IMG/VR virus record: IMGVR_UViG_3300035660_000016
Span: 1 to 49,476 of that record
DNA: 49,476 bases
DNA from: a virus
Direction: 5' to 3' (one strand)
The position numbers and the translations under genes were made by a program. The number at the start of each line of letters is the position of its first letter. Position 1 is the stretch's first letter. Under the pieces are notes generated by a model. The model was not told the DNA's origin. It did no database searches and saw only the letters and a list, made by a program, of their open reading frames with translations. Shown one piece after another: positions 1 to 49,476 of this stretch.

Positions 1-1455
1 TGTTCCCCATCGCATGTCACAATACGACTTTATTTCTTGGTATCCCTTATTCGTGGCATAATTACAGATAGTTTTAAATAATCTACTGGCTCCACCAACT
101 ACCGTTATTCCTAATTTAGGTGCCATTCTTTTTAGTTCCAGTATTTTCTTACCTTTGCTTGTGTGAAATCGAGAAGGAAGTCCGACAGAAGCTGCATACA
201 CTAAGGTATCATTGTAATACAAACCATATGTTATTTGGACACTCTTTATGGCACCCTGTAAATGATTCTGTCTAAAAAACATACTGCTCTCTTCTTTGGG
301 AACTATCCTTACTTCACATTTTCTAGCAAATGCCTTAGTATTTGTGATACCTAGCGCATGACCTATCCGTGAAATACAAATATCCCTATGATCCCGCCAC
401 TCGTCCTCAAAAATCGTTATCAACCTGATTCCCTTCTCATTACAAGCCTTCATTTTATTATAGTGGTAGGACGATTCTATGCGTTCTTGGCTATCAGAGT
501 GCCAATATAGCCCACAATATTCTACAGCCAGCTGGTGGTCAGAAAAATACACATCTAATTCATGTGGTGCTATTATAGTACGCGTCTTTATTGGGTTAAA
601 CTGCTTGAATGTTTCCTTCACTTCCAATTCTCCCTTAGAAGTTGAAGCGGGATTACAGATGGGGCATCGATGTCCTCTTTCCCAGATTTTCCAGGAGGTA
701 CTATTATTATGCCCCTTCGAACAGGTATAAAATAACTCTGTATTATTGTCTTCATATAATGTTGTGTGAAGTTGATAGTTTTCAGTCTCGAATGACCTCC
801 TCACAACTTCTATCGTTATCTTACCATTATTTCCAAAACACTTTCCACACCGCTGCCTGCCAACTTTCCAGGCACGATATGTAATCTTATGATCGTGCCC
901 TTGTGGGCAGAGAAAATTTATTACTATCTCTTCGGGGAGATTCCTTTCAATTTTTAGAACCTTGTAATCCTCTTTTTCAAATGCCTGTATTATTTCTTGA
1001 TTTTTCTCCTCCAAGCGAGTCTGTACTAGCTGCTTTTGATTGCAACTATTTATTACACCATACCGTATTTGATTTGTTCTACGAGTCTGTTTGACCTTAC
1101 ATTTGGTATGTCGTATATTTCGACCTTGCACAAATAATTTAAATGGTGTATTGTCCTTAGAGAGATCACATTCAGGACATTTGTGAATTATAGGCTTAGG
1201 GCTACCCTGGCTTAAGTTTTCAATGTCATAACCATATTTACTCTTTGTCTCTTCAAATAATATCAGGTTTTTTAGTTCAGGCCCCAGGAGACTATGATCA
1301 AAGTGACTGGAACAAATACTCACATCCACCGACTTTTCTTGTCTTCTACATCCACGACACTGACCTTGAGAACTATGAGAAACTACATCCCAGGTTCGAC
1401 CGCAACTTCGACATCTATTCCAGATTGTACGATCTCGCAATTGAACTGTTTTCAT
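1..1455 (-). CDS. homing endonuclease with zinc-ribbon repeats, 3' truncated by window edge
   Basis: From the ATG at 1455 (AGGAGGA five bases upstream) the minus-strand frame stays open for 485 codons to the left edge, so the C-terminus is missing. An N-terminal CRSCGRTW ribbon is followed by at least two repeats of about 55 residues, each with the pattern AFEKEDY..., CPQGHDH..., CGKC or CSKGH..., CPIC. These resemble the DUF723-type DNA-binding repeats of phage endonucleases. Next comes an EDxHD/Vsr-like nuclease core (ELDVYF, then AVEYCGLYWHSD). A further domain containing FFRQNHLQG is typical of phage homing endonucleases. The gene lies just after the capsid gene terminator. The likely role is double-strand cleavage of a neighbouring locus in competing phages. 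The fold assignment comes from motif recognition, not a search. Confidence 0.85.
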   Translation of the reverse strand, partial: MKTVQLRDRTIWNRCRSCGRTWDVVSHSSQGQCRGCRRQEKSVDVSICSSHFDHSLLGPELKNLILFEETKSKYGYDIENLSQGSPKPIIHKCPECDLSKDNTPFKLFVQGRNIRHTKCKVKQTRRTNQIRYGVINSCNQKQLVQTRLEEKNQEIIQAFEKEDYKVLKIERNLPEEIVINFLCPQGHDHKITYRAWKVGRQRCGKCFGNNGKITIEVVRRSFETENYQLHTTLYEDNNTELFYTCSKGHNNSTSWKIWERGHRCPICNPASTSKGELEVKETFKQFNPIKTRTIIAPHELDVYFSDHQLAVEYCGLYWHSDSQERIESSYHYNKMKACNEKGIRLITIFEDEWRDHRDICISRIGHALGITNTKAFARKCEVRIVPKEESSMFFRQNHLQGAIKSVQITYGLYYNDTLVYAASVGLPSRFHTSKGKKILELKRMAPKLGITVVGGASRLFKTICNYATNKGYQEIKSYCDMRWGT

Positions 1456-1553
1456 GAATATCCTCCTAAAAAGGATATTGTAGAATTTCTAAATTTGACA
1501 CCTAAAAACTCACATTCCAACTATTTTTCTAACGACCCAGCCGAATCAAAAAA

Positions 1554-1579
1554 GAGAGGGGCTCGTGAGAACCCCTCTC
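1554..1579 (-). terminator. rho-independent terminator after the capsid gene
   Basis: Perfect 8-bp stem GAGAGGGG/CCCCTCTC with a 10-nt loop. On the minus strand it is followed by a run of six T. It lies 29 bases beyond the stop of the major capsid gene and before the next gene start at 1455. Confidence 0.85.
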
Positions 1580-1607
1580 CTTCTGTAACTAACGTAGATA
1601 TCAGCTA

Positions 1608-2651
1608 TTATGCATTAGATGCAGAAGCGATACCTCTTGGATTCACAATCCCAATCCCTATAATTTCACTGACAACCCAACCGAGCTTCAATTGTTTCGG
1701 TTCGTCAGCGGGCAGCACCTCAATGTCCTGGCGAATTGGCATTACACCAACGAACTCAGGCTCAGCAAGAGCGTAAACTGTACCTGTTGGCACAATCTTG
1801 CTGACGATCATGTCGGCACCCCAGATCTGGCCGTAAAGACCAGTCTGAAGAACTTCGCGAGCCGTTACCGGGTCGAAGCCGCCGTATAGAGGAGCAGCAA
1901 GTGCACCAGCTGGACCAGCGCCTGGCTGGAAGTTGAAGGCCAATAGGTCGGTGAACTGACGAATGTGCATAAAGTACTTCGCAGTCACGAGATCCCACTC
2001 ATCAATGAGCTGCTTCATATTGAGCAGATCAGGCATGGTGAGACGGCCACCAGCGCCAGTTGCGAAACCAACGCGAGCGTTTTCACCACCGAACCCAGCG
2101 GCAACGTCGGATGCGAAATCGACGGCTGAGAAGATGTTGGCATCTTCCTGGGCCTGGATTTCCTGCCGAGCCTTTTGCTGGGCACGATCAATGACGTTGA
2201 ACCGACGCCGCTTGACCTCTGCGATGCGGACGGTTGGATTCGAAACGACCTCAAACTCGGGGACGTTTACTCTCTCACCGTACACGCGGGACTCAGGAAC
2301 TGAACCATTGGTAGCAATGATACAGGCCGCGACATCGATATCCTTGTCGTAAACTGCAAGAGCACCCTGGGGAAGTGGATCCACCACAAGGGCCTTACGG
2401 CCTACACCCTGGTAATCCAGGTTTCTACGAATTGGGTTTGCCATAGCCTGACCTAGGGCAACCTTACCCTCAGACGACATAAGTGCCTGAGCGAGCATAG
2501 CTTCCTTCTGTTCATCGGAAAAAGAAGGAGCATCTGACTCGACTGCAGCACTATTCGGACCGGACAACATATTGGCATACTTCAGTAGGCCTTGAATTGC
2601 TTCGGCTCTGCCGTGTGCATTAAGCTGACCGGAGTTATTGAATGTACTCAT
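1608..2651 (-). CDS. major capsid protein
   Basis: 347-residue protein that I read as the HK97-fold major capsid protein. The N-terminal third is Ala/Gln-rich and helical. The middle has a basic RIAEVKRRRFNVIDRAQQKA segment, as expected for a long spine-helix region. The C-terminus has the strands LGWVVSEIIGIGIVNPRGIA, a pattern common in large-phage capsid proteins. It starts at an ATG with an AAGGAGGAG ribosome site and is followed by the strongest terminator in the window, fitting high late expression. A putative decoration protein lies 12 bases upstream. I see no F-[TC]-K motif in this protein. The assignment rests on residue pattern, size, the terminator and the terL-portal-protease-capsid order. 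Confidence 0.8.
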   Translation of the reverse strand: MSTFNNSGQLNAHGRAEAIQGLLKYANMLSGPNSAAVESDAPSFSDEQKEAMLAQALMSSEGKVALGQAMANPIRRNLDYQGVGRKALVVDPLPQGALAVYDKDIDVAACIIATNGSVPESRVYGERVNVPEFEVVSNPTVRIAEVKRRRFNVIDRAQQKARQEIQAQEDANIFSAVDFASDVAAGFGGENARVGFATGAGGRLTMPDLLNMKQLIDEWDLVTAKYFMHIRQFTDLLAFNFQPGAGPAGALAAPLYGGFDPVTAREVLQTGLYGQIWGADMIVSKIVPTGTVYALAEPEFVGVMPIRQDIEVLPADEPKQLKLGWVVSEIIGIGIVNPRGIASASNA

Positions 2652-2663
2652 CGTAACTCCTCC

Positions 2664-3263
2664 TTAACTCTTAAACCTAAAGACCATGAAAATTCGACCG
2701 GCTGGCAGCGGCTGCACTCTTGGAATGAAGAAGCTGTCAAAATCGTTGACATGAGCAAGCCCACCAACGAACCGACGAATGAAAGTACCGAGCTTAATCC
2801 CAGCGACGTCAGCCTGGAGTAGACCAGCTGTACCGGCAGGATCAACACTTAATGGTGTACCAACTGCCGTTGTGGAAAGATCGGCACCGAGCGTATTGTC
2901 GGCAACATCCCAAACGTCAGTTACGAATGTACCCTGGTCGAGCCAGAGTGTACACTTACCAGAAGCCAGAGTTGTTGGTGGGCCTGTTGGCCGACCTGTC
3001 TCTGGTGTTACGCCTGTGGCGATAGAGACACCTATGCCATCTACCATGCGGCCCTGAGCTGCTGAAGTTGATTCGTCAATGAGACCAACCAAATCAGTAT
3101 CCGTTGGGACGTTGGGATACAACCTCACCTCGGGAATATGCAGCGGGAGCAGCGCAACGGTATCAGCAAGGAATCCTACCATTCCACCTTCAACTGTGGC
3201 ACCAACATGAAGCTTAAACTCTCCATGAGGCGACCTCTCGTGTGCATGAAGTGGGAATAGCAT
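2664..3263 (-). CDS. small beta-rich virion protein, possible head decoration or stabilisation protein
   Basis: 199 residues, beta-rich and Gly/Thr/Val-rich, with no cysteine pairs or membrane segment. It contains GMVGFLADTVALLPL near the N-terminus and GIKLGTFIRRFVGGLAHVND near the C-terminus. It sits directly upstream of the capsid gene, where decoration or head-stabilising proteins are usually encoded. It may be a distant relative of the split gene at 5163-6106, which has a similar size and composition, but I cannot align them with confidence. Function is inferred from position and composition. Confidence 0.55.
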   Translation of the reverse strand: MLFPLHAHERSPHGEFKLHVGATVEGGMVGFLADTVALLPLHIPEVRLYPNVPTDTDLVGLIDESTSAAQGRMVDGIGVSIATGVTPETGRPTGPPTTLASGKCTLWLDQGTFVTDVWDVADNTLGADLSTTAVGTPLSVDPAGTAGLLQADVAGIKLGTFIRRFVGGLAHVNDFDSFFIPRVQPLPAGRIFMVFRFKS

Positions 3264-3286
3264 TGTTTCACCTCCTATAGTGAACG

Positions 3287-3709
3287 CTACTTTAACCAGT
3301 AGTCCCTTTTCAGACTACTCTTGAAATGTTCTAGATCACCTTTAGAGTTCTGTTTGAACCAGACCTCTAATAGATATCTTTGCATTAAATCGTCTTTTAC
3401 ATTTGCTGGCAGCATTTTTACCAGCGTGTCAAGGATTCGGTCGATACTACGGTATTTTTCGATCTTCTTCAGTGCTAGCTCTCTATCGAGGCCATATCGT
3501 TCGTAGTCGAATTCTTCCTTGAACTTGTTTACTTGATCTTCGCTAAAATCGGGACTTGTATGAAACTCAATCCCTAGACGAGGAAAGAAGTCCAAAACTA
3601 ATATTGCATCATGACTTGCATCTTCTTTTAATTTTTCTGAAGAGTGTTTTACGAGGAAATCTATTATTTCTTCCACACTATTCAGGTCATCCGTCCAGAT
3701 TGCACTCAT
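3287..3709 (-). CDS. hypothetical acidic helical protein, 140 aa
   Basis: 140 residues, rich in Asp, Glu, Lys and Leu, predicted largely helical, without cysteines or signal peptide. It contains DFFPRLGIEFHTSPDF and KIEKYRSIDRILDTLVKMLP. It begins with ATG at 3709, just after a copy of the recurring AAATGTATTGAT motif, so it may be the first gene of the decoration-capsid transcript. I do not recognise the family. Confidence 0.6.
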   Translation of the reverse strand: MSAIWTDDLNSVEEIIDFLVKHSSEKLKEDASHDAILVLDFFPRLGIEFHTSPDFSEDQVNKFKEEFDYERYGLDRELALKKIEKYRSIDRILDTLVKMLPANVKDDLMQRYLLEVWFKQNSKGDLEHFKSSLKRDYWLK

Positions 3710-3725
3710 TCCTCACCCTTATACC

Positions 3726-3745
3726 TAAACTATCAATACATTTAT
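3726..3745 (-). promoter_or_regulatory. recurring AAAWSTATYGAT motif (candidate phage promoter), copy 1
   Basis: The minus strand reads ATAAATGTATTGATAGTTT, ending 17 bases before the start of the gene at 3709. It matches four other copies in the window (11793, 15254, 18781, 36127) at 10 of 12 or more positions. It is the weakest copy (TATTGAT instead of TATCGAT). Confidence 0.35.
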
Positions 3746-3769
3746 AGCAAAAATTATGTATATATTTAG

Positions 3770-4162
3770 TTATTTAGATGCTGTAGGCCCTGCAGCATTG
3801 TTATCCATTCTTTCAGCCACTTTGTCGGCAATCTTTTTGATCATATCTTCGGTCAACTTTGCTTGATCGCTGGTAAAAATCTCGGTTGACCCTAGATATT
3901 CTACAAGTAGCTCGAGGCCTCGAGACGCCCTTTCGTGGGCCATATTGCAAATCATAATAATCTTCAACTTTTTCTGTAGTTCTTCATTATTACTCGACTT
4001 CGCCCTCTTTAGAAATTCTTGGTTGAAATCAAAAAGGGCCTGCTCGTCGACCTTCAAACTCTTGAGATCATCAGCGACCCGTTGGGGCACTTGGCAACCA
4101 GCCAGTGTCACACAAAAGATTGCTGTAATCAAGAGTAAGAACTTCATTACAAATCGCATCAT
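3770..4162 (-). CDS. lipoprotein (tandem paralogue 2)
   Basis: 130 residues. The N-terminus is a signal peptide (MKFLLLITAIFCVT) ending in a lipobox LAGC, so the mature protein should be a membrane-anchored lipoprotein starting at Cys, followed by a helical domain. It resembles the lipoprotein immediately upstream: both have a V-A/N-DDL segment just after the lipobox and an L-[IL]-x-Y-[LF]-GS motif in the second half. Its start (AAGGGG upstream of ATGATG) lies about 90 bases inside the upstream gene in another frame. The role is unknown. A spanin-like or superinfection-related envelope function is possible but unsupported. Confidence 0.65.
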   Translation of the reverse strand: MMRFVMKFLLLITAIFCVTLAGCQVPQRVADDLKSLKVDEQALFDFNQEFLKRAKSSNNEELQKKLKIIMICNMAHERASRGLELLVEYLGSTEIFTSDQAKLTEDMIKKIADKVAERMDNNAAGPTASK

Positions 4163-4514
4163 TTCTTTCCCCTTCCGCTAATCCAAGTAGACTCTTCAAG
4201 CTACTTGCTTGCATAAAATCGATAACATTTACAATGTAGCCAACATTCTTTTCAGAGCCGAAATAAATTATTAATCGGTTAGTAGCCGCTGCCATGTGGT
4301 CATATCGCTGTTCCACATCCATGGTTTTGGTAGCCAAGGCCTCTGCTTGCTTGTCATTCTGTGGCTTCACACTTAACAGCAACATACTTGAAACCCTCTT
4401 CTGGATCATTATATTCTCTTTCACCATGTTCAGGTCATCATTGACAGCCTGAGGTGTTGTACATCCAACTGCCAGAAGTAATAGTGGCAAAGCCAATAAT
4501 ACTAACTTTCTCAT
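4071..4514 (-). CDS. lipoprotein (tandem paralogue 1)
   Basis: 147 residues with a clear signal peptide MRKLVLLALPLLLLA and lipobox AVGC, followed by a helical ectodomain. It is a diverged tandem copy of the next gene downstream. It overlaps that gene by 92 bases, so its C-terminal 30 residues share DNA with the signal peptide of its neighbour. That overlap is unusually long and suggests that one reading frame was extended after duplication. Lipoproteins inside a head operon are atypical and hint at a host with a bacterial lipoprotein pathway. Confidence 0.65.
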   Translation of the reverse strand: MRKLVLLALPLLLLAVGCTTPQAVNDDLNMVKENIMIQKRVSSMLLLSVKPQNDKQAEALATKTMDVEQRYDHMAAATNRLIIYFGSEKNVGYIVNVIDFMQASSLKSLLGLAEGERNDAICNEVLTLDYSNLLCDTGWLPSAPTGR

Positions 4515-4533
4515 TACACCTCTTTCCTTTCCG

Positions 4534-4764
4534 TCATACTATTTTCATTCCTAAGCTTACTGCAACCTGCAAAATCTTGAGAGTGACACTTACAATTGAC
4601 TTACGCTTGTTGTTTGTGTCGATTACCGTTCGTAACTCATTAAAGATTTTTTCAACATCTTGTTTACTAAGAGTAGCAATAAGCTGATCAAGTTCCTTGT
4701 CTGAAATCTTGGACCAATCTACCTCGATACCCTCTGGAAAGTCGTCGAAGAAATCGTCACTCAT
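4534..4764 (-). CDS. small hypothetical protein, 76 aa
   Basis: 76 residues. The N-terminus is acidic (DDFFDDFPEG) and is followed by a helical region (KELDQLIATLSKQDVEKIF) and a hydrophobic C-terminal segment (LKILQVAVSLGMKIV) that could be a short amphipathic or membrane helix. It overlaps the upstream gene by 8 bases, indicating translational coupling. I do not recognise the family. Confidence 0.5.
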   Translation of the reverse strand: MSDDFFDDFPEGIEVDWSKISDKELDQLIATLSKQDVEKIFNELRTVIDTNNKRKSIVSVTLKILQVAVSLGMKIV

Positions 4765-5161
4765 TGCCCCCTCCTCGAAAATCCCGATAATAATTTCCTT
4801 GTGTCTTATTTTCCATGCGTGCTTTCCGCATCATATCTAATGCTTTCTGACGCATAATCATCAGCCGCCGAAGCGTGCCATCACTCTTTGAATTCAGGGT
4901 CTTTTTCTCTTCCTCAGTTGTATTTCCCATCACAATCGCCCCGTTAGCTAATCTCGTCCTCGGCTGTACTTGACACCTATAATATTCTTCTTCTGTTTTA
5001 AATTTTGGTGGATTTTGTGCATGCTGATGGTGAGCATTCATTTGGTCAGTTCGTTCCACGATCATCTTGTTCATCAGAGGCATTATATTCCTCGGTGTTG
5101 CCTTGATATGGATAAACTGGTCATTTGAAATGGGAATAAAGTCTTTTGTTTCTTCAGACAT
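4757..5161 (-). CDS. hypothetical basic protein, 134 aa
   Basis: I choose the ATG at 5161 (MSEETKDFIP) rather than an upstream start because the preceding gene ends TAATATG, giving a coupled start. The product is 134 residues, rich in Met, Arg and Lys in its C-terminal half (LRRLMIMRQKALDMMRKARM), with no cysteine clusters. It ends Gly-rich. It lies between the intron-split head gene and the small lipoprotein cluster. No family is recognised; a virion-associated or nucleic-acid-contacting role is possible but not shown. Confidence 0.55.
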   Translation of the reverse strand: MSEETKDFIPISNDQFIHIKATPRNIMPLMNKMIVERTDQMNAHHQHAQNPPKFKTEEEYYRCQVQPRTRLANGAIVMGNTTEEEKKTLNSKSDGTLRRLMIMRQKALDMMRKARMENKTQGNYYRDFRGGGNE

Positions 5162-5162
5162 A

Positions 5163-6106
5163 TTATAGCCACATGAACTCGATGTCATTGATCAAAACAG
5201 ATGGTGGAGCAGTAACAATGCCAATAATTGGACCATTAGGCTCAGTAGTTACACGACCATCTCTACCACAATACAATGGTGCCGTCAGGGGATATTCAAC
5301 TACTGGATCAAACTGATCTGTTGAATAAATCCCACGGAAAATATGAACACTTACCTTTCCACTTCCCGCTGTGGTGTCTTCTCCAGGTAAATCTGGAATC
5401 TGGAAACTATACGAGACAAATACTTCAAACCCTGTTTTATTTGGATCAAGTGGATCGATAGTATTAAGGATGCTTCCTGCAGGAACCTGAACCACGCCAT
5501 TGCGAGGATTGAGCAGAACATCCATAGAAGCGGCAAAAGTACTGGGAATAATGTTTGTGTTGTTTAGAAATCCCATCGTATCGACTGTTGATATGAGATT
5601 ACCATAGCCATCTGGAACACCAGTGGCCTTGATAAATACTCTCTCGTCAATCGATGGCTTACTGAACGCTTCTGTTTTTACATCATCAATGATACCAATT
5701 GGTGGAATGTTGCAGCCATCAGAAACTGTGGCAAATATGTCTCCACCTAGCTCAATGAGCCCTGCGATCATACCCGCCTGGAATTCTACTGTAGGATCTA
5801 TGGGCCAGCTATCAGTTTGTATTGAGGTGTTTGTGCCTCAATCTTCTCCTCGTTTCCAAGGAGTGTCGGACTATATCATCATCCCATTAGGATGTCGGGC
5901 GCTCGTGTCGGTTTTATTGTTAGGCTCAACCGTTAGTCTCTGAACATTCTCAACTCCCTTATCCCAAGTTGAGCTTTGCTGCTGATTGCCATTAAAGGTT
6001 TCCAGCAATTCACCCGATTCTTGTGCTCTATTATTACTAATAAAGGGACCCTGGTCTATTTGAGTCCATGTGTGTTGCCACTAGTGTATAGTGGTCTTAG
6101 TGTCAC
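5163..6106 (-). CDS. putative head decoration protein, split by a group I intron
   Basis: The coding sequence is a join of exon 1 (6106 to 6063, 44 nt) and exon 2 (5835 to 5163, 673 nt), giving 238 residues. Exon 1 starts at GTG 6106 with an AAAGGAGGTG ribosome site and encodes MTLRPLYTSGNTHG. Splicing completes a Leu codon and continues as TNTSIQTDSWPIDPTVEF, restoring one frame that reaches well upstream of the first Met of the unspliced ORF (5771). The protein is beta-rich, contains GIIDDVKTEAF and ends in FMWL. Together with its place in the head module this suggests a capsid decoration or fibre-like head protein, but the function is inferred. The first 26 bases of exon 1 overlap the end of the upstream homing endonuclease gene. 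Confidence 0.75.
5836..6062 (-). ncRNA. group I intron, 227 nt, no ORF
   Basis: All core helices can be read on the minus strand. P1 pairs exon GGACU plus intron C with the guide GGGUCC, placing the conserved U-G pair at the 5' splice site. P3 is AAUCG/CGGUU. P4 is UUGCUG/CAGCAA around the conserved GGAAACC and AAUCAGCAGC. P6 is CUCAACU/AGUUGAG. P7 is GACUA/UAGUC, with the typical GATATAGTCC. P8 is CAUCC/GGAUG. P9 is CUCCU/AGGAG. The intron ends in G at 5836, the only candidate that restores the reading frame. It has no internal endonuclease; the nearest lies immediately upstream. Confidence 0.88.
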
Positions 6107-6809
6107 ATAACACCTCCTTTACTTTCACTTTTATCTTACTAATCACACTACCATTTAGCAAATCTTCATAGTACAATGCCATAAAAGGATATTGTGGATT
6201 AGATTGGAAGAAAGCGATTTTTTTCTTGGTCTTCAATTCATATTTGGTAAACCTTACATTATTACTCACTTTACGTGCCCGCAGGTAACCAAAGTATTCT
6301 ATATAAATTTGTTCATTAACAAGAAAATCTGGTATAAACCCATTTCTTTTATTGAACCATAATTTCTTCTTGTTTTTAGTATACCGAATTCCAGCATCGA
6401 ATAATAGATTAGCAATAATTGCTTCATCAGTCGAATAGTATACTACACCATCTTTACCCTTACGATGAGCAACAGCAGCCTCGTATCCTGCAATCGAGCC
6501 GTACCTATCCTCAATACGCTTTAAATGAATCTGTTTGTTGTGTGTTTTATTATATTTTTTCTGAATTCGACTAGTTGCCTTGAGGCCCTTATCAGTCATT
6601 CGCCATTTATCATATCGCCTCTTAGCACCTTTCTTTATTTCCTCCAACGTTGGTTCAGGTGCCTTTATTTTTAATCTTTGTGCCTTCTTATAAATAGCCT
6701 CAAGAGTGTAGTGTGGTAAAAGTCTGTGGACCTTTTCTGGCACTAAGAAAGGATAGTTATCTCTTAGAATCTGTTCCTCATTCTTGGTCCACTTTCGTAC
6801 CACATTCAC
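6081..6809 (-). CDS. free-standing homing endonuclease (SANT-like HTH plus PD-(D/E)XK-like nuclease)
   Basis: 242 residues starting at GTG 6809 behind AAGGAG. The N-terminus has a SANT/Myb-like helix-turn-helix (KWTKNEEQILRDNYPF, then a second helix pair). The middle is strongly basic (KKYNKTHNKQIHLKRIEDRYG). The C-terminal half has a nuclease-like core: an acidic residue in TDEAIIANLLFDAG, then FIPDFLVNEQIYIEYFG and a later Lys. This resembles patch-repair or PD-(D/E)XK endonucleases of phages. The gene ends inside exon 1 of the intron-containing gene, 19 bases before the intron, so its product may cut the intronless allele. An AT-rich stretch with TATAAT precedes it and may be its own promoter. 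Confidence 0.8.
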   Translation of the reverse strand: MNVVRKWTKNEEQILRDNYPFLVPEKVHRLLPHYTLEAIYKKAQRLKIKAPEPTLEEIKKGAKRRYDKWRMTDKGLKATSRIQKKYNKTHNKQIHLKRIEDRYGSIAGYEAAVAHRKGKDGVVYYSTDEAIIANLLFDAGIRYTKNKKKLWFNKRNGFIPDFLVNEQIYIEYFGYLRARKVSNNVRFTKYELKTKKKIAFFQSNPQYPFMALYYEDLLNGSVISKIKVKVKEVLCDTKTTIH

Positions 6810-6876
6810 TCCTTATTATTTATCCTTTTTATTATATCACTATTTAAAATAAGAAATCACCAAAGATTATAGGATA

Positions 6877-6905
6877 TGGAGGTCGAGCATATTGCTCAAC
6901 CTCCA
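6877..6905 (-). terminator. hairpin between the zinc-finger gene and the homing endonuclease, possible terminator
   Basis: Stem TGGAGGT/ACCTCCA with an inner GAGCA/TGCTC pair, 17 bases after the stop at 6922. The minus-strand tail (TATCCTATAATCTTT) is only moderately T-rich, so termination is uncertain. The rest of the 112-base gap is AT-rich and may carry a promoter for the endonuclease. Confidence 0.45.
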
Positions 6906-6921
6906 CCCCAATAATTTTTTA

Positions 6922-7389
6922 TTACAGAACTACAACTGAAGTAGTCTTGCGGGTGACGTAGGCGATTTCGGTATCATCATTGGCAAATACCTTCTCACAA
7001 ATTTCGGCAATACCCTCTCCAAATCCTTGCGGATCGATGACCCATTTACGATTCTTTGCCCCAACTATTCCAACCTCTCCTGGAGACTTTCGACGAGGTG
7101 GATTCACCAACACATCATATAGAACATCCGAATGCACTGCTTCGAGATGTGCAGCCACATCGCTTGCAGCTACAAACTTATTACAAATATTGCACTTGTA
7201 AACTGATGGCGCTAGGTACCTTTCCTTCAATACTTCGAAGCTATCTAGATCGGCATCTGGGAGCCGCACAAGCTGAAAACAAGGATTGTCGCGTTCGCAT
7301 GTTCCCCAACCGTAACCATCTGGACGAACATCAATAATGTCACCAACATCGTAGTCACCCAGATCGCTATTGCAAAGTAGAAATTCCAT
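6922..7389 (-). CDS. C2H2 zinc-finger-containing virion-module protein, 155 aa
   Basis: 155 residues. The N-terminal half is beta-rich and contains GDIIDVRPDGYGWGTCE. Residues around 65-90 form a C2H2-like finger: YKCNICNKF followed by HLEAVH, with a 12-residue spacer. After that comes a basic linker (NPPRRKSPGEVG) and a C-terminal segment (KWVIDPQGFGEGIAEICEKVF). The finger may bind DNA or stabilise a small structural domain. A similar Cys/His arrangement (CMVCDKHG ... HLETH) occurs in the 919-residue protein at 38452-41211. Function unknown. Confidence 0.6.
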   Translation of the reverse strand: MEFLLCNSDLGDYDVGDIIDVRPDGYGWGTCERDNPCFQLVRLPDADLDSFEVLKERYLAPSVYKCNICNKFVAASDVAAHLEAVHSDVLYDVLVNPPRRKSPGEVGIVGAKNRKWVIDPQGFGEGIAEICEKVFANDDTEIAYVTRKTTSVVVL

Positions 7390-7408
7390 TTGTTTACCTC
7401 CTTAAAGA

Positions 7409-8560
7409 TTAAGCCACATTATAATTGTCTGGATCTATCTCAATTCCATCGTCAACCATTCTACCTGTTGATTTGTCGACATTTTCTGGCACATTTAAAG
7501 AACCTGGGAAACTACCACATCCCGAGACCTTGAACAACTTAGAGGAGTTCTTGTATCTTGCCGTGTAGTTCCAACAGATTGGTATATCATTTTCAAAAGC
7601 ACCAATATCAAAGGCACTAGATTGTGGTCTAGCCGTGCCAACAATGTCGTAAGTAATTCCAAGACTTGTTAAGTTAGCGCCATTGTCGAGAAGCTTATTT
7701 GATGGTGATACAACCAAACGGAGATTTTCAGAACCTGATGTTATGTCGTAGAACGTGGCTGTAGAATAAGGAACACTACGAAGATTGGCAGTAACCGCTT
7801 CAGTATTTGAGGTAGCATCATTAGCGCCCTTATTCAGAGTTGCACCACCCTGGTTTACATATATTGAATTAGCCCTATAGTAGTTGTTCTGGGAGTTTAA
7901 CGTTCCAGAGCCACCACCCATCACTATTGCCTGTGATGATGATGATAAGGAAACAATCGTGTTATTATACAGGGTCATGGTACCATAGAGATTAACTATC
8001 CCATAGTTTGGGGCAGGAGTTAAGGCCTCATTAATTATAACACAATTTTTAAGTGTTGCCAAAGTTGCATGACTTGCCAATACAACATTACTTGCACTAG
8101 CACCACCTGCACTACTTGCAATTCTTATAATACAACTATCTACCACAACCACTTTATTCCCAATAGACAATGCTGGGTCCGTATACTCACCATTTGCTGT
8201 ACATTCTAGCTGCATACCCGTAATATGCATGTCAACAGTGCTGGTCGAAATACCAAGACCTGCAGTTGAACCATATGCTTTACTTGTACTCCATACACCA
8301 GTATGCTTGTGTCCTGCAGCAGCTCGAATTTCTAGATAATGTGTTGTATCTGTGGTCCAACCGGCACTGAATGGAATTGTTCCAGTTAAACAATTACCGG
8401 TACCATATACCTCTGCAACCTTAATCTTGTCGGCGGCAACGAGATCGCCGTTAGGAATCGTCGGGTAGGTATTAGCTCTTTCTGCTAGATCCCAAGCATT
8501 TAAACTTGTATAATCTCCACCACCCCCCGGCATAATTGTTTTGATTTCTGTAGTTGTCAT
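7409..8560 (-). CDS. right-handed beta-helix protein, putative tail or surface adhesin
   Basis: 383 residues with short, regularly spaced beta-strand repeats rich in Asn, Ser, Thr and Val (for example TLKNCVIINEAL and LYNNTIVSLSSSSQAI), typical of parallel beta-helix proteins. The C-terminal DIVGTARPQSSAFDIGAFE is a signature I know from beta-helix/pectate-lyase-like surface proteins, where the DIGAFE segment caps the helix. The first 45 residues (a Gly-rich GGGGDYTSLNAW motif) also suit this family. A role as a virion surface or receptor/glycan-binding protein is likely. I see no clear catalytic residues. Confidence 0.7.
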   Translation of the reverse strand: MTTTEIKTIMPGGGGDYTSLNAWDLAERANTYPTIPNGDLVAADKIKVAEVYGTGNCLTGTIPFSAGWTTDTTHYLEIRAAAGHKHTGVWSTSKAYGSTAGLGISTSTVDMHITGMQLECTANGEYTDPALSIGNKVVVVDSCIIRIASSAGGASASNVVLASHATLATLKNCVIINEALTPAPNYGIVNLYGTMTLYNNTIVSLSSSSQAIVMGGGSGTLNSQNNYYRANSIYVNQGGATLNKGANDATSNTEAVTANLRSVPYSTATFYDITSGSENLRLVVSPSNKLLDNGANLTSLGITYDIVGTARPQSSAFDIGAFENDIPICWNYTARYKNSSKLFKVSGCGSFPGSLNVPENVDKSTGRMVDDGIEIDPDNYNVA

Positions 8561-8620
8561 ACCATTCTCCTTCTGTTCAATCCTGCACTATTTTGTGTTG
8601 ATAAATTTGTGAGGTCCTTT

Positions 8621-9000
8621 TTATTTGTCATATGGTTTTGGACTTTCACGCTTGGATTTACCCTTCTCTGTACAACTCTCGTAGCTTTGGTTGACAAATT
8701 CACCTATTATTCGACGAACTTTATCAATGCTTTTGAGGTCTGTCTCAAGAATTATCAAACATTTTACTCCTACTTCACTATATTTTTGGGTAATTTTCTC
8801 CTTTTCAGTTGAATCTTGGTGCCAATAACTTCCAAAATATTCAATTACCTTCTTTGTTCTGTGATAGGGTCTTACAACAAAATCTGGATTTTTAATTGTA
8901 CCATCTTTGAAATTTATAAAATGCTTACCATAGACTTTTGAGACTCTTCAAAATATGTTATTCCAGAAACAATATCTCCTAATTGTTTTTGGCTTGCCAT
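8621..9000 (-). pseudogene. frameshifted homing endonuclease remnant with a copied tail of the upstream gene
   Basis: An ATG at 9000, 8 bases after the stop of the upstream gene, opens MASQKQLGDIVSGITYFEES and then runs into a stop. A second frame continues with an EDxHD-type nuclease: NPDFVV, KVIEYFGSYWHQD and KCLIILETDL. The two frames do not join, so I call it a decayed endonuclease. Its final 20 codons encode YESCTEKGKSKRESPKPY, nearly the same as the C-terminus of the upstream protein (YEGCTSKGKSHRESPKPY). This suggests insertion within that gene's 3' end with a replacement tail brought in by the element. It accounts for the otherwise empty stretch 8561-9006. Confidence 0.7.
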
Positions 9001-9006
9001 TATACT

Positions 9007-11466
9007 TTAATCCTTTATTTCATAAGGCTTGGGACTCTCTCTATGGCTTTTGCCCTTTGAAGTGCATCCCTCGTATCCTGGATTCACATAGGAACAAAAC
9101 GTTTCCCAGGCCATGGCGTAACTTTTTGCATCAGAAATCTCTGGGTTATCCCGACGGATAGCATCAGCAATCTCCACAACCTTTGCTGGCTTTCCACCAT
9201 GATCATCCTTCTTTTCTGCGGCTGATTTTGTGAAAGAACGAATCTTCACCCCTGCAATCTCTCGTTCAATCTGTTGCAAAACTTTGGGGTCTAAAATCTC
9301 ACCACGCAGCTCACCTTCTACCCAGTTGAGGTCAATTTTTCCCTCTGTATCAAGTCTCTTTGCTCTCTCACGAGAGATTTGTCTCACAGGCTTACCATCC
9401 TGATACAGGGTGATAAAAGAGGGTCTATCCACAGGTCCTTGTATACCTGTTGGATCGACCAATCGTGTTTTCCGAGCCTCCTGCTCCTCAGCCTTTTCTT
9501 TTGCTGCTCCACCTAATGGAACTGAAGTATATGGATCAAATGGACCGGGCATGGCTGCCTTCTTTTCCTTTGCCTTCTTTCCCTCTTTCTTTTCCATTTT
9601 CTTCAATTCGCTGTGTTCCATTACATCCAATTTCTTGTAGTAATCATCATCTTCCGCCAAATGATCTGATGCAATTTCTTTTGCAAGTTCCTCATCATTG
9701 GTATGTTCCATCTCGACTTTGGTGCCCTTTTCAAGTTCTTCAGCATCAAATTCTTCGTCTGGCTTACTATCAGCTAAACCACCTTCAATCTGGTCATCAC
9801 AAGCTTTTTTAGCTATTCTGGCACCTGTCCATGGACTACCAGAAAGCATCTTAGCACAATATGTGCAATATTGTGGCTTCTCTTTCTTATTTCGATCATA
9901 TAGCACATCTGCACCACAGGATTGGCACTTGAGGATACCTATCTCTCGTCCAGAAATAGGTGGCTCTAGCCTTTCGTGTAGAATCTTTTCAATCTCTTCT
10001 GGGGTGAGTTCTGTGCTTGTTGGTGCTTGAGCTTCTTTTGTAAGCTCGGCTAATGCATTTGTAATTTCATCAGCGGCTTCAATTTGACCCTTCTGGTCGA
10101 GTGTATCAGCCACTTTTAGAAGCTGTATAATTGTTTTAGCTGAACAGCCACACGACGCACAAGGAACACCTTGTGGACCTTCTGGTATCAAGCGTTTCTG
10201 CATGTTCGTTAATTTGTCCTCCATGTTAAATCCCCTACTCTTGCCTCCCTGGAACGCTTGGGGAAGCTGATCAAGATGATTCTCTGGAACGATTAGGAGA
10301 ATAATCTCTTGCTGCATCTTCCCAGGAAGTTCAACAAATTGTGCCTTCACTACGTTAGACACTTCATCAGCTTCCTTTATCTTACCCTTATTGAAAAGGG
10401 ACTCGCCAACTCTATATAAGGAGATAATCGACTGAATAGCAAAATGTTTCTTGGCAAACTCGTCTGCAATCTGACGCTGTTGAGGAGACATGTGAAGATA
10501 AATTTCACGTGCTTGATCAAAATCTTCATTTACAAGAGCCTCTTGATACAACTCAACTGGACTCTTATTAATCACTTCTTCTGTCTGCTCAATAATATTA
10601 GGAATCTCATTGGCCACGATGGTCTTGGTAAGTTGATTGGCTACATCACTCATACCCCTTTCTTGCAACTTAGCAGCAAGGGCAAGAATCTTTTGAGCAG
10701 CCATAGCTGCTACTGGCTTCATGTAGAATAGATCAGCATACTTTTTTACCAAATCGATCAACTCTGCAACCTCAAAGTCTTGTTGATCAAGATAGTGAAG
10801 TACCTTACCAAAATTTTTGAGAAAATCTTCAGTTTTATTGCGCAGATCTTCCCGTGGTACTTCAGTGTTTCGTACTCGCTTGAACTCATCGAGGCTACGC
10901 GCAAAGGGTATAAATACTCTCATTGAATCTGGAGGAAGATTCAATGAATTGTGTTGTGTAATGAGACTTTCAGCTGGTTCAATTAGTTCGTTGAGTTCTC
11001 CTGTCTCTTGTTGTTGTTGTGGAAGCTCTTTTACTAGACTCACATCTTCGGCCGGCACATCCTTCTCAATAACAGCCTCAGTGTCAACTCGCTGTGCTGT
11101 TTTGATTTTCTTATCCATGCATCCTCTCCTGTCTCTTATCACTTGCTTTTGAGTTGGTGTCATCGATTCATAAATTCTATGCGCCTTATTATGCTCACCT
11201 CGCAGGAGAGCATCATCATATTCTTGGAAAGTTACTTCGTCTTCTTCTCCTGTGTAATCAGGATGAAAAACAAGTGGATCAACTTGATAGCCCTGCTTAT
11301 TTAGATAAAGAGCCATTTGATAAGCCTCGTTGGCCGAAAGAGCATTTTGGATGCTAAAGATTTCCAAAGCATCGGTGGGATTCTCGTCAGCGGTTTGCAT
11401 GTAATCAACAAACTTAACTACAAGATCACCAATCCGTTGATTATACTTCGCTGCTTCCCTTTTCAC
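9007..11466 (-). CDS. large virion-module protein with repeats, zinc ribbons and helical tags, 819 aa
   Basis: 819 residues starting at GTG and overlapping the upstream gene by 26 bases. Two homologous segments (YDDALLRGEHNKAHRIYESM near 85 and YQEALVNEDFDQAREIYLHM near 315) suggest duplicated helical domains. Copies of the helical element follow (VADTLDQKGQIEAADEI). There are two Cys clusters: CASCGCS, and CQSCG...CTYC, a four-Cys zinc ribbon. The C-terminal third is Lys/Glu-rich. An RSFTKSAAEKKDD motif near residue 742 precedes a small C-terminal domain (AKSYAMAWETFCSYV) ending in RESPKPYEIKD. A second copy of that tail follows in the endonuclease remnant. Probably an internal or core head protein; function is inferred only from shared motifs and position. 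Confidence 0.65.
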   Translation of the reverse strand: MKREAAKYNQRIGDLVVKFVDYMQTADENPTDALEIFSIQNALSANEAYQMALYLNKQGYQVDPLVFHPDYTGEEDEVTFQEYDDALLRGEHNKAHRIYESMTPTQKQVIRDRRGCMDKKIKTAQRVDTEAVIEKDVPAEDVSLVKELPQQQQETGELNELIEPAESLITQHNSLNLPPDSMRVFIPFARSLDEFKRVRNTEVPREDLRNKTEDFLKNFGKVLHYLDQQDFEVAELIDLVKKYADLFYMKPVAAMAAQKILALAAKLQERGMSDVANQLTKTIVANEIPNIIEQTEEVINKSPVELYQEALVNEDFDQAREIYLHMSPQQRQIADEFAKKHFAIQSIISLYRVGESLFNKGKIKEADEVSNVVKAQFVELPGKMQQEIILLIVPENHLDQLPQAFQGGKSRGFNMEDKLTNMQKRLIPEGPQGVPCASCGCSAKTIIQLLKVADTLDQKGQIEAADEITNALAELTKEAQAPTSTELTPEEIEKILHERLEPPISGREIGILKCQSCGADVLYDRNKKEKPQYCTYCAKMLSGSPWTGARIAKKACDDQIEGGLADSKPDEEFDAEELEKGTKVEMEHTNDEELAKEIASDHLAEDDDYYKKLDVMEHSELKKMEKKEGKKAKEKKAAMPGPFDPYTSVPLGGAAKEKAEEQEARKTRLVDPTGIQGPVDRPSFITLYQDGKPVRQISRERAKRLDTEGKIDLNWVEGELRGEILDPKVLQQIEREIAGVKIRSFTKSAAEKKDDHGGKPAKVVEIADAIRRDNPEISDAKSYAMAWETFCSYVNPGYEGCTSKGKSHRESPKPYEIKD

Positions 11467-11749
11467 TTATTTGCTGTTGCTCCTGTTGTTTAAGAAGTTT
11501 TTGTTGCTCCAACCACTTCTTCCTCTTGACTTCTTCTTCTACCTTCTTTTTATATGCTTCACTTGCATTTTTGATAGCTCTTGTTCCACTATACCGAGCT
11601 ACATTTTGCAAGGAACCAATAGCCTCTGCTATATGTTCACTTGCTGTGTTGCCTTCCTTATCCAAAAATATCTGCACCTGACTCAAAACATCTATTGTTT
11701 CACGTAGCAAATGAAGATAATTGGTCTTACTAACTCTTCCTCTTCCCAT
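11441..11749 (-). CDS. small coiled-coil protein, 102 aa
   Basis: 102 residues with a Lys/Glu/Gln-rich C-terminal coiled coil (KKKVEEEVKRKKWLEQQKLL) and a helical N-terminus. It starts with ATG behind AAGGAG, 75 bases downstream of the protease-scaffold terminator and just after a copy of the TATCGAT motif, so it may be the first gene of its transcript. It overlaps the start of the 819-residue gene by 26 bases. Family not recognised; a small scaffold- or head-associated protein is plausible. Confidence 0.55.
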   Translation of the reverse strand: MGRGRVSKTNYLHLLRETIDVLSQVQIFLDKEGNTASEHIAEAIGSLQNVARYSGTRAIKNASEAYKKKVEEEVKRKKWLEQQKLLKQQEQQQISEKGSSEV

Positions 11750-11792
11750 TTATTTCTCCTTATTTGCAGAAGTTAGAACGTCCATATAACGA

Positions 11793-11815
11793 CTAAAAAA
11801 TCGATACATTTTTGT
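11793..11815 (-). promoter_or_regulatory. recurring AAAWSTATYGAT motif (candidate promoter), copy 2
   Basis: The minus strand reads ACAAAAATGTATCGATTTTT, between the terminator at 11824-11860 and the gene start at 11749. A position directly after a terminator and before a gene is what a promoter would show. Confidence 0.45.
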
Positions 11816-11823
11816 AAATAAAA

Positions 11824-11860
11824 AAAGAAAGGGGTGTTAGTTTAGAACACCCCTTTCTTT
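11824..11860 (-). terminator. strong rho-independent terminator after the protease-scaffold gene
   Basis: Perfect 15-bp inverted repeat AAAGAAAGGGGTGTT/AACACCCCTTTCTTT with a 7-nt loop, 30 bases after the stop at 11890. The minus-strand side continues with a T-rich tract. The opposite side lacks T, so it acts for minus-strand transcripts. Confidence 0.9.
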
Positions 11861-11889
11861 ATACAATCCTCAGTAAGTTATTTGATTGA

Positions 11890-14073
11890 TTATGACCAAT
11901 CAAGCTTGCTCAGATCGGTACCGAGACTCTTCTGATTGTCAATAACTCCTACGCGGAGTGCACCAGCTGACTTCACGAGAGGCTTCTCTACCTTCGCATC
12001 CTTGACCACATTAGTGTGCTCAATGACATCCTCAAATGCCTCAAAACCAGTCGTGTCCATGCCAACCAGACGCTCCACCTGCTCCTCGAGAGCGGCAGGT
12101 GTGCTCTCAACCTGACCGATTGCTTGTTGCTTCAGAGCAACCTTGTATGCCCTCTTCATCCGATTCTTCAACTCGTGGGCCTCCGCTGTGCTCTTCTTGC
12201 CAGCAAACTCATCGGTCATTTCCTTACCGAATGCCTTCGCAGCAGGATCAGAAGCATTACCCGTTGAACTCTCATTAAAGAGCTCCTTGTAGTATGTCTT
12301 GGTCTCACCATCGACCTCAGCCATAGCCTTCAAGGCCTCATGACGAGCTTTGCGCCGCTCGGACAAAGAAGCCTTCTTCTCATCCTTCTTTTCTTCCTTC
12401 TCTTCCTTATCCTTTAGTGCTTTTGTCATAGGCTCTTTCTTGTCGCCATCCTTATCCACATCGAGGAAGTCTGGCTTCTTTTCCTCAGCCTTCACAACCT
12501 TGGTCTCTTCCTTCTTCGCAGTAAGCTCACCACGAGGCTGCTTTTCAGCAACTTCCATGTCAGCATCCTGTTGCTCCTTCACGGTCTCGATATGGGCATC
12601 ACCCTCGAGCTTCTCACCTGCAGCGAGTGTATCTGTCCCACCCTTTGGATGGGCCTCACCAATCATATCGCTGTCTGTAAGTCCATACATCTTGGAGAGT
12701 TCCGCAGCAAGAGCATACCGTTGAGCCTTGCGCTCAAGGAGGGAAGCTTCCTTCTTCTCTTCCTTCTTCTCGGCCTTATCCTCTTTCTTTTCTTCCTTCT
12801 TATCTTCCTTCTTATCCTCTTTCTTATCCTCTTTCTTATCCTCTTTCTTATCCTCTTTCTTATCCTCTTTCTCTTCCTTCTTCTCGGCCTTATCTTCTTT
12901 CTTCTCTTCCTTCTTGTCCTCTTTCTTGTCCTCGGCGGCTACCTTCTCAATCTTTGGAGAAGCAGGCTTATCCTTACCGAGAATTGTATTTGCCCTCTTG
13001 AGAATCTTATCAGCATCGCTAACCGCTTCCTTGGCAACTATTGCGAGTCTCTTGAGAAGCTTTGTGTCTGTCTTTGCCTGCGCCATATCCATCTGCTTGC
13101 CAAGACCCTTCAATTCACCTCCGGCCTCATCGAGATCCATCTCGGTCTCAAGGCCTTCGACGCCTGGTTCGCCTTCACCCTCATTGAGAGCACGGAGCGC
13201 ATGAATAGCATCTTCAATCTTATCAATCTCCTGAACAATCTGCTCCTTCACTGGCAGTTCTTTACCCTCTTCGGGCTTTGGTTCACCAGGAAGTCCCTCA
13301 CCCTTTGGCATCTCGTCGCCCATTGGAGGAAGTGCTTCAGCTGGAGGAGGTGCAGGAGGAAGTTCCTGTGCCTTCTTGGTAAGCGACTTGGATTGATTAA
13401 TCTGAGCCTTTACTTCATCAAAACCAAGCTCCTTCACGGCACGAATCAGGTTTTTGCCGTACTCTTCGGAGGCAACCCAGTCCCAATTTGTGATTTGTGG
13501 ATTCTCTTCGTGGGCCTTGAAGAGATCTTCTGCATATAGTTCCTTAGCAGTTGCGGAAAGAACAGGTGTCTCACCGGCAAATACTGTCCAAGTTGAATTT
13601 TCCTTCTTCTCGGCATTAACGAAACGGGCCCGTAGCTTTGCACGCTGAAGTTGTTCCTTTATCTTCAGATCATCATCAGCGAGACCCTCATTACCTGGCT
13701 CCATGCCCTGACCAACCATATGTTTATCCTCTTCACGATAATGCTCGTAATCTTCCTTGTCATAAGGCAGAGCTGATGGATCATTAAGACCCCCACCACC
13801 CTGGAAGTAAGCACGCTGGAGAATAGACTGACGAATCTTGCGTCGATCCTCGAGACTTGCACGATGGAGCTGCTCCTTCAATGCAAGATCTGGACCCGTG
13901 CTCTTGTAGCCAGGGTGCATACCCTCATTACCTGGCTCCATGCCCTGGCCGACCATTTGCTTATCCTCTTGTTCGCGAACCGTTTCGTAATCTTCCTTGT
14001 CATAAGGCAGAGCTGATGGATCATTAAGACCCCCACCACCCTGGAAGTAAGCCTTTTTCTTACTATTAGTCAT
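11890..14073 (-). CDS. nested scaffold protein from an internal in-frame start, 727 aa
   Basis: Within the protease gene an ATG at 14073 (MTNSKKKAYF) is preceded by AAGGAGG with a 7-base spacing, the best ribosome site in that gene. It opens the same frame right at the domain boundary between the protease and the scaffold. This matches the nested protease/scaffold arrangement known from phage lambda C/Nu3 and similar systems. The product would comprise the KAYFQGGGG repeats, the Pro-rich linker, the Lys/Glu/Asp tract and the C-terminal helical region. Expression of this shorter form is inferred. Confidence 0.55.
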   Translation of the reverse strand: MTNSKKKAYFQGGGGLNDPSALPYDKEDYETVREQEDKQMVGQGMEPGNEGMHPGYKSTGPDLALKEQLHRASLEDRRKIRQSILQRAYFQGGGGLNDPSALPYDKEDYEHYREEDKHMVGQGMEPGNEGLADDDLKIKEQLQRAKLRARFVNAEKKENSTWTVFAGETPVLSATAKELYAEDLFKAHEENPQITNWDWVASEEYGKNLIRAVKELGFDEVKAQINQSKSLTKKAQELPPAPPPAEALPPMGDEMPKGEGLPGEPKPEEGKELPVKEQIVQEIDKIEDAIHALRALNEGEGEPGVEGLETEMDLDEAGGELKGLGKQMDMAQAKTDTKLLKRLAIVAKEAVSDADKILKRANTILGKDKPASPKIEKVAAEDKKEDKKEEKKEDKAEKKEEKEDKKEDKKEDKKEDKKEDKKEDKKEEKKEDKAEKKEEKKEASLLERKAQRYALAAELSKMYGLTDSDMIGEAHPKGGTDTLAAGEKLEGDAHIETVKEQQDADMEVAEKQPRGELTAKKEETKVVKAEEKKPDFLDVDKDGDKKEPMTKALKDKEEKEEKKDEKKASLSERRKARHEALKAMAEVDGETKTYYKELFNESSTGNASDPAAKAFGKEMTDEFAGKKSTAEAHELKNRMKRAYKVALKQQAIGQVESTPAALEEQVERLVGMDTTGFEAFEDVIEHTNVVKDAKVEKPLVKSAGALRVGVIDNQKSLGTDLSKLDWS

Positions 14074-15216
14074 TTTGGATCCTCCTTCGATAATGGTTCC
14101 ATTATCCTGTATATGTAGCGCTACATTGTCCTCCTTTTCACTGGAAGACGGAATTCCAAGCTTTTGGGCAACCTTCATCCGTGCTGCCCGACGCTGTTGA
14201 ATTTCATCAACCACGTCATTGGTTTCTATCTTTGAACAACCGCAATTGTCATTTGGACTTTTCTCGGCGAGTAGTTCCTGCACTTGTGCTTGAATCTTCT
14301 TTAGTTCATCTCGAATTTTGTTGGCCTCTATCGGATTAATACAACTATTCAACTTGCACTCACGATCCTGAATTTGTTGATTCAAGGCAGCAATAACAGT
14401 TTTTATCTTGGCCTTAGAGTCAGCACCATTGCTAACAACCGATATCTCAATAAAATTGAGACCATTATTGATCTCATATACCGAACGACTTCCTGCGCGG
14501 GCCAATCCCTTGCCGTCCTTCACATGCTTGCAATAATCGGCCTCTGTCACGGCCTTATTGCCGCACTCAGAACATAAGCTATATTGAACTTGGGTACCCA
14601 TTGACACATCAGAACTGTATCCCATTTCAATTTGACGAGCTAATTCTGGATATAGCTTTTTATCACAAGCAACCAGAATGTCCACACCTTTTGTGTCTGG
14701 ATCCCATGTCGCATCAAGGATGATGCCCCGAACTTTTTCAACATCATCACTGGCATGATTTACAAAGAGACCCCTTTTAATAAACGTCTCAAAAGCTCTC
14801 CCCCTTCTCTTGCTCCCATCAGGATCAACTATCTCGACCTCTTTGAGTAGCTCGGCCTCTGGAAAGGCATCACCATTTTGATTTACATAAGGTAAAATGC
14901 CTTTTTGAGAATGCCAGAGCCCATTTTGCCACTTTTCAACAGATTGACCACATTCTTGACAATTCCCATCCTTGACGAGCTTAATAATATGCCCATCACC
15001 ATTAAACGTTTTGGTGATTGGGTCATAATTGGCTGCTTCCATAGCATGGATCGCCCTGGCGACAAAATACACAAACTCGTTCGACTTGGGAAATTGACGC
15101 TTCGTACTAGCTACCAAGCTCCTGAAATGCTCCATTCTTACCTCTGAATTGAGAGCCACTTCAGGACTTACCAGCTTCGACACATCTAATGTTGCTACCG
15201 CATACTTTTTCAGCAT
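11890..15216 (-). CDS. prohead maturation protease fused to scaffold protein, 1108 aa
   Basis: 1108 residues. Residues 1-270 form a prohead serine protease: FVNHASDDVEKVRG (candidate His 154), MGYSSDVSMGT (candidate Ser 205) and LNFIEISVVSNGAD (acidic residue 257), in the order seen in phage maturation proteases. Two Cys pairs (CQECG; CSECGN...DYC) may bind zinc. Residues from 382 on form a scaffold-like region: a duplicated KAYFQGGGGLND unit, a Pro-rich linker after SLTKKA (near 608), coiled segments, and a long Lys/Glu/Asp repeat. A strong internal start at 14073 suggests that the scaffold is also made alone. The protease is expected to cleave the scaffold, itself and other head proteins. 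Assignment of the triad is by pattern. Confidence 0.8.
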   Translation of the reverse strand: MLKKYAVATLDVSKLVSPEVALNSEVRMEHFRSLVASTKRQFPKSNEFVYFVARAIHAMEAANYDPITKTFNGDGHIIKLVKDGNCQECGQSVEKWQNGLWHSQKGILPYVNQNGDAFPEAELLKEVEIVDPDGSKRRGRAFETFIKRGLFVNHASDDVEKVRGIILDATWDPDTKGVDILVACDKKLYPELARQIEMGYSSDVSMGTQVQYSLCSECGNKAVTEADYCKHVKDGKGLARAGSRSVYEINNGLNFIEISVVSNGADSKAKIKTVIAALNQQIQDRECKLNSCINPIEANKIRDELKKIQAQVQELLAEKSPNDNCGCSKIETNDVVDEIQQRRAARMKVAQKLGIPSSSEKEDNVALHIQDNGTIIEGGSKMTNSKKKAYFQGGGGLNDPSALPYDKEDYETVREQEDKQMVGQGMEPGNEGMHPGYKSTGPDLALKEQLHRASLEDRRKIRQSILQRAYFQGGGGLNDPSALPYDKEDYEHYREEDKHMVGQGMEPGNEGLADDDLKIKEQLQRAKLRARFVNAEKKENSTWTVFAGETPVLSATAKELYAEDLFKAHEENPQITNWDWVASEEYGKNLIRAVKELGFDEVKAQINQSKSLTKKAQELPPAPPPAEALPPMGDEMPKGEGLPGEPKPEEGKELPVKEQIVQEIDKIEDAIHALRALNEGEGEPGVEGLETEMDLDEAGGELKGLGKQMDMAQAKTDTKLLKRLAIVAKEAVSDADKILKRANTILGKDKPASPKIEKVAAEDKKEDKKEEKKEDKAEKKEEKEDKKEDKKEDKKEDKKEDKKEDKKEEKKEDKAEKKEEKKEASLLERKAQRYALAAELSKMYGLTDSDMIGEAHPKGGTDTLAAGEKLEGDAHIETVKEQQDADMEVAEKQPRGELTAKKEETKVVKAEEKKPDFLDVDKDGDKKEPMTKALKDKEEKEEKKDEKKASLSERRKARHEALKAMAEVDGETKTYYKELFNESSTGNASDPAAKAFGKEMTDEFAGKKSTAEAHELKNRMKRAYKVALKQQAIGQVESTPAALEEQVERLVGMDTTGFEAFEDVIEHTNVVKDAKVEKPLVKSAGALRVGVIDNQKSLGTDLSKLDWS
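12740..12935 (-). repeat. in-frame minisatellite encoding a Lys/Glu/Asp tract
   Basis: Short repeats of the type TCTTTCTTATCC (plus strand) encode KEDK/KEEK units in the scaffold part of the protease gene. They form a highly charged, probably helical or disordered linker. The tract should vary in copy number by slippage. A shorter, similar tract is in the gene at 36207-36758. Confidence 0.8.
13681..14052 (-). repeat. 80-codon tandem duplication in the scaffold region
   Basis: Two direct repeats lie 240 bases apart. Positions 13745-13812 and 13985-14052 are identical over 68 bases, and the flanking parts (around 13684 and 13924) are near identical. They encode the KAYFQGGGGLND...LPYDKEDYE...MVGQGMEPGNEG unit twice. 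The identity suggests a recent duplication or ongoing conversion. Confidence 0.85.
14079..14087 (-). promoter_or_regulatory. internal ribosome binding site for the nested scaffold
   Basis: AAGGAGGAT on the minus strand ends 5 bases before the in-frame ATG at 14073, inside the protease gene. Its near-perfect match and placement at a domain boundary argue for a functional internal start. Confidence 0.6.
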
Positions 15217-15237
15217 ATCAAAACCTCGACATATATA

Positions 15238-16149
15238 TTACCCGACGTAATTGGGGATTATCGATAGATTTATGTTAGATTGAGACAGTTTTTCTTTAAT
15301 AATTTCTACACTCAACTCTTCGTTGTAAACAACACGTATTAGTGTGTATCCCCTTTCTTTACACAAATTTTCCTTGCGTCTATCAAGTTCCTGCCTATAT
15401 AGAAGCCCCACTTCCCCACCAAACCACTTTACAACCTTGTAGTGTTGTGCACCATCATATTCAAAAGCCAAATTGAAAACACGAACTGAAAAATCAACTC
15501 TTTGCAGGCCCAAAAATTCAAGATTGTCTTCTGGCCTTACTTCGTCAAAGAAAATTGACCTAAGTATTTCTCCAAGTTTCTTCTGATTTTTCCGTTCATT
15601 ACACAACCCACACCCTTCTTCAAGATGATAGAAATTGGTCCATGTAGTGCATCTTGCATGTTCTTTGGGGCATACATATTGAAGATTTGAGTGAGCATTT
15701 ATGTACTCTGTCGATAATAATTTACATTCTTTCTGTTCAAAAAACAATCTAACTTCTTCTATCGTAGGAGGTTTAGTTTGAGCACAATAGGGACAACCAT
15801 TGTATTTGCGTTTAGATTGAAAATCTCGCCAGGTAATTTGGTGTTCATGTCCATTATGACAGAGATAGTCGAGTTTAGTACAATTATTAGTATAAACATT
15901 TGATAATAGAGTGCATCCTCTTTCTTCAAATACTTTTCTTATTTCTTCAATAGTTTTCTTTCTACTCGGAGAGCAAGAAGGACACCTTTCCCCTCTCCTA
16001 AAATCACTCCATCGTATTTCATGTGTATGATGCCAATTACACTCGTACTCTAATTTCGAGTGAGCATCCTTATACTCTTTAGAAAATAAGACATATCCTG
16101 CCTTTTCAAAGGCATCTCTTACCTGTTCTATGGTATATTTATGGCTCAT
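15238..16149 (-). CDS. homing endonuclease with three zinc-ribbon repeats and an EDxHD nuclease
   Basis: 303 residues. Three repeats of about 55 residues each begin T-I-E-[EQ]-[VI]-R and hold a Cys/His quartet (the first: YECNWHHTHEIRW...CPSC). They match the DUF723-type DNA-binding repeats found in phage homing endonucleases. The C-terminal domain has the Vsr-like EDxHD pattern (RVDFSVRVFNLAFEYDGAQH, then CKERGYTLIRVVY). It starts by a TAATG overlap with the stop of the upstream gene. It ends 21 bases before the protease-scaffold start, and a TATCGAT motif lies within its 3' end. The gene thus sits directly before an essential capsid gene, a typical homing site. Confidence 0.88.
   Translation of the reverse strand: MSHKYTIEQVRDAFEKAGYVLFSKEYKDAHSKLEYECNWHHTHEIRWSDFRRGERCPSCSPSRKKTIEEIRKVFEERGCTLLSNVYTNNCTKLDYLCHNGHEHQITWRDFQSKRKYNGCPYCAQTKPPTIEEVRLFFEQKECKLLSTEYINAHSNLQYVCPKEHARCTTWTNFYHLEEGCGLCNERKNQKKLGEILRSIFFDEVRPEDNLEFLGLQRVDFSVRVFNLAFEYDGAQHYKVVKWFGGEVGLLYRQELDRRKENLCKERGYTLIRVVYNEELSVEIIKEKLSQSNINLSIIPNYVG
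15254..15271 (-). promoter_or_regulatory. recurring AAAWSTATYGAT motif (candidate promoter), copy 3
   Basis: The minus strand reads AAATCTATCGATAATCCCC, inside the last codons of the homing endonuclease and 38 bases before the protease-scaffold start. Endonuclease insertion appears to have kept this element next to the capsid gene. Confidence 0.4.
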
Positions 16150-17630
16150 TACTCAATTTTTATCCGAATAGGTTCATCACCAAAGAGCTCGTGGGCATAC
16201 CCCGTCCACTCCTTATAGGCCTTGAAATATTCTTGTGCCTTCTCAACACGCTTAAGAACCTCTTCATACTTCTGACGCTGTGCTCCTTGGGTATGACGCC
16301 ACTTCATATTCTTAATCATATCCTTGAACTCGGCAATGGATACTTCGTCGAACTCCTTCTTGTCCTTTGGCTCTTCAATCTTCTTCTCCTCAGGAAGATT
16401 ACTAAAAGGCGTTTCAACCTTAGGAGCCTCTGCCTTTGGAGCCTCTCCATTTAGATCTTCAACCTTGGGAGCTTCTATTTCTGCCTTTGGAGCATCAGTC
16501 TTTGGTGCTTCTACCAACTTTTCAACCACCGGAGCAGATTCAACTGGCTCTTCTGCAACTTCAATTGTTGCTGTTGGAACTTCCTTACTTATAAAACCCT
16601 GTGGAACCTCCTTCAATCCTTGAAGAAGGTCATCTGCCATTTGGGCCTCCTTGAAGGCTCCCTTGGACTCAAGGCTATCCGCAACTTTCATCAGTGTCTT
16701 TACAATACCACCGATCCAGGCCTTCTTGCACTGACATCCCTTGCCTGTAGCAGAATCACATCCACATTCACAATCTTCATGCCCACAAGTAGGGCATTTA
16801 CTTGCCTTTACCAATCGCTGTGCAGCGGCTATCATCTTGATGATCTCGGTGATTTCATCAGCACTTTCGAAATCACCCTTCTCATCGAGCTGATCGGCTA
16901 TTTTCAACAGCTCACCTACTTTTGTCATTTCTGTACCTCCCTTAGACGCAGCCAACATTAATTCGGGTTCAGTATGATACTCTACAATAGCTTCTCTTAC
17001 TGCTTCCTCTGTTTTAAATATAGTTCCTGTAGCAACGTCAATATAACGTGTAGCTTCAGGAAGAATTCTAAAGTTCATTGCAAACCTCTGTAATCTAACA
17101 TTCTTATGGGCTCTTTTCAAGTTCGAATTTATGAATTGTTGTAATGCTGAACCCTGTAATCCTGAAGAAGATGTAAATGCACCTTCCACAGGAAAAGCCC
17201 AAATAAGCTCACGTACTTTCTTGATAATAGCAACCACTTCACGAACATCTATATCAATCTCACCCGTTGCCTCTTCCAGCCAATCTACCCTTGTCGGCTC
17301 TATAATAACCTGAGACGGAGCAACGACAGGTGGTGTTCTTTTTATTCTTTCAGGAGAACCTTCTTCAAACACTTCTGGTATCTTTTTGTAGAACTCAACA
17401 TATTCCTCTGAAGGCTCCAGTTCTTCTGGCTTCCATTCTGGACGCTTCTTTTGAATGTACTCCGTCATGCTGCTCGTGCCAGTTTCCTGCCTTGTCTTTT
17501 TCGACATAATGGGAAAGCGCCTGAGCCCATACCAGAAGATATGTTTATTTTCATTTGGAACAAAGGCAATACCACCAACCACATAGCACTCGGTCGCCTT
17601 CTTTATTGTGATCGTGGGATGCTCAACCAT
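16149..17630 (-). CDS. virion-module protein with Cys-rich cluster and helical tags, 493 aa
   Basis: 493 residues. The N-terminal 230 residues look globular, with Trp-rich segments (NKHIFWYGLRRFP, ELIWAFPVEGAF). Two copies of the helical element follow (IADQLDEKGDFESADEI near 245 and VADSLESKGAFKEAQMADDL near 320). They flank a Cys-rich knot, CPTCGHEDCECGCD...CQCKK, likely a zinc-binding hairpin. Residues 350-420 are a Pro/Ala/Glu/Lys repeat (KAEAPKVE units). The C-terminus is a helical domain with KWRHTQGAQRQKYEEVLKR. It lies between small genes of the portal cluster and the protease. The gene shares motifs with the module's other internal proteins but no known family. Confidence 0.6.
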   Translation of the reverse strand: MVEHPTITIKKATECYVVGGIAFVPNENKHIFWYGLRRFPIMSKKTRQETGTSSMTEYIQKKRPEWKPEELEPSEEYVEFYKKIPEVFEEGSPERIKRTPPVVAPSQVIIEPTRVDWLEEATGEIDIDVREVVAIIKKVRELIWAFPVEGAFTSSSGLQGSALQQFINSNLKRAHKNVRLQRFAMNFRILPEATRYIDVATGTIFKTEEAVREAIVEYHTEPELMLAASKGGTEMTKVGELLKIADQLDEKGDFESADEITEIIKMIAAAQRLVKASKCPTCGHEDCECGCDSATGKGCQCKKAWIGGIVKTLMKVADSLESKGAFKEAQMADDLLQGLKEVPQGFISKEVPTATIEVAEEPVESAPVVEKLVEAPKTDAPKAEIEAPKVEDLNGEAPKAEAPKVETPFSNLPEEKKIEEPKDKKEFDEVSIAEFKDMIKNMKWRHTQGAQRQKYEEVLKRVEKAQEYFKAYKEWTGYAHELFGDEPIRIKIE

Positions 17631-17827
17631 TATTGTTCTTCCGGCTCTTCTACTTTTTGTGGCTCTTCTTTGACTACTTCTGGATTTTCTGGAAACATTA
17701 CTTCTACCACTTTTGGATCCTCTGGAAACATTACTTCCAGCTTATGGATCTCTTTTACCTGATCTTCCTCTAATAACCCAGTCTTTATAACTTGGTCAAT
17801 CTTAGCTGTAATTTGTTTCTCAATCAT
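17630..17827 (-). CDS. small acidic protein with internal repeat, 65 aa
   Basis: 65 residues, starting 2 bases after the upstream gene ends and overlapping the downstream gene by one base. The middle holds an 11-residue tandem repeat (EVMFPEDPKVV, EVMFPENPEVV), and the C-terminus is Glu/Pro-rich. It may be a linker or assembly peptide. No family recognised. Confidence 0.5.
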   Translation of the reverse strand: MIEKQITAKIDQVIKTGLLEEDQVKEIHKLEVMFPEDPKVVEVMFPENPEVVKEEPQKVEEPEEQ

Positions 17828-17828
17828 A

Positions 17829-18740
17829 CTATCTCACCTTAGTCAAATCTTGCCCAGCCACCTGCTCCGAAGTAGATTTTACAACGTTAGCAAACACATG
17901 TACAAGGTTATCAAATTCTTGTATCACGCTTGTGAATACTGAATCACCCCCACACAATCGCTTACAACTTTCGTTCAATCTATCAGTAGTATCATACAAC
18001 ATATTTGCATCAACGATAGCCTTCGTGGGATCAAGCTTGGCTTTTTGTGATTCATGCATCCTCTGTACAAGCTGATCTACTTCTCGATTCCAACGATCCA
18101 TCAATGGTTTACTGAACTTCTTTGGTTTGTTCTGGATAGCTATTTGGAACGCCTTATGTACATTCACTAAGGCGGAACGAAGTGCTGCTATATTCTGCTT
18201 TCCAAAATAATCAAACTTAGGTAGTTCTCTATCAAGAATGCTGTGCCACTTTTCAAACTGATAATAAAGGGTATACAGCATTTCATCCTTTTCTGGTGTT
18301 TCTGGTACTTGTTCTGGAGTTGGAAGAGGTGCAGCTTCAGCTGGAGGTGGAACTCCACCCATTTCAGCCTCACCACCCTCTAAGGTTGCCAAAGGATCAG
18401 CTCCTGGAGCACCGAGTTCTTGTGCATTTCGACGCAAGAACTGATCTAACTCTGTGGCATAGCTCAACAAGCCTTTTACACGCAGATTGTTGATTATGCC
18501 AACAATTTTATTCAGCTGACCAGGATCTTCCGGATATGCCATCTCTATAACCATCCTCGCATGTTTAGGACAATACGGAGTGCCATCAACATAATATTTG
18601 GCCCAGTCCCAACAGTCATCTTCCTTATACTTCTTATAAGCTACAGGATCAGCGAAAGTTTTTACACTTGGTAAACCTGCATTCCATAGACATTGAATGA
18701 GCTGACTTTTACGTATCTTATCAATGCGGACTTGGACCAT
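17829..18740 (-). CDS. portal-adjacent virion-module protein, 303 aa
   Basis: I choose the ATG at 18740 (MVQVRIDKIRK) because GAGAGGA lies 6 bases upstream; an upstream in-frame ATG at 18764 lacks a site. The N-terminal domain has a Cys/Trp/His-rich stretch (CWDWAKYYVDGTPYCPKHA), perhaps metal-binding. After it come a helical element (LRVKGLLSYATELDQFLRR), a Pro-rich linker (VPPPAEAAPLPTPEQVPE) and a helical C-terminal domain with KPLMDRWNREVDQLVQRM. It directly follows the portal gene, with a TATCGAT motif in the gap. A head-tail joining or internal role is possible; not recognised. Confidence 0.6.
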   Translation of the reverse strand: MVQVRIDKIRKSQLIQCLWNAGLPSVKTFADPVAYKKYKEDDCWDWAKYYVDGTPYCPKHARMVIEMAYPEDPGQLNKIVGIINNLRVKGLLSYATELDQFLRRNAQELGAPGADPLATLEGGEAEMGGVPPPAEAAPLPTPEQVPETPEKDEMLYTLYYQFEKWHSILDRELPKFDYFGKQNIAALRSALVNVHKAFQIAIQNKPKKFSKPLMDRWNREVDQLVQRMHESQKAKLDPTKAIVDANMLYDTTDRLNESCKRLCGGDSVFTSVIQEFDNLVHVFANVVKSTSEQVAGQDLTKVR

Positions 18741-18780
18741 TAACATCCTCTCTATAAACAGCATCCCCTAAGTAAGGGAT

Positions 18781-18796
18781 AAATATCGATAGGTTT
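18781..18796 (-). promoter_or_regulatory. recurring AAAWSTATYGAT motif (candidate promoter), copy 4
   Basis: The minus strand reads AAACCTATCGATATTT, in the gap after the portal gene and 41 bases before the start at 18740. A small hairpin (ATCCC/GGGGAT) follows, as the 36127 copy also shows (CCCC/GGGG). Confidence 0.45.
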
Positions 18797-18816
18797 CGTA
18801 CTTACCAACCTAAATC

Positions 18817-21800
18817 TTATGCTCCGGGAGCTGGTCCCTTTGGTGCTGCTGGAGGAGGTCCCCCAGGAGCTGGTGTTGGTATCCCACCTGGTGTTGGTGC
18901 TGTGGGAACTCCTCCTGCTGGTGGTTTACCTCCCTCACCCACGGGTGCTCTTGGTGGCTTCCCTATCCCACCACCACCACCACCGGGTAAGCCACCCTTT
19001 GGAGGCTTTCCCATGGGCCCTCCTGGCATTCCACCAGGTGCCCCAAGCATCTGTTCTGGACTTACAGGAGCTGCTTCGCCCTTATGTGTATCAATAATGG
19101 GCTTATCAGGATCTAATGTTTGCAATTCTTCAAGCGACATCTTACCTAATGCCTGCAGTTCTTGTGTCATCATTGCACGATCGATAGCCTCTTTCCGTAG
19201 ACGCTTCTTTTCCTCTTCATAATCCAAATCCAAAGACTCAAACAATACACAATCAGAAACCTTACCAGGAGCTTCTGGAGTTGCAAGCAAACCAGTAATA
19301 GAAGCAATATAACTATCCATATCACGCAGATTTAGTCTATTCCATTGCACCTTGGGCACAATCAGATTACGAACTCCACCCTTGGTCATGTAAAAATCCT
19401 GGAGTTTACAAATCGGCTCCAGAACCTTCTTTTCAATCCACTGGGCCAGCTGTTCACGGAAGCGATCATAGCGAGTACGGAGAACCTCGAGACCAATGCT
19501 CGCAGTGTTGCCCTGGATTGTGATCTTACCATTCCTTCGCGTAATAAATAAGTGATGTGGTGGTACCGAGAAACAATAAACGTACCCCTTGTAGGGGACA
19601 CGTGAAATGGCACCATCAGGATACTTTACGGATCTTGTATCCAAAGTGGGAAACTTTCCAATATCAGATTCCGACCATTCAACCCACCAAATATCTCTTT
19701 GATTTTTAAACTGCTCACCTCGCTCTTGTCCACGCTTTTCTCTCCGCATTGTAGGGGCATAACCCAACTTAAAAACCATTTCATAAACATCATCGGCCAA
19801 TTGTTGAGAAACTGAAAAGAACTGATGTTGTGGTACAGCATTAACACCTTGACGACCATGATCGTTAGAGGTTGAGGTATGAGAATCACCCAACATTATT
19901 GCCTCGAGCAATATTCTCAGATATTTACAAGACAAATTTTTCAGCTCTTGTGGTATTTTCTTATTATGAGCATAATGCCCAAAATTAGATTCCATATGTT
20001 TTAGCAAAGGGGCATCATAAATACCAAACCCTCTGTATTGTTCTCCTTTAGAGTTGCCCTTTATGAGATTAATCTTATAGGGGCTTAGACAAAGTCCCTC
20101 GTGCATTATCTGAAAACTTTTTGCTTTATTCCAACAACCACCTTCTATCTTGGGCTTCCTATATTGTTGCTGAGCAAAACACACTCTTCGGTCTTGGTAA
20201 CCAGAGCTATATTCAGGTGACTCTAACCATCCTTCTGAAAGGTAGTATCCTGCCATCTTTAGATATGCTTCAATGTTAATGGGGGTCTTTCCAATCAATT
20301 TAATAGAGTCCGGTTCATTCCCAGTCCATTTCACAACGGAGCGAAAGCGACGTACCAGTCTCTTCACCTGATCTGCTTGTTCAAAATGCCAATTATTATG
20401 CCAACCTGTATCTGTTTTTCTACAATCTACCCACATCTTGTGGTTTGGTGTAACCAAAATATCAATTTTTTGGGTATGAAAATGAATCATTTCTTGTTTA
20501 TTTTCTTCACTATCAAACTTGTAAACATGACATTCTGTTGGGTTACGATACTCTAGTTCTTCTGTTTCTGGATTGAAGGTAGCTATTTTAATAGTAGGAT
20601 CTCTTAGTCCTAAGGACAAATTTCCCTCACTTTTAGAAGAATCAATTTGGACCAATTCTTCCAATGTTTTGAATCCTTGATTTGTTAATGTCGCAGTATC
20701 AGCAGAGTTACAAGAATAGTTTGGCCCCTCACCATTGAGTATTGCCTCTGGTGCCAACAAGCCAGTGTAAAGATTTTTGTTGATAGCGTCCCACATTTGA
20801 GAAACATCCAGCGTGGCACCGGAATAACCAATGCGCTGAATGTCCACCGCCCCGTGAGTCACAATTTTAAAATCTGGATCGTACTGAGACTCCTCCATAA
20901 TCTGCTGGAAGGCTCTGATATCTTCGTCATTAGGCCTCCATGTTCCGCTGGGGTCCCCAAGCTTTACTAATGTCAAAGGGTTAATCATACCATCGGCCTG
21001 AGCGAACTGCATCTCCCTCAGTTTGTCATATAGCATTAAGTCCTTATAACAAGAAGTGATTATTGAAGTTCCACGAACATCATACTCCGAATTCATCATC
21101 TTAATATGTGAAATATTAAAATTTGGCAAAGGTATATCTTCACCCTTCATAATGTGAAATGCAGTCTCTGCTGGTAGTTGTTGTCTCATCATTGCATCAG
21201 CTGAAGACCTTCCCTGGACTAAGCGTCGTAAGCTGTCATCTGGAACTAAATAAATCGCTGGATATCGCGCTAAAGCGTTGGTTTTTACACGAATAAAATC
21301 AGGATTGTGTAGGAATGCATAATCCCATACACCATTTTCCTCATCAAGTTCAAGATACGGGAAACAATTATGAACAACCACTCCGTTGGCAATGTAGGAA
21401 TGATCGTCCTCTACCTCGAGGTCATACATCACTTCTTTATCGTAAGAAGTGGTTATGTCCTCAAGTTTTTGGATTGAGCGAACATACAGATTATTCCACA
21501 CAACCCCATAGTTAGCGCGTTTCGTGGCCGGCTTCAACAATGCTGCTTTACGAGGAAGAATTGCCTCTTTGAAAATTCCTGTATTGAAAGATTTAATTGT
21601 TATACGATAATTTGGTTTAATGTTGTACTCTGCTTTTACGATATGATTTGGCTTGGCTGTGTGATTAGTTAAAACAGCCCCGATACCCATTCTTGCCAAA
21701 ATTATAATGAACTGATTAATCAAAGACCGAGAACTGGTTGATATCTGAATCTGACCATTTGAGATATCAACACTACCATCACCATTAATAAAGGCTCCAA

Positions 21801-23073
21801 GTAGTGCCAAGTGTTTTGCTGGAGGTAAAAGCATCAAATCGTTGTGTAATTGTTTGTGTGATGCATGCTCCCCACAATATATCTTGATCAGTCTTCCCAA
21901 TTTGGAATCATACATTCTCACATGCTCAATGCCATTTTGTAAAAGAATGCGGCCAGCAGGATGAGAAGATACTTTTTGAATTAGATTGGCCACCTCGTCA
22001 TTTATTTCTTTTTCGGTAGTTGCTATATCAATGCCACATATTACCTTACTCCCATCTTTCAAGGTATTATAAAGGAAACATCCTTCAGACAAGAAATATC
22101 CAAGCAATTTACACCAATCTTCTGTTAGTTCGGATATGTCCCGAATTTCTGCATTAAAAGCAAAAGCTACTTGATCGTTTTTAGACAATTCCGATGTCTT
22201 TCTAAACGACATATTCCACTTCTTACATTTTCTGCATCCAGGATATGTCTTGCCCCCCTTGGTTATTGTAGACGAACAAGAGGTATTAGGCCAGCATTTC
22301 TGCCCAAAGTCCGCCCAAGATGGTACAGAACATTTAACGTCTTCAAACAACTCACTATATACAGGGTGATTCCCGGTAATAATCAATGGCTCATTAGACC
22401 CCACCACCTTCATCTTATAGACCTTTACAGGATTACCCTCTTCGTCAGGGGCTCGTGTAAATTTGGGTATAACTGCCAAGACCTTTTTGCTCGATCCTGT
22501 GTGAGTTAGAACAAGATCTCCCACTTCGATGTCAGTTATCTTCTTAACAGATCCGTCTCCCATCGTTATGAGAGAATCAGCATCGAGCCGTTCCCCGAGT
22601 TTCCAAAATTCGAGAGCAATGCCCATTAGAACTCCGCGAAAGCCCATCCGATCAAACATGTCTTCAAAAAACTCTTTTACTTTAGGGTCTTCACAGGTTA
22701 TGCTGAATTTAGAGATAGGGTATGTAGCATGTAAAGTGATAGCATTACGAACGATAGGGTTGGTCGCAAAAAATTGGCGATTCCATGCGTTCATGGTCTT
22801 CATGTCGCGTGGTAGCATCAAGTTGCTGAACTCATAGAGAGGACTATAAACCTTAGGTAAGTTGCGAACAGTAGAAACTACCTGGGCACCAGCCATGTTG
22901 CATCCACCACCACCGGCTTGAATAACCCTACCAGCACCACCACCTTTTTGTTCTCTTATCTTGATGAGGGCTTGGATCTTTCGAGGTATTGGCACAGCTG
23001 GCATTCGAGGTCCAACCCTCGGAGCTGACCTTCTCGTCATCTGTACACCACCCCCACTAATTGCTTTACTCAT
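18817..23073 (-). CDS. portal protein interrupted by two inteins
   Basis: The 1418-residue precursor contains inteins at residues 162-569 and 788-1189. Joining the flanks gives a 608-residue portal. The mature sequence reads ALEFWKLGE-CFPYLELDEE at the first junction and GEGPNYS-TASIGLEVLR at the second; both read as continuous portal sequence. Both sites lie in conserved portal segments, as usual for inteins. The last 100 residues are a Gly/Pro-rich low-complexity tail (GGLPGGGGGGIGKPP). The portal forms the DNA channel at one vertex and docks the terminase. The family is assigned from the extein sequence and from its place between terL and the protease. Confidence 0.85.
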   Translation of the reverse strand: MSKAISGGGVQMTRRSAPRVGPRMPAVPIPRKIQALIKIREQKGGGAGRVIQAGGGGCNMAGAQVVSTVRNLPKVYSPLYEFSNLMLPRDMKTMNAWNRQFFATNPIVRNAITLHATYPISKFSITCEDPKVKEFFEDMFDRMGFRGVLMGIALEFWKLGERLDADSLITMGDGSVKKITDIEVGDLVLTHTGSSKKVLAVIPKFTRAPDEEGNPVKVYKMKVVGSNEPLIITGNHPVYSELFEDVKCSVPSWADFGQKCWPNTSCSSTITKGGKTYPGCRKCKKWNMSFRKTSELSKNDQVAFAFNAEIRDISELTEDWCKLLGYFLSEGCFLYNTLKDGSKVICGIDIATTEKEINDEVANLIQKVSSHPAGRILLQNGIEHVRMYDSKLGRLIKIYCGEHASHKQLHNDLMLLPPAKHLALLGAFINGDGSVDISNGQIQISTSSRSLINQFIIILARMGIGAVLTNHTAKPNHIVKAEYNIKPNYRITIKSFNTGIFKEAILPRKAALLKPATKRANYGVVWNNLYVRSIQKLEDITTSYDKEVMYDLEVEDDHSYIANGVVVHNCFPYLELDEENGVWDYAFLHNPDFIRVKTNALARYPAIYLVPDDSLRRLVQGRSSADAMMRQQLPAETAFHIMKGEDIPLPNFNISHIKMMNSEYDVRGTSIITSCYKDLMLYDKLREMQFAQADGMINPLTLVKLGDPSGTWRPNDEDIRAFQQIMEESQYDPDFKIVTHGAVDIQRIGYSGATLDVSQMWDAINKNLYTGLLAPEAILNGEGPNYSCNSADTATLTNQGFKTLEELVQIDSSKSEGNLSLGLRDPTIKIATFNPETEELEYRNPTECHVYKFDSEENKQEMIHFHTQKIDILVTPNHKMWVDCRKTDTGWHNNWHFEQADQVKRLVRRFRSVVKWTGNEPDSIKLIGKTPINIEAYLKMAGYYLSEGWLESPEYSSGYQDRRVCFAQQQYRKPKIEGGCWNKAKSFQIMHEGLCLSPYKINLIKGNSKGEQYRGFGIYDAPLLKHMESNFGHYAHNKKIPQELKNLSCKYLRILLEAIMLGDSHTSTSNDHGRQGVNAVPQHQFFSVSQQLADDVYEMVFKLGYAPTMRREKRGQERGEQFKNQRDIWWVEWSESDIGKFPTLDTRSVKYPDGAISRVPYKGYVYCFSVPPHHLFITRRNGKITIQGNTASIGLEVLRTRYDRFREQLAQWIEKKVLEPICKLQDFYMTKGGVRNLIVPKVQWNRLNLRDMDSYIASITGLLATPEAPGKVSDCVLFESLDLDYEEEKKRLRKEAIDRAMMTQELQALGKMSLEELQTLDPDKPIIDTHKGEAAPVSPEQMLGAPGGMPGGPMGKPPKGGLPGGGGGGIGKPPRAPVGEGGKPPAGGVPTAPTPGGIPTPAPGGPPPAAPKGPAPGA
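19507..20712 (-). other. intein 2 in the portal (402 aa, LAGLIDADG endonuclease)
   Basis: Begins with Cys (CNSADTATLTNQGFKTLEEL) and ends ITIQGN before extein Thr. Block B is ILVTPNHKMW and block F is YVYCFSVPPHHLF. The central part has two LAGLIDADG-type helices (MAGYYLSEG and LLEAIMLGDSH). Trp near block B, Cys in block F and Thr at +1 resemble the WCT signature of class 3 inteins, although Cys 1 is kept. Splicing should join Ser 787 to Thr 1190. Confidence 0.88.
21367..22590 (-). other. intein 1 in the portal (408 aa, LAGLIDADG endonuclease), non-standard first residue Arg
   Basis: Block A is RLDADSLITMGDGSVKKITD, block B LIITGNHPVY, and blocks F/G VMYDLEVEDDHSYIANGVVV followed by HN and extein Cys. 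Two endonuclease helices are LLGYFLSEG and LLGAFINGDGS. The residue where Cys 1 is normally found is Arg (codon CGG, 22590-22588). The HN end and Cys +1 are intact. Block F lacks the class 3 Cys. Confidence 0.85.
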
Positions 23074-23138
23074 AATTTACTCCACTATTGAACCTTATCT
23101 CTAAATCCCAGTATTTTGCTTTATGACACCTTATATTC

Positions 23139-23549
23139 TCACTCATCCACGCTATAAGCACCCAACGCTGGACACAATCGAAGATAATGCTTATACTTGT
23201 TAATACGCCATCTTTGCTTGGTAGTAATTCCATCAACTGGCTGCACACCTATTCCCAATAATAGTGGAACTAGAAGAGTACATTCACTAAAGAATTCCTT
23301 TTTATTGACATAGGAATGCAATCCAACTACAATACGCCATTCGTGTTTAAAATTAACCAGTTTTGCTAATTCAAAATTATAATTAATATCATTCCAAACC
23401 TTGCCATAGGTGAAATTAAGCTCTTGACAAACAACAAATTCTTTTGTTGTTTCAATGATACGAATAATAGAGCACCTTTGATCTTGGCCTATTGTACTTA
23501 CGAAACATTTACCCAAATCTGATTTAGTAAAATTACTTAGCTTTGACAT
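23139..23549 (-). CDS. hypothetical protein, 136 aa, FTKSD family member 1
   Basis: 136 residues, beginning SNFTKSDLGKCFVSTIG. The gene at 41212-41622 begins with a similar YKFTKSDEGKYLFYSF, and both continue with beta strands and a Trp-rich middle, so they are likely distant paralogues with a small beta-barrel-like N-terminus. It overlaps the end of the upstream gene by 17 bases and precedes the portal. Function unknown. Confidence 0.5.
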   Translation of the reverse strand: MSKLSNFTKSDLGKCFVSTIGQDQRCSIIRIIETTKEFVVCQELNFTYGKVWNDINYNFELAKLVNFKHEWRIVVGLHSYVNKKEFFSECTLLVPLLLGIGVQPVDGITTKQRWRINKYKHYLRLCPALGAYSVDE

Positions 23550-25212
23550 AGATTTCCAATTTCTTCAATTCTTTCAAAAGTGTTGATGTTTGAAACAGCG
23601 TGCCTTCAACCTGATCGTCAAATTTGATGCGCTCCCTAAGAAATTGTTGGTATTTATCAATTGCCTCAGTCATTTTATCTAGACACAAAGCAACATCTTT
23701 AAAAATTTCCTTTGCGGTATTTATTGTTGCTGTGTTCTTTTCTAAATTTTCACCCATTTCTATGAATCTCTTAAACTCTGACAAAGGCCTACCATAAGAA
23801 AGCATTTGATCAAGTGGGTTTTGTTCAAATATCTTTTCTATATATTTACTTATCTCCCTTTCGAGCTCTCGCAACTCAGCAAACACACTCTTCCCTGCTC
23901 TTTTGCAGAATCTCTTTGCACCACTCGATTTGAGCCACTTTTCGAGCTCTTCGGAAGATGGACTTTTCTCTACATCTTGACCAGTTATTTTGTGTAAATG
24001 CCTTATACCCTCTTCAATTAATTTATCTTTTACCACCAAAGCCCTGTCTTCAATTGCTTGCCACTCTTCTTCTGGGATATTGGTATTATTCAAAAGCATC
24101 CTTTTTGTACCTTCGAGAAATCTATCCCAAACCTGATTAATATCAGATTCAATTTCCTTAGGGTCTTTTTCATTGGAGCCCTGACCTCCCATTAGTTCAT
24201 AGTCTATCCAGGCAATCCAATCTCCATATAAATCGTATTCACCACCAATTTCTGGGCCAAGACCTTGGACTTCAGAACCCAACTCCTTAGGCTTGAGGCG
24301 CTCAATGGCAGTTGAAATATATTGTTGCACCCCAGGATCATATACAATCTTTGGATAAAGCTTTTGAATAATAGATTTATCTACTTCTATATCGTTAGAA
24401 TCTACTAGTCTTCCTAGTTCTTTTAAGAATGGTCCCCAATAATGTTCAAGATTGCTTTGTAGCTTACGAGGATCTACACCTTGTTCTATCTTATTTAAAA
24501 TAAACTCAGACCATTTATGCTTTAGAAAGTATTCTACCTTCTCTTCTGGAGTCTTTTTCTTCCATTCAGCCTTAGACTCCTCAATCATTTCTTTTCTTCT
24601 TTTCTCCCAATGCTCTCTCAGTTTTTTACTCTGGGCATCTCCTTCAGGAGTCGATTTCCTTTCTTCTTCTGGTTTCCACCAATCGGCGGCATCTGGGTCA
24701 TCCTCTTCCTCCCAGGCAGCTTTCTTGCAAAACGACTTCACCGAGCCAAATCTTTGTGGTGGCATGATTGTTGGCTCATTCTGCTCTACCTCTTGTGTTA
24801 TGTTGGGGCTGTTTGCTGATAGACCCTCTTTGAGTGATTGATCTACAATTTGTTCTTGTACTTGCCTTCTCTTGTCTCGACGCTTTCTCAAATCGTCCCA
24901 GAATCCCCAGGACCCTACAGAAATGAACGGCTTATGCTCGTATTCTTTCTTGATTCTTTCCAGGCGATCTTTTTTGCTCTCGGTAGATTTCTTTCTATCA
25001 TAGGTGGGGCGAAATGGATCATTAGTAGTGGCATCTGGACTTTCCTTCTCTTCGTCCATCCTACCTTTCTCTAACTCATTTTGTTCAGCAAGCTCTTTTT
25101 GTAAATCTCTCTCCTGTTCCTTCTGGAACCATTGAGATCCACCCATCTCTTTGTCAAGAGAATTAAAATCGTCAACTAAGTACTGGGAAAAATAATCACC
25201 TGAGCCTGGCAT
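23533..25212 (-). CDS. charged virion-module protein with two F-C-K motifs, 559 aa
   Basis: 559 residues, very rich in Glu, Lys and Trp and mostly helical. It contains two copies of the shared motif: VKSFCKKAAWEEEDD near residue 157 and AKRFCKRAGKSVFAE near 430. The segment before the second copy (PSSEELEKWLKSS) and the one after the first (AAWEEEDDPDAAD) also occur in the 562-residue protein at 45524-47212. That shows a shuffled set of modules. The C-terminal third is a long coiled-coil-like region. If the motif is a processing site, this protein would give three products of about 157, 272 and 130 residues. Function unknown; likely an internal head protein. Confidence 0.6.
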   Translation of the reverse strand: MPGSGDYFSQYLVDDFNSLDKEMGGSQWFQKEQERDLQKELAEQNELEKGRMDEEKESPDATTNDPFRPTYDRKKSTESKKDRLERIKKEYEHKPFISVGSWGFWDDLRKRRDKRRQVQEQIVDQSLKEGLSANSPNITQEVEQNEPTIMPPQRFGSVKSFCKKAAWEEEDDPDAADWWKPEEERKSTPEGDAQSKKLREHWEKRRKEMIEESKAEWKKKTPEEKVEYFLKHKWSEFILNKIEQGVDPRKLQSNLEHYWGPFLKELGRLVDSNDIEVDKSIIQKLYPKIVYDPGVQQYISTAIERLKPKELGSEVQGLGPEIGGEYDLYGDWIAWIDYELMGGQGSNEKDPKEIESDINQVWDRFLEGTKRMLLNNTNIPEEEWQAIEDRALVVKDKLIEEGIRHLHKITGQDVEKSPSSEELEKWLKSSGAKRFCKRAGKSVFAELRELEREISKYIEKIFEQNPLDQMLSYGRPLSEFKRFIEMGENLEKNTATINTAKEIFKDVALCLDKMTEAIDKYQQFLRERIKFDDQVEGTLFQTSTLLKELKKLEIYVKAK

Positions 25213-25221
25213 AAGTTTCTC

Positions 25222-26280
25222 CTAAACCTCTTCAAATACGAGATTTTCTAAACACTTGATCTTTTCTTTATAGGAATCGGGATACAAATATCTTTCAACC
25301 GCTACCACACTGCTTAGTAGGCTGTTGCCATCCTGGCTTGTAAATGAGAATCCTATCACTCTATTACTTTCCACATGCAAAGCAGACAGAGGAATAATAG
25401 CTTGATTCAATAAGCGACCATACAACGGACTATGGTCTCTTGCGAAACTGAATATTGTGCCCGTGTCCATTTTTTCTGTTATTGCAATCAACGGATTGCT
25501 TTTGATCTTCTCTGTTATTTCTGCCAGTGTTGTAGGCTTTGTTAGTTCCAAATTAAACTGAACTACATGCATATACTGCGTTGGAATAGTAATAGAGGAT
25601 GAAAATATATTCAAATCTTGTCCGATTGTCTCAAACAGACGATGTACATCCCTGGCATGATGTGTGCCAAATCGGCCATCATGCTTGTTTACCATAGGTG
25701 CCGCGATCATTTCTGGCTGACTTATATCGGTTGTCCGTCTGATTACTATAAAATTTCCTCGACTTAGTGTAGATTCTTGATTTTCAAATGCTAAAGTCTT
25801 CACTAAACACGCAATATTATGTGCATTACAACTTACAACTTGGATGAACTGATCATCAAAGCCTATTGCACTATCATTTATGTCATAGGCATATGGTTTT
25901 CCGAAGCTATGTTCACTGCCTTGAGCGATAAATCCACGAGTATTGTGTGTAAAAATCTCGTAAAAGCGTTCCTTATTTCGTATTCCTTCTCCTGACGGAG
26001 TGCAATCGACTACTACATCCGCTTTATTCAGTGCTTCATTGATTACACATTCAGGATGCAAACCTATCGCTTGAAACTCCTCAATCTTCTTACGAGAGGT
26101 TGTACAAAGTCGAGCCCCCGACTTCAACAGCTGAATCACCTTTGCCTTGTCAGAAGTAAGAGGAGTGTGCTTATGGAAATACACCTCATCAATACCAAGC
26201 TCATTTTTGAGTTTTGTAAGGAGAGAAATCAAAGGACACGCGATTGTTCCGGTCCCAACTATCAATAATGTCTTGCTCAT
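25222..26280 (-). CDS. archaeal-type (class II) glyceraldehyde-3-phosphate dehydrogenase homologue
   Basis: 352 residues. The N-terminus has a Rossmann-like loop (LLIVGTGTIACPL). Then come ADVVVDCTPSGEGIRNKE, GFIAQGSEH, the catalytic-type QVVSCNAHN (Cys 151), a RRTTDISQPE strand and GTHHARDVHRLF (His 207/208). SITIPTQYMHVV follows. These align in order with the archaeal class II enzyme (VVSCNTTG, SHHGPDV, VIVPTTLMHMH in the Methanocaldococcus protein). The enzyme oxidises glyceraldehyde-3-phosphate with NAD(P); here Thr after Cys-Asn is Ala, so activity is uncertain. The gene sits inside the head operon, 8-9 bases from its neighbours and in the same orientation, so it is co-expressed. It may be a metabolic gene or a repurposed fold. 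Confidence 0.8.
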   Translation of the reverse strand: MSKTLLIVGTGTIACPLISLLTKLKNELGIDEVYFHKHTPLTSDKAKVIQLLKSGARLCTTSRKKIEEFQAIGLHPECVINEALNKADVVVDCTPSGEGIRNKERFYEIFTHNTRGFIAQGSEHSFGKPYAYDINDSAIGFDDQFIQVVSCNAHNIACLVKTLAFENQESTLSRGNFIVIRRTTDISQPEMIAAPMVNKHDGRFGTHHARDVHRLFETIGQDLNIFSSSITIPTQYMHVVQFNLELTKPTTLAEITEKIKSNPLIAITEKMDTGTIFSFARDHSPLYGRLLNQAIIPLSALHVESNRVIGFSFTSQDGNSLLSSVVAVERYLYPDSYKEKIKCLENLVFEEV

Positions 26281-26289
26281 TTCTTACTC

Positions 26290-26538
26290 CTAATAACAAT
26301 CACTTCGAGGCCAACCATAACAACCATCGCCATAATCTTCCAATTCATCTTCCCACTTTATGGGTGTGGCTGTAAATATTCTACATTCACATGCTCTTAG
26401 CGATTTTACTTCTCGCGAACCTTCCATCAACACTCCGATTGTTCCAGCACCACCACCTTCATAGTCTAACAAATCAATAATGATACCAGAACGCTTCTCA
26501 GGGATCCAATGTACTCGATCACCAAGATGAAAGTCCAT
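26290..26538 (-). CDS. small SH3/KOW-like protein, 82 aa
   Basis: 82 residues, starting 2 bases after the polyprotein stop. The opening DFHLGDRVHWIPEKRSGIII followed by TIGVLMEGSREVKSLRACEC looks like a small SH3- or KOW-type beta-barrel. The C-terminus is acidic and aromatic (EDYGDGCYGWPRSDCY), with two Cys. A similar barrel (GMPIYSQQFGHGSIVYI) is found in the 919-residue protein at 38452. Function unknown. Confidence 0.5.
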   Translation of the reverse strand: MDFHLGDRVHWIPEKRSGIIIDLLDYEGGGAGTIGVLMEGSREVKSLRACECRIFTATPIKWEDELEDYGDGCYGWPRSDCY

Positions 26539-26540
26539 CT

Positions 26541-29500
26541 TTACATTCCCAGAAAACTACCAAATTTCTCTTTTAGAATTTCATCCGTTAGATCTATACC
26601 ATCTGTATTATTATTTATTGCTATAAACTTATATGGCAAAGTTGAATAGAACTTCTCTTTTGCCTTTTTCTTTTCTCTATACAACTCTGATGTGTTTGCT
26701 GCCTTTGAATCGGCAATCGATCCGAATACTTCGACATAAGCCTGTACATCACCATTGGAACTAGTGATTATAAAATCTGGGATAAAATGTTTATATCCTT
26801 GGAGTTGTAGTTCAGGATCTTCTACCACCAGTCTGTCTTGGTCAGAGGCAAGCCTAAATGGCACATTATTTAGTTCCAGGAATCGATGTACCCTCAACTC
26901 TTCTGTGCTGTGTTTTAGCTTATTATTGTCGTCATAAAAAAGAGCATATGAAGGAGCGGCTTCTACTACAAGATCACTCCAGGTACATCCAAGTCTCTTT
27001 ACGCTATCTCGTAGCCCCTCCAAAGAGCGTCCTACTCCCAGTAGTGGTTTATAGATATCTGGGTGTGATCGGAAGAAGCTGTAAGTTAGTGGCAATCCAG
27101 CGGTATGAGCCTCTTGTAAAAGCTCTATAATCTCATCCCTATCCCAAGCATGACACATTTTTTCCTTGCGGCGATAGTACTTGATAGCATCTTCTAAGGT
27201 CTTAATCGGCTTTTCGGTTAGTTTGTCGCCATCTCTTTCAACACCCACAATCAAAATGTTGTTTGCCATTGCATTATCAAAAGAGTCGTAATATGTCGGA
27301 AAGCCCCGGCTTTCAGATTTTGGTAAGCTATGGTTAGTCAGTTGATACATCAAATTAGGTGGCAACCTCAATCTACTAACCGGCTTGCCACCTCTATAAA
27401 GATCCTGGATAGTCTGGTCGATCTTTTTCTTGTCCCAGTGTTCGAACTTCATTCCCTGAAGATCATCTTCTAGATCGTACATCGACTCAAGCTTCTGTTT
27501 CACTGCAAGCCAAGATTTGTTGAGGATGTAGGCAGCTGCTTTGTAAATGATATGATGTGGAATCCCACGCTGACGATACTTTAGGTAAAGCTCCTTCAAA
27601 CGAATTTTTTCCTCTGGAGACCAACGAGGTGAGGAGAATTTGGTGAAAGGCTTAAAGCTGGAAGCAGTTGCATAAACCTCTTCTATAATTGGAATAATCC
27701 AGTCCTCCATTTTAGCCCTCTCTTCTGGGGGAGAGGTTGGATGTTGTGCTGCACCTACCATTCTATCAATAGCCACCCAAACAGGATACCCCTGTGCCTT
27801 GTATTCTTGAGCGTTCATCCGTGCAGCTGCCTCGAGGGCTTCTCGTTCATAGGGATTTGCGTAATACTTAACCGCCCTGGGCAACTTTGATGGCGCTAAA
27901 CGCTCTTGCTGTCGCTCATAGTCGCCAACAAACTCCTTGTATGGATCTTTCTTCTGGGGCAGATAACGATCCATTGCCTTAATAAATTGCAAAGCGTGTG
28001 TCATTTCATGTGCAATTGTACTATTGAGTGCTTCGATAACCTCCAAATCACCATCAAGAACACTCTCTGCTCCCCAGATCTGCATAAAGACTCGTGTCAT
28101 AGTTTTGCCAGGGTAATAGGAAGCCACAACCAAATTTTTTCTACTCTGTTGGATCTCAATCTCTAATTCATCTGCAAACAGAAGCGCAGTTTCTGGATCA
28201 ACTCTTTGGCGAAGGAACACATTTACCAAAATTTCCTGCCAAAGTGTTGGCAAATCTTTCGAAAGGCTGAACTTAACAGGTACCCTCGCCTCGAATGCCT
28301 CCAGTGCTCTCCTAACCACTTGTTGCCATTCGTACATTGTTTCACTCGAATATCGAGCTTTTTCCTCTGGCATCCAACGAGGAGAGGAGAATTTGGTGAA
28401 ACTTCGTATCGAGACATCTGCATTGTGCTTCTTAGATACTTCTTCTATGGTAGGAATAACAGCGGATATGTCTCCTTTGCTGAGCTGTTTTATAACTTGC
28501 CAAGCTCTTTCCTCGCCAAGCCCTTCTAGAAATTCGATTACAGCTCGAATCTTCTCTTTTGACCATCGCCTCTTCTCCATTAATCGGCGCAACTCTATCT
28601 CTGCCGCTTCAAGTCTCCAATCAGGGCTTTTACGAACATTCTCGTATCCAATGGGTGAAACCTGAAATCCAGTTGGAGTCATTTCAAGTCCATGAGCTTT
28701 TTGGCCCGCCTTCACCCTTCTCCACTCCCTTATGCGAGGAACTGCTATCTCGGCGTTCCAAGGTTGATCAAATACCATCACCTTTATATCACCTGTATCT
28801 ACAAGGCTCTCGACCCAGTCTGGCCTATCGTCGATGAAAACATCTATTCCTTCTTCTCGGGCTTCCTTGCTCTTACCCTCACCAGCGGTCATCACCAACT
28901 TGTCATATTTGAGACCAATCTTCTTTAACCACTGCTCTGTTTGATCTCTCCACCCCTGAGAACGTGCTGTGATCAAAATGATTCTATGCCCCTTATTGTG
29001 CAGTTCGTTTATCTTTTCCACTGCCCCTGGGATAGTCGGCATGTTTGCTACCATGCCTTTGTCATACATTTCTTTGAAGAGCCTGCTTCTCAGCTCTTTT
29101 GTACCATGCTTGGTATCCTCAACGTGATATTGTTTCTTATCCTCTTCATCAAGTGGAATGTACTTACTCGCCATCTCCCACAATATTCCATGGAGATCGG
29201 CAATCACGTCATCAATGTCAATACCAATAGTAAACTTGCGATCTGCTATTTTGGTAAATCTTTTTAATGATTGACTTTTTGATTTACCAAAAGCCTCAGG
29301 ATCTATCTCGATCCCAAAAATGTTTTCCACCTCGCTTGCGCTCATGTCTCCAACATCAACATCCTGGATGTTATGGACATTCTTCAATTCTCGCAGATAC
29401 TTATTTAGACTATTTTCAAAAGCAGCCAGATCCTTTTTTGAAGGCTCCAGAATAGCATTCGGTCTCATAACCTTTCCAAAAGCCCATGCGGGGCACTGCT

Positions 29501-32500
29501 CCCATGTATGGATTTTATCCAAATAATACTTGGTCTCATCTAATGGTAAAAAGTTTTGAAGTTGATTTACCTTTCTTTTCAAACGTCGCAATGTTTTAAA
29601 TTTAAATGCATCAGAACTAACTTGTGCTGTTTTGCAGAAGCTTTGTGCTGAGGCTTCTTTCCCTTGATGCGCCATGAAGAAGTCATCGAGCTGCTCTATA
29701 AATTTGTTTATTTCCTCTTCATTCCAATCTTTCTTTGCAGATAGGAGGTCATATATTTCATTCGTATATTCTTCCCAAGCATCAACTATCTCCAACCCTT
29801 CTTTCTCCTGCATAGCTGGGAAATAATATTTTAGGAAGTTTTCCCAAAGTTTTTGTGGCTCTTTTGTGTAGAGAAGAAGTTCATGACGTGTAAAAAGTCG
29901 TGCGGTTTTGCAGAAACCTTTCACTGAGCTCTGTGGAAACAGCCTCTTGATGATTTTATGCGATTCTTGCTGTGCTGGACTTTCTCCACCAGGAAACTTG
30001 TACTGCTCTGGGTCCCAATCAAGCACATGCCCCTTCTCGTGAGAAATGACCTCTATGAGTACCCTCTGTACGGCTTCTTCCATTGCTTCTCGATGCTCTG
30101 GATTATTGGCATCAAATGTACCAAACTTCGATTTTACTTCGTTAATTATTCGCTGAACATTGAGATGAACAACGGAGGGATCCTCGGAAGAAACTTGTCC
30201 ATAGGGCCCACCATGAAGAGCTATGATTTTGGAAACACCAACAAAGTAATTAGGATCAGCGGCAACTATCTTTTCTACTGCATCTTGGATTTCTGCCTTG
30301 ATAGTCGGATCAATCTCTATGCGAGGAGACTGAATATTGATGTTTTTTTGCAGGGATTCCCCTGGTTTTACCTGTGCAGTTTTCGTAAAACCCTTCACCT
30401 TGGCACGCCTATATGGTTTCAAATATTGAAGCATGTTATATACTTGAGGAGCTTTATTTTTAATATCTTCAATGGTCCATTTGCCTGTTTTATTATCCAA
30501 AATCTGTCTTATCTCTGCCTCACTAAGAGGATCACGATGTCCTGGTCTGACAACAAGTGCATACTCTTCACCCAGTACAAGTCCCCCATTATGTTCTAGA
30601 TCCATCAAATGATCAAGAGCCAAAATTAATTGCTCGATATTTGCCGCGTTGGCAGGCAACATTTTTTCAACTTTTGATGCAGCCTCGGCTAGGATAGACC
30701 AGTTGTCATCCATGCCTACAACTTTTGCAAATTCGAACATTTCAGACATGGATGCCTTTCCAGCGTGGATCTTTTTAAAGAATGCATCTATTGAACCAAA
30801 TCTTTGCTGCACCCTTTTAAAAGCCTCTACTCCAATGGCCATGTAAGAAACAATGTGTCGATTCACTCCATTATATATTGCCTGCAGCATAGCAGATGCC
30901 AGCCCATCAACAACTGAAAAAACATACCTAAGAAAACCAGATGGTGCGTACTCAAGTAAATCAATTAATGTCTGAATGGCATAAAATTCTTCAAGTTGTT
31001 GCAGATTTATCTCGGGTGTTTCAAATATATGATTAGCCCAAGCTTCCATCATGACCTCATGAAGATCATTATCCATAGCCAGATCATATACAACTTCTTT
31101 GCCAAGTTTCGATTCAAACTCTGCTATAATTTGCGCTATCTTATCTGGGCTATCAGTGCTTTGAAAAGCCTCAATAAATTCCCGTTCTACGGCAGAATCC
31201 GGCTCTTCTGACTCCTCAATCTCAACTTCTTTAGTGGCTACCTGTGCAGTCTTCTCGTTCTTCGTTCTACTCCACTCAGCAAACAGGGCATCAGTAGCTA
31301 CAACATCGAAAGGATAACCCCATTGCCATGGTCCAAACTTGTGGAATGACCATCCCCACGAATCGCCCGTCTTGTTCTTGAGAATGGTGCCTATATATTC
31401 ACTTTTGTAATAAATATCAAAACAATGATCAACATCAGGATGTGGTCTCATTTCCAGACCTGGAACAGATGCTCTTTTGGTAAAACTTTTGAGGGATGCT
31501 GCTTGATATCTTTTTAATTGTTGATATATATTGTACACTTGAGGAGCATGCGTCTTAAAAAAATTCCAGTCCCATCCTGCAGACTTGTCGGTCAACAAAT
31601 TACCTAAATGTTCTATCCCTGCCTCTTTGAATTGAACATAATCATTTAAAAATAAATCATTGTTATGTTCCAGATCTACCACGCGGTCCACTTGAAGCAC
31701 CACCTGATTTACATTTGACAAATTCACGGGTAGCATGCTCTCAAGTTTACCAACCTCTTTTGCGATTTCAGACCAAAGCATTCCACCATAAGGACTACTC
31801 GACATAATGGGGCTTCTAAAAAGTTCTGACAGCTCAGCAAAAGATATTTGAAAACTACCCAACTTACTTAAAAAGTTGTCTGTGCCACCATGTTTGGCGC
31901 TGAAATATTGAAGCTGCTTTTGAACCTGTCTAGGAACTGCAATGTTAGATCTCATTTCAGAAGAAGCGCCTAATCTACCAGCTTTGACAACCTTTTGTGC
32001 AAAATCTTCTATAATATTTAATACTTCTCTAACGACTCCAGAAGATGCATATTCCAACAATCCAGCAAGATGTGCCGCTCCGTAAAAATTGTAAAAATCT
32101 TGTTCATCCAAGATATTTGGTAGCCATCCCTTCCATTTAGTAGAGCCAATATCCATTAGTTTTTGAAATACCTTCTCGTGAAAAGTAGGCGGCAATCCTA
32201 CATCAATAAGCGCCTTACTATCGCATATCGATTCGAGCATTCTGTACACTGCATCGGCACTGGTGGCATTCTCGACCTTCTTCTGCATTGTCGCTAACTC
32301 ATCTTTTTGATCCGGTTCTGTTTTTTCGAACTTCCAACTTTCCTCACCATTCTCTCTAGCTCTTTTGGTAAAACTTTTAACAGAGCCACTAACTTCTTTT
32401 GTGTATTCTATTTGTGTTTTACCTTCATGACCATGTAGCCTGATCATTTCATCTATATCCTTGAACATCTCAATAGTTTTATTTTCCGTAGTCCATTCTA

Positions 32501-33119
32501 TAATCACTTTACCACTTGGAAGAACTGCACCATAGGCTACCATACCTGTCCCAGAAATACCTGTTTCATCCTCATTTCGCTTCAAAGAGAATGGTCTTAT
32601 TCCTGGCTCGTCTTTTGATTTTGGTGCCTGGCCTGTGGTAAATACCATTTCTGTCTTACCACTATGTCCATGTACTGCTTTCATTTCCTCTGGATTTTCA
32701 AATATAGTAATCGAAGAATGAGCACTGGTCCACTCGATCGCCACTCGACCCGTCGGCAAAACGATACCAAATGCCACCTTACCTGTACCTGAAACACCAG
32801 TTTCGTCTTCTTTACGATTTAGGTAGAAAGTTTTGACTTCTTCTTCTGGCTCAGAAGACTCAAACTCCCAGGATTCCTCGCCGTCTTCTTTGGCTTTTTT
32901 GGTAAAGCTCTTCAAAGCACCAACTGGGTTGCCAGTGGAATACCCAAACGGAGCAGGAATAAAAGTGGCAGGTAGGGATGTGATTGGGGTCTGAGTACTC
33001 ATATTCTCTCTGGCTTTCCCAGAGTTATTATCAAAGAACTCAACTGGAGCTATGGGATTAGGACCAAGAGTTATCTTCTTTTTCTTGAGTTCAAACTTCT
33101 TTGAAAATTTCTTGATCAT
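26541..33119 (-). CDS. 2192-aa polyprotein-like virion protein with nine F-[TC]-K boundaries
   Basis: Starts by ATGA overlap with terL. The motif [SGRP]F[TC]Kx[AS] occurs at residues 71, 249, 545, 910, 1068, 1160, 1287, 1573 and 1824, always between domains. Domain order: N-terminal arm; a duplicated unit of about 75 residues (DETGVSGTG / DETGISGTG); two paralogous helical domains (about 285-540 and 645-905, each with a VYN and LEHN signature); a zincin-like domain with HEKGH (1027-1031); two small helical domains; a HAD phosphatase like 5'(3')-nucleotidases (GIDIDDVIADLHG 1299-1311, ILITARSQGW, FIDDRPDW); a second zincin-like domain with HEMTH (1704-1708); and a C-terminal nuclease (HFIPDFII...YVEVFG, 2111-2133). 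I infer a precursor cut into about ten internal head proteins. Alternatively it stays one giant protein. Confidence 0.75.
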   Translation of the reverse strand: MIKKFSKKFELKKKKITLGPNPIAPVEFFDNNSGKARENMSTQTPITSLPATFIPAPFGYSTGNPVGALKSFTKKAKEDGEESWEFESSEPEEEVKTFYLNRKEDETGVSGTGKVAFGIVLPTGRVAIEWTSAHSSITIFENPEEMKAVHGHSGKTEMVFTTGQAPKSKDEPGIRPFSLKRNEDETGISGTGMVAYGAVLPSGKVIIEWTTENKTIEMFKDIDEMIRLHGHEGKTQIEYTKEVSGSVKSFTKRARENGEESWKFEKTEPDQKDELATMQKKVENATSADAVYRMLESICDSKALIDVGLPPTFHEKVFQKLMDIGSTKWKGWLPNILDEQDFYNFYGAAHLAGLLEYASSGVVREVLNIIEDFAQKVVKAGRLGASSEMRSNIAVPRQVQKQLQYFSAKHGGTDNFLSKLGSFQISFAELSELFRSPIMSSSPYGGMLWSEIAKEVGKLESMLPVNLSNVNQVVLQVDRVVDLEHNNDLFLNDYVQFKEAGIEHLGNLLTDKSAGWDWNFFKTHAPQVYNIYQQLKRYQAASLKSFTKRASVPGLEMRPHPDVDHCFDIYYKSEYIGTILKNKTGDSWGWSFHKFGPWQWGYPFDVVATDALFAEWSRTKNEKTAQVATKEVEIEESEEPDSAVEREFIEAFQSTDSPDKIAQIIAEFESKLGKEVVYDLAMDNDLHEVMMEAWANHIFETPEINLQQLEEFYAIQTLIDLLEYAPSGFLRYVFSVVDGLASAMLQAIYNGVNRHIVSYMAIGVEAFKRVQQRFGSIDAFFKKIHAGKASMSEMFEFAKVVGMDDNWSILAEAASKVEKMLPANAANIEQLILALDHLMDLEHNGGLVLGEEYALVVRPGHRDPLSEAEIRQILDNKTGKWTIEDIKNKAPQVYNMLQYLKPYRRAKVKGFTKTAQVKPGESLQKNINIQSPRIEIDPTIKAEIQDAVEKIVAADPNYFVGVSKIIALHGGPYGQVSSEDPSVVHLNVQRIINEVKSKFGTFDANNPEHREAMEEAVQRVLIEVISHEKGHVLDWDPEQYKFPGGESPAQQESHKIIKRLFPQSSVKGFCKTARLFTRHELLLYTKEPQKLWENFLKYYFPAMQEKEGLEIVDAWEEYTNEIYDLLSAKKDWNEEEINKFIEQLDDFFMAHQGKEASAQSFCKTAQVSSDAFKFKTLRRLKRKVNQLQNFLPLDETKYYLDKIHTWEQCPAWAFGKVMRPNAILEPSKKDLAAFENSLNKYLRELKNVHNIQDVDVGDMSASEVENIFGIEIDPEAFGKSKSQSLKRFTKIADRKFTIGIDIDDVIADLHGILWEMASKYIPLDEEDKKQYHVEDTKHGTKELRSRLFKEMYDKGMVANMPTIPGAVEKINELHNKGHRIILITARSQGWRDQTEQWLKKIGLKYDKLVMTAGEGKSKEAREEGIDVFIDDRPDWVESLVDTGDIKVMVFDQPWNAEIAVPRIREWRRVKAGQKAHGLEMTPTGFQVSPIGYENVRKSPDWRLEAAEIELRRLMEKRRWSKEKIRAVIEFLEGLGEERAWQVIKQLSKGDISAVIPTIEEVSKKHNADVSIRSFTKFSSPRWMPEEKARYSSETMYEWQQVVRRALEAFEARVPVKFSLSKDLPTLWQEILVNVFLRQRVDPETALLFADELEIEIQQSRKNLVVASYYPGKTMTRVFMQIWGAESVLDGDLEVIEALNSTIAHEMTHALQFIKAMDRYLPQKKDPYKEFVGDYERQQERLAPSKLPRAVKYYANPYEREALEAAARMNAQEYKAQGYPVWVAIDRMVGAAQHPTSPPEERAKMEDWIIPIIEEVYATASSFKPFTKFSSPRWSPEEKIRLKELYLKYRQRGIPHHIIYKAAAYILNKSWLAVKQKLESMYDLEDDLQGMKFEHWDKKKIDQTIQDLYRGGKPVSRLRLPPNLMYQLTNHSLPKSESRGFPTYYDSFDNAMANNILIVGVERDGDKLTEKPIKTLEDAIKYYRRKEKMCHAWDRDEIIELLQEAHTAGLPLTYSFFRSHPDIYKPLLGVGRSLEGLRDSVKRLGCTWSDLVVEAAPSYALFYDDNNKLKHSTEELRVHRFLELNNVPFRLASDQDRLVVEDPELQLQGYKHFIPDFIITSSNGDVQAYVEVFGSIADSKAANTSELYREKKKAKEKFYSTLPYKFIAINNNTDGIDLTDEILKEKFGSFLGM

Positions 33120-34978
33120 CTCCTACCTCTTATTTGATTCCTTGCAAGTGGTCTCATTGACGACAAACCAGGCATTGGCATACTACGATTACCACTAAAT
33201 GATGGCTGATTCATATCATTAAAACCCTGTGTCTTCTGGAACATATAGCCTACGTAGGCATACATCAGGGCACAGGCCCCATCAACTGGTTTTCCAGCCC
33301 CTTGTTTACGATATTGTTTCTTTATTTGTCCCGAGCCTCCCGTGGTCGTCACGATTTCAATGTTTGAAATATGTTGCATCAACCATTCTACCCTTATTGG
33401 CTCTTTGTATGGAAAACAGAATACCTTTTGATCAAGCATTAAATCATAGAACTCCTCAAAGACTCGATGCTTGTCAATGGTAATCTGTTTATTTTCTCTA
33501 TCAAATCTATATGTCGATTTACAATTCGCACTTGATATAATTTCTAATACTCTGTCTGGATACTTATCCTTCAGTACTTGGTTCTGAACATGTCCAGCAC
33601 CAAAATCGCACGCTACTACCTTGCAATTATACATTCGAATCCAGTTGATAATGTCATCTAGCTGTCCTTCAGGACCAACTACACTGGTCTGCTCCATTCT
33701 ATGTGCAAACTCGAGCTTGAACTTTCCTTGGGGCAGTCTTGAGAGAACCGTAAAAACAGTGTAGCCCCCTTGTCCTTCATCATCTTCTCCAGAAATACGT
33801 TGTCCCCAGTCAATACCTGCCCAGGTCATTTTATCAGCAACTGCAATACTAAAACGCCAATCATGTGTATCTGGGTCTTTTGTTGTAGCCTCAACAACTT
33901 CACCAAAAGATGGACCAGTTTCACGACCTGCGTAAAATTCGCCCATACTCTCATTGGCAAAGGTGCGAGCTGTTTTATCACGAAGTTTTTCGTCTATTGA
34001 TTCACGAGTGATCCCAGGAATCAACAGCTGGCTAATGTGATATCCTCGTGATGTTATTTTCTTTTTCTCTTCCTCAGTTTCTGGTATATTTTGTACTACC
34101 CACTTGCCACCCTTTATGGCTCGTCTTTTATCCATTTTTCCATGACAGCCACGGCCCTCTTTATCACGACATTCTACAAGATAGCCCTCTAATAGATTTG
34201 TATCAATCACTTCTCGGGCAGTGGTATATTCATAAAAAAGAGGAAAGAAGTGTCCACAATGAATGCACTTTAGGTAATACTCTCTCTTATCAGTACGCTC
34301 CCAGAGAGTATGAAAATCCGAACCAACATCCTTAGGTGTTCCAAAATTCAGCTCCAACCCAAAACCTGGTCTTCCAAACTTACTATGAGACAAGGCTTCA
34401 AGTGTATTTTCGTGTGCTGTACGAGCCAAGTCCTGGATCTCATCAAATAGTGCATAATCCGGTGAAATACCTCTCAATCGATCGCCCGCTTCACCAGCAC
34501 CCTCAATTAGTACGAAGTTTCCATTTTTAAACGGCTTCTGCGTGACTGAACCATCATTTACCAAAAGCTTGGCTAAGCAATTATCAACGGATTCTTGTAC
34601 TCTTGGTGAAAATGTTAGTTTAGAATAACGTCGAGCCTGCTCGATCTGTGGAAAGGTATGCAATCCACGAATATGATCATACGCACCACTACAAGCAAAA
34701 TACAATGAAATAGCACATGCTGTGGTAGTCATTTCAACCTGTCTACCCTTCTTCACCACAACTGCTTGACCTTTTGGACCTACCGCTTCCAGACAGATAT
34801 ACCTATAAATCTCGTGCAGATAATCTCGCCCACAATCTGACAACATGAAAGGCTGTGCATCGATGGTTAGTGCCTTTTGGGTAAATTCAACAGGATCCAG
34901 GAAACAAAAATCCAACAGAGGATCACCCATTAAAAATGGGCTATCACCCTTGACTTGAATTTTCTTCCTTCTTCCCAT
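33116..34978 (-). CDS. terL: terminase large subunit
   Basis: 620 residues with an N-terminal ATPase (Walker A-like VVVKKGRQVEMTTTA, Walker B YALFDEIQD). There is a Cys-rich insertion (CIHCGHFF ... CRDKEGRGCHGK) as in GpA-type terminases. The C-terminal RNase H-like nuclease has acidic residues in WAGIDWGQ, VVACDFGAGH and KPVDGACALMYAYVG. It packages DNA into the prohead through the portal. Translation starts at ATG 34978. Its AAGGAAAGAG ribosome site lies inside the 3' end of the upstream homing endonuclease (TAATATG junction), so the two are coupled. It overlaps the polyprotein start by 4 bases. Confidence 0.92.
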   Translation of the reverse strand: MGRRKKIQVKGDSPFLMGDPLLDFCFLDPVEFTQKALTIDAQPFMLSDCGRDYLHEIYRYICLEAVGPKGQAVVVKKGRQVEMTTTACAISLYFACSGAYDHIRGLHTFPQIEQARRYSKLTFSPRVQESVDNCLAKLLVNDGSVTQKPFKNGNFVLIEGAGEAGDRLRGISPDYALFDEIQDLARTAHENTLEALSHSKFGRPGFGLELNFGTPKDVGSDFHTLWERTDKREYYLKCIHCGHFFPLFYEYTTAREVIDTNLLEGYLVECRDKEGRGCHGKMDKRRAIKGGKWVVQNIPETEEEKKKITSRGYHISQLLIPGITRESIDEKLRDKTARTFANESMGEFYAGRETGPSFGEVVEATTKDPDTHDWRFSIAVADKMTWAGIDWGQRISGEDDEGQGGYTVFTVLSRLPQGKFKLEFAHRMEQTSVVGPEGQLDDIINWIRMYNCKVVACDFGAGHVQNQVLKDKYPDRVLEIISSANCKSTYRFDRENKQITIDKHRVFEEFYDLMLDQKVFCFPYKEPIRVEWLMQHISNIEIVTTTGGSGQIKKQYRKQGAGKPVDGACALMYAYVGYMFQKTQGFNDMNQPSFSGNRSMPMPGLSSMRPLARNQIRGRR

Positions 34979-34979
34979 A

Positions 34980-36065
34980 TTAAACTCTTTCCTTCGTTAG
35001 AATACGATCTATTCTTCTCTTGATTTCTTCTTCATCCCACTTTTCGTAGTAAGCAATTCGGATTAAATTGTACCCGTTTTCTTTACAAAGCCTATTCTTA
35101 CGAGCATCTCGTTCTTGTTGCGTAGCCAGGAGCTTCTTCGCTCGTTCAATGCCCATTCCACCATAGGTGGTAGGCTGAAAATGGTGCTGTCCATCGTACT
35201 CAAAAGCCAACATCATGCTGCGAATAGAATAATCAACCCTCAATAATTCTAAAAACTCCAAATTATCCTGGGCCCTCACCAGACCAGGGAAAAGTGCCTC
35301 TAACACCTCACCCAGTTTTCTTTGATTTTTCCATTCACCGCATATGGGGCAGCGGTGTCCATCCCTAAAACTATTCCAACGTGTTCGTCCTGGATGTCCG
35401 TTGGGACATTTAAAATGGAGCAAACTTCGACATCCTCCATATTCCAAAGACAATAATTGATATCCCTCTTTTGCAAATGCGGTTCTTATTTCTTCTATGG
35501 TATATTTTTCATTGCCATAACACTTCGAACATCCCTGTCCCTGCCGAAATGCGTTCCATCTTATCTGTCCTTTATGATTCTGAGGGCAGATAAAGCTCAA
35601 AAGAGAGCGAGCATTTCGATATTCTTGGGATAACAGAACATACTTTCTTTTTTCAAAAGCAGAACGAACCTCGTCGATTGTTTTCTTTTTACTCCCTCCA
35701 CATATAAAACACCTATGCCCTTGCTGAAAGTCGTTCCACCTTATTTGCCCTCGGTGTCCTTTAGGGCACAAATAACCGAGAGGTGTTTTACAATTAATGT
35801 ATGCAGTCGAAAGTAAAATGTATCCATCCTTTTCAAATGCATCTCTTATTTCTTCTATGGAATGGTTTTTACTCCCATTACACTCAATACATCCATGACC
35901 TATCCGGAAACATTTCCAGCATATTTGCCCCTGATGTCCGTTGGGACATTTGTAAGGCAAAGGTGAAACACAATTTTTATAGGTATTTGTGAGTAGAATA
36001 TATCCCCTTTCTTGAAAAGCTAAACGAATTTGATCAATATTCTTTTTTTCTTTCGACATGTTCAA
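34980..36065 (-). CDS. homing endonuclease with four zinc-ribbon repeats and an EDxHD nuclease
   Basis: 361 residues. Four repeats of about 58 residues each contain [IV]-[DER]-x-[IV]-R-x-AF, then CPNGHxGxI-W-x-x-F and CxxC (for example CPKGHRGQIRWNDFQQGHRC). They are the same family as the repeats in the gene at 15238 but better conserved. The nuclease domain follows with LRVDYSIRSMMLAFEYDGQH and CKENGYNLIRIAYYE, the EDxHD/Vsr-like pattern. The gene directly precedes terL and carries the terL ribosome site in its tail. It is probably a homing gene targeting the terL region of competing phages. Confidence 0.9.
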   Translation of the reverse strand: MNMSKEKKNIDQIRLAFQERGYILLTNTYKNCVSPLPYKCPNGHQGQICWKCFRIGHGCIECNGSKNHSIEEIRDAFEKDGYILLSTAYINCKTPLGYLCPKGHRGQIRWNDFQQGHRCFICGGSKKKTIDEVRSAFEKRKYVLLSQEYRNARSLLSFICPQNHKGQIRWNAFRQGQGCSKCYGNEKYTIEEIRTAFAKEGYQLLSLEYGGCRSLLHFKCPNGHPGRTRWNSFRDGHRCPICGEWKNQRKLGEVLEALFPGLVRAQDNLEFLELLRVDYSIRSMMLAFEYDGQHHFQPTTYGGMGIERAKKLLATQQERDARKNRLCKENGYNLIRIAYYEKWDEEEIKRRIDRILTKERV

Positions 36066-36089
36066 ATCTCCCTAACTTCGCACAAAACA

Positions 36090-36121
36090 AAGGGGTAGAA
36101 GCGGAATCGCCTCTACCCCTT
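36090..36121 (-). terminator. hairpin before the homing endonuclease, terminator or leader hairpin
   Basis: A 14-bp stem with one mismatch, AAGGGGTAGAAGCG/CGCCTCTACCCCTT. On the minus strand a TTTGTTTTG tract follows. It lies 86 bases after the stop at 36207 and between the TATCGAT motif and the gene at 36065, so it may either end the upstream transcript or fold in the leader of the next one. Confidence 0.6.
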
Positions 36122-36126
36122 AGGGG

Positions 36127-36144
36127 AAATAATCGATAGATTTT
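36127..36144 (-). promoter_or_regulatory. recurring AAAWSTATYGAT motif (candidate promoter), copy 5
   Basis: The minus strand reads AAAATCTATCGATTATTT, directly followed by CCCCTAAGGGG. It lies in the 141-base gap between 36207 and 36065, upstream of the homing endonuclease and terL. Confidence 0.45.
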
Positions 36145-36206
36145 GGGACATAAATAGTACCTCCTACCTCTTTTAAAAGGCTGTTGGCACTATTTATTTG
36201 TCGAAA

Positions 36207-36758
36207 TTATGCCTGTGTCCTTTGTGTTTCCTCTCTGATGATCATGTCAATTTGATTGGCCTCGTCCGTGAGACCCTTCTCATCGAGTGCATTGGCAATG
36301 CGAACCAGCTTCTCGAGAAGAGATGCCTCCTTCTTCTCTTCCTCTTTCTTTTCTTCCTTCTTTTCCTCTTCCTTCTCTTCCTTTTTCTCCTCTTTCTCCT
36401 CTTTCTCTTCTGCCTTCTTGGTAAACTTCTGGACATTCTTACCCTGAACACCCTTAGGATCCCTGCGAGCAACCTCATCAATCACTTCATGGACCTCATC
36501 AAGTGTCTCAACATGAGCATCAGCAGATGGACCAGTTGCCTTGATGTCGCTCTTCTTGACATCATAGACACCTTCGCCACCCTTGCCAGGATTTGAGACC
36601 TGCGTGGTGACTCCACCACCTGGATGAGCAATCTTGATCTCATCCTGTGAAGGACCCTGCTTGCTCTTATCCCAGTACTGGTCCTTATCGAGAGCTTCCT
36701 TAATCAGTTTCTTACCCGTCTCAGTGTTAAAAAATGCTTCCACTACATTCCAATCCAT
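36207..36758 (-). CDS. small scaffold-like protein with F-T-K motif, Lys/Glu tract and helical tag, 183 aa
   Basis: 183 residues. The first half resembles part of the scaffold encoded at 11890: both have an AHP-x-GG segment and then [GA]DAH[IV]ET. After that come QKFTKKAEEKE (motif at about 111), a Lys/Glu tract of 35 residues, and a C-terminal helical element (ASLLEKLVRIANALDEKG). The scaffold has EASLLERKAQRYA at the equivalent place. This is probably a paralogous or auxiliary scaffold, or an internal head protein. It starts with ATG behind TAAGGAGG. Confidence 0.65.
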   Translation of the reverse strand: MDWNVVEAFFNTETGKKLIKEALDKDQYWDKSKQGPSQDEIKIAHPGGGVTTQVSNPGKGGEGVYDVKKSDIKATGPSADAHVETLDEVHEVIDEVARRDPKGVQGKNVQKFTKKAEEKEEKEEKKEEKEEEKKEEKKEEEKKEASLLEKLVRIANALDEKGLTDEANQIDMIIREETQRTQA

Positions 36759-36781
36759 CTTATCCTCCTTAAGCTTAAGTT

Positions 36782-38452
36782 CTAACTTCGGGTTGAGCGC
36801 TTAATGATATCTTTCACGATATCATCAATCAGATCTGCTTCTTTACTAAACCCTCTGTTATCTAATTGATTGGCAATCCGAACTAATTTTATCACCTGCT
36901 TTGCAGCAAGTGCTAATTCTGGTTCTTCTTCATATTCTGGCACCTGTAAAACATCTACCTCTTCCTCAACAGGCTCTTCAACCTCCTCTGTTTCAGGAAT
37001 TGGTATAGGAGCAGGTGCCTTTACTCCTCGTGATAGCTCTTTATCTAAAATGTCTTTGATTATTTCCTTTGCATGAGGCAATCCCTCTTGTATTTCCTGC
37101 TCTTCATACTTACTCAAAAGCTCTTCCATGGAATTGTATTCATTGCCCTTATCATCGACCCATATATCATCCATTCCAACTGCTTGTGCTATGATTTCCA
37201 TAGATTGTGCAAACAGATTCTTTGAAGGTGGAAGTGTAGCCTCCTTGCCCTTCCAAATAAACTTGTTTTGTGCAGGTGGCTGTGGCTGCTCAGGTTTAGG
37301 CAATCCCTTTTCAGGAACCCAAAAAAGACCACCATCTTGCAGCTGCGTCAAGTCGCGCTCTTCATCCTTAACATCGTATCCCTTTCCTTCACGACCCAAA
37401 GCCAGCAGACTAATTCCAGGTACAAGTTTCTTGTCTTCGAATCCTGGTGAATCCTGAAGTACATTCTTAGCGAGATATACATTTTCGAACATCGACTGCT
37501 TTTGTAATTCTATTGCCTGCTGCTGTAGCTTGCGACGCGTATCAGCTTGTTTGGCTGCCTCATGGGCATCTACGGTAATAAAATCATAATCTGGGTTCTT
37601 TTGATTTTGCACATACAAAGTGGCATCACCAGGCAGTCCGTATTCCTGTACAGCATCAAATGTTTTCTGTCCTGGTACCGGTACTCCTTCCATTGGACTC
37701 TCTGGCTGATTACCATTAGGGAATTCCTTCGCAATTTCCGCAGGCGGCTTTGCTGGACGACTCTTCAGATAGGGATACGAATCCTTCATCATGAAGAATG
37801 TGAGTAACTTATTAGGACGCTGTCGACCACCAGCATAAGAAGTGCCGGTGTGATATCCTGCAACACCCTTACCCAGCTTACCCTCAACATCCACAAATTT
37901 AATATCAGTTACAGCCTCGAGATACTTTTTTTGAAGAGCAGGAAAAGCCTTCAGACCAGCATAAAAAGCACGCACAACCTCTTCAGCTGGAGACTTTTTT
38001 CGACCAGGAGTCTCAGCACGAGATTGTTCTCTTTGCTCCTCTTCTTCCTTCATCGTCAAAAGCTTAGGCTTCAAACCTTCATGCTCATATCGTCCCTTGC
38101 CTAGGAGTGCATTGACATCAAATAATAGCGCCGGATTAGACTTGGCTTGTGCTTCAATTTGAGGATAAATTTGTTCCAATCCTTGAATAAGAGTATCGAG
38201 CAAACCCTCCTTCTCACGCAAGATTAGATCAGCCAAAATCTCATCAAATTTTCTTACACTGGCACGCCAAATAGTACAGCGAAGAGGCGCATTCGGCTTA
38301 ATAAATGAATCCGTTCGCTGATGTGCTCCACCACCTCTTATGGCATTCCAAATCTGGAAGAAACGACGGGATGCCTTCTCACGAGTCTCAGCCTCCCAGT
38401 GTTCCACTGGTTGGAGCCATTCCCAGGCACCAGATTGTGCTTTTCTCTTCAT
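36782..38452 (-). CDS. virion-module protein with C-terminal helical tag, 556 aa
   Basis: 556 residues, starting in a TAATG overlap with the upstream gene. The N-terminal 250 residues are Arg/Lys-rich and helical (EKASRRFFQIWNAIRGGGAH). The middle is Pro/Gln-rich (PKPEQPQPPAQNKFIWKG). An acidic segment of about 30 residues (EEVEEPVEEEVDVLQVPEYE) precedes the C-terminal helical element LVRIANQLDNRGFSKEADLI, the best match to the consensus in the window. Family not recognised; the shared tag groups it with the other internal head protein candidates. Confidence 0.6.
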   Translation of the reverse strand: MKRKAQSGAWEWLQPVEHWEAETREKASRRFFQIWNAIRGGGAHQRTDSFIKPNAPLRCTIWRASVRKFDEILADLILREKEGLLDTLIQGLEQIYPQIEAQAKSNPALLFDVNALLGKGRYEHEGLKPKLLTMKEEEEQREQSRAETPGRKKSPAEEVVRAFYAGLKAFPALQKKYLEAVTDIKFVDVEGKLGKGVAGYHTGTSYAGGRQRPNKLLTFFMMKDSYPYLKSRPAKPPAEIAKEFPNGNQPESPMEGVPVPGQKTFDAVQEYGLPGDATLYVQNQKNPDYDFITVDAHEAAKQADTRRKLQQQAIELQKQSMFENVYLAKNVLQDSPGFEDKKLVPGISLLALGREGKGYDVKDEERDLTQLQDGGLFWVPEKGLPKPEQPQPPAQNKFIWKGKEATLPPSKNLFAQSMEIIAQAVGMDDIWVDDKGNEYNSMEELLSKYEEQEIQEGLPHAKEIIKDILDKELSRGVKAPAPIPIPETEEVEEPVEEEVDVLQVPEYEEEPELALAAKQVIKLVRIANQLDNRGFSKEADLIDDIVKDIIKRSTRS

Positions 38453-41211
38453 TAATTAACTCCCCTAAGCAGACGCTTCAGTAATCTTGCTCTCCTAATT
38501 TTCCTTTTAAGTATATCTACTCTTGATACAATCGGCTTTGCTTCCTTCACATACCTGTCAACCGTAATGTCAGTATATCGTATTGGCTTTTCCTTTTGCT
38601 GTCCTAATCTTCGAAGTATTTTTTCACGTCTCATCCGCCTCGATCCATATTCTACCTTCTGAAGTTCCTGTGGATTCATCTCAACTGCCACTTGTACATT
38701 TTGCTCAAGCACTCCTAGATTAGTCCAATATCTTGTAGCCTCTCTACCAGTTGGAGACTTCATTTTAAGTGTTACTGTAGTATTTGCCTTATCAACTTCA
38801 ACATTAATTACTTTCCAATTTCCAGATTTGTTAGGATCACTAGATGCTATACTAATAACCTCATCCCTCAGAGCACCAAGCTTAGCAGTTCGTTGGTGTT
38901 TTAAGTCTTCCCAGGCTACCCAGATATGATTGTCCTCTATGTAAACTATACTTCCATGACCAAATTGTTGTGAGTAGATAGGCATCCCCACTTCTAATTT
39001 TGGCATCTCAGTCTTGGCTTCCTCACCAGGTGCCAGTGGAGCAGTTGATGGTTCGACCAATCGAGTGTGAATTTCCTTTTCTTCTCTGCCCAAAATATGA
39101 ATAAATTTGCAATTACCAATCGCCTTAGGTCCATTACCAACATAGTCAGGGTCTTCCCAAATAATATAATGCTTAGGACCTCCAGGATCAGCCTCGTTTG
39201 TGTCACGAATAACGTAATCCTGTTCCCAGTCTATCTCGCGAACACGAACCAAAACCTCTCTATAAACTCCACATTTTGCACAGGTAGCAGAATTGATGGC
39301 TATTCTCTTGTTCTCCACCAACACCGGCTCATTATTACCACAATTCCAGCAACCACGACCCCCAGTTACTGAAATACCAATTTTAATCAAACTGAGATCA
39401 TGTAATTTTTTTGCTAATTCTGCAGGCTTTGGCCAGTGTCCAAGTTCCACTGCCAGTTGTTGTTCAATGTCTTCCTCACGAAGCTGTTTGAACCATTCCT
39501 TGCGAATTTCTTGTCTACTTTTCTGTGTGTGTCGAATCTTTTGACGGCGAATAACAGGTTTAAAATCGGAGAATGTACCACGATACTCTTCTATTATTCT
39601 ACCAACCTCTTCCCTAAAGGCTCTGTGGAATGCTTCAAAAGGAATTTCTTTCTCTTCCAATCGACCGACATCGCGAAGTTTATATTCCTTTTCTGTTTCT
39701 TCTGGTCGCGCAAGTGAATCAGGAAACTCTTCATTCAAACGACCTTTGATTTCCCCTAATACCTCTTGTGCCAACTCTTCTAAGGTTCTATCATCTGGGT
39801 CCACACCAAATTTTCTAAACTGGTGCAAAATCATATCTGTAATGACACCATCTGTGTAATTTAGCTTCTTTTCAATTTTTGTCGCCACATGAGGTGGCTG
39901 TGTAAAGGGTTTATCTGTAGCCTGTTCCGCCATTCTTTCCATATACGTAGCAAGTTCGTGTGCTCTACTTTGCAAAGCAGCACCCGGATAACGTCTGATG
40001 TAGGCATTTACAATCTCTTGATGGTACTTACCAGCCTCTGACGAGGTCAAATCAACTTCACCAAGCAGTACATCAGCATGTGTTTCAAGATGTGAAAAAG
40101 GTAAAATACCAGGATTATCCGAATTAATCCAAAGCTTACCATGTTTATCACAAACCATACACTTTACATAATCGCCATATTCCTTGTCAAAACTTTGTGA
40201 TGGCTTGCGATAGATATTATCACCCAGCTCTCCCATTGCACGATCATATAGGTCTTGTAATCCCTCAGGGCTCAACTTCCTTAACCCTGCCTTACGCTGT
40301 TCGTCGGTTTTGGCACCTAGTAGATTATTTACAATAACCCTAAATTTGATGTCGTTCATGGCTGCTTTATTCTTTGGTGCCTCTGCTTCCTCCTTTAGCT
40401 TTCTCTTGTAGCGAATATCAGCAAGATCACCCCTCAGCTCATTGATTCTTGATTCAAGATCCTTCCGAAGTTTTTTCTCCACATTTGTTTGAGGCTTCCA
40501 CTTCGGCTGAGATATAGTACCACCTGGTTCCATGAAACGTTTCACTATTTGTGTCTGTAGTTCGCGGATTTGCTCTAATATCCTCTTTTCCTTGGAAACA
40601 CCCAATCCACGACCCTTTTGAGGTTTGGTACCTCTGAATTGGTATTGGGGAGGTTCTTTTTCTTTTCTCAATGCTGCCCAAGGATCCTCTTCAGCTGCTT
40701 CGATGACCAAACCTGGTCTAAATTCTGCACCTATCGTTTGACTGGGTGAATCGACTACTGAGTCAGTATCAAGAGAACCTGGAGCCTTTTGCTGAGCATT
40801 ATCTTCTACATCTCGATTCTGTTGTGATTCAGGACCAAGATCGGTAAGTTTGCCAAATGGCTTCTTACGAAGTTTATCAAGCTTCTTAGCCTTTTCACTA
40901 CCTGGCTTTACACCGGGAAGAATCGCAGCAGGAGCATTGCCATTATCAAACTGCTTGATATCCTCCTTTATGTCAGGAGAAGGTCCACGGAAAGAGATCT
41001 CAGCAGCCATCTTAACGAAAACTTGTCGGCGAAGAGACCTTTTCTGCAGTTCAGTTAAGCCAGTCCGTTGTGCAAAGTCTTGTAAGGCTTCCTCTACATT
41101 CGCATATGTTTCGCGACCCTCATTCTTGAGGTGCAAATGACTTAGGTAGTTAGCAAGCACAACACGCTGTGCTATTTTTGAATTCGCGAACTCGTCAAGC
41201 CAATTACTCAT
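38452..41211 (-). CDS. large zinc-ribbon virion-module protein, 919 aa
   Basis: 919 residues. The N-terminal region is helical with KMAAEISFRGPSPD. Near 350-385 a C2H2-like cluster appears (VKCMVCDKHGKLW...HLETH). A four-Cys zinc ribbon (RGCWNCGNNEP...CAKCG) lies near 635-670. An SH3-like barrel (VGMPIYSQQFGHGSIVYIED) follows near 745. The basic C-terminus ends in SRVDILKRKIRRARLLKRLL. The zinc ribbons and basic tail suggest nucleic-acid binding. It overlaps the downstream gene by one base and abuts the upstream one. Not recognised; could be a packaged DNA-binding protein or a structural hub. Confidence 0.6.
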   Translation of the reverse strand: MSNWLDEFANSKIAQRVVLANYLSHLHLKNEGRETYANVEEALQDFAQRTGLTELQKRSLRRQVFVKMAAEISFRGPSPDIKEDIKQFDNGNAPAAILPGVKPGSEKAKKLDKLRKKPFGKLTDLGPESQQNRDVEDNAQQKAPGSLDTDSVVDSPSQTIGAEFRPGLVIEAAEEDPWAALRKEKEPPQYQFRGTKPQKGRGLGVSKEKRILEQIRELQTQIVKRFMEPGGTISQPKWKPQTNVEKKLRKDLESRINELRGDLADIRYKRKLKEEAEAPKNKAAMNDIKFRVIVNNLLGAKTDEQRKAGLRKLSPEGLQDLYDRAMGELGDNIYRKPSQSFDKEYGDYVKCMVCDKHGKLWINSDNPGILPFSHLETHADVLLGEVDLTSSEAGKYHQEIVNAYIRRYPGAALQSRAHELATYMERMAEQATDKPFTQPPHVATKIEKKLNYTDGVITDMILHQFRKFGVDPDDRTLEELAQEVLGEIKGRLNEEFPDSLARPEETEKEYKLRDVGRLEEKEIPFEAFHRAFREEVGRIIEEYRGTFSDFKPVIRRQKIRHTQKSRQEIRKEWFKQLREEDIEQQLAVELGHWPKPAELAKKLHDLSLIKIGISVTGGRGCWNCGNNEPVLVENKRIAINSATCAKCGVYREVLVRVREIDWEQDYVIRDTNEADPGGPKHYIIWEDPDYVGNGPKAIGNCKFIHILGREEKEIHTRLVEPSTAPLAPGEEAKTEMPKLEVGMPIYSQQFGHGSIVYIEDNHIWVAWEDLKHQRTAKLGALRDEVISIASSDPNKSGNWKVINVEVDKANTTVTLKMKSPTGREATRYWTNLGVLEQNVQVAVEMNPQELQKVEYGSRRMRREKILRRLGQQKEKPIRYTDITVDRYVKEAKPIVSRVDILKRKIRRARLLKRLLRGVN

Positions 41212-41622
41212 TTAACTAGTCCTCTCAATAATACCGGACTGACCATAATTGTGTACATGCAACCACTCCGACACATCTTTACCCTGCTCAAATTCTACTA
41301 TCTTTTGTCGTTCTTGTTTGGTTAAATCTGTTTTTGGAGAAGAACAGCCGAGCATAACTAGTCGTAATGGATATGAGCAAGTTGTGTCGCTGGGGAAATC
41401 GTTGTCGTCTACCTCAGCAATCCCATACATCCAATTGTGAAGGTGTGGATATTTTTTGATATGATCGCTTCTCATTCCTTGAACAAAGAAAAACCAACGA
41501 TACGCTACTGATTTTTTGGATACCCTAATTATAAAATTAGAGAGCTCAAAGTAATTATCCCTCTCCCAAAAGGAATAGAAAAGATACTTACCCTCATCTG
41601 ACTTTGTAAATTTATAGACCAT
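41212..41622 (-). CDS. hypothetical protein, 136 aa, FTKSD family member 2
   Basis: 136 residues, beginning YKFTKSDEGKYLFYSFWERD. It resembles the gene at 23139-23549 in length and N-terminus and is probably a distant paralogue. The middle contains KSVAYRWFFFVQGM and YPHLHNWMYGIAEVDD. The start overlaps the upstream gene's end by 11 bases. Function unknown. Confidence 0.5.
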   Translation of the reverse strand: MVYKFTKSDEGKYLFYSFWERDNYFELSNFIIRVSKKSVAYRWFFFVQGMRSDHIKKYPHLHNWMYGIAEVDDNDFPSDTTCSYPLRLVMLGCSSPKTDLTKQERQKIVEFEQGKDVSEWLHVHNYGQSGIIERTS

Positions 41623-41830
41623 GTTTATTCTTAACTTCTTGTAATGAATTTAAGATTTCATCTGCCGTCTCGACAAAATCGGCATCCCTCCCTTGCTTGA
41701 CCATCTGTAATAAACTAATTATTTCCAATAGTTGTTTCTGGATAACCGATTTATATGTTTCATGAGCAGTGCCAAGCTCTTTATCAAAACGATTAGCCAA
41801 ATTTTCTTTACCTATGAGAAGAAGAGTCAA
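41612..41830 (-). CDS. small helical protein, 72 aa
   Basis: 72 residues starting at a TTG 5 bases after the stop of the upstream gene, so probably coupled. It is helical, with KSVIQKQLLEIISLLQMV and a weak copy of the helical element (DADFVETADEILNSLQEV). The weak start codon lowers confidence. No family recognised. Confidence 0.4.
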   Translation of the reverse strand: MTLLLIGKENLANRFDKELGTAHETYKSVIQKQLLEIISLLQMVKQGRDADFVETADEILNSLQEVKNKHGL

Positions 41831-41835
41831 TTTGT

Positions 41836-42412
41836 TCAGTGTGTGCCTTTTCTTAATAAATTTTCCACTCGCTCAACTTCCCTCAGCAGATCTTCGTATC
41901 CTGCTATTTTTAAAATTTGCACTGCTTCCTCTTGATATCCTCTTTCCGTCAGTATATTGGCAAACTTTTGCAATCGTTGCACCAAACCAGCCTTACCACC
42001 AGGGAAACTCCTATATTTTCCGTCTGGACCTCTACTCACATGGTCCCAATCTGGTGGATGTGGAAACTTACTCAAAACCTGCTTGACCCACCAAAATTGT
42101 GGATTTCCTTTCAGGGACTCCTGGATGCAGAACGAAAATTGTGCTGCACTATCCCAACCCTTCGGCTCACCTCATGGCTTTCACCACAAGCCGGACTATA
42201 CCACTATCTCTTTCGAGATACCCCTTGGTAGTCTCTGGGGCCCACTTTCATGTGCCTGCTGATTGTCCATTGTTGTATCCTTTGAATTTTCACTCTTTGG
42301 TATCAAAGGCTTTAGGAGTTTCCAGCATATTCGGGGTTTGCTTGCCATATCACTATGACAAGGGGCAAGTCTATCTACCCAACATATCGTTGAAACTTCG
42401 TATAATACGCAT
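41836..42412 (-). CDS. small protein with helical tag, split by a group I intron
   Basis: The coding sequence is a join of exon 1 (42412 to 42377, 36 nt) and exon 2 (42153 to 41836, 318 nt), giving 117 residues. Exon 1 encodes MRIIRSFNDMLG and starts 3 bases after the stop of the homing endonuclease. Exon 2 continues DSAAQFSFCIQESLKGNP, then FWWVKQVLSKFPHPPDWDHV. Without splicing, the only start would be a TTG at 42075, losing this conserved-looking part. The C-terminal half carries a helical element (LQKFANILTERGYQEEAVQI). Its role is unknown. The exon junction assumes splicing after GGGT and before GAT. Confidence 0.68.
42154..42376 (-). ncRNA. group I intron, 223 nt, no ORF
   Basis: The minus strand shows P1 (exon GGGU against GCCC, with U-G at the splice site and two further pairs), P3 ACCCC/GGGGU, a P5 extension CCUUUGA/UCAAAGG, and a conserved GCTGGAAAC and CAATCAGCAGGC pair. 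P7 is GACUACC with GGUAUAGUC. P8 is UAUCUC/GAGAUA around GAAA. P9 is CGGCU/AGCCG. It is the same size as the intron at 5836-6062 and has the same architecture with a different sequence. The 3' end at 42154 is chosen because it keeps frame after a terminal G; a shift of a few bases is possible. Confidence 0.83.
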
Positions 42413-42414
42413 AG

Positions 42415-43257
42415 TTATGCCTTTTCGTACCTCCCTCGATTGGCTATTTTATAAAGCATCGAACTTTCTATATAAGGGGTAATTATATCAATAAGTTTTT
42501 CTGCCTCGGCAGCTAGAAACTTGATATATGGATATCTTTTGCCATTTTTATATTCAGCTGTATATTCAATCTTACAATTAATATTCCACACCTCTCTAAA
42601 ATACTGAATAATAATATTGTGCTCCTCAATAGAGAAATCACAAGTCATCAACCTAACACCACCAGTCCGTACTTTATGAGCATCATCTTGATACCAAATC
42701 GCAATACTGAGTGGGGTTAGCTTGTTTAGGCTGTCTCGGGTTATGTGCTTCTTGTCAGTATAAAACTCTTTACGGAGAATTTCGAGGCTTGAAAAGAAAC
42801 TGGTTGCCAAATAGCATTCTGTTTTGCCAGTTTTCTTGCTGACAGGGTATGTAAATCTTGGTTGTAATCGAACCAATTTTGTGGCTTTCCACTTCAAGTA
42901 TTGTTCTTGATGTAATCCATGTCCTTCAGCAAAGTCAGCTGTTTTATCGTTTCTCGTATAGAGACCACCATCACCCAAAAGGCTCCCACGAATAACTTCT
43001 TCCTCTTCTGTAGTAAGGTGGTCATCAATTAAATCGAGATTATTTTCGACCCTAATCCCTTCAATCACACTTCTGGATTGGATACCGAATTTCTTCATCC
43101 ACCTATGAATTGTTATACCACCAACACCTATTTCTTCACCTATCTGATGAGTTGATTTTCTATTTTGATTGTATTCCTGCTCCAAAAAGACTTCAATTGG
43201 CAGCTCCACCTTCTCTTCAATCTGCCTGATTTTACGCATCCTCTTGTATTTATCCAT
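42415..43257 (-). CDS. LAGLIDADG-type homing endonuclease, free-standing
   Basis: 280 residues from the ATG at 43257 (MDKYKRMRKIRQIEEK); an upstream in-frame ATG (43302) lies inside the collagen-like gene. The N-terminal 80 residues form a helix-turn-helix (STHQIGEEIGVGGITIHRWM). Two LAGLIDADG helices follow: VIRGSLLGDGGLYTRND and LSIAIWYQDDAHKVRTGG, giving a single-chain enzyme. The gene ends 3 bases before the start codon of the intron-containing gene, so it lies in the intergenic space just upstream of the intron insertion site. It may cut the intronless allele. Confidence 0.88.
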   Translation of the reverse strand: MDKYKRMRKIRQIEEKVELPIEVFLEQEYNQNRKSTHQIGEEIGVGGITIHRWMKKFGIQSRSVIEGIRVENNLDLIDDHLTTEEEEVIRGSLLGDGGLYTRNDKTADFAEGHGLHQEQYLKWKATKLVRLQPRFTYPVSKKTGKTECYLATSFFSSLEILRKEFYTDKKHITRDSLNKLTPLSIAIWYQDDAHKVRTGGVRLMTCDFSIEEHNIIIQYFREVWNINCKIEYTAEYKNGKRYPYIKFLAAEAEKLIDIITPYIESSMLYKIANRGRYEKA

Positions 43258-43264
43258 TACCCAC

Positions 43265-44344
43265 CTAACTTGTCTGTACATCGTGCCAAGCAGATCCATC
43301 ATCTACCTGTAATTTATGAGTTGTTGTATTGAATATAATTCTACCAGCCACCCCAGCAGTTGGTCTTATTGCATTATTGAATACCCCAACCTTAAAAAGT
43401 CCATTGGGCTGAATGTACCACGACCCTCCAGAGCCCTGAATGTCTCTAGAATTAGCACCACCTGCTTGTGAGATACTCAGAACAACTTTATTTGCATCTG
43501 TGGAGGGAGTATATAAAATTACAAGAGGCTTAGGTCCCTGATCAGAACGATGCTCCTGAATTACAACTCCTGGTGTAGTTGAGTTAGATTGCAAATCAAC
43601 TTGTAGCGCACAATCACCAGATTGTCCTTGGCTAACGCCCAGTGTGGTACCACTGAGTGCATTTGCTATTTGTACAGGATTGCCCGTAAGAGTAATTTGA
43701 TTACCCATTTTGTAGGCTGCTTGTAGATTTGCAACTGGTCCAGTTGTGCCCTGAATACCTTGAGTACCAGTTGCGCCCCGGATACCAGTTGCACCCTGAA
43801 TGCCTTGAATCCCTTGGACACCCTGTACTCCCATCAATCCCTGAGCACCTCGACCACCTACTGGTCCTTGGAAACCTGTTGGTCCCTGGGTACCTGTCAA
43901 CCCCTGGACTCCAGAACCAGTTGTACCTTGGGTGCCAGTTGGTCCTCGCATACCAGTTTGTCCCTGGATACCCTGTGATCCCTGAATACCTTGAATACCA
44001 GTTTGACCCTGAACGCCTTGCACTCCCTGAACACCAGTTCGTCCTTGTATGCCTTGGATACCCTGGATGCCTTGCACTCCCTGAACACCAGTTTGTCCTT
44101 CAATCCCTTGAGGACCCTGAAGACCTGTTTCTCCAGGATCTCCACCTCCTGGTCCTGTCTCTCCTCGAGTACCTTGAACACCCATTCCCGTGTTTCCTTG
44201 AGGACCATAGGGACCCTGAATACCCTGGACACCCTGAGGACCTGTAGAACCTACAGGGCCCACCGGACCAATATTACCCTGAATACCAGTTATTCCCTGA
44301 AGTCCTGTAATACCCTGAAGTCCTGTAGCACCCTGAGTTGTCAT
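43265..44344 (-). CDS. collagen-like fibre protein
   Basis: 359 residues. Residues 1-215 are Gly-x-y repeats (GVQGIQGIQGIQG and similar, Gln/Thr/Ile-rich), expected to form a collagen triple helix. The C-terminal 145 residues form a beta-rich trimerising or binding domain (GDCALQVDLQSNSTTPGVVI; ending HKLQVDDGSAWHDVQTS). Such proteins are common as tail fibres, head fibres or whiskers. The last residues overlap in location with the ribosome site of the following endonuclease. The repeats form a long low-complexity stretch in the DNA. Confidence 0.85.
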   Translation of the reverse strand: MTTQGATGLQGITGLQGITGIQGNIGPVGPVGSTGPQGVQGIQGPYGPQGNTGMGVQGTRGETGPGGGDPGETGLQGPQGIEGQTGVQGVQGIQGIQGIQGRTGVQGVQGVQGQTGIQGIQGSQGIQGQTGMRGPTGTQGTTGSGVQGLTGTQGPTGFQGPVGGRGAQGLMGVQGVQGIQGIQGATGIRGATGTQGIQGTTGPVANLQAAYKMGNQITLTGNPVQIANALSGTTLGVSQGQSGDCALQVDLQSNSTTPGVVIQEHRSDQGPKPLVILYTPSTDANKVVLSISQAGGANSRDIQGSGGSWYIQPNGLFKVGVFNNAIRPTAGVAGRIIFNTTTHKLQVDDGSAWHDVQTS

Positions 44345-44346
44345 AC

Positions 44347-44832
44347 CTACTCCTCAATCCAGTGTTCGTTGTAATCGTCGCTCTCTTCAATAATATCCAG
44401 TTGTTGCAACTTTGTCAGCAGCCTACTTTCCTTGTATAAGTTCAACTTGTGCCTATTTACTATCTTGCGAAAAATAATATTGACATCAGGATTGGGTTCT
44501 CGTCTGCAATGCTCCAAAAATTCCTCGGACAAGGAGTTATAAAATTCATCTTCATTTGGAGACGTCGCAGCAAATGAACCTATTGCATATAATGCACCCT
44601 GACCTGCAATAACACCAGGCTGTTCAATGTACGATGCAACCACAATATTGGACTTGGTAAGCTCATCAAAGAATGTTTGGGCATAAATCAATGCTTCATT
44701 GTAATTTTCTGTTCGATGTGTAAAACCCTTCACCACATTACCATCTGTGTCGCTCACAGATACACGATAGTAGAGTGTTTTGGCATCATCCTTCGCTTCC
44801 AAGTTGATTGTGTAGTCTGGGTTATCTATCAT
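44347..44832 (-). CDS. hypothetical virion-module protein, 161 aa
   Basis: 161 residues, starting with a beta-strand-rich region (TLYYRVSVSDTDGNVVKGF) followed by helices (NEALIYAQTFFDELTKS; LNLYKESRLLTKLQQLD). No cysteine cluster or membrane segment. It lies directly before the collagen-like gene with a two-base gap, so it may encode a partner or chaperone of the fibre. Family not recognised. Confidence 0.5.
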   Translation of the reverse strand: MIDNPDYTINLEAKDDAKTLYYRVSVSDTDGNVVKGFTHRTENYNEALIYAQTFFDELTKSNIVVASYIEQPGVIAGQGALYAIGSFAATSPNEDEFYNSLSEEFLEHCRREPNPDVNIIFRKIVNRHKLNLYKESRLLTKLQQLDIIEESDDYNEHWIEE

Positions 44833-44837
44833 AACTT

Positions 44838-45506
44838 TTATGCAAAATATTGCCTAATCATATCTGGGGCAAAGCCATTTTCGGCAACAAACGACCCTGC
44901 GATAGGATAGCCCATATCTCTCATAATCTGTTGCAAAGAGAACGTTTCTCGGTCATTAATCTGAAACTTCTCTGCTACCTTTCGGAACGTTTCCTCAATA
45001 TTCTTTCCGTTGGATATCTTTGCATTGATACAAAGACGAGCGATTGCAAATAGGAATGGATCAACCACATAGACGAATCCAGCAGACTTAGAAGCTGTCT
45101 TCAATATGCCAACACGACTGGCAGCGACTTCAAGCTGTCCCTTCACAACATCAACCAACTCTTCAACCTTATCAAGGGTCTCGAGCTGATTCATATTGAG
45201 CTCAGCATGATCTGCGTCCGCTGCTGCACCTTCAACAATTTCCGTTCCAAGATTGTCATAATATGCAATAGCCCTTCGTAGGCTGTTGATATTATCCGCA
45301 CGAATCTCGGGAGCTGATCGTGAGGCATTTACACAATACTTTACAAAGTCATTAGCATTAGTCCAAGCTCCCACTTGGATGACTGGCTGAGGTTCGGATC
45401 CCTCTTCGACAACAATTGTATTGTCCTTCACACTATCCTCGTCCACAACGATATCTTTGGACTTGAGAAGATCCTCTTCCCTAACTTCAATTGCCTTCTT
45501 CTCCAT
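44838..45506 (-). CDS. hypothetical virion-module protein, 222 aa
   Basis: 222 residues. The N-terminus is acidic and Val-rich (DIVVDEDSVKDNTIVVEEG). The rest is mainly helical (NINSLRRAIAYYDNLGTEIV; FLFAIARLCINAKISNGKNI). No known motif is visible. Co-oriented with and closely spaced to its neighbours. Confidence 0.5.
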   Translation of the reverse strand: MEKKAIEVREEDLLKSKDIVVDEDSVKDNTIVVEEGSEPQPVIQVGAWTNANDFVKYCVNASRSAPEIRADNINSLRRAIAYYDNLGTEIVEGAAADADHAELNMNQLETLDKVEELVDVVKGQLEVAASRVGILKTASKSAGFVYVVDPFLFAIARLCINAKISNGKNIEETFRKVAEKFQINDRETFSLQQIMRDMGYPIAGSFVAENGFAPDMIRQYFA

Positions 45507-45523
45507 GTTTTAACTCCTTGTCC

Positions 45524-47212
45524 TTATGAGGTTGCTCTCGGCTGTCTTAGTTGATTTATAAAATCTACCACCTGGCTCATCTCAGCTTGAGACAATCCTT
45601 GAAGAGCCTGCAGGAGATTAGACTCCTGTGTTATATTTTGTGTTTCGGCACTGGCTGCCTCTTCTTCTGGTAGTGGTGTCTCTTCGACTGGTGCTGCAGT
45701 AGGCTGACCTGCTTGCTGAATCTCTCCCAAAAGAGTATTGAGATCAGTTTGAATTTCGTTAGCTACAGCTTGGAATCTTTCTGGATAAACATCTGCATCA
45801 TTCAAATATTGTCTTACAGCACTCAACTTATCATAGGCATTTTTAAATATGTTAGCTACTCTCCAATGAAAATTGGACCATTGCTTGTCAGATTGGGCTC
45901 TTGGACTTTCTCCTCGACCCAGCATCCAATCCATGCCCTTCTGCCCCATTTCTGTTGCTGTTTGCCATTGAGCCCGGACTACCTTGGCTGCCTCTTTCTC
46001 ACCCTTTGCTTCTAACTTGTCTGCCAACTTGGTCAAACGCTCTACCAATGATGCACCGGGTGCAATCGCAGCACCTGGTGTAGCTGGTGGAACTCCAGGT
46101 ATCGGTGCAGCTGGAGGTTGTGAAGTCGCTGGAGCAGTAGGAGCCTGAGGGACTTGTGGCTGTTGTGGTTGTTGAGTAAGAATGGTTTGTACAGATGCAC
46201 TTGCCCTCTGAATATCTTTTAGTATGTAGTTAATCATTGATGTAATATCACGAAGATACTCTGGCTTACCAATATTCTTGTGCGACTTGGTTAGCAACTG
46301 ATAGGCTGTGTTGAGTTTCTTCACAAGATCCCAATGATTTTGCCGAAGCTTAGTTAGTTTAGTTCTAACATCAATGTCGGGCTGCTTTTCCCCTTGGTAC
46401 CAGTCCTTCATTTGCTGACCCTTCTCTTTCATCCACTGCCATTGAGCTTCCTTTTCAAGAGTGGTGTCAAGTAGAGAGGCTTCTTCGGGAAGATTTAGTT
46501 CGTCGAGTTTGTTGGCAAGGGCGATAAGGTGAGAATGAAGTTTGGAAGATTTTAGCCACTTTTCAAGTTCTTCAGCTGATGGAACTTCACCTGGCATCGG
46601 CTCCGAGATGCGTTCGTGAGGTGTTTTAGGTTCCTTTTGGGGTTCTATTTTTTCTGGTTCTGACTTTTTTGTCTTTGGGGATAATAAATCCTGTAATCCA
46701 ACAGAAATCAATAGATTGCGAGCCTCAGGATGTTTTTTAATTATATTTCTCACAACCCCACTCGCCTCACTTGTTGTTGGAGCAAACATGCGGCTAAAAG
46801 GTCTTTGACCAAATTCTTTAAAAGCCTGTGTATGTGCTCGGTACGATGGGACGCCACTCTTTACCAGCTCAAGTGCTCGAATAATAGCTTTTCCCATATC
46901 TGGAATGTTATACGAATCATAGTTTTCTGGTCTTTTGAATTTCCATTCATCATCAGCACCTGTTGGATCTTCCTCTTCTTCCCATGCTGCCATTTTCACT
47001 TGCTGCTTCAGTACATCATCAACCGCTGATGCCATTTTAGACTCACCTTTTTCGTCGAGAGAGTTGGCAAGGGTGATGAGGTGGTTAATAAGCTCACTTT
47101 TCTTTTTGTGTGGTTTGAGACCAGTCGATTTAATACAAATTGCCCAGGCTTCACTCTCTGACTTTCCCGAGGCCTTGACACGGGCCACGCAGTCCATTAG
47201 CTTCTTTGGCAT
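45524..47212 (-). CDS. virion-module protein with three helical tags, 562 aa
   Basis: 562 residues. The N-terminus (MPKKLMDCVARVKASGKSES followed by AWAIC) resembles short Cys-containing domains common in phage structural proteins. Three copies of the helical element follow (LITLANSLDEKGESKMASAV near 45, ALANKLDELNLPEEASLLDT near 235, KLADKLEAKGEKEAAKVVRA near 390). Between them are AAWEEEEDPTGADDEW and PSAEELEKWLKSS modules, also present in the protein at 23533. A Pro/Ala/Gln-rich linker and a helical C-terminus complete it. It overlaps the upstream endonuclease by 16 bases. Likely a member of the same internal head protein set. Confidence 0.6.
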   Translation of the reverse strand: MPKKLMDCVARVKASGKSESEAWAICIKSTGLKPHKKKSELINHLITLANSLDEKGESKMASAVDDVLKQQVKMAAWEEEEDPTGADDEWKFKRPENYDSYNIPDMGKAIIRALELVKSGVPSYRAHTQAFKEFGQRPFSRMFAPTTSEASGVVRNIIKKHPEARNLLISVGLQDLLSPKTKKSEPEKIEPQKEPKTPHERISEPMPGEVPSAEELEKWLKSSKLHSHLIALANKLDELNLPEEASLLDTTLEKEAQWQWMKEKGQQMKDWYQGEKQPDIDVRTKLTKLRQNHWDLVKKLNTAYQLLTKSHKNIGKPEYLRDITSMINYILKDIQRASASVQTILTQQPQQPQVPQAPTAPATSQPPAAPIPGVPPATPGAAIAPGASLVERLTKLADKLEAKGEKEAAKVVRAQWQTATEMGQKGMDWMLGRGESPRAQSDKQWSNFHWRVANIFKNAYDKLSAVRQYLNDADVYPERFQAVANEIQTDLNTLLGEIQQAGQPTAAPVEETPLPEEEAASAETQNITQESNLLQALQGLSQAEMSQVVDFINQLRQPRATS

Positions 47213-48768
47213 TGCAATACTCCCAACTCCTCTAATCTGGTACGAAGATGTTCCTCAGTAAGAGGCTCATCATATTTTATCTCGAGTAAAATAATGTTTT
47301 TGGTTTTTATAGCGGTTCGTTTGATGGTGTCGCAAGTCTGTTGGTATTCGAACGCTTCTTTGGTGCTATGAATAAAGTCAGCAAAGACAAAATGCTGTAT
47401 TCCCTGACATTCAACAGCTAAATTATGTTTTGGATAATATCCATCTATTTCAAGCGGACTTCCTTTCGGAGAAAGCATCCAATCATAGCGTCTATTTCTT
47501 AGTGCTGCTTCATTAAGTATCTCATCAATTATATCAAGAATGTGAGTTTCCATAATATGACCAACAGGGTTATATCGACCTGTGGCGGACAGATAGCTGG
47601 CACGTGTTCGTATAGCTCCCCAGCTTCTATGAGGCAGTGAAGAAGTTATTTCTTTGATTGCTGCAGAGGTATAATACTTTATCACTAAATCATCTTCTGC
47701 TTTGGTCCAGATGGGCCCATGTAATTTCATTTCAAAACGAGATACTAACTTTTTTCCTGCTTGCCGAATAGCATCCCAGGTTCTATCAGGAAACATTGCC
47801 ATTAGATCCTCCCGAGTAGCTGTGGCATATCTACTTTCCAAAATATCAAGATCTTCATCAGTCCAGATATCATCTCTGTGAGACATATCATTACGCCGTC
47901 CTGGAATATTCAACACATTAGCACGACTGACAATAGAATGCCACGTATGACGCGACAACATTTCCATAATCTGCTCTTTGGAATACTCAAGATTTTTGTA
48001 GCTCTGTGTAATAATTTTATCTTCCTCTTCGGTCCATTTCTTTTGCCCCACTCCAAGGTGTTGTGCCTTACCCATTATCGATTCCCAATTTCTGTTAGGC
48101 AACTTCTTTTCCATCTCTTCTCGATCACAAGTAGGATAAAATTCTTTTAATATTGACACCTCTTCTTCTGTCCAGTTCCAAATACAGCTGATATTCAACT
48201 TATTAGCTTGATACATTATGGAACCCCATGTTCTTCCTGGTAAGAGGCTCAACACCTTTTCTTTAGAAATTTTTTGTGGATATAAAGGATAATTTGTTTT
48301 TAATATATTCAACTCTTTCTCGGTCCAATTTTTAATCTTTTCTCCTGTTAGTCCTAATTCACAAGCTTTAGTTTGAATCGTGTTCCATGTAGTTTCTGGA
48401 AATAGCTTCAATAATTCTTGTTTATTTAGAGTGTTATATACTTGTTTAAGTTTATTTTCTACCTCCTCTGTCCAGGTGAATCGTTTCTTTTCTCCTAAAA
48501 CATGAGCCATTGACTTGATGGCAATCCAATTTCTTCCTGGCAATTTGGATAAAAGTTCTTCTTTTGATAATGCTTTATATTGCCTAACTATATCAAGCTC
48601 TTCTTGAGACCAGATATTCCGCTTTATGGTGTTCAGTTTATTAGCCTTCCTCTTCAGCGAGTGCCAAGAACGACCTGGGAACAGGGACAACAATTCCTTT
48701 TCTGTTTTTTGTGGATACTCAACCCTAAGTAGCTCTTCTTCTTCTTTTGTCCAAAATTCTCTTGTCAT
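47197..48768 (-). CDS. homing endonuclease with eight SANT-like repeats and a nuclease domain
   Basis: 523 residues from ATG 48768 (MTREFWTKEEEELL); an in-frame GTG at 48828 is the other possible start. It contains eight repeats of about 44-50 residues with W-[TS]-x-E-[EDV]...[IL]-LPGR-x-W-x-[SA]-I...A..L. They are SANT/Myb-like helix-turn-helix units ending near residue 400. The C-terminal nuclease contains SPLEIDGYYPKHNLAVECQG and later IILLEIKYDE, resembling PD-(D/E)XK or Vsr-like folds. The repeat array probably gives a long recognition site. No intron is visible at its borders. Confidence 0.85.
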   Translation of the reverse strand: MTREFWTKEEEELLRVEYPQKTEKELLSLFPGRSWHSLKRKANKLNTIKRNIWSQEELDIVRQYKALSKEELLSKLPGRNWIAIKSMAHVLGEKKRFTWTEEVENKLKQVYNTLNKQELLKLFPETTWNTIQTKACELGLTGEKIKNWTEKELNILKTNYPLYPQKISKEKVLSLLPGRTWGSIMYQANKLNISCIWNWTEEEVSILKEFYPTCDREEMEKKLPNRNWESIMGKAQHLGVGQKKWTEEEDKIITQSYKNLEYSKEQIMEMLSRHTWHSIVSRANVLNIPGRRNDMSHRDDIWTDEDLDILESRYATATREDLMAMFPDRTWDAIRQAGKKLVSRFEMKLHGPIWTKAEDDLVIKYYTSAAIKEITSSLPHRSWGAIRTRASYLSATGRYNPVGHIMETHILDIIDEILNEAALRNRRYDWMLSPKGSPLEIDGYYPKHNLAVECQGIQHFVFADFIHSTKEAFEYQQTCDTIKRTAIKTKNIILLEIKYDEPLTEEHLRTRLEELGVLQCQRS

Positions 48769-48853
48769 ATTCTTTTCTTTTCTATTAATCTTCGATATCT
48801 TATATCTCCACATTAATAGAAAAGACACCTTAAATTTTATTTTCTATAACTCC

Positions 48854-49476
48854 TTACCCATACAATCCGTAGAAACTAAAATCATGGTACTGGTAATAAC
48901 TTCTATCCAGATTGATTGTTGAGAACCCCTCAAACAGCCTCGGGTAAATGGGGCTACCCCGGAATATCTTTGGTACCTCTCTACCCTCTGTTGATGTTCC
49001 TGCATTACAATTTACAGCGTTCTTTCCCTCTATAATTTGTGCCGCATAAGGACATTGCTTACCCGTCTTATACTTTTCGAATATCCTCTTGTTCTGGGCG
49101 AACTCTTGCTCTCGTGGCTCCATTTCCTGCATGGCAGCTCCTACTTCACTGCATCCACCAGGGATTGGTAAGCCAAAGGGGCAACGCTGCTCCTTAGATA
49201 AATTATCTTTTCTTATTTCTGCCTTTTTGCAAAAATTACAAACCGCTTCCGCCAAACTATGTCTTTTTTTATAAACACTTAAAACAGCATCAATCGCACT
49301 TTGCTGTTCAAGTGCTTCAACTTCTATAATTCTATCTAACTCGTCAGCTAACTTTGTAAATCCTTGCCTATCAAGCACATCAGCAACTTCAACTAATTCA
49401 TCACCCTTACCAAAGTGGGCAATATTTTGTTCCAAGGTTGCCGTTTCTGCTTTTCTTTCCCAGGTTTCTGTGCCAA
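48854..49476 (-). CDS. virion-module protein with helical tag and F-C-K motif, 5' truncated by window edge
   Basis: The frame is open through the right edge (GTETWERKAETATLEQ before the only possible internal start, a TTG at 49435), so I treat it as 5'-partial with 206 codons visible. It has a helical element (VADVLDRQGFTKLADELDRI), then VCNFCKKAEIRKDN, the same order as in other module proteins. A Cys-containing segment follows (CPFGLPIPGGC ... CPYAAQII ... VNC). The C-terminus is aromatic (YYQYHDFSFYGLYG). Family not recognised. Confidence 0.6.
   Translation of the reverse strand, partial: GTETWERKAETATLEQNIAHFGKGDELVEVADVLDRQGFTKLADELDRIIEVEALEQQSAIDAVLSVYKKRHSLAEAVCNFCKKAEIRKDNLSKEQRCPFGLPIPGGCSEVGAAMQEMEPREQEFAQNKRIFEKYKTGKQCPYAAQIIEGKNAVNCNAGTSTEGREVPKIFRGSPIYPRLFEGFSTINLDRSYYQYHDFSFYGLYG

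Follow-up and report, generated by a model that had tools for sequence, protein, structure and literature searches.

What does a single gene for 2192 residues encode in the head operon of a tailed phage, where it lies between terL on one side and the portal gene on the other? This question was raised by the window analyzed here, a stretch of 49,476 nucleotides (positions 1 to 49,476 of IMG/VR record IMGVR_UViG_3300035660_000016) whose source is a tailed phage related to the huge phages. An earlier note on this DNA proposed that the chain is a precursor whose enzymes are packaged and matured in the head, an interpretation that was partly supported by our analysis.

Modules of the long chain

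The ORF begins with ATG, continues as one unbroken frame and, as had been described, is coupled to terL, with its start overlapping the terL stop (ATGA at 33116-33119). The motif [SGRP]F[TC]Kx[AS] was found where it had been reported, at residues 71, 249, 545, 910, 1068, 1160, 1287, 1573 and 1824, and nowhere else in the chain. The expected division into about ten modules stood, with the mass corrected to 251 kDa from ~245 kDa and the products to 76-365 residues from 70-369 (Table 1).

Table 1. Coordinates of the putative polyprotein, its modules and other head genes and motif copies in the window.
Feature	Position	Strand	Details
Modular polyprotein ORF	26541..33119	-	2192 aa, 251 kDa; ORF and motif scan
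Leader, aa 1-76	32892..33119	-	8.3 kDa, pI 10.2; ends in motif 1 SFTKKA (32892-32909); four-phage alignment
Module aa 77-254	32358..32891	-	two copies of small beta domain; ends in motif 2 SFTKRA (32358-32375); phrog_7499
Module aa 255-550	31470..32357	-	helical domain A; ends in motif 3 SFTKRA (31470-31487); paralogue of helical B
Module aa 551-915	30375..31469	-	small YIG domain and helical domain B; ends in motif 4 GFTKTA (30375-30392)
Module aa 916-1073	29901..30374	-	zincin-like domain 1, HEKGH 1027; ends in motif 5 GFCKTA (29901-29918)
Module aa 1074-1165	29625..29900	-	ends in motif 6 SFCKTA (29625-29642); motif borders
Module aa 1166-1292	29244..29624	-	basic; ends in motif 7 RFTKIA (29244-29261); motif borders
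Module aa 1293-1578	28386..29243	-	HAD phosphatase and helical part; ends in motif 8 SFTKFS (28386-28403)
Module aa 1579-1829	27633..28385	-	zincin-like domain 2, HEMTH 1704; ends in motif 9 PFTKFS (27633-27650)
C-terminal module aa 1830-2192	26544..27632	-	SANT-like and PD-(D/E)xK-like by eye; L006 homology
terL	33116..34978	-	PHROG_675 5.7e-59; overlaps polyprotein start codon
Head maturation protease fused to scaffold-like C-terminal part	11890..15216	-	PHROG_18299 8.8e-16; own motif SLTKKA aa 611 (13369-13386)
Major capsid protein	1608..2651	-	PHROG_2522 1.2e-70, match from aa 45; N-arm with LLKYAN at 22-27 (LLKYA 2574-2588)
Motif SFTKSA	9220..9237	-	in protein 9007-11466
Motif RFCKRA	23896..23913	-	in head-operon protein 23533-25212
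Motif SFCKKA	24718..24735	-	in head-operon protein 23533-25212
Motif KFTKKA	36411..36428	-	in protein 36207-36758; kept in L002
Motif NFCKKA	49220..49237	-	in protein 48854-49435; GFCKKA / SFCKQA in L002 / L005

The leader is common to the window phage and three relatives (identity 84/59/44% in the four-phage alignment), with the similarity stopping sharply at the motif and different modules following. The small beta domain was matched by phrog_7499 in two stretches (best 1.9e-44); in Streptomyces phages it is a 72-aa gene of its own near the terminase, and it stands alone in HHIV-2 as well. The two helical domains are paralogous, as claimed (30% identity over 240 aa, E=1e-30), and both end exactly at the motif, while the small YIG domain is present in L005 as well.

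The reported pair of HExxH zincin-like domains and the HAD phosphatase were also recovered. In an AlphaFold model, zincin-like domain 1 had a pLDDT of 80-90 and the flanking motifs 4 and 5 fell below 50, predicted as disordered; fold searches with this model gave nothing below E=0.001, the weak matches, none of them taken as proof, including zincin-type YbeY, LTA4 hydrolase and SprT-like proteins. Zincin-like domain 2 had a weak SprT-like match, and its module is missing from L006. The HAD module matched Pfam NT5C (3.7e-13 at 1298-1469) and the polynucleotide kinase PHROG_415 (3e-17), which makes it NT5C-like or polynucleotide kinase-like, and its homologue in L006 begins at an aligned ALIKQA. 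The C-terminal module shares 65% identity with the end of the L006 polyprotein, the match beginning right after GFTKQA in that phage. The nuclease previously placed here was seen by eye, as SANT-like and PD-(D/E)xK-like parts, but had no profile match, and an AlphaFold model of residues 1251-2192 made with one homologue was unusable (pLDDT 42). An ADP-ribosyltransferase assignment considered for residues ~592-874 of the L005 chain was dropped, having neither profile nor PDB support.

The border motif in the head operon and in relatives

In a leave-one-out PSSM each of the nine copies scored at least 14 bits, all falling within the top nine of the 2192 positions, and the best other position reached 5 bits. 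The extended consensus is [AS]x[LVIF][KR][SGRP]F[TC]Kx[AS]. Strict F[TC]K proved to be local to this lineage; what homologues keep is a core of hydrophobic-x-K-x-A/S, in relaxed form (F/L/I/M)xKx(A/S), whose K and A/S are retained across phages at ~30% protein identity while the adjoining residues vary. The motif does mark real domain borders, as had been suggested, but the strict form is missing at two of them, between the YIG domain and helical domain B (551-915) and between the HAD and helical parts (1293-1578). The ends of homology blocks lay a mean of 25 aa from a motif copy, versus 117 for positions drawn at random (p~1e-4, with bias). A derivation of the motif from a dispersed LDEKG hairpin was compared and the likeness judged coincidental, the K not being conserved in the hairpin.

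At least five further head-operon proteins, missed in the earlier note, carry the motif. Among them is the protein of the head maturation protease. This enzyme, S78-like or assemblin-like, is the candidate for processing, and its gene bears out the prohead protease named in the earlier note. Among capsid-protein N-arms, 60 of 62 distinct ones contain [LIVM][KR][YFH][AS]. Across the family, [FLIMV][TSC]KxA was enriched in head-region proteins (67 vs 30.6, z 6.7) and not in other proteins of those genomes (15 vs 16), and head-region proteins showed no enrichment when R or E replaced K or when G, S, L or V replaced A. Since [FLIMV][DENQ]KxA was likewise enriched in head-region proteins, part of what is seen across the family may be unrelated. 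Over all head genes the motif was enriched at N-termini, but weakly (10.1% against 6.2% for control genes).

Relatives were gathered by terL, leader and capsid-protein searches. The whole chain as a query against viral contigs found nothing, terL had no match among genome contigs, and a dehydrogenase search of genomes yielded cellular genes that had no such polyprotein nearby. In the alignments of homologues that the earlier note had called for, the motif stays at borders while the modules are swapped, split or fused at it. Directly before zincin-like domain 1, the K and A/S of the motif are present in six of six homologues and the sequence upstream is unalignable. Two of these proteins, in G031 (MIPLSKRA) and G032 (MKKIS), begin with the motif, and the other four carry it internally. 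Head operons of huge phages encode giant fusions of DNA ligase, LigD primase and phosphoesterase, DJ-1, ASCH and RNA ligase in which (F/L/M/I)xKxA precedes modules; the ASCH module follows PLSKLA, LISKRA or PMYKRA in three of these phages. Enzymes that are joined as one 2671-aa chain in G046 are separate in G031 and G019. The phage G003 keeps both the border motif and the protease, and no ORF of at least 150 aa on its coding strand contains HExxH.

Processing of the chain

We consider it rather probable, judging from sequence, that the chain is a head-packaged precursor cut at KxA by the assemblin-like head protease into separate proteins. The conserved basic leader of ~76 residues would direct the chain to the prohead core, and the S78-type protease would cut after hydrophobic-x-K-x-A/S, both at the leader and between modules, so that about ten separate proteins would be freed inside the head and probably injected. 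The motif would be a portable start tag, found at the N-terminus of single-module relatives and retained at the inner border when genes fuse, which would let modules be gained, lost, fused or split. This reading is favored because the nine sites outrank all others, with the leader and the block ends meeting the motif; because the zincin-1 and ASCH modules follow the motif across phages in which the same enzymes are fused or split; because motifs 4 and 5 are predicted as disordered beside a confidently folded domain; because the [FLIMV][TSC]KxA enrichment is confined to head-region proteins; and because G003 has the motif and the protease without an HExxH zincin. It is weakened by the borders that lack the strict motif, and by the fact that described prohead proteases mostly trim N-terminal propeptides and do not cut between folded enzymes.

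It is also weakened because proteins of the same type can be packaged intact, and a giant injected multidomain chain, in which the motif would recur as a docking or packaging tag or serve as a linker, is the alternative that survives best, though we regard it as unlikely. Its precedents are P1 DarB, a head protein of 250 kDa whose N-terminal targeting signal falls within 30 residues (PMC9024508), and the N4 virion RNA polymerase, which is packaged unprocessed (PMC5512222). Both are multidomain proteins of ~250 kDa or larger that are packaged in the head and injected, and both differ from the chain proposed here in being packaged intact. We know of no repeated border motif in either. Motifs at the N-termini of single proteins would also suit a packaging tag; however, with a shared leader such a tag need not recur at each border, K and A persist precisely where modules start, within flanks predicted as disordered, and relatives have the same modules as separate proteins.

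Cutting of the chain by its own two HExxH domains, with the motif as their site, is quite improbable. Metallopeptidase autoprocessing is a published idea for P1 DdrB and the polyvalent proteins (PMC5512222), but G003 keeps the motif with no HExxH in its coding-strand ORFs of at least 150 aa, and proteins free of zincins, the capsid protein among them, carry the motif too. Least probable is a joint at the DNA level alone, a linker homology for recombination during module shuffling with no function in the protein: it would suit the 48-nt direct repeat (88%; 27601-27648 / 28354-28401) that includes the motif and flanks the zincin-2 module, and the similar linkers after motifs 1 and 2, but not the retention of K and A/S among changing neighbors, nor a motif at protein N-termini, where no joint exists.

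The precursor reading can be extended, with about even confidence, to a whole clade of large relatives of phage G. These phages would make a virion enzyme kit in the form of long precursors, every module opening with a portable hydrophobic-x-K-x-A tag, and the capsid maturation protease would cleave them in the prohead; this would be a true cargo polyprotein of DNA phages with exchangeable modules. The kit would comprise zincins, an HAD/PNK-like phosphatase and the nuclease seen by eye, and in relatives DNA ligase, LigD primase/phosphoesterase, DJ-1, RNA ligase and topoisomerase. 

Comparison with known systems

The layout is not wholly new. The earlier note knew of no described phage system of this kind and overlooked the polyvalent proteins (Iyer et al. 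2017, PMC5512222), which are large, multidomain and virion-delivered, and have already been likened to polyproteins. Like the chain here, they combine shuffled enzymatic and other domains, zincin peptidases and nucleases among them, and in phages and conjugative elements they are encoded with portal-terminase late genes and predicted to be packaged in virions (PMC5512222). The present chain likewise joins disparate domains (HAD, two zincin-like, helical, beta and C-terminal), and its gene lies among packaging and late genes. The named polyvalent domains (MPTase-PolyVal, ART-PolyVal and LPD families) were not matched in a Pfam search of the chain at E<=0.1, nor found in the modules of the window, L002, L005 and L006 at E<=5. 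The available description mentions no repeated short border motif and ascribes the proposed release of domains to an embedded metallopeptidase (PMC5512222), whereas a trans-acting head protease would fit better here. The portable border tag, the exchange of cassettes and probable processing in trans are probably what is new.

In T4, IPI-III and Alt are head precursors with cleaved targeting sequences. In P1 DarA an N-terminal piece of ~9 kDa, similar in size to the leader here, is removed by the prohead protease (PMC12810830), and the SPN3US E proteins are also of this kind, the protease there cleaving after AxE (PMC10052503), unlike the KxA motif here. All resemble the window in their head-operon cargo, putative here, in a gp21/assemblin-like protease and in a short motif, here a candidate site, and, as in T4, an N-terminal leader here is common to otherwise different putative cargo. 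In those systems mostly one propeptide is removed, whereas here nine sites lie between about ten modules.

Among structural polyproteins of eukaryotic viruses, the ASFV precursor pp220 is cleaved in the assembling particle by a viral protease, at short motifs that recur along the chain. It has no homology to the chain here, and yields shell proteins rather than a set of enzymes. If the precursor reading is right, tailed phages would use the retrovirus and picornavirus solution of one precursor giving many mature proteins, and a single leader would load a fixed enzyme set into the head. The border motif would then be a tag for loading proteins into capsids, and would offer a rule by which packaged cargo, apparent DNA-end-repair kits included, could be recognized in uncultured huge phages. 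It also brings the separation of polyvalent proteins within reach of a direct test.

Bacillus phage G and metagenomic huge phages have capsid proteins 51-68% identical to that of the window phage and a similar head-module gene order. In phage G the capsid protein is without a motif-bearing N-arm, and instead of a polyprotein a separate M16 peptidase gene directly follows terL. The candidate catalytic His154 and Ser205 of the head protease are invariant in seven phages, phage G included.

A motif at module borders in a probable polyprotein

The 2192-aa ORF described in an earlier note was found to be real, with its frame open throughout, and each of the nine copies of the motif [SGRP]F[TC]Kx[AS] lay exactly at the residue given there. 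Its coupling to terL was also borne out, as the two genes share an ATGA overlap; the head operon runs terL, polyprotein, small gene, GAPDH-like gene, 23533 protein, portal, protease/scaffold and capsid protein. The motif copies formed a separate statistical class, scoring 14–28 bits (leave-one-out matrix) where the highest score elsewhere in the protein was 5 bits, and each was recovered among the top nine positions by a matrix built without it. Cutting after the A/S would give products of 76, 178, 296, 365, 158, 92, 127, 286, 251 and 363 aa.

We recognized a leader, two small beta domains (phrog_7499), zincin-1, zincin-2, a HAD domain (NT5C/polynucleotide-kinase-like), two paralogous helical domains and a C-terminal module, which upheld the helical pair, HAD phosphatase and two HExxH domains proposed earlier. 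The proposed nuclease corresponds to the C-terminal module, which was judged by eye to be SANT/PD-(D/E)xK-like, resembling the Myb/SANT plus PD-(D/E)xK type. Many free-standing homing-endonuclease-like genes are interspersed with the head genes, one matching PHROG_559. In Streptomyces phages the phrog_7499 domain is by itself a 72-aa protein whose gene lies close to that for the terminase, and in the archaeal virus HHIV-2 it has a gene of its own. In an AlphaFold model of zincin-1 (six sequences), pLDDT was 80–90 in the domain and <50 at residues 909–928 and 1069–1084 (polyprotein numbering, obtained by adding 888–889 to that of the model), the sites of motifs 4 and 5; fold searches with this model gave no significant match.

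Module exchange in relatives

The same gene follows terL in three IMG/VR contigs, L002, L005 and L006/G003 (terL identity to the window ~80%, ~72% and 62%). All share the leader with the window and carry different modules behind it, the outcome that the check suggested earlier had looked for, a motif kept while modules are exchanged: K and A/S were retained at every homologous border compared, while F may change to L, I or M. Zincin-2, flanked in the window by a 48-nt direct repeat (88%) containing the motif, is missing from L006. Homologous modules align end to end, the alignment stopping at the motif, and homology-block ends were closer to motif copies than expected by chance (p~1e-4), a value to be read with caution since the motif makes the alignments longer. 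That the motif marks module borders is strongly supported. The YIG domain in L002 (a small domain preceding helical domain B in the window) is flanked by weaker KxA sites, LMKVA and LHKQA, which suggests that degenerate border sites exist besides the strict motif.

Locations of features, and module order in relatives
Source	Coordinates	Feature or module order
Window	26541-33119	polyprotein (minus strand)
Window	25222-26280	GAPDH-like gene
Window	18817-23073	portal ORF
Window	9007-11466	hairpin-bearing gene
Window	16149-17630	hairpin-bearing gene
Window	36207-36758	hairpin-bearing gene
Window	36782-38452	hairpin-bearing gene
Window	45524-47212	hairpin-bearing gene
Window	48854-49435	hairpin-bearing gene
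Window	34980-36065	homing-endonuclease-like gene
Window	15238-16149	homing-endonuclease-like gene
Window	6081-6809	homing-endonuclease-like gene
Window	42415-43302	homing-endonuclease-like gene
Window	47197-48828	homing-endonuclease-like gene
L002		leader, unknown ~120-aa module, KFTKTA, beta domain
L002	11845-13152	region in which weaker KxA sites flank the YIG domain
L005		leader, different HExxH module, SFTKTA, short module, GLTKAS, YIG domain, zincin-1, GFHKEA, unknown module, AFSKTA, contig end
L006		complete, ~740 aa: leader, ~100 aa, ALIKQA, HAD, GFTKQA, C-terminal module
G046		2671 aa: DNA ligase, LLSKRA, large middle part, LISKRA, ASCH, LigD primase-polymerase, DJ-1, LigD phosphoesterase
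L167	4852-6342	zincin-1 homologue
L168	16220-18178	zincin-1 homologue
L170	10630-12318	zincin-1 homologue
L168	6502-14514	giant fusion
L166	8084-17341	giant fusion
L170	80-7795	giant fusion

Probable processing and the head operon

We infer that the polyprotein is cleaved and packaged, a reading that is highly interesting since it can be put to a direct test. The prohead protease claimed for the same module was identified as a head maturation protease (PHROG_18299), whose His154 and Ser205 (SMG motif) are invariant in seven phages including phage G. A motif copy of its own, SLTKKA at aa 611, separates the folded part from a proline-rich stretch. Herpesvirus assemblins, to which the head protease is related, cleave behind Ala residues that have a hydrophobic residue upstream, which gives a lead rather than a test. 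A rival view is that the chain is cut by its own HExxH domains. For polyvalent proteins, the nearest concept, the polyprotein analogy has been made and release assigned to embedded metallopeptidases, but a repeated border motif is not described in the available part of that account (PMC5512222). Self-cutting is disfavored because G003 keeps the protease and border motifs, and none of its coding-strand ORFs of at least 150 aa encodes an HExxH protein.

Among known systems, SPN3US gp245 cleaves after AxE, chiefly removing N-terminal propeptides (PMC10052503). P1 DarA loses ~9 kDa from its N-terminus (PMC12810830), similar in size to the 8.3-kDa leader here, and the targeting signal of the 250-kDa P1 DarB is short and N-terminal (PMC9024508). 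Text searches of an open-access library gave no account of a phage polyprotein that is cleaved at repeated motifs.

The GAPDH-like enzyme of the head operon is Type II (archaeal-type; NCBIfam, 2.6e-31), 62% identical to the G003 copy and 45% to that in a 186-kb viral contig (L027); MAGs, Desulfomonile among them, also have related genes. The portal ORF encodes 1418 aa versus ~600 aa in G003, with two ~400-aa intein-like insertions (BLAST match splits at about 170–570 and 789–1190). A ~24-residue helical hairpin, LxxLA[ND]xLDxKGxxxEAxxID, occurs in eight copies in six head-operon proteins of the window and also in relatives, with none in the polyprotein; it is perhaps a scaffold-docking module.

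The motif in the wider clade

Searching with the capsid protein led to 80 or more loci on IMG/VR contigs as long as 340 kb and, at 51% identity, to Bacillus phage G. With LDEKG hairpins masked, [FLIMV][TSC]KxA occurred 67 times in head-region proteins versus 30.6±5.4 after shuffling, and 15 versus 16 times in the remaining proteins that these genomes encode. The excess was gone when K was changed to R/E or A to G/S/L/V, with the caveat that [FLIMV][DENQ]KxA was enriched too. In the capsid protein N-arm, [LIVM][KR][YFH][AS] was present in 60/62 distinct sequences; the phage G protein is without the arm, beginning past its position, and the profile match in the window protein begins at residue 45.

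Zincin-1 homologues lie inside the head modules of loci G031, G046 and G019 and outside that of G032. Their alignment (six phages) has 14 invariant columns, including the motif K and HExGH, and is unalignable upstream of the motif, which in G031 and G032 is the homologue's own N-terminus. The homologues in L167, L168 and L170 extend into a peptidoglycan-binding-like part and also carry a dual-specificity/tyrosine phosphatase domain.

The border-motif theme is repeated in other giant head-operon proteins (G046, G031, G019). The enzyme set of G046 occurs in G031 as two proteins, plus 2'-5' RNA ligase behind PLSKMA, and is split further in G019, with topoisomerase I added. ASCH modules start directly behind PLSKLA, LISKRA or PMYKRA. 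Taken together, the huge-phage fusions in L168, L166 and L170 look like an end-joining kit, with DNA ligase, LigD primase and phosphoesterase, DJ-1, ASCH, 2'-5' RNA ligase and topoisomerase I. In L009 and L010, from another phage lineage, several small proteins begin with MKCPxxIxKxA or similar, which may be a further N-terminal tag of this sort.
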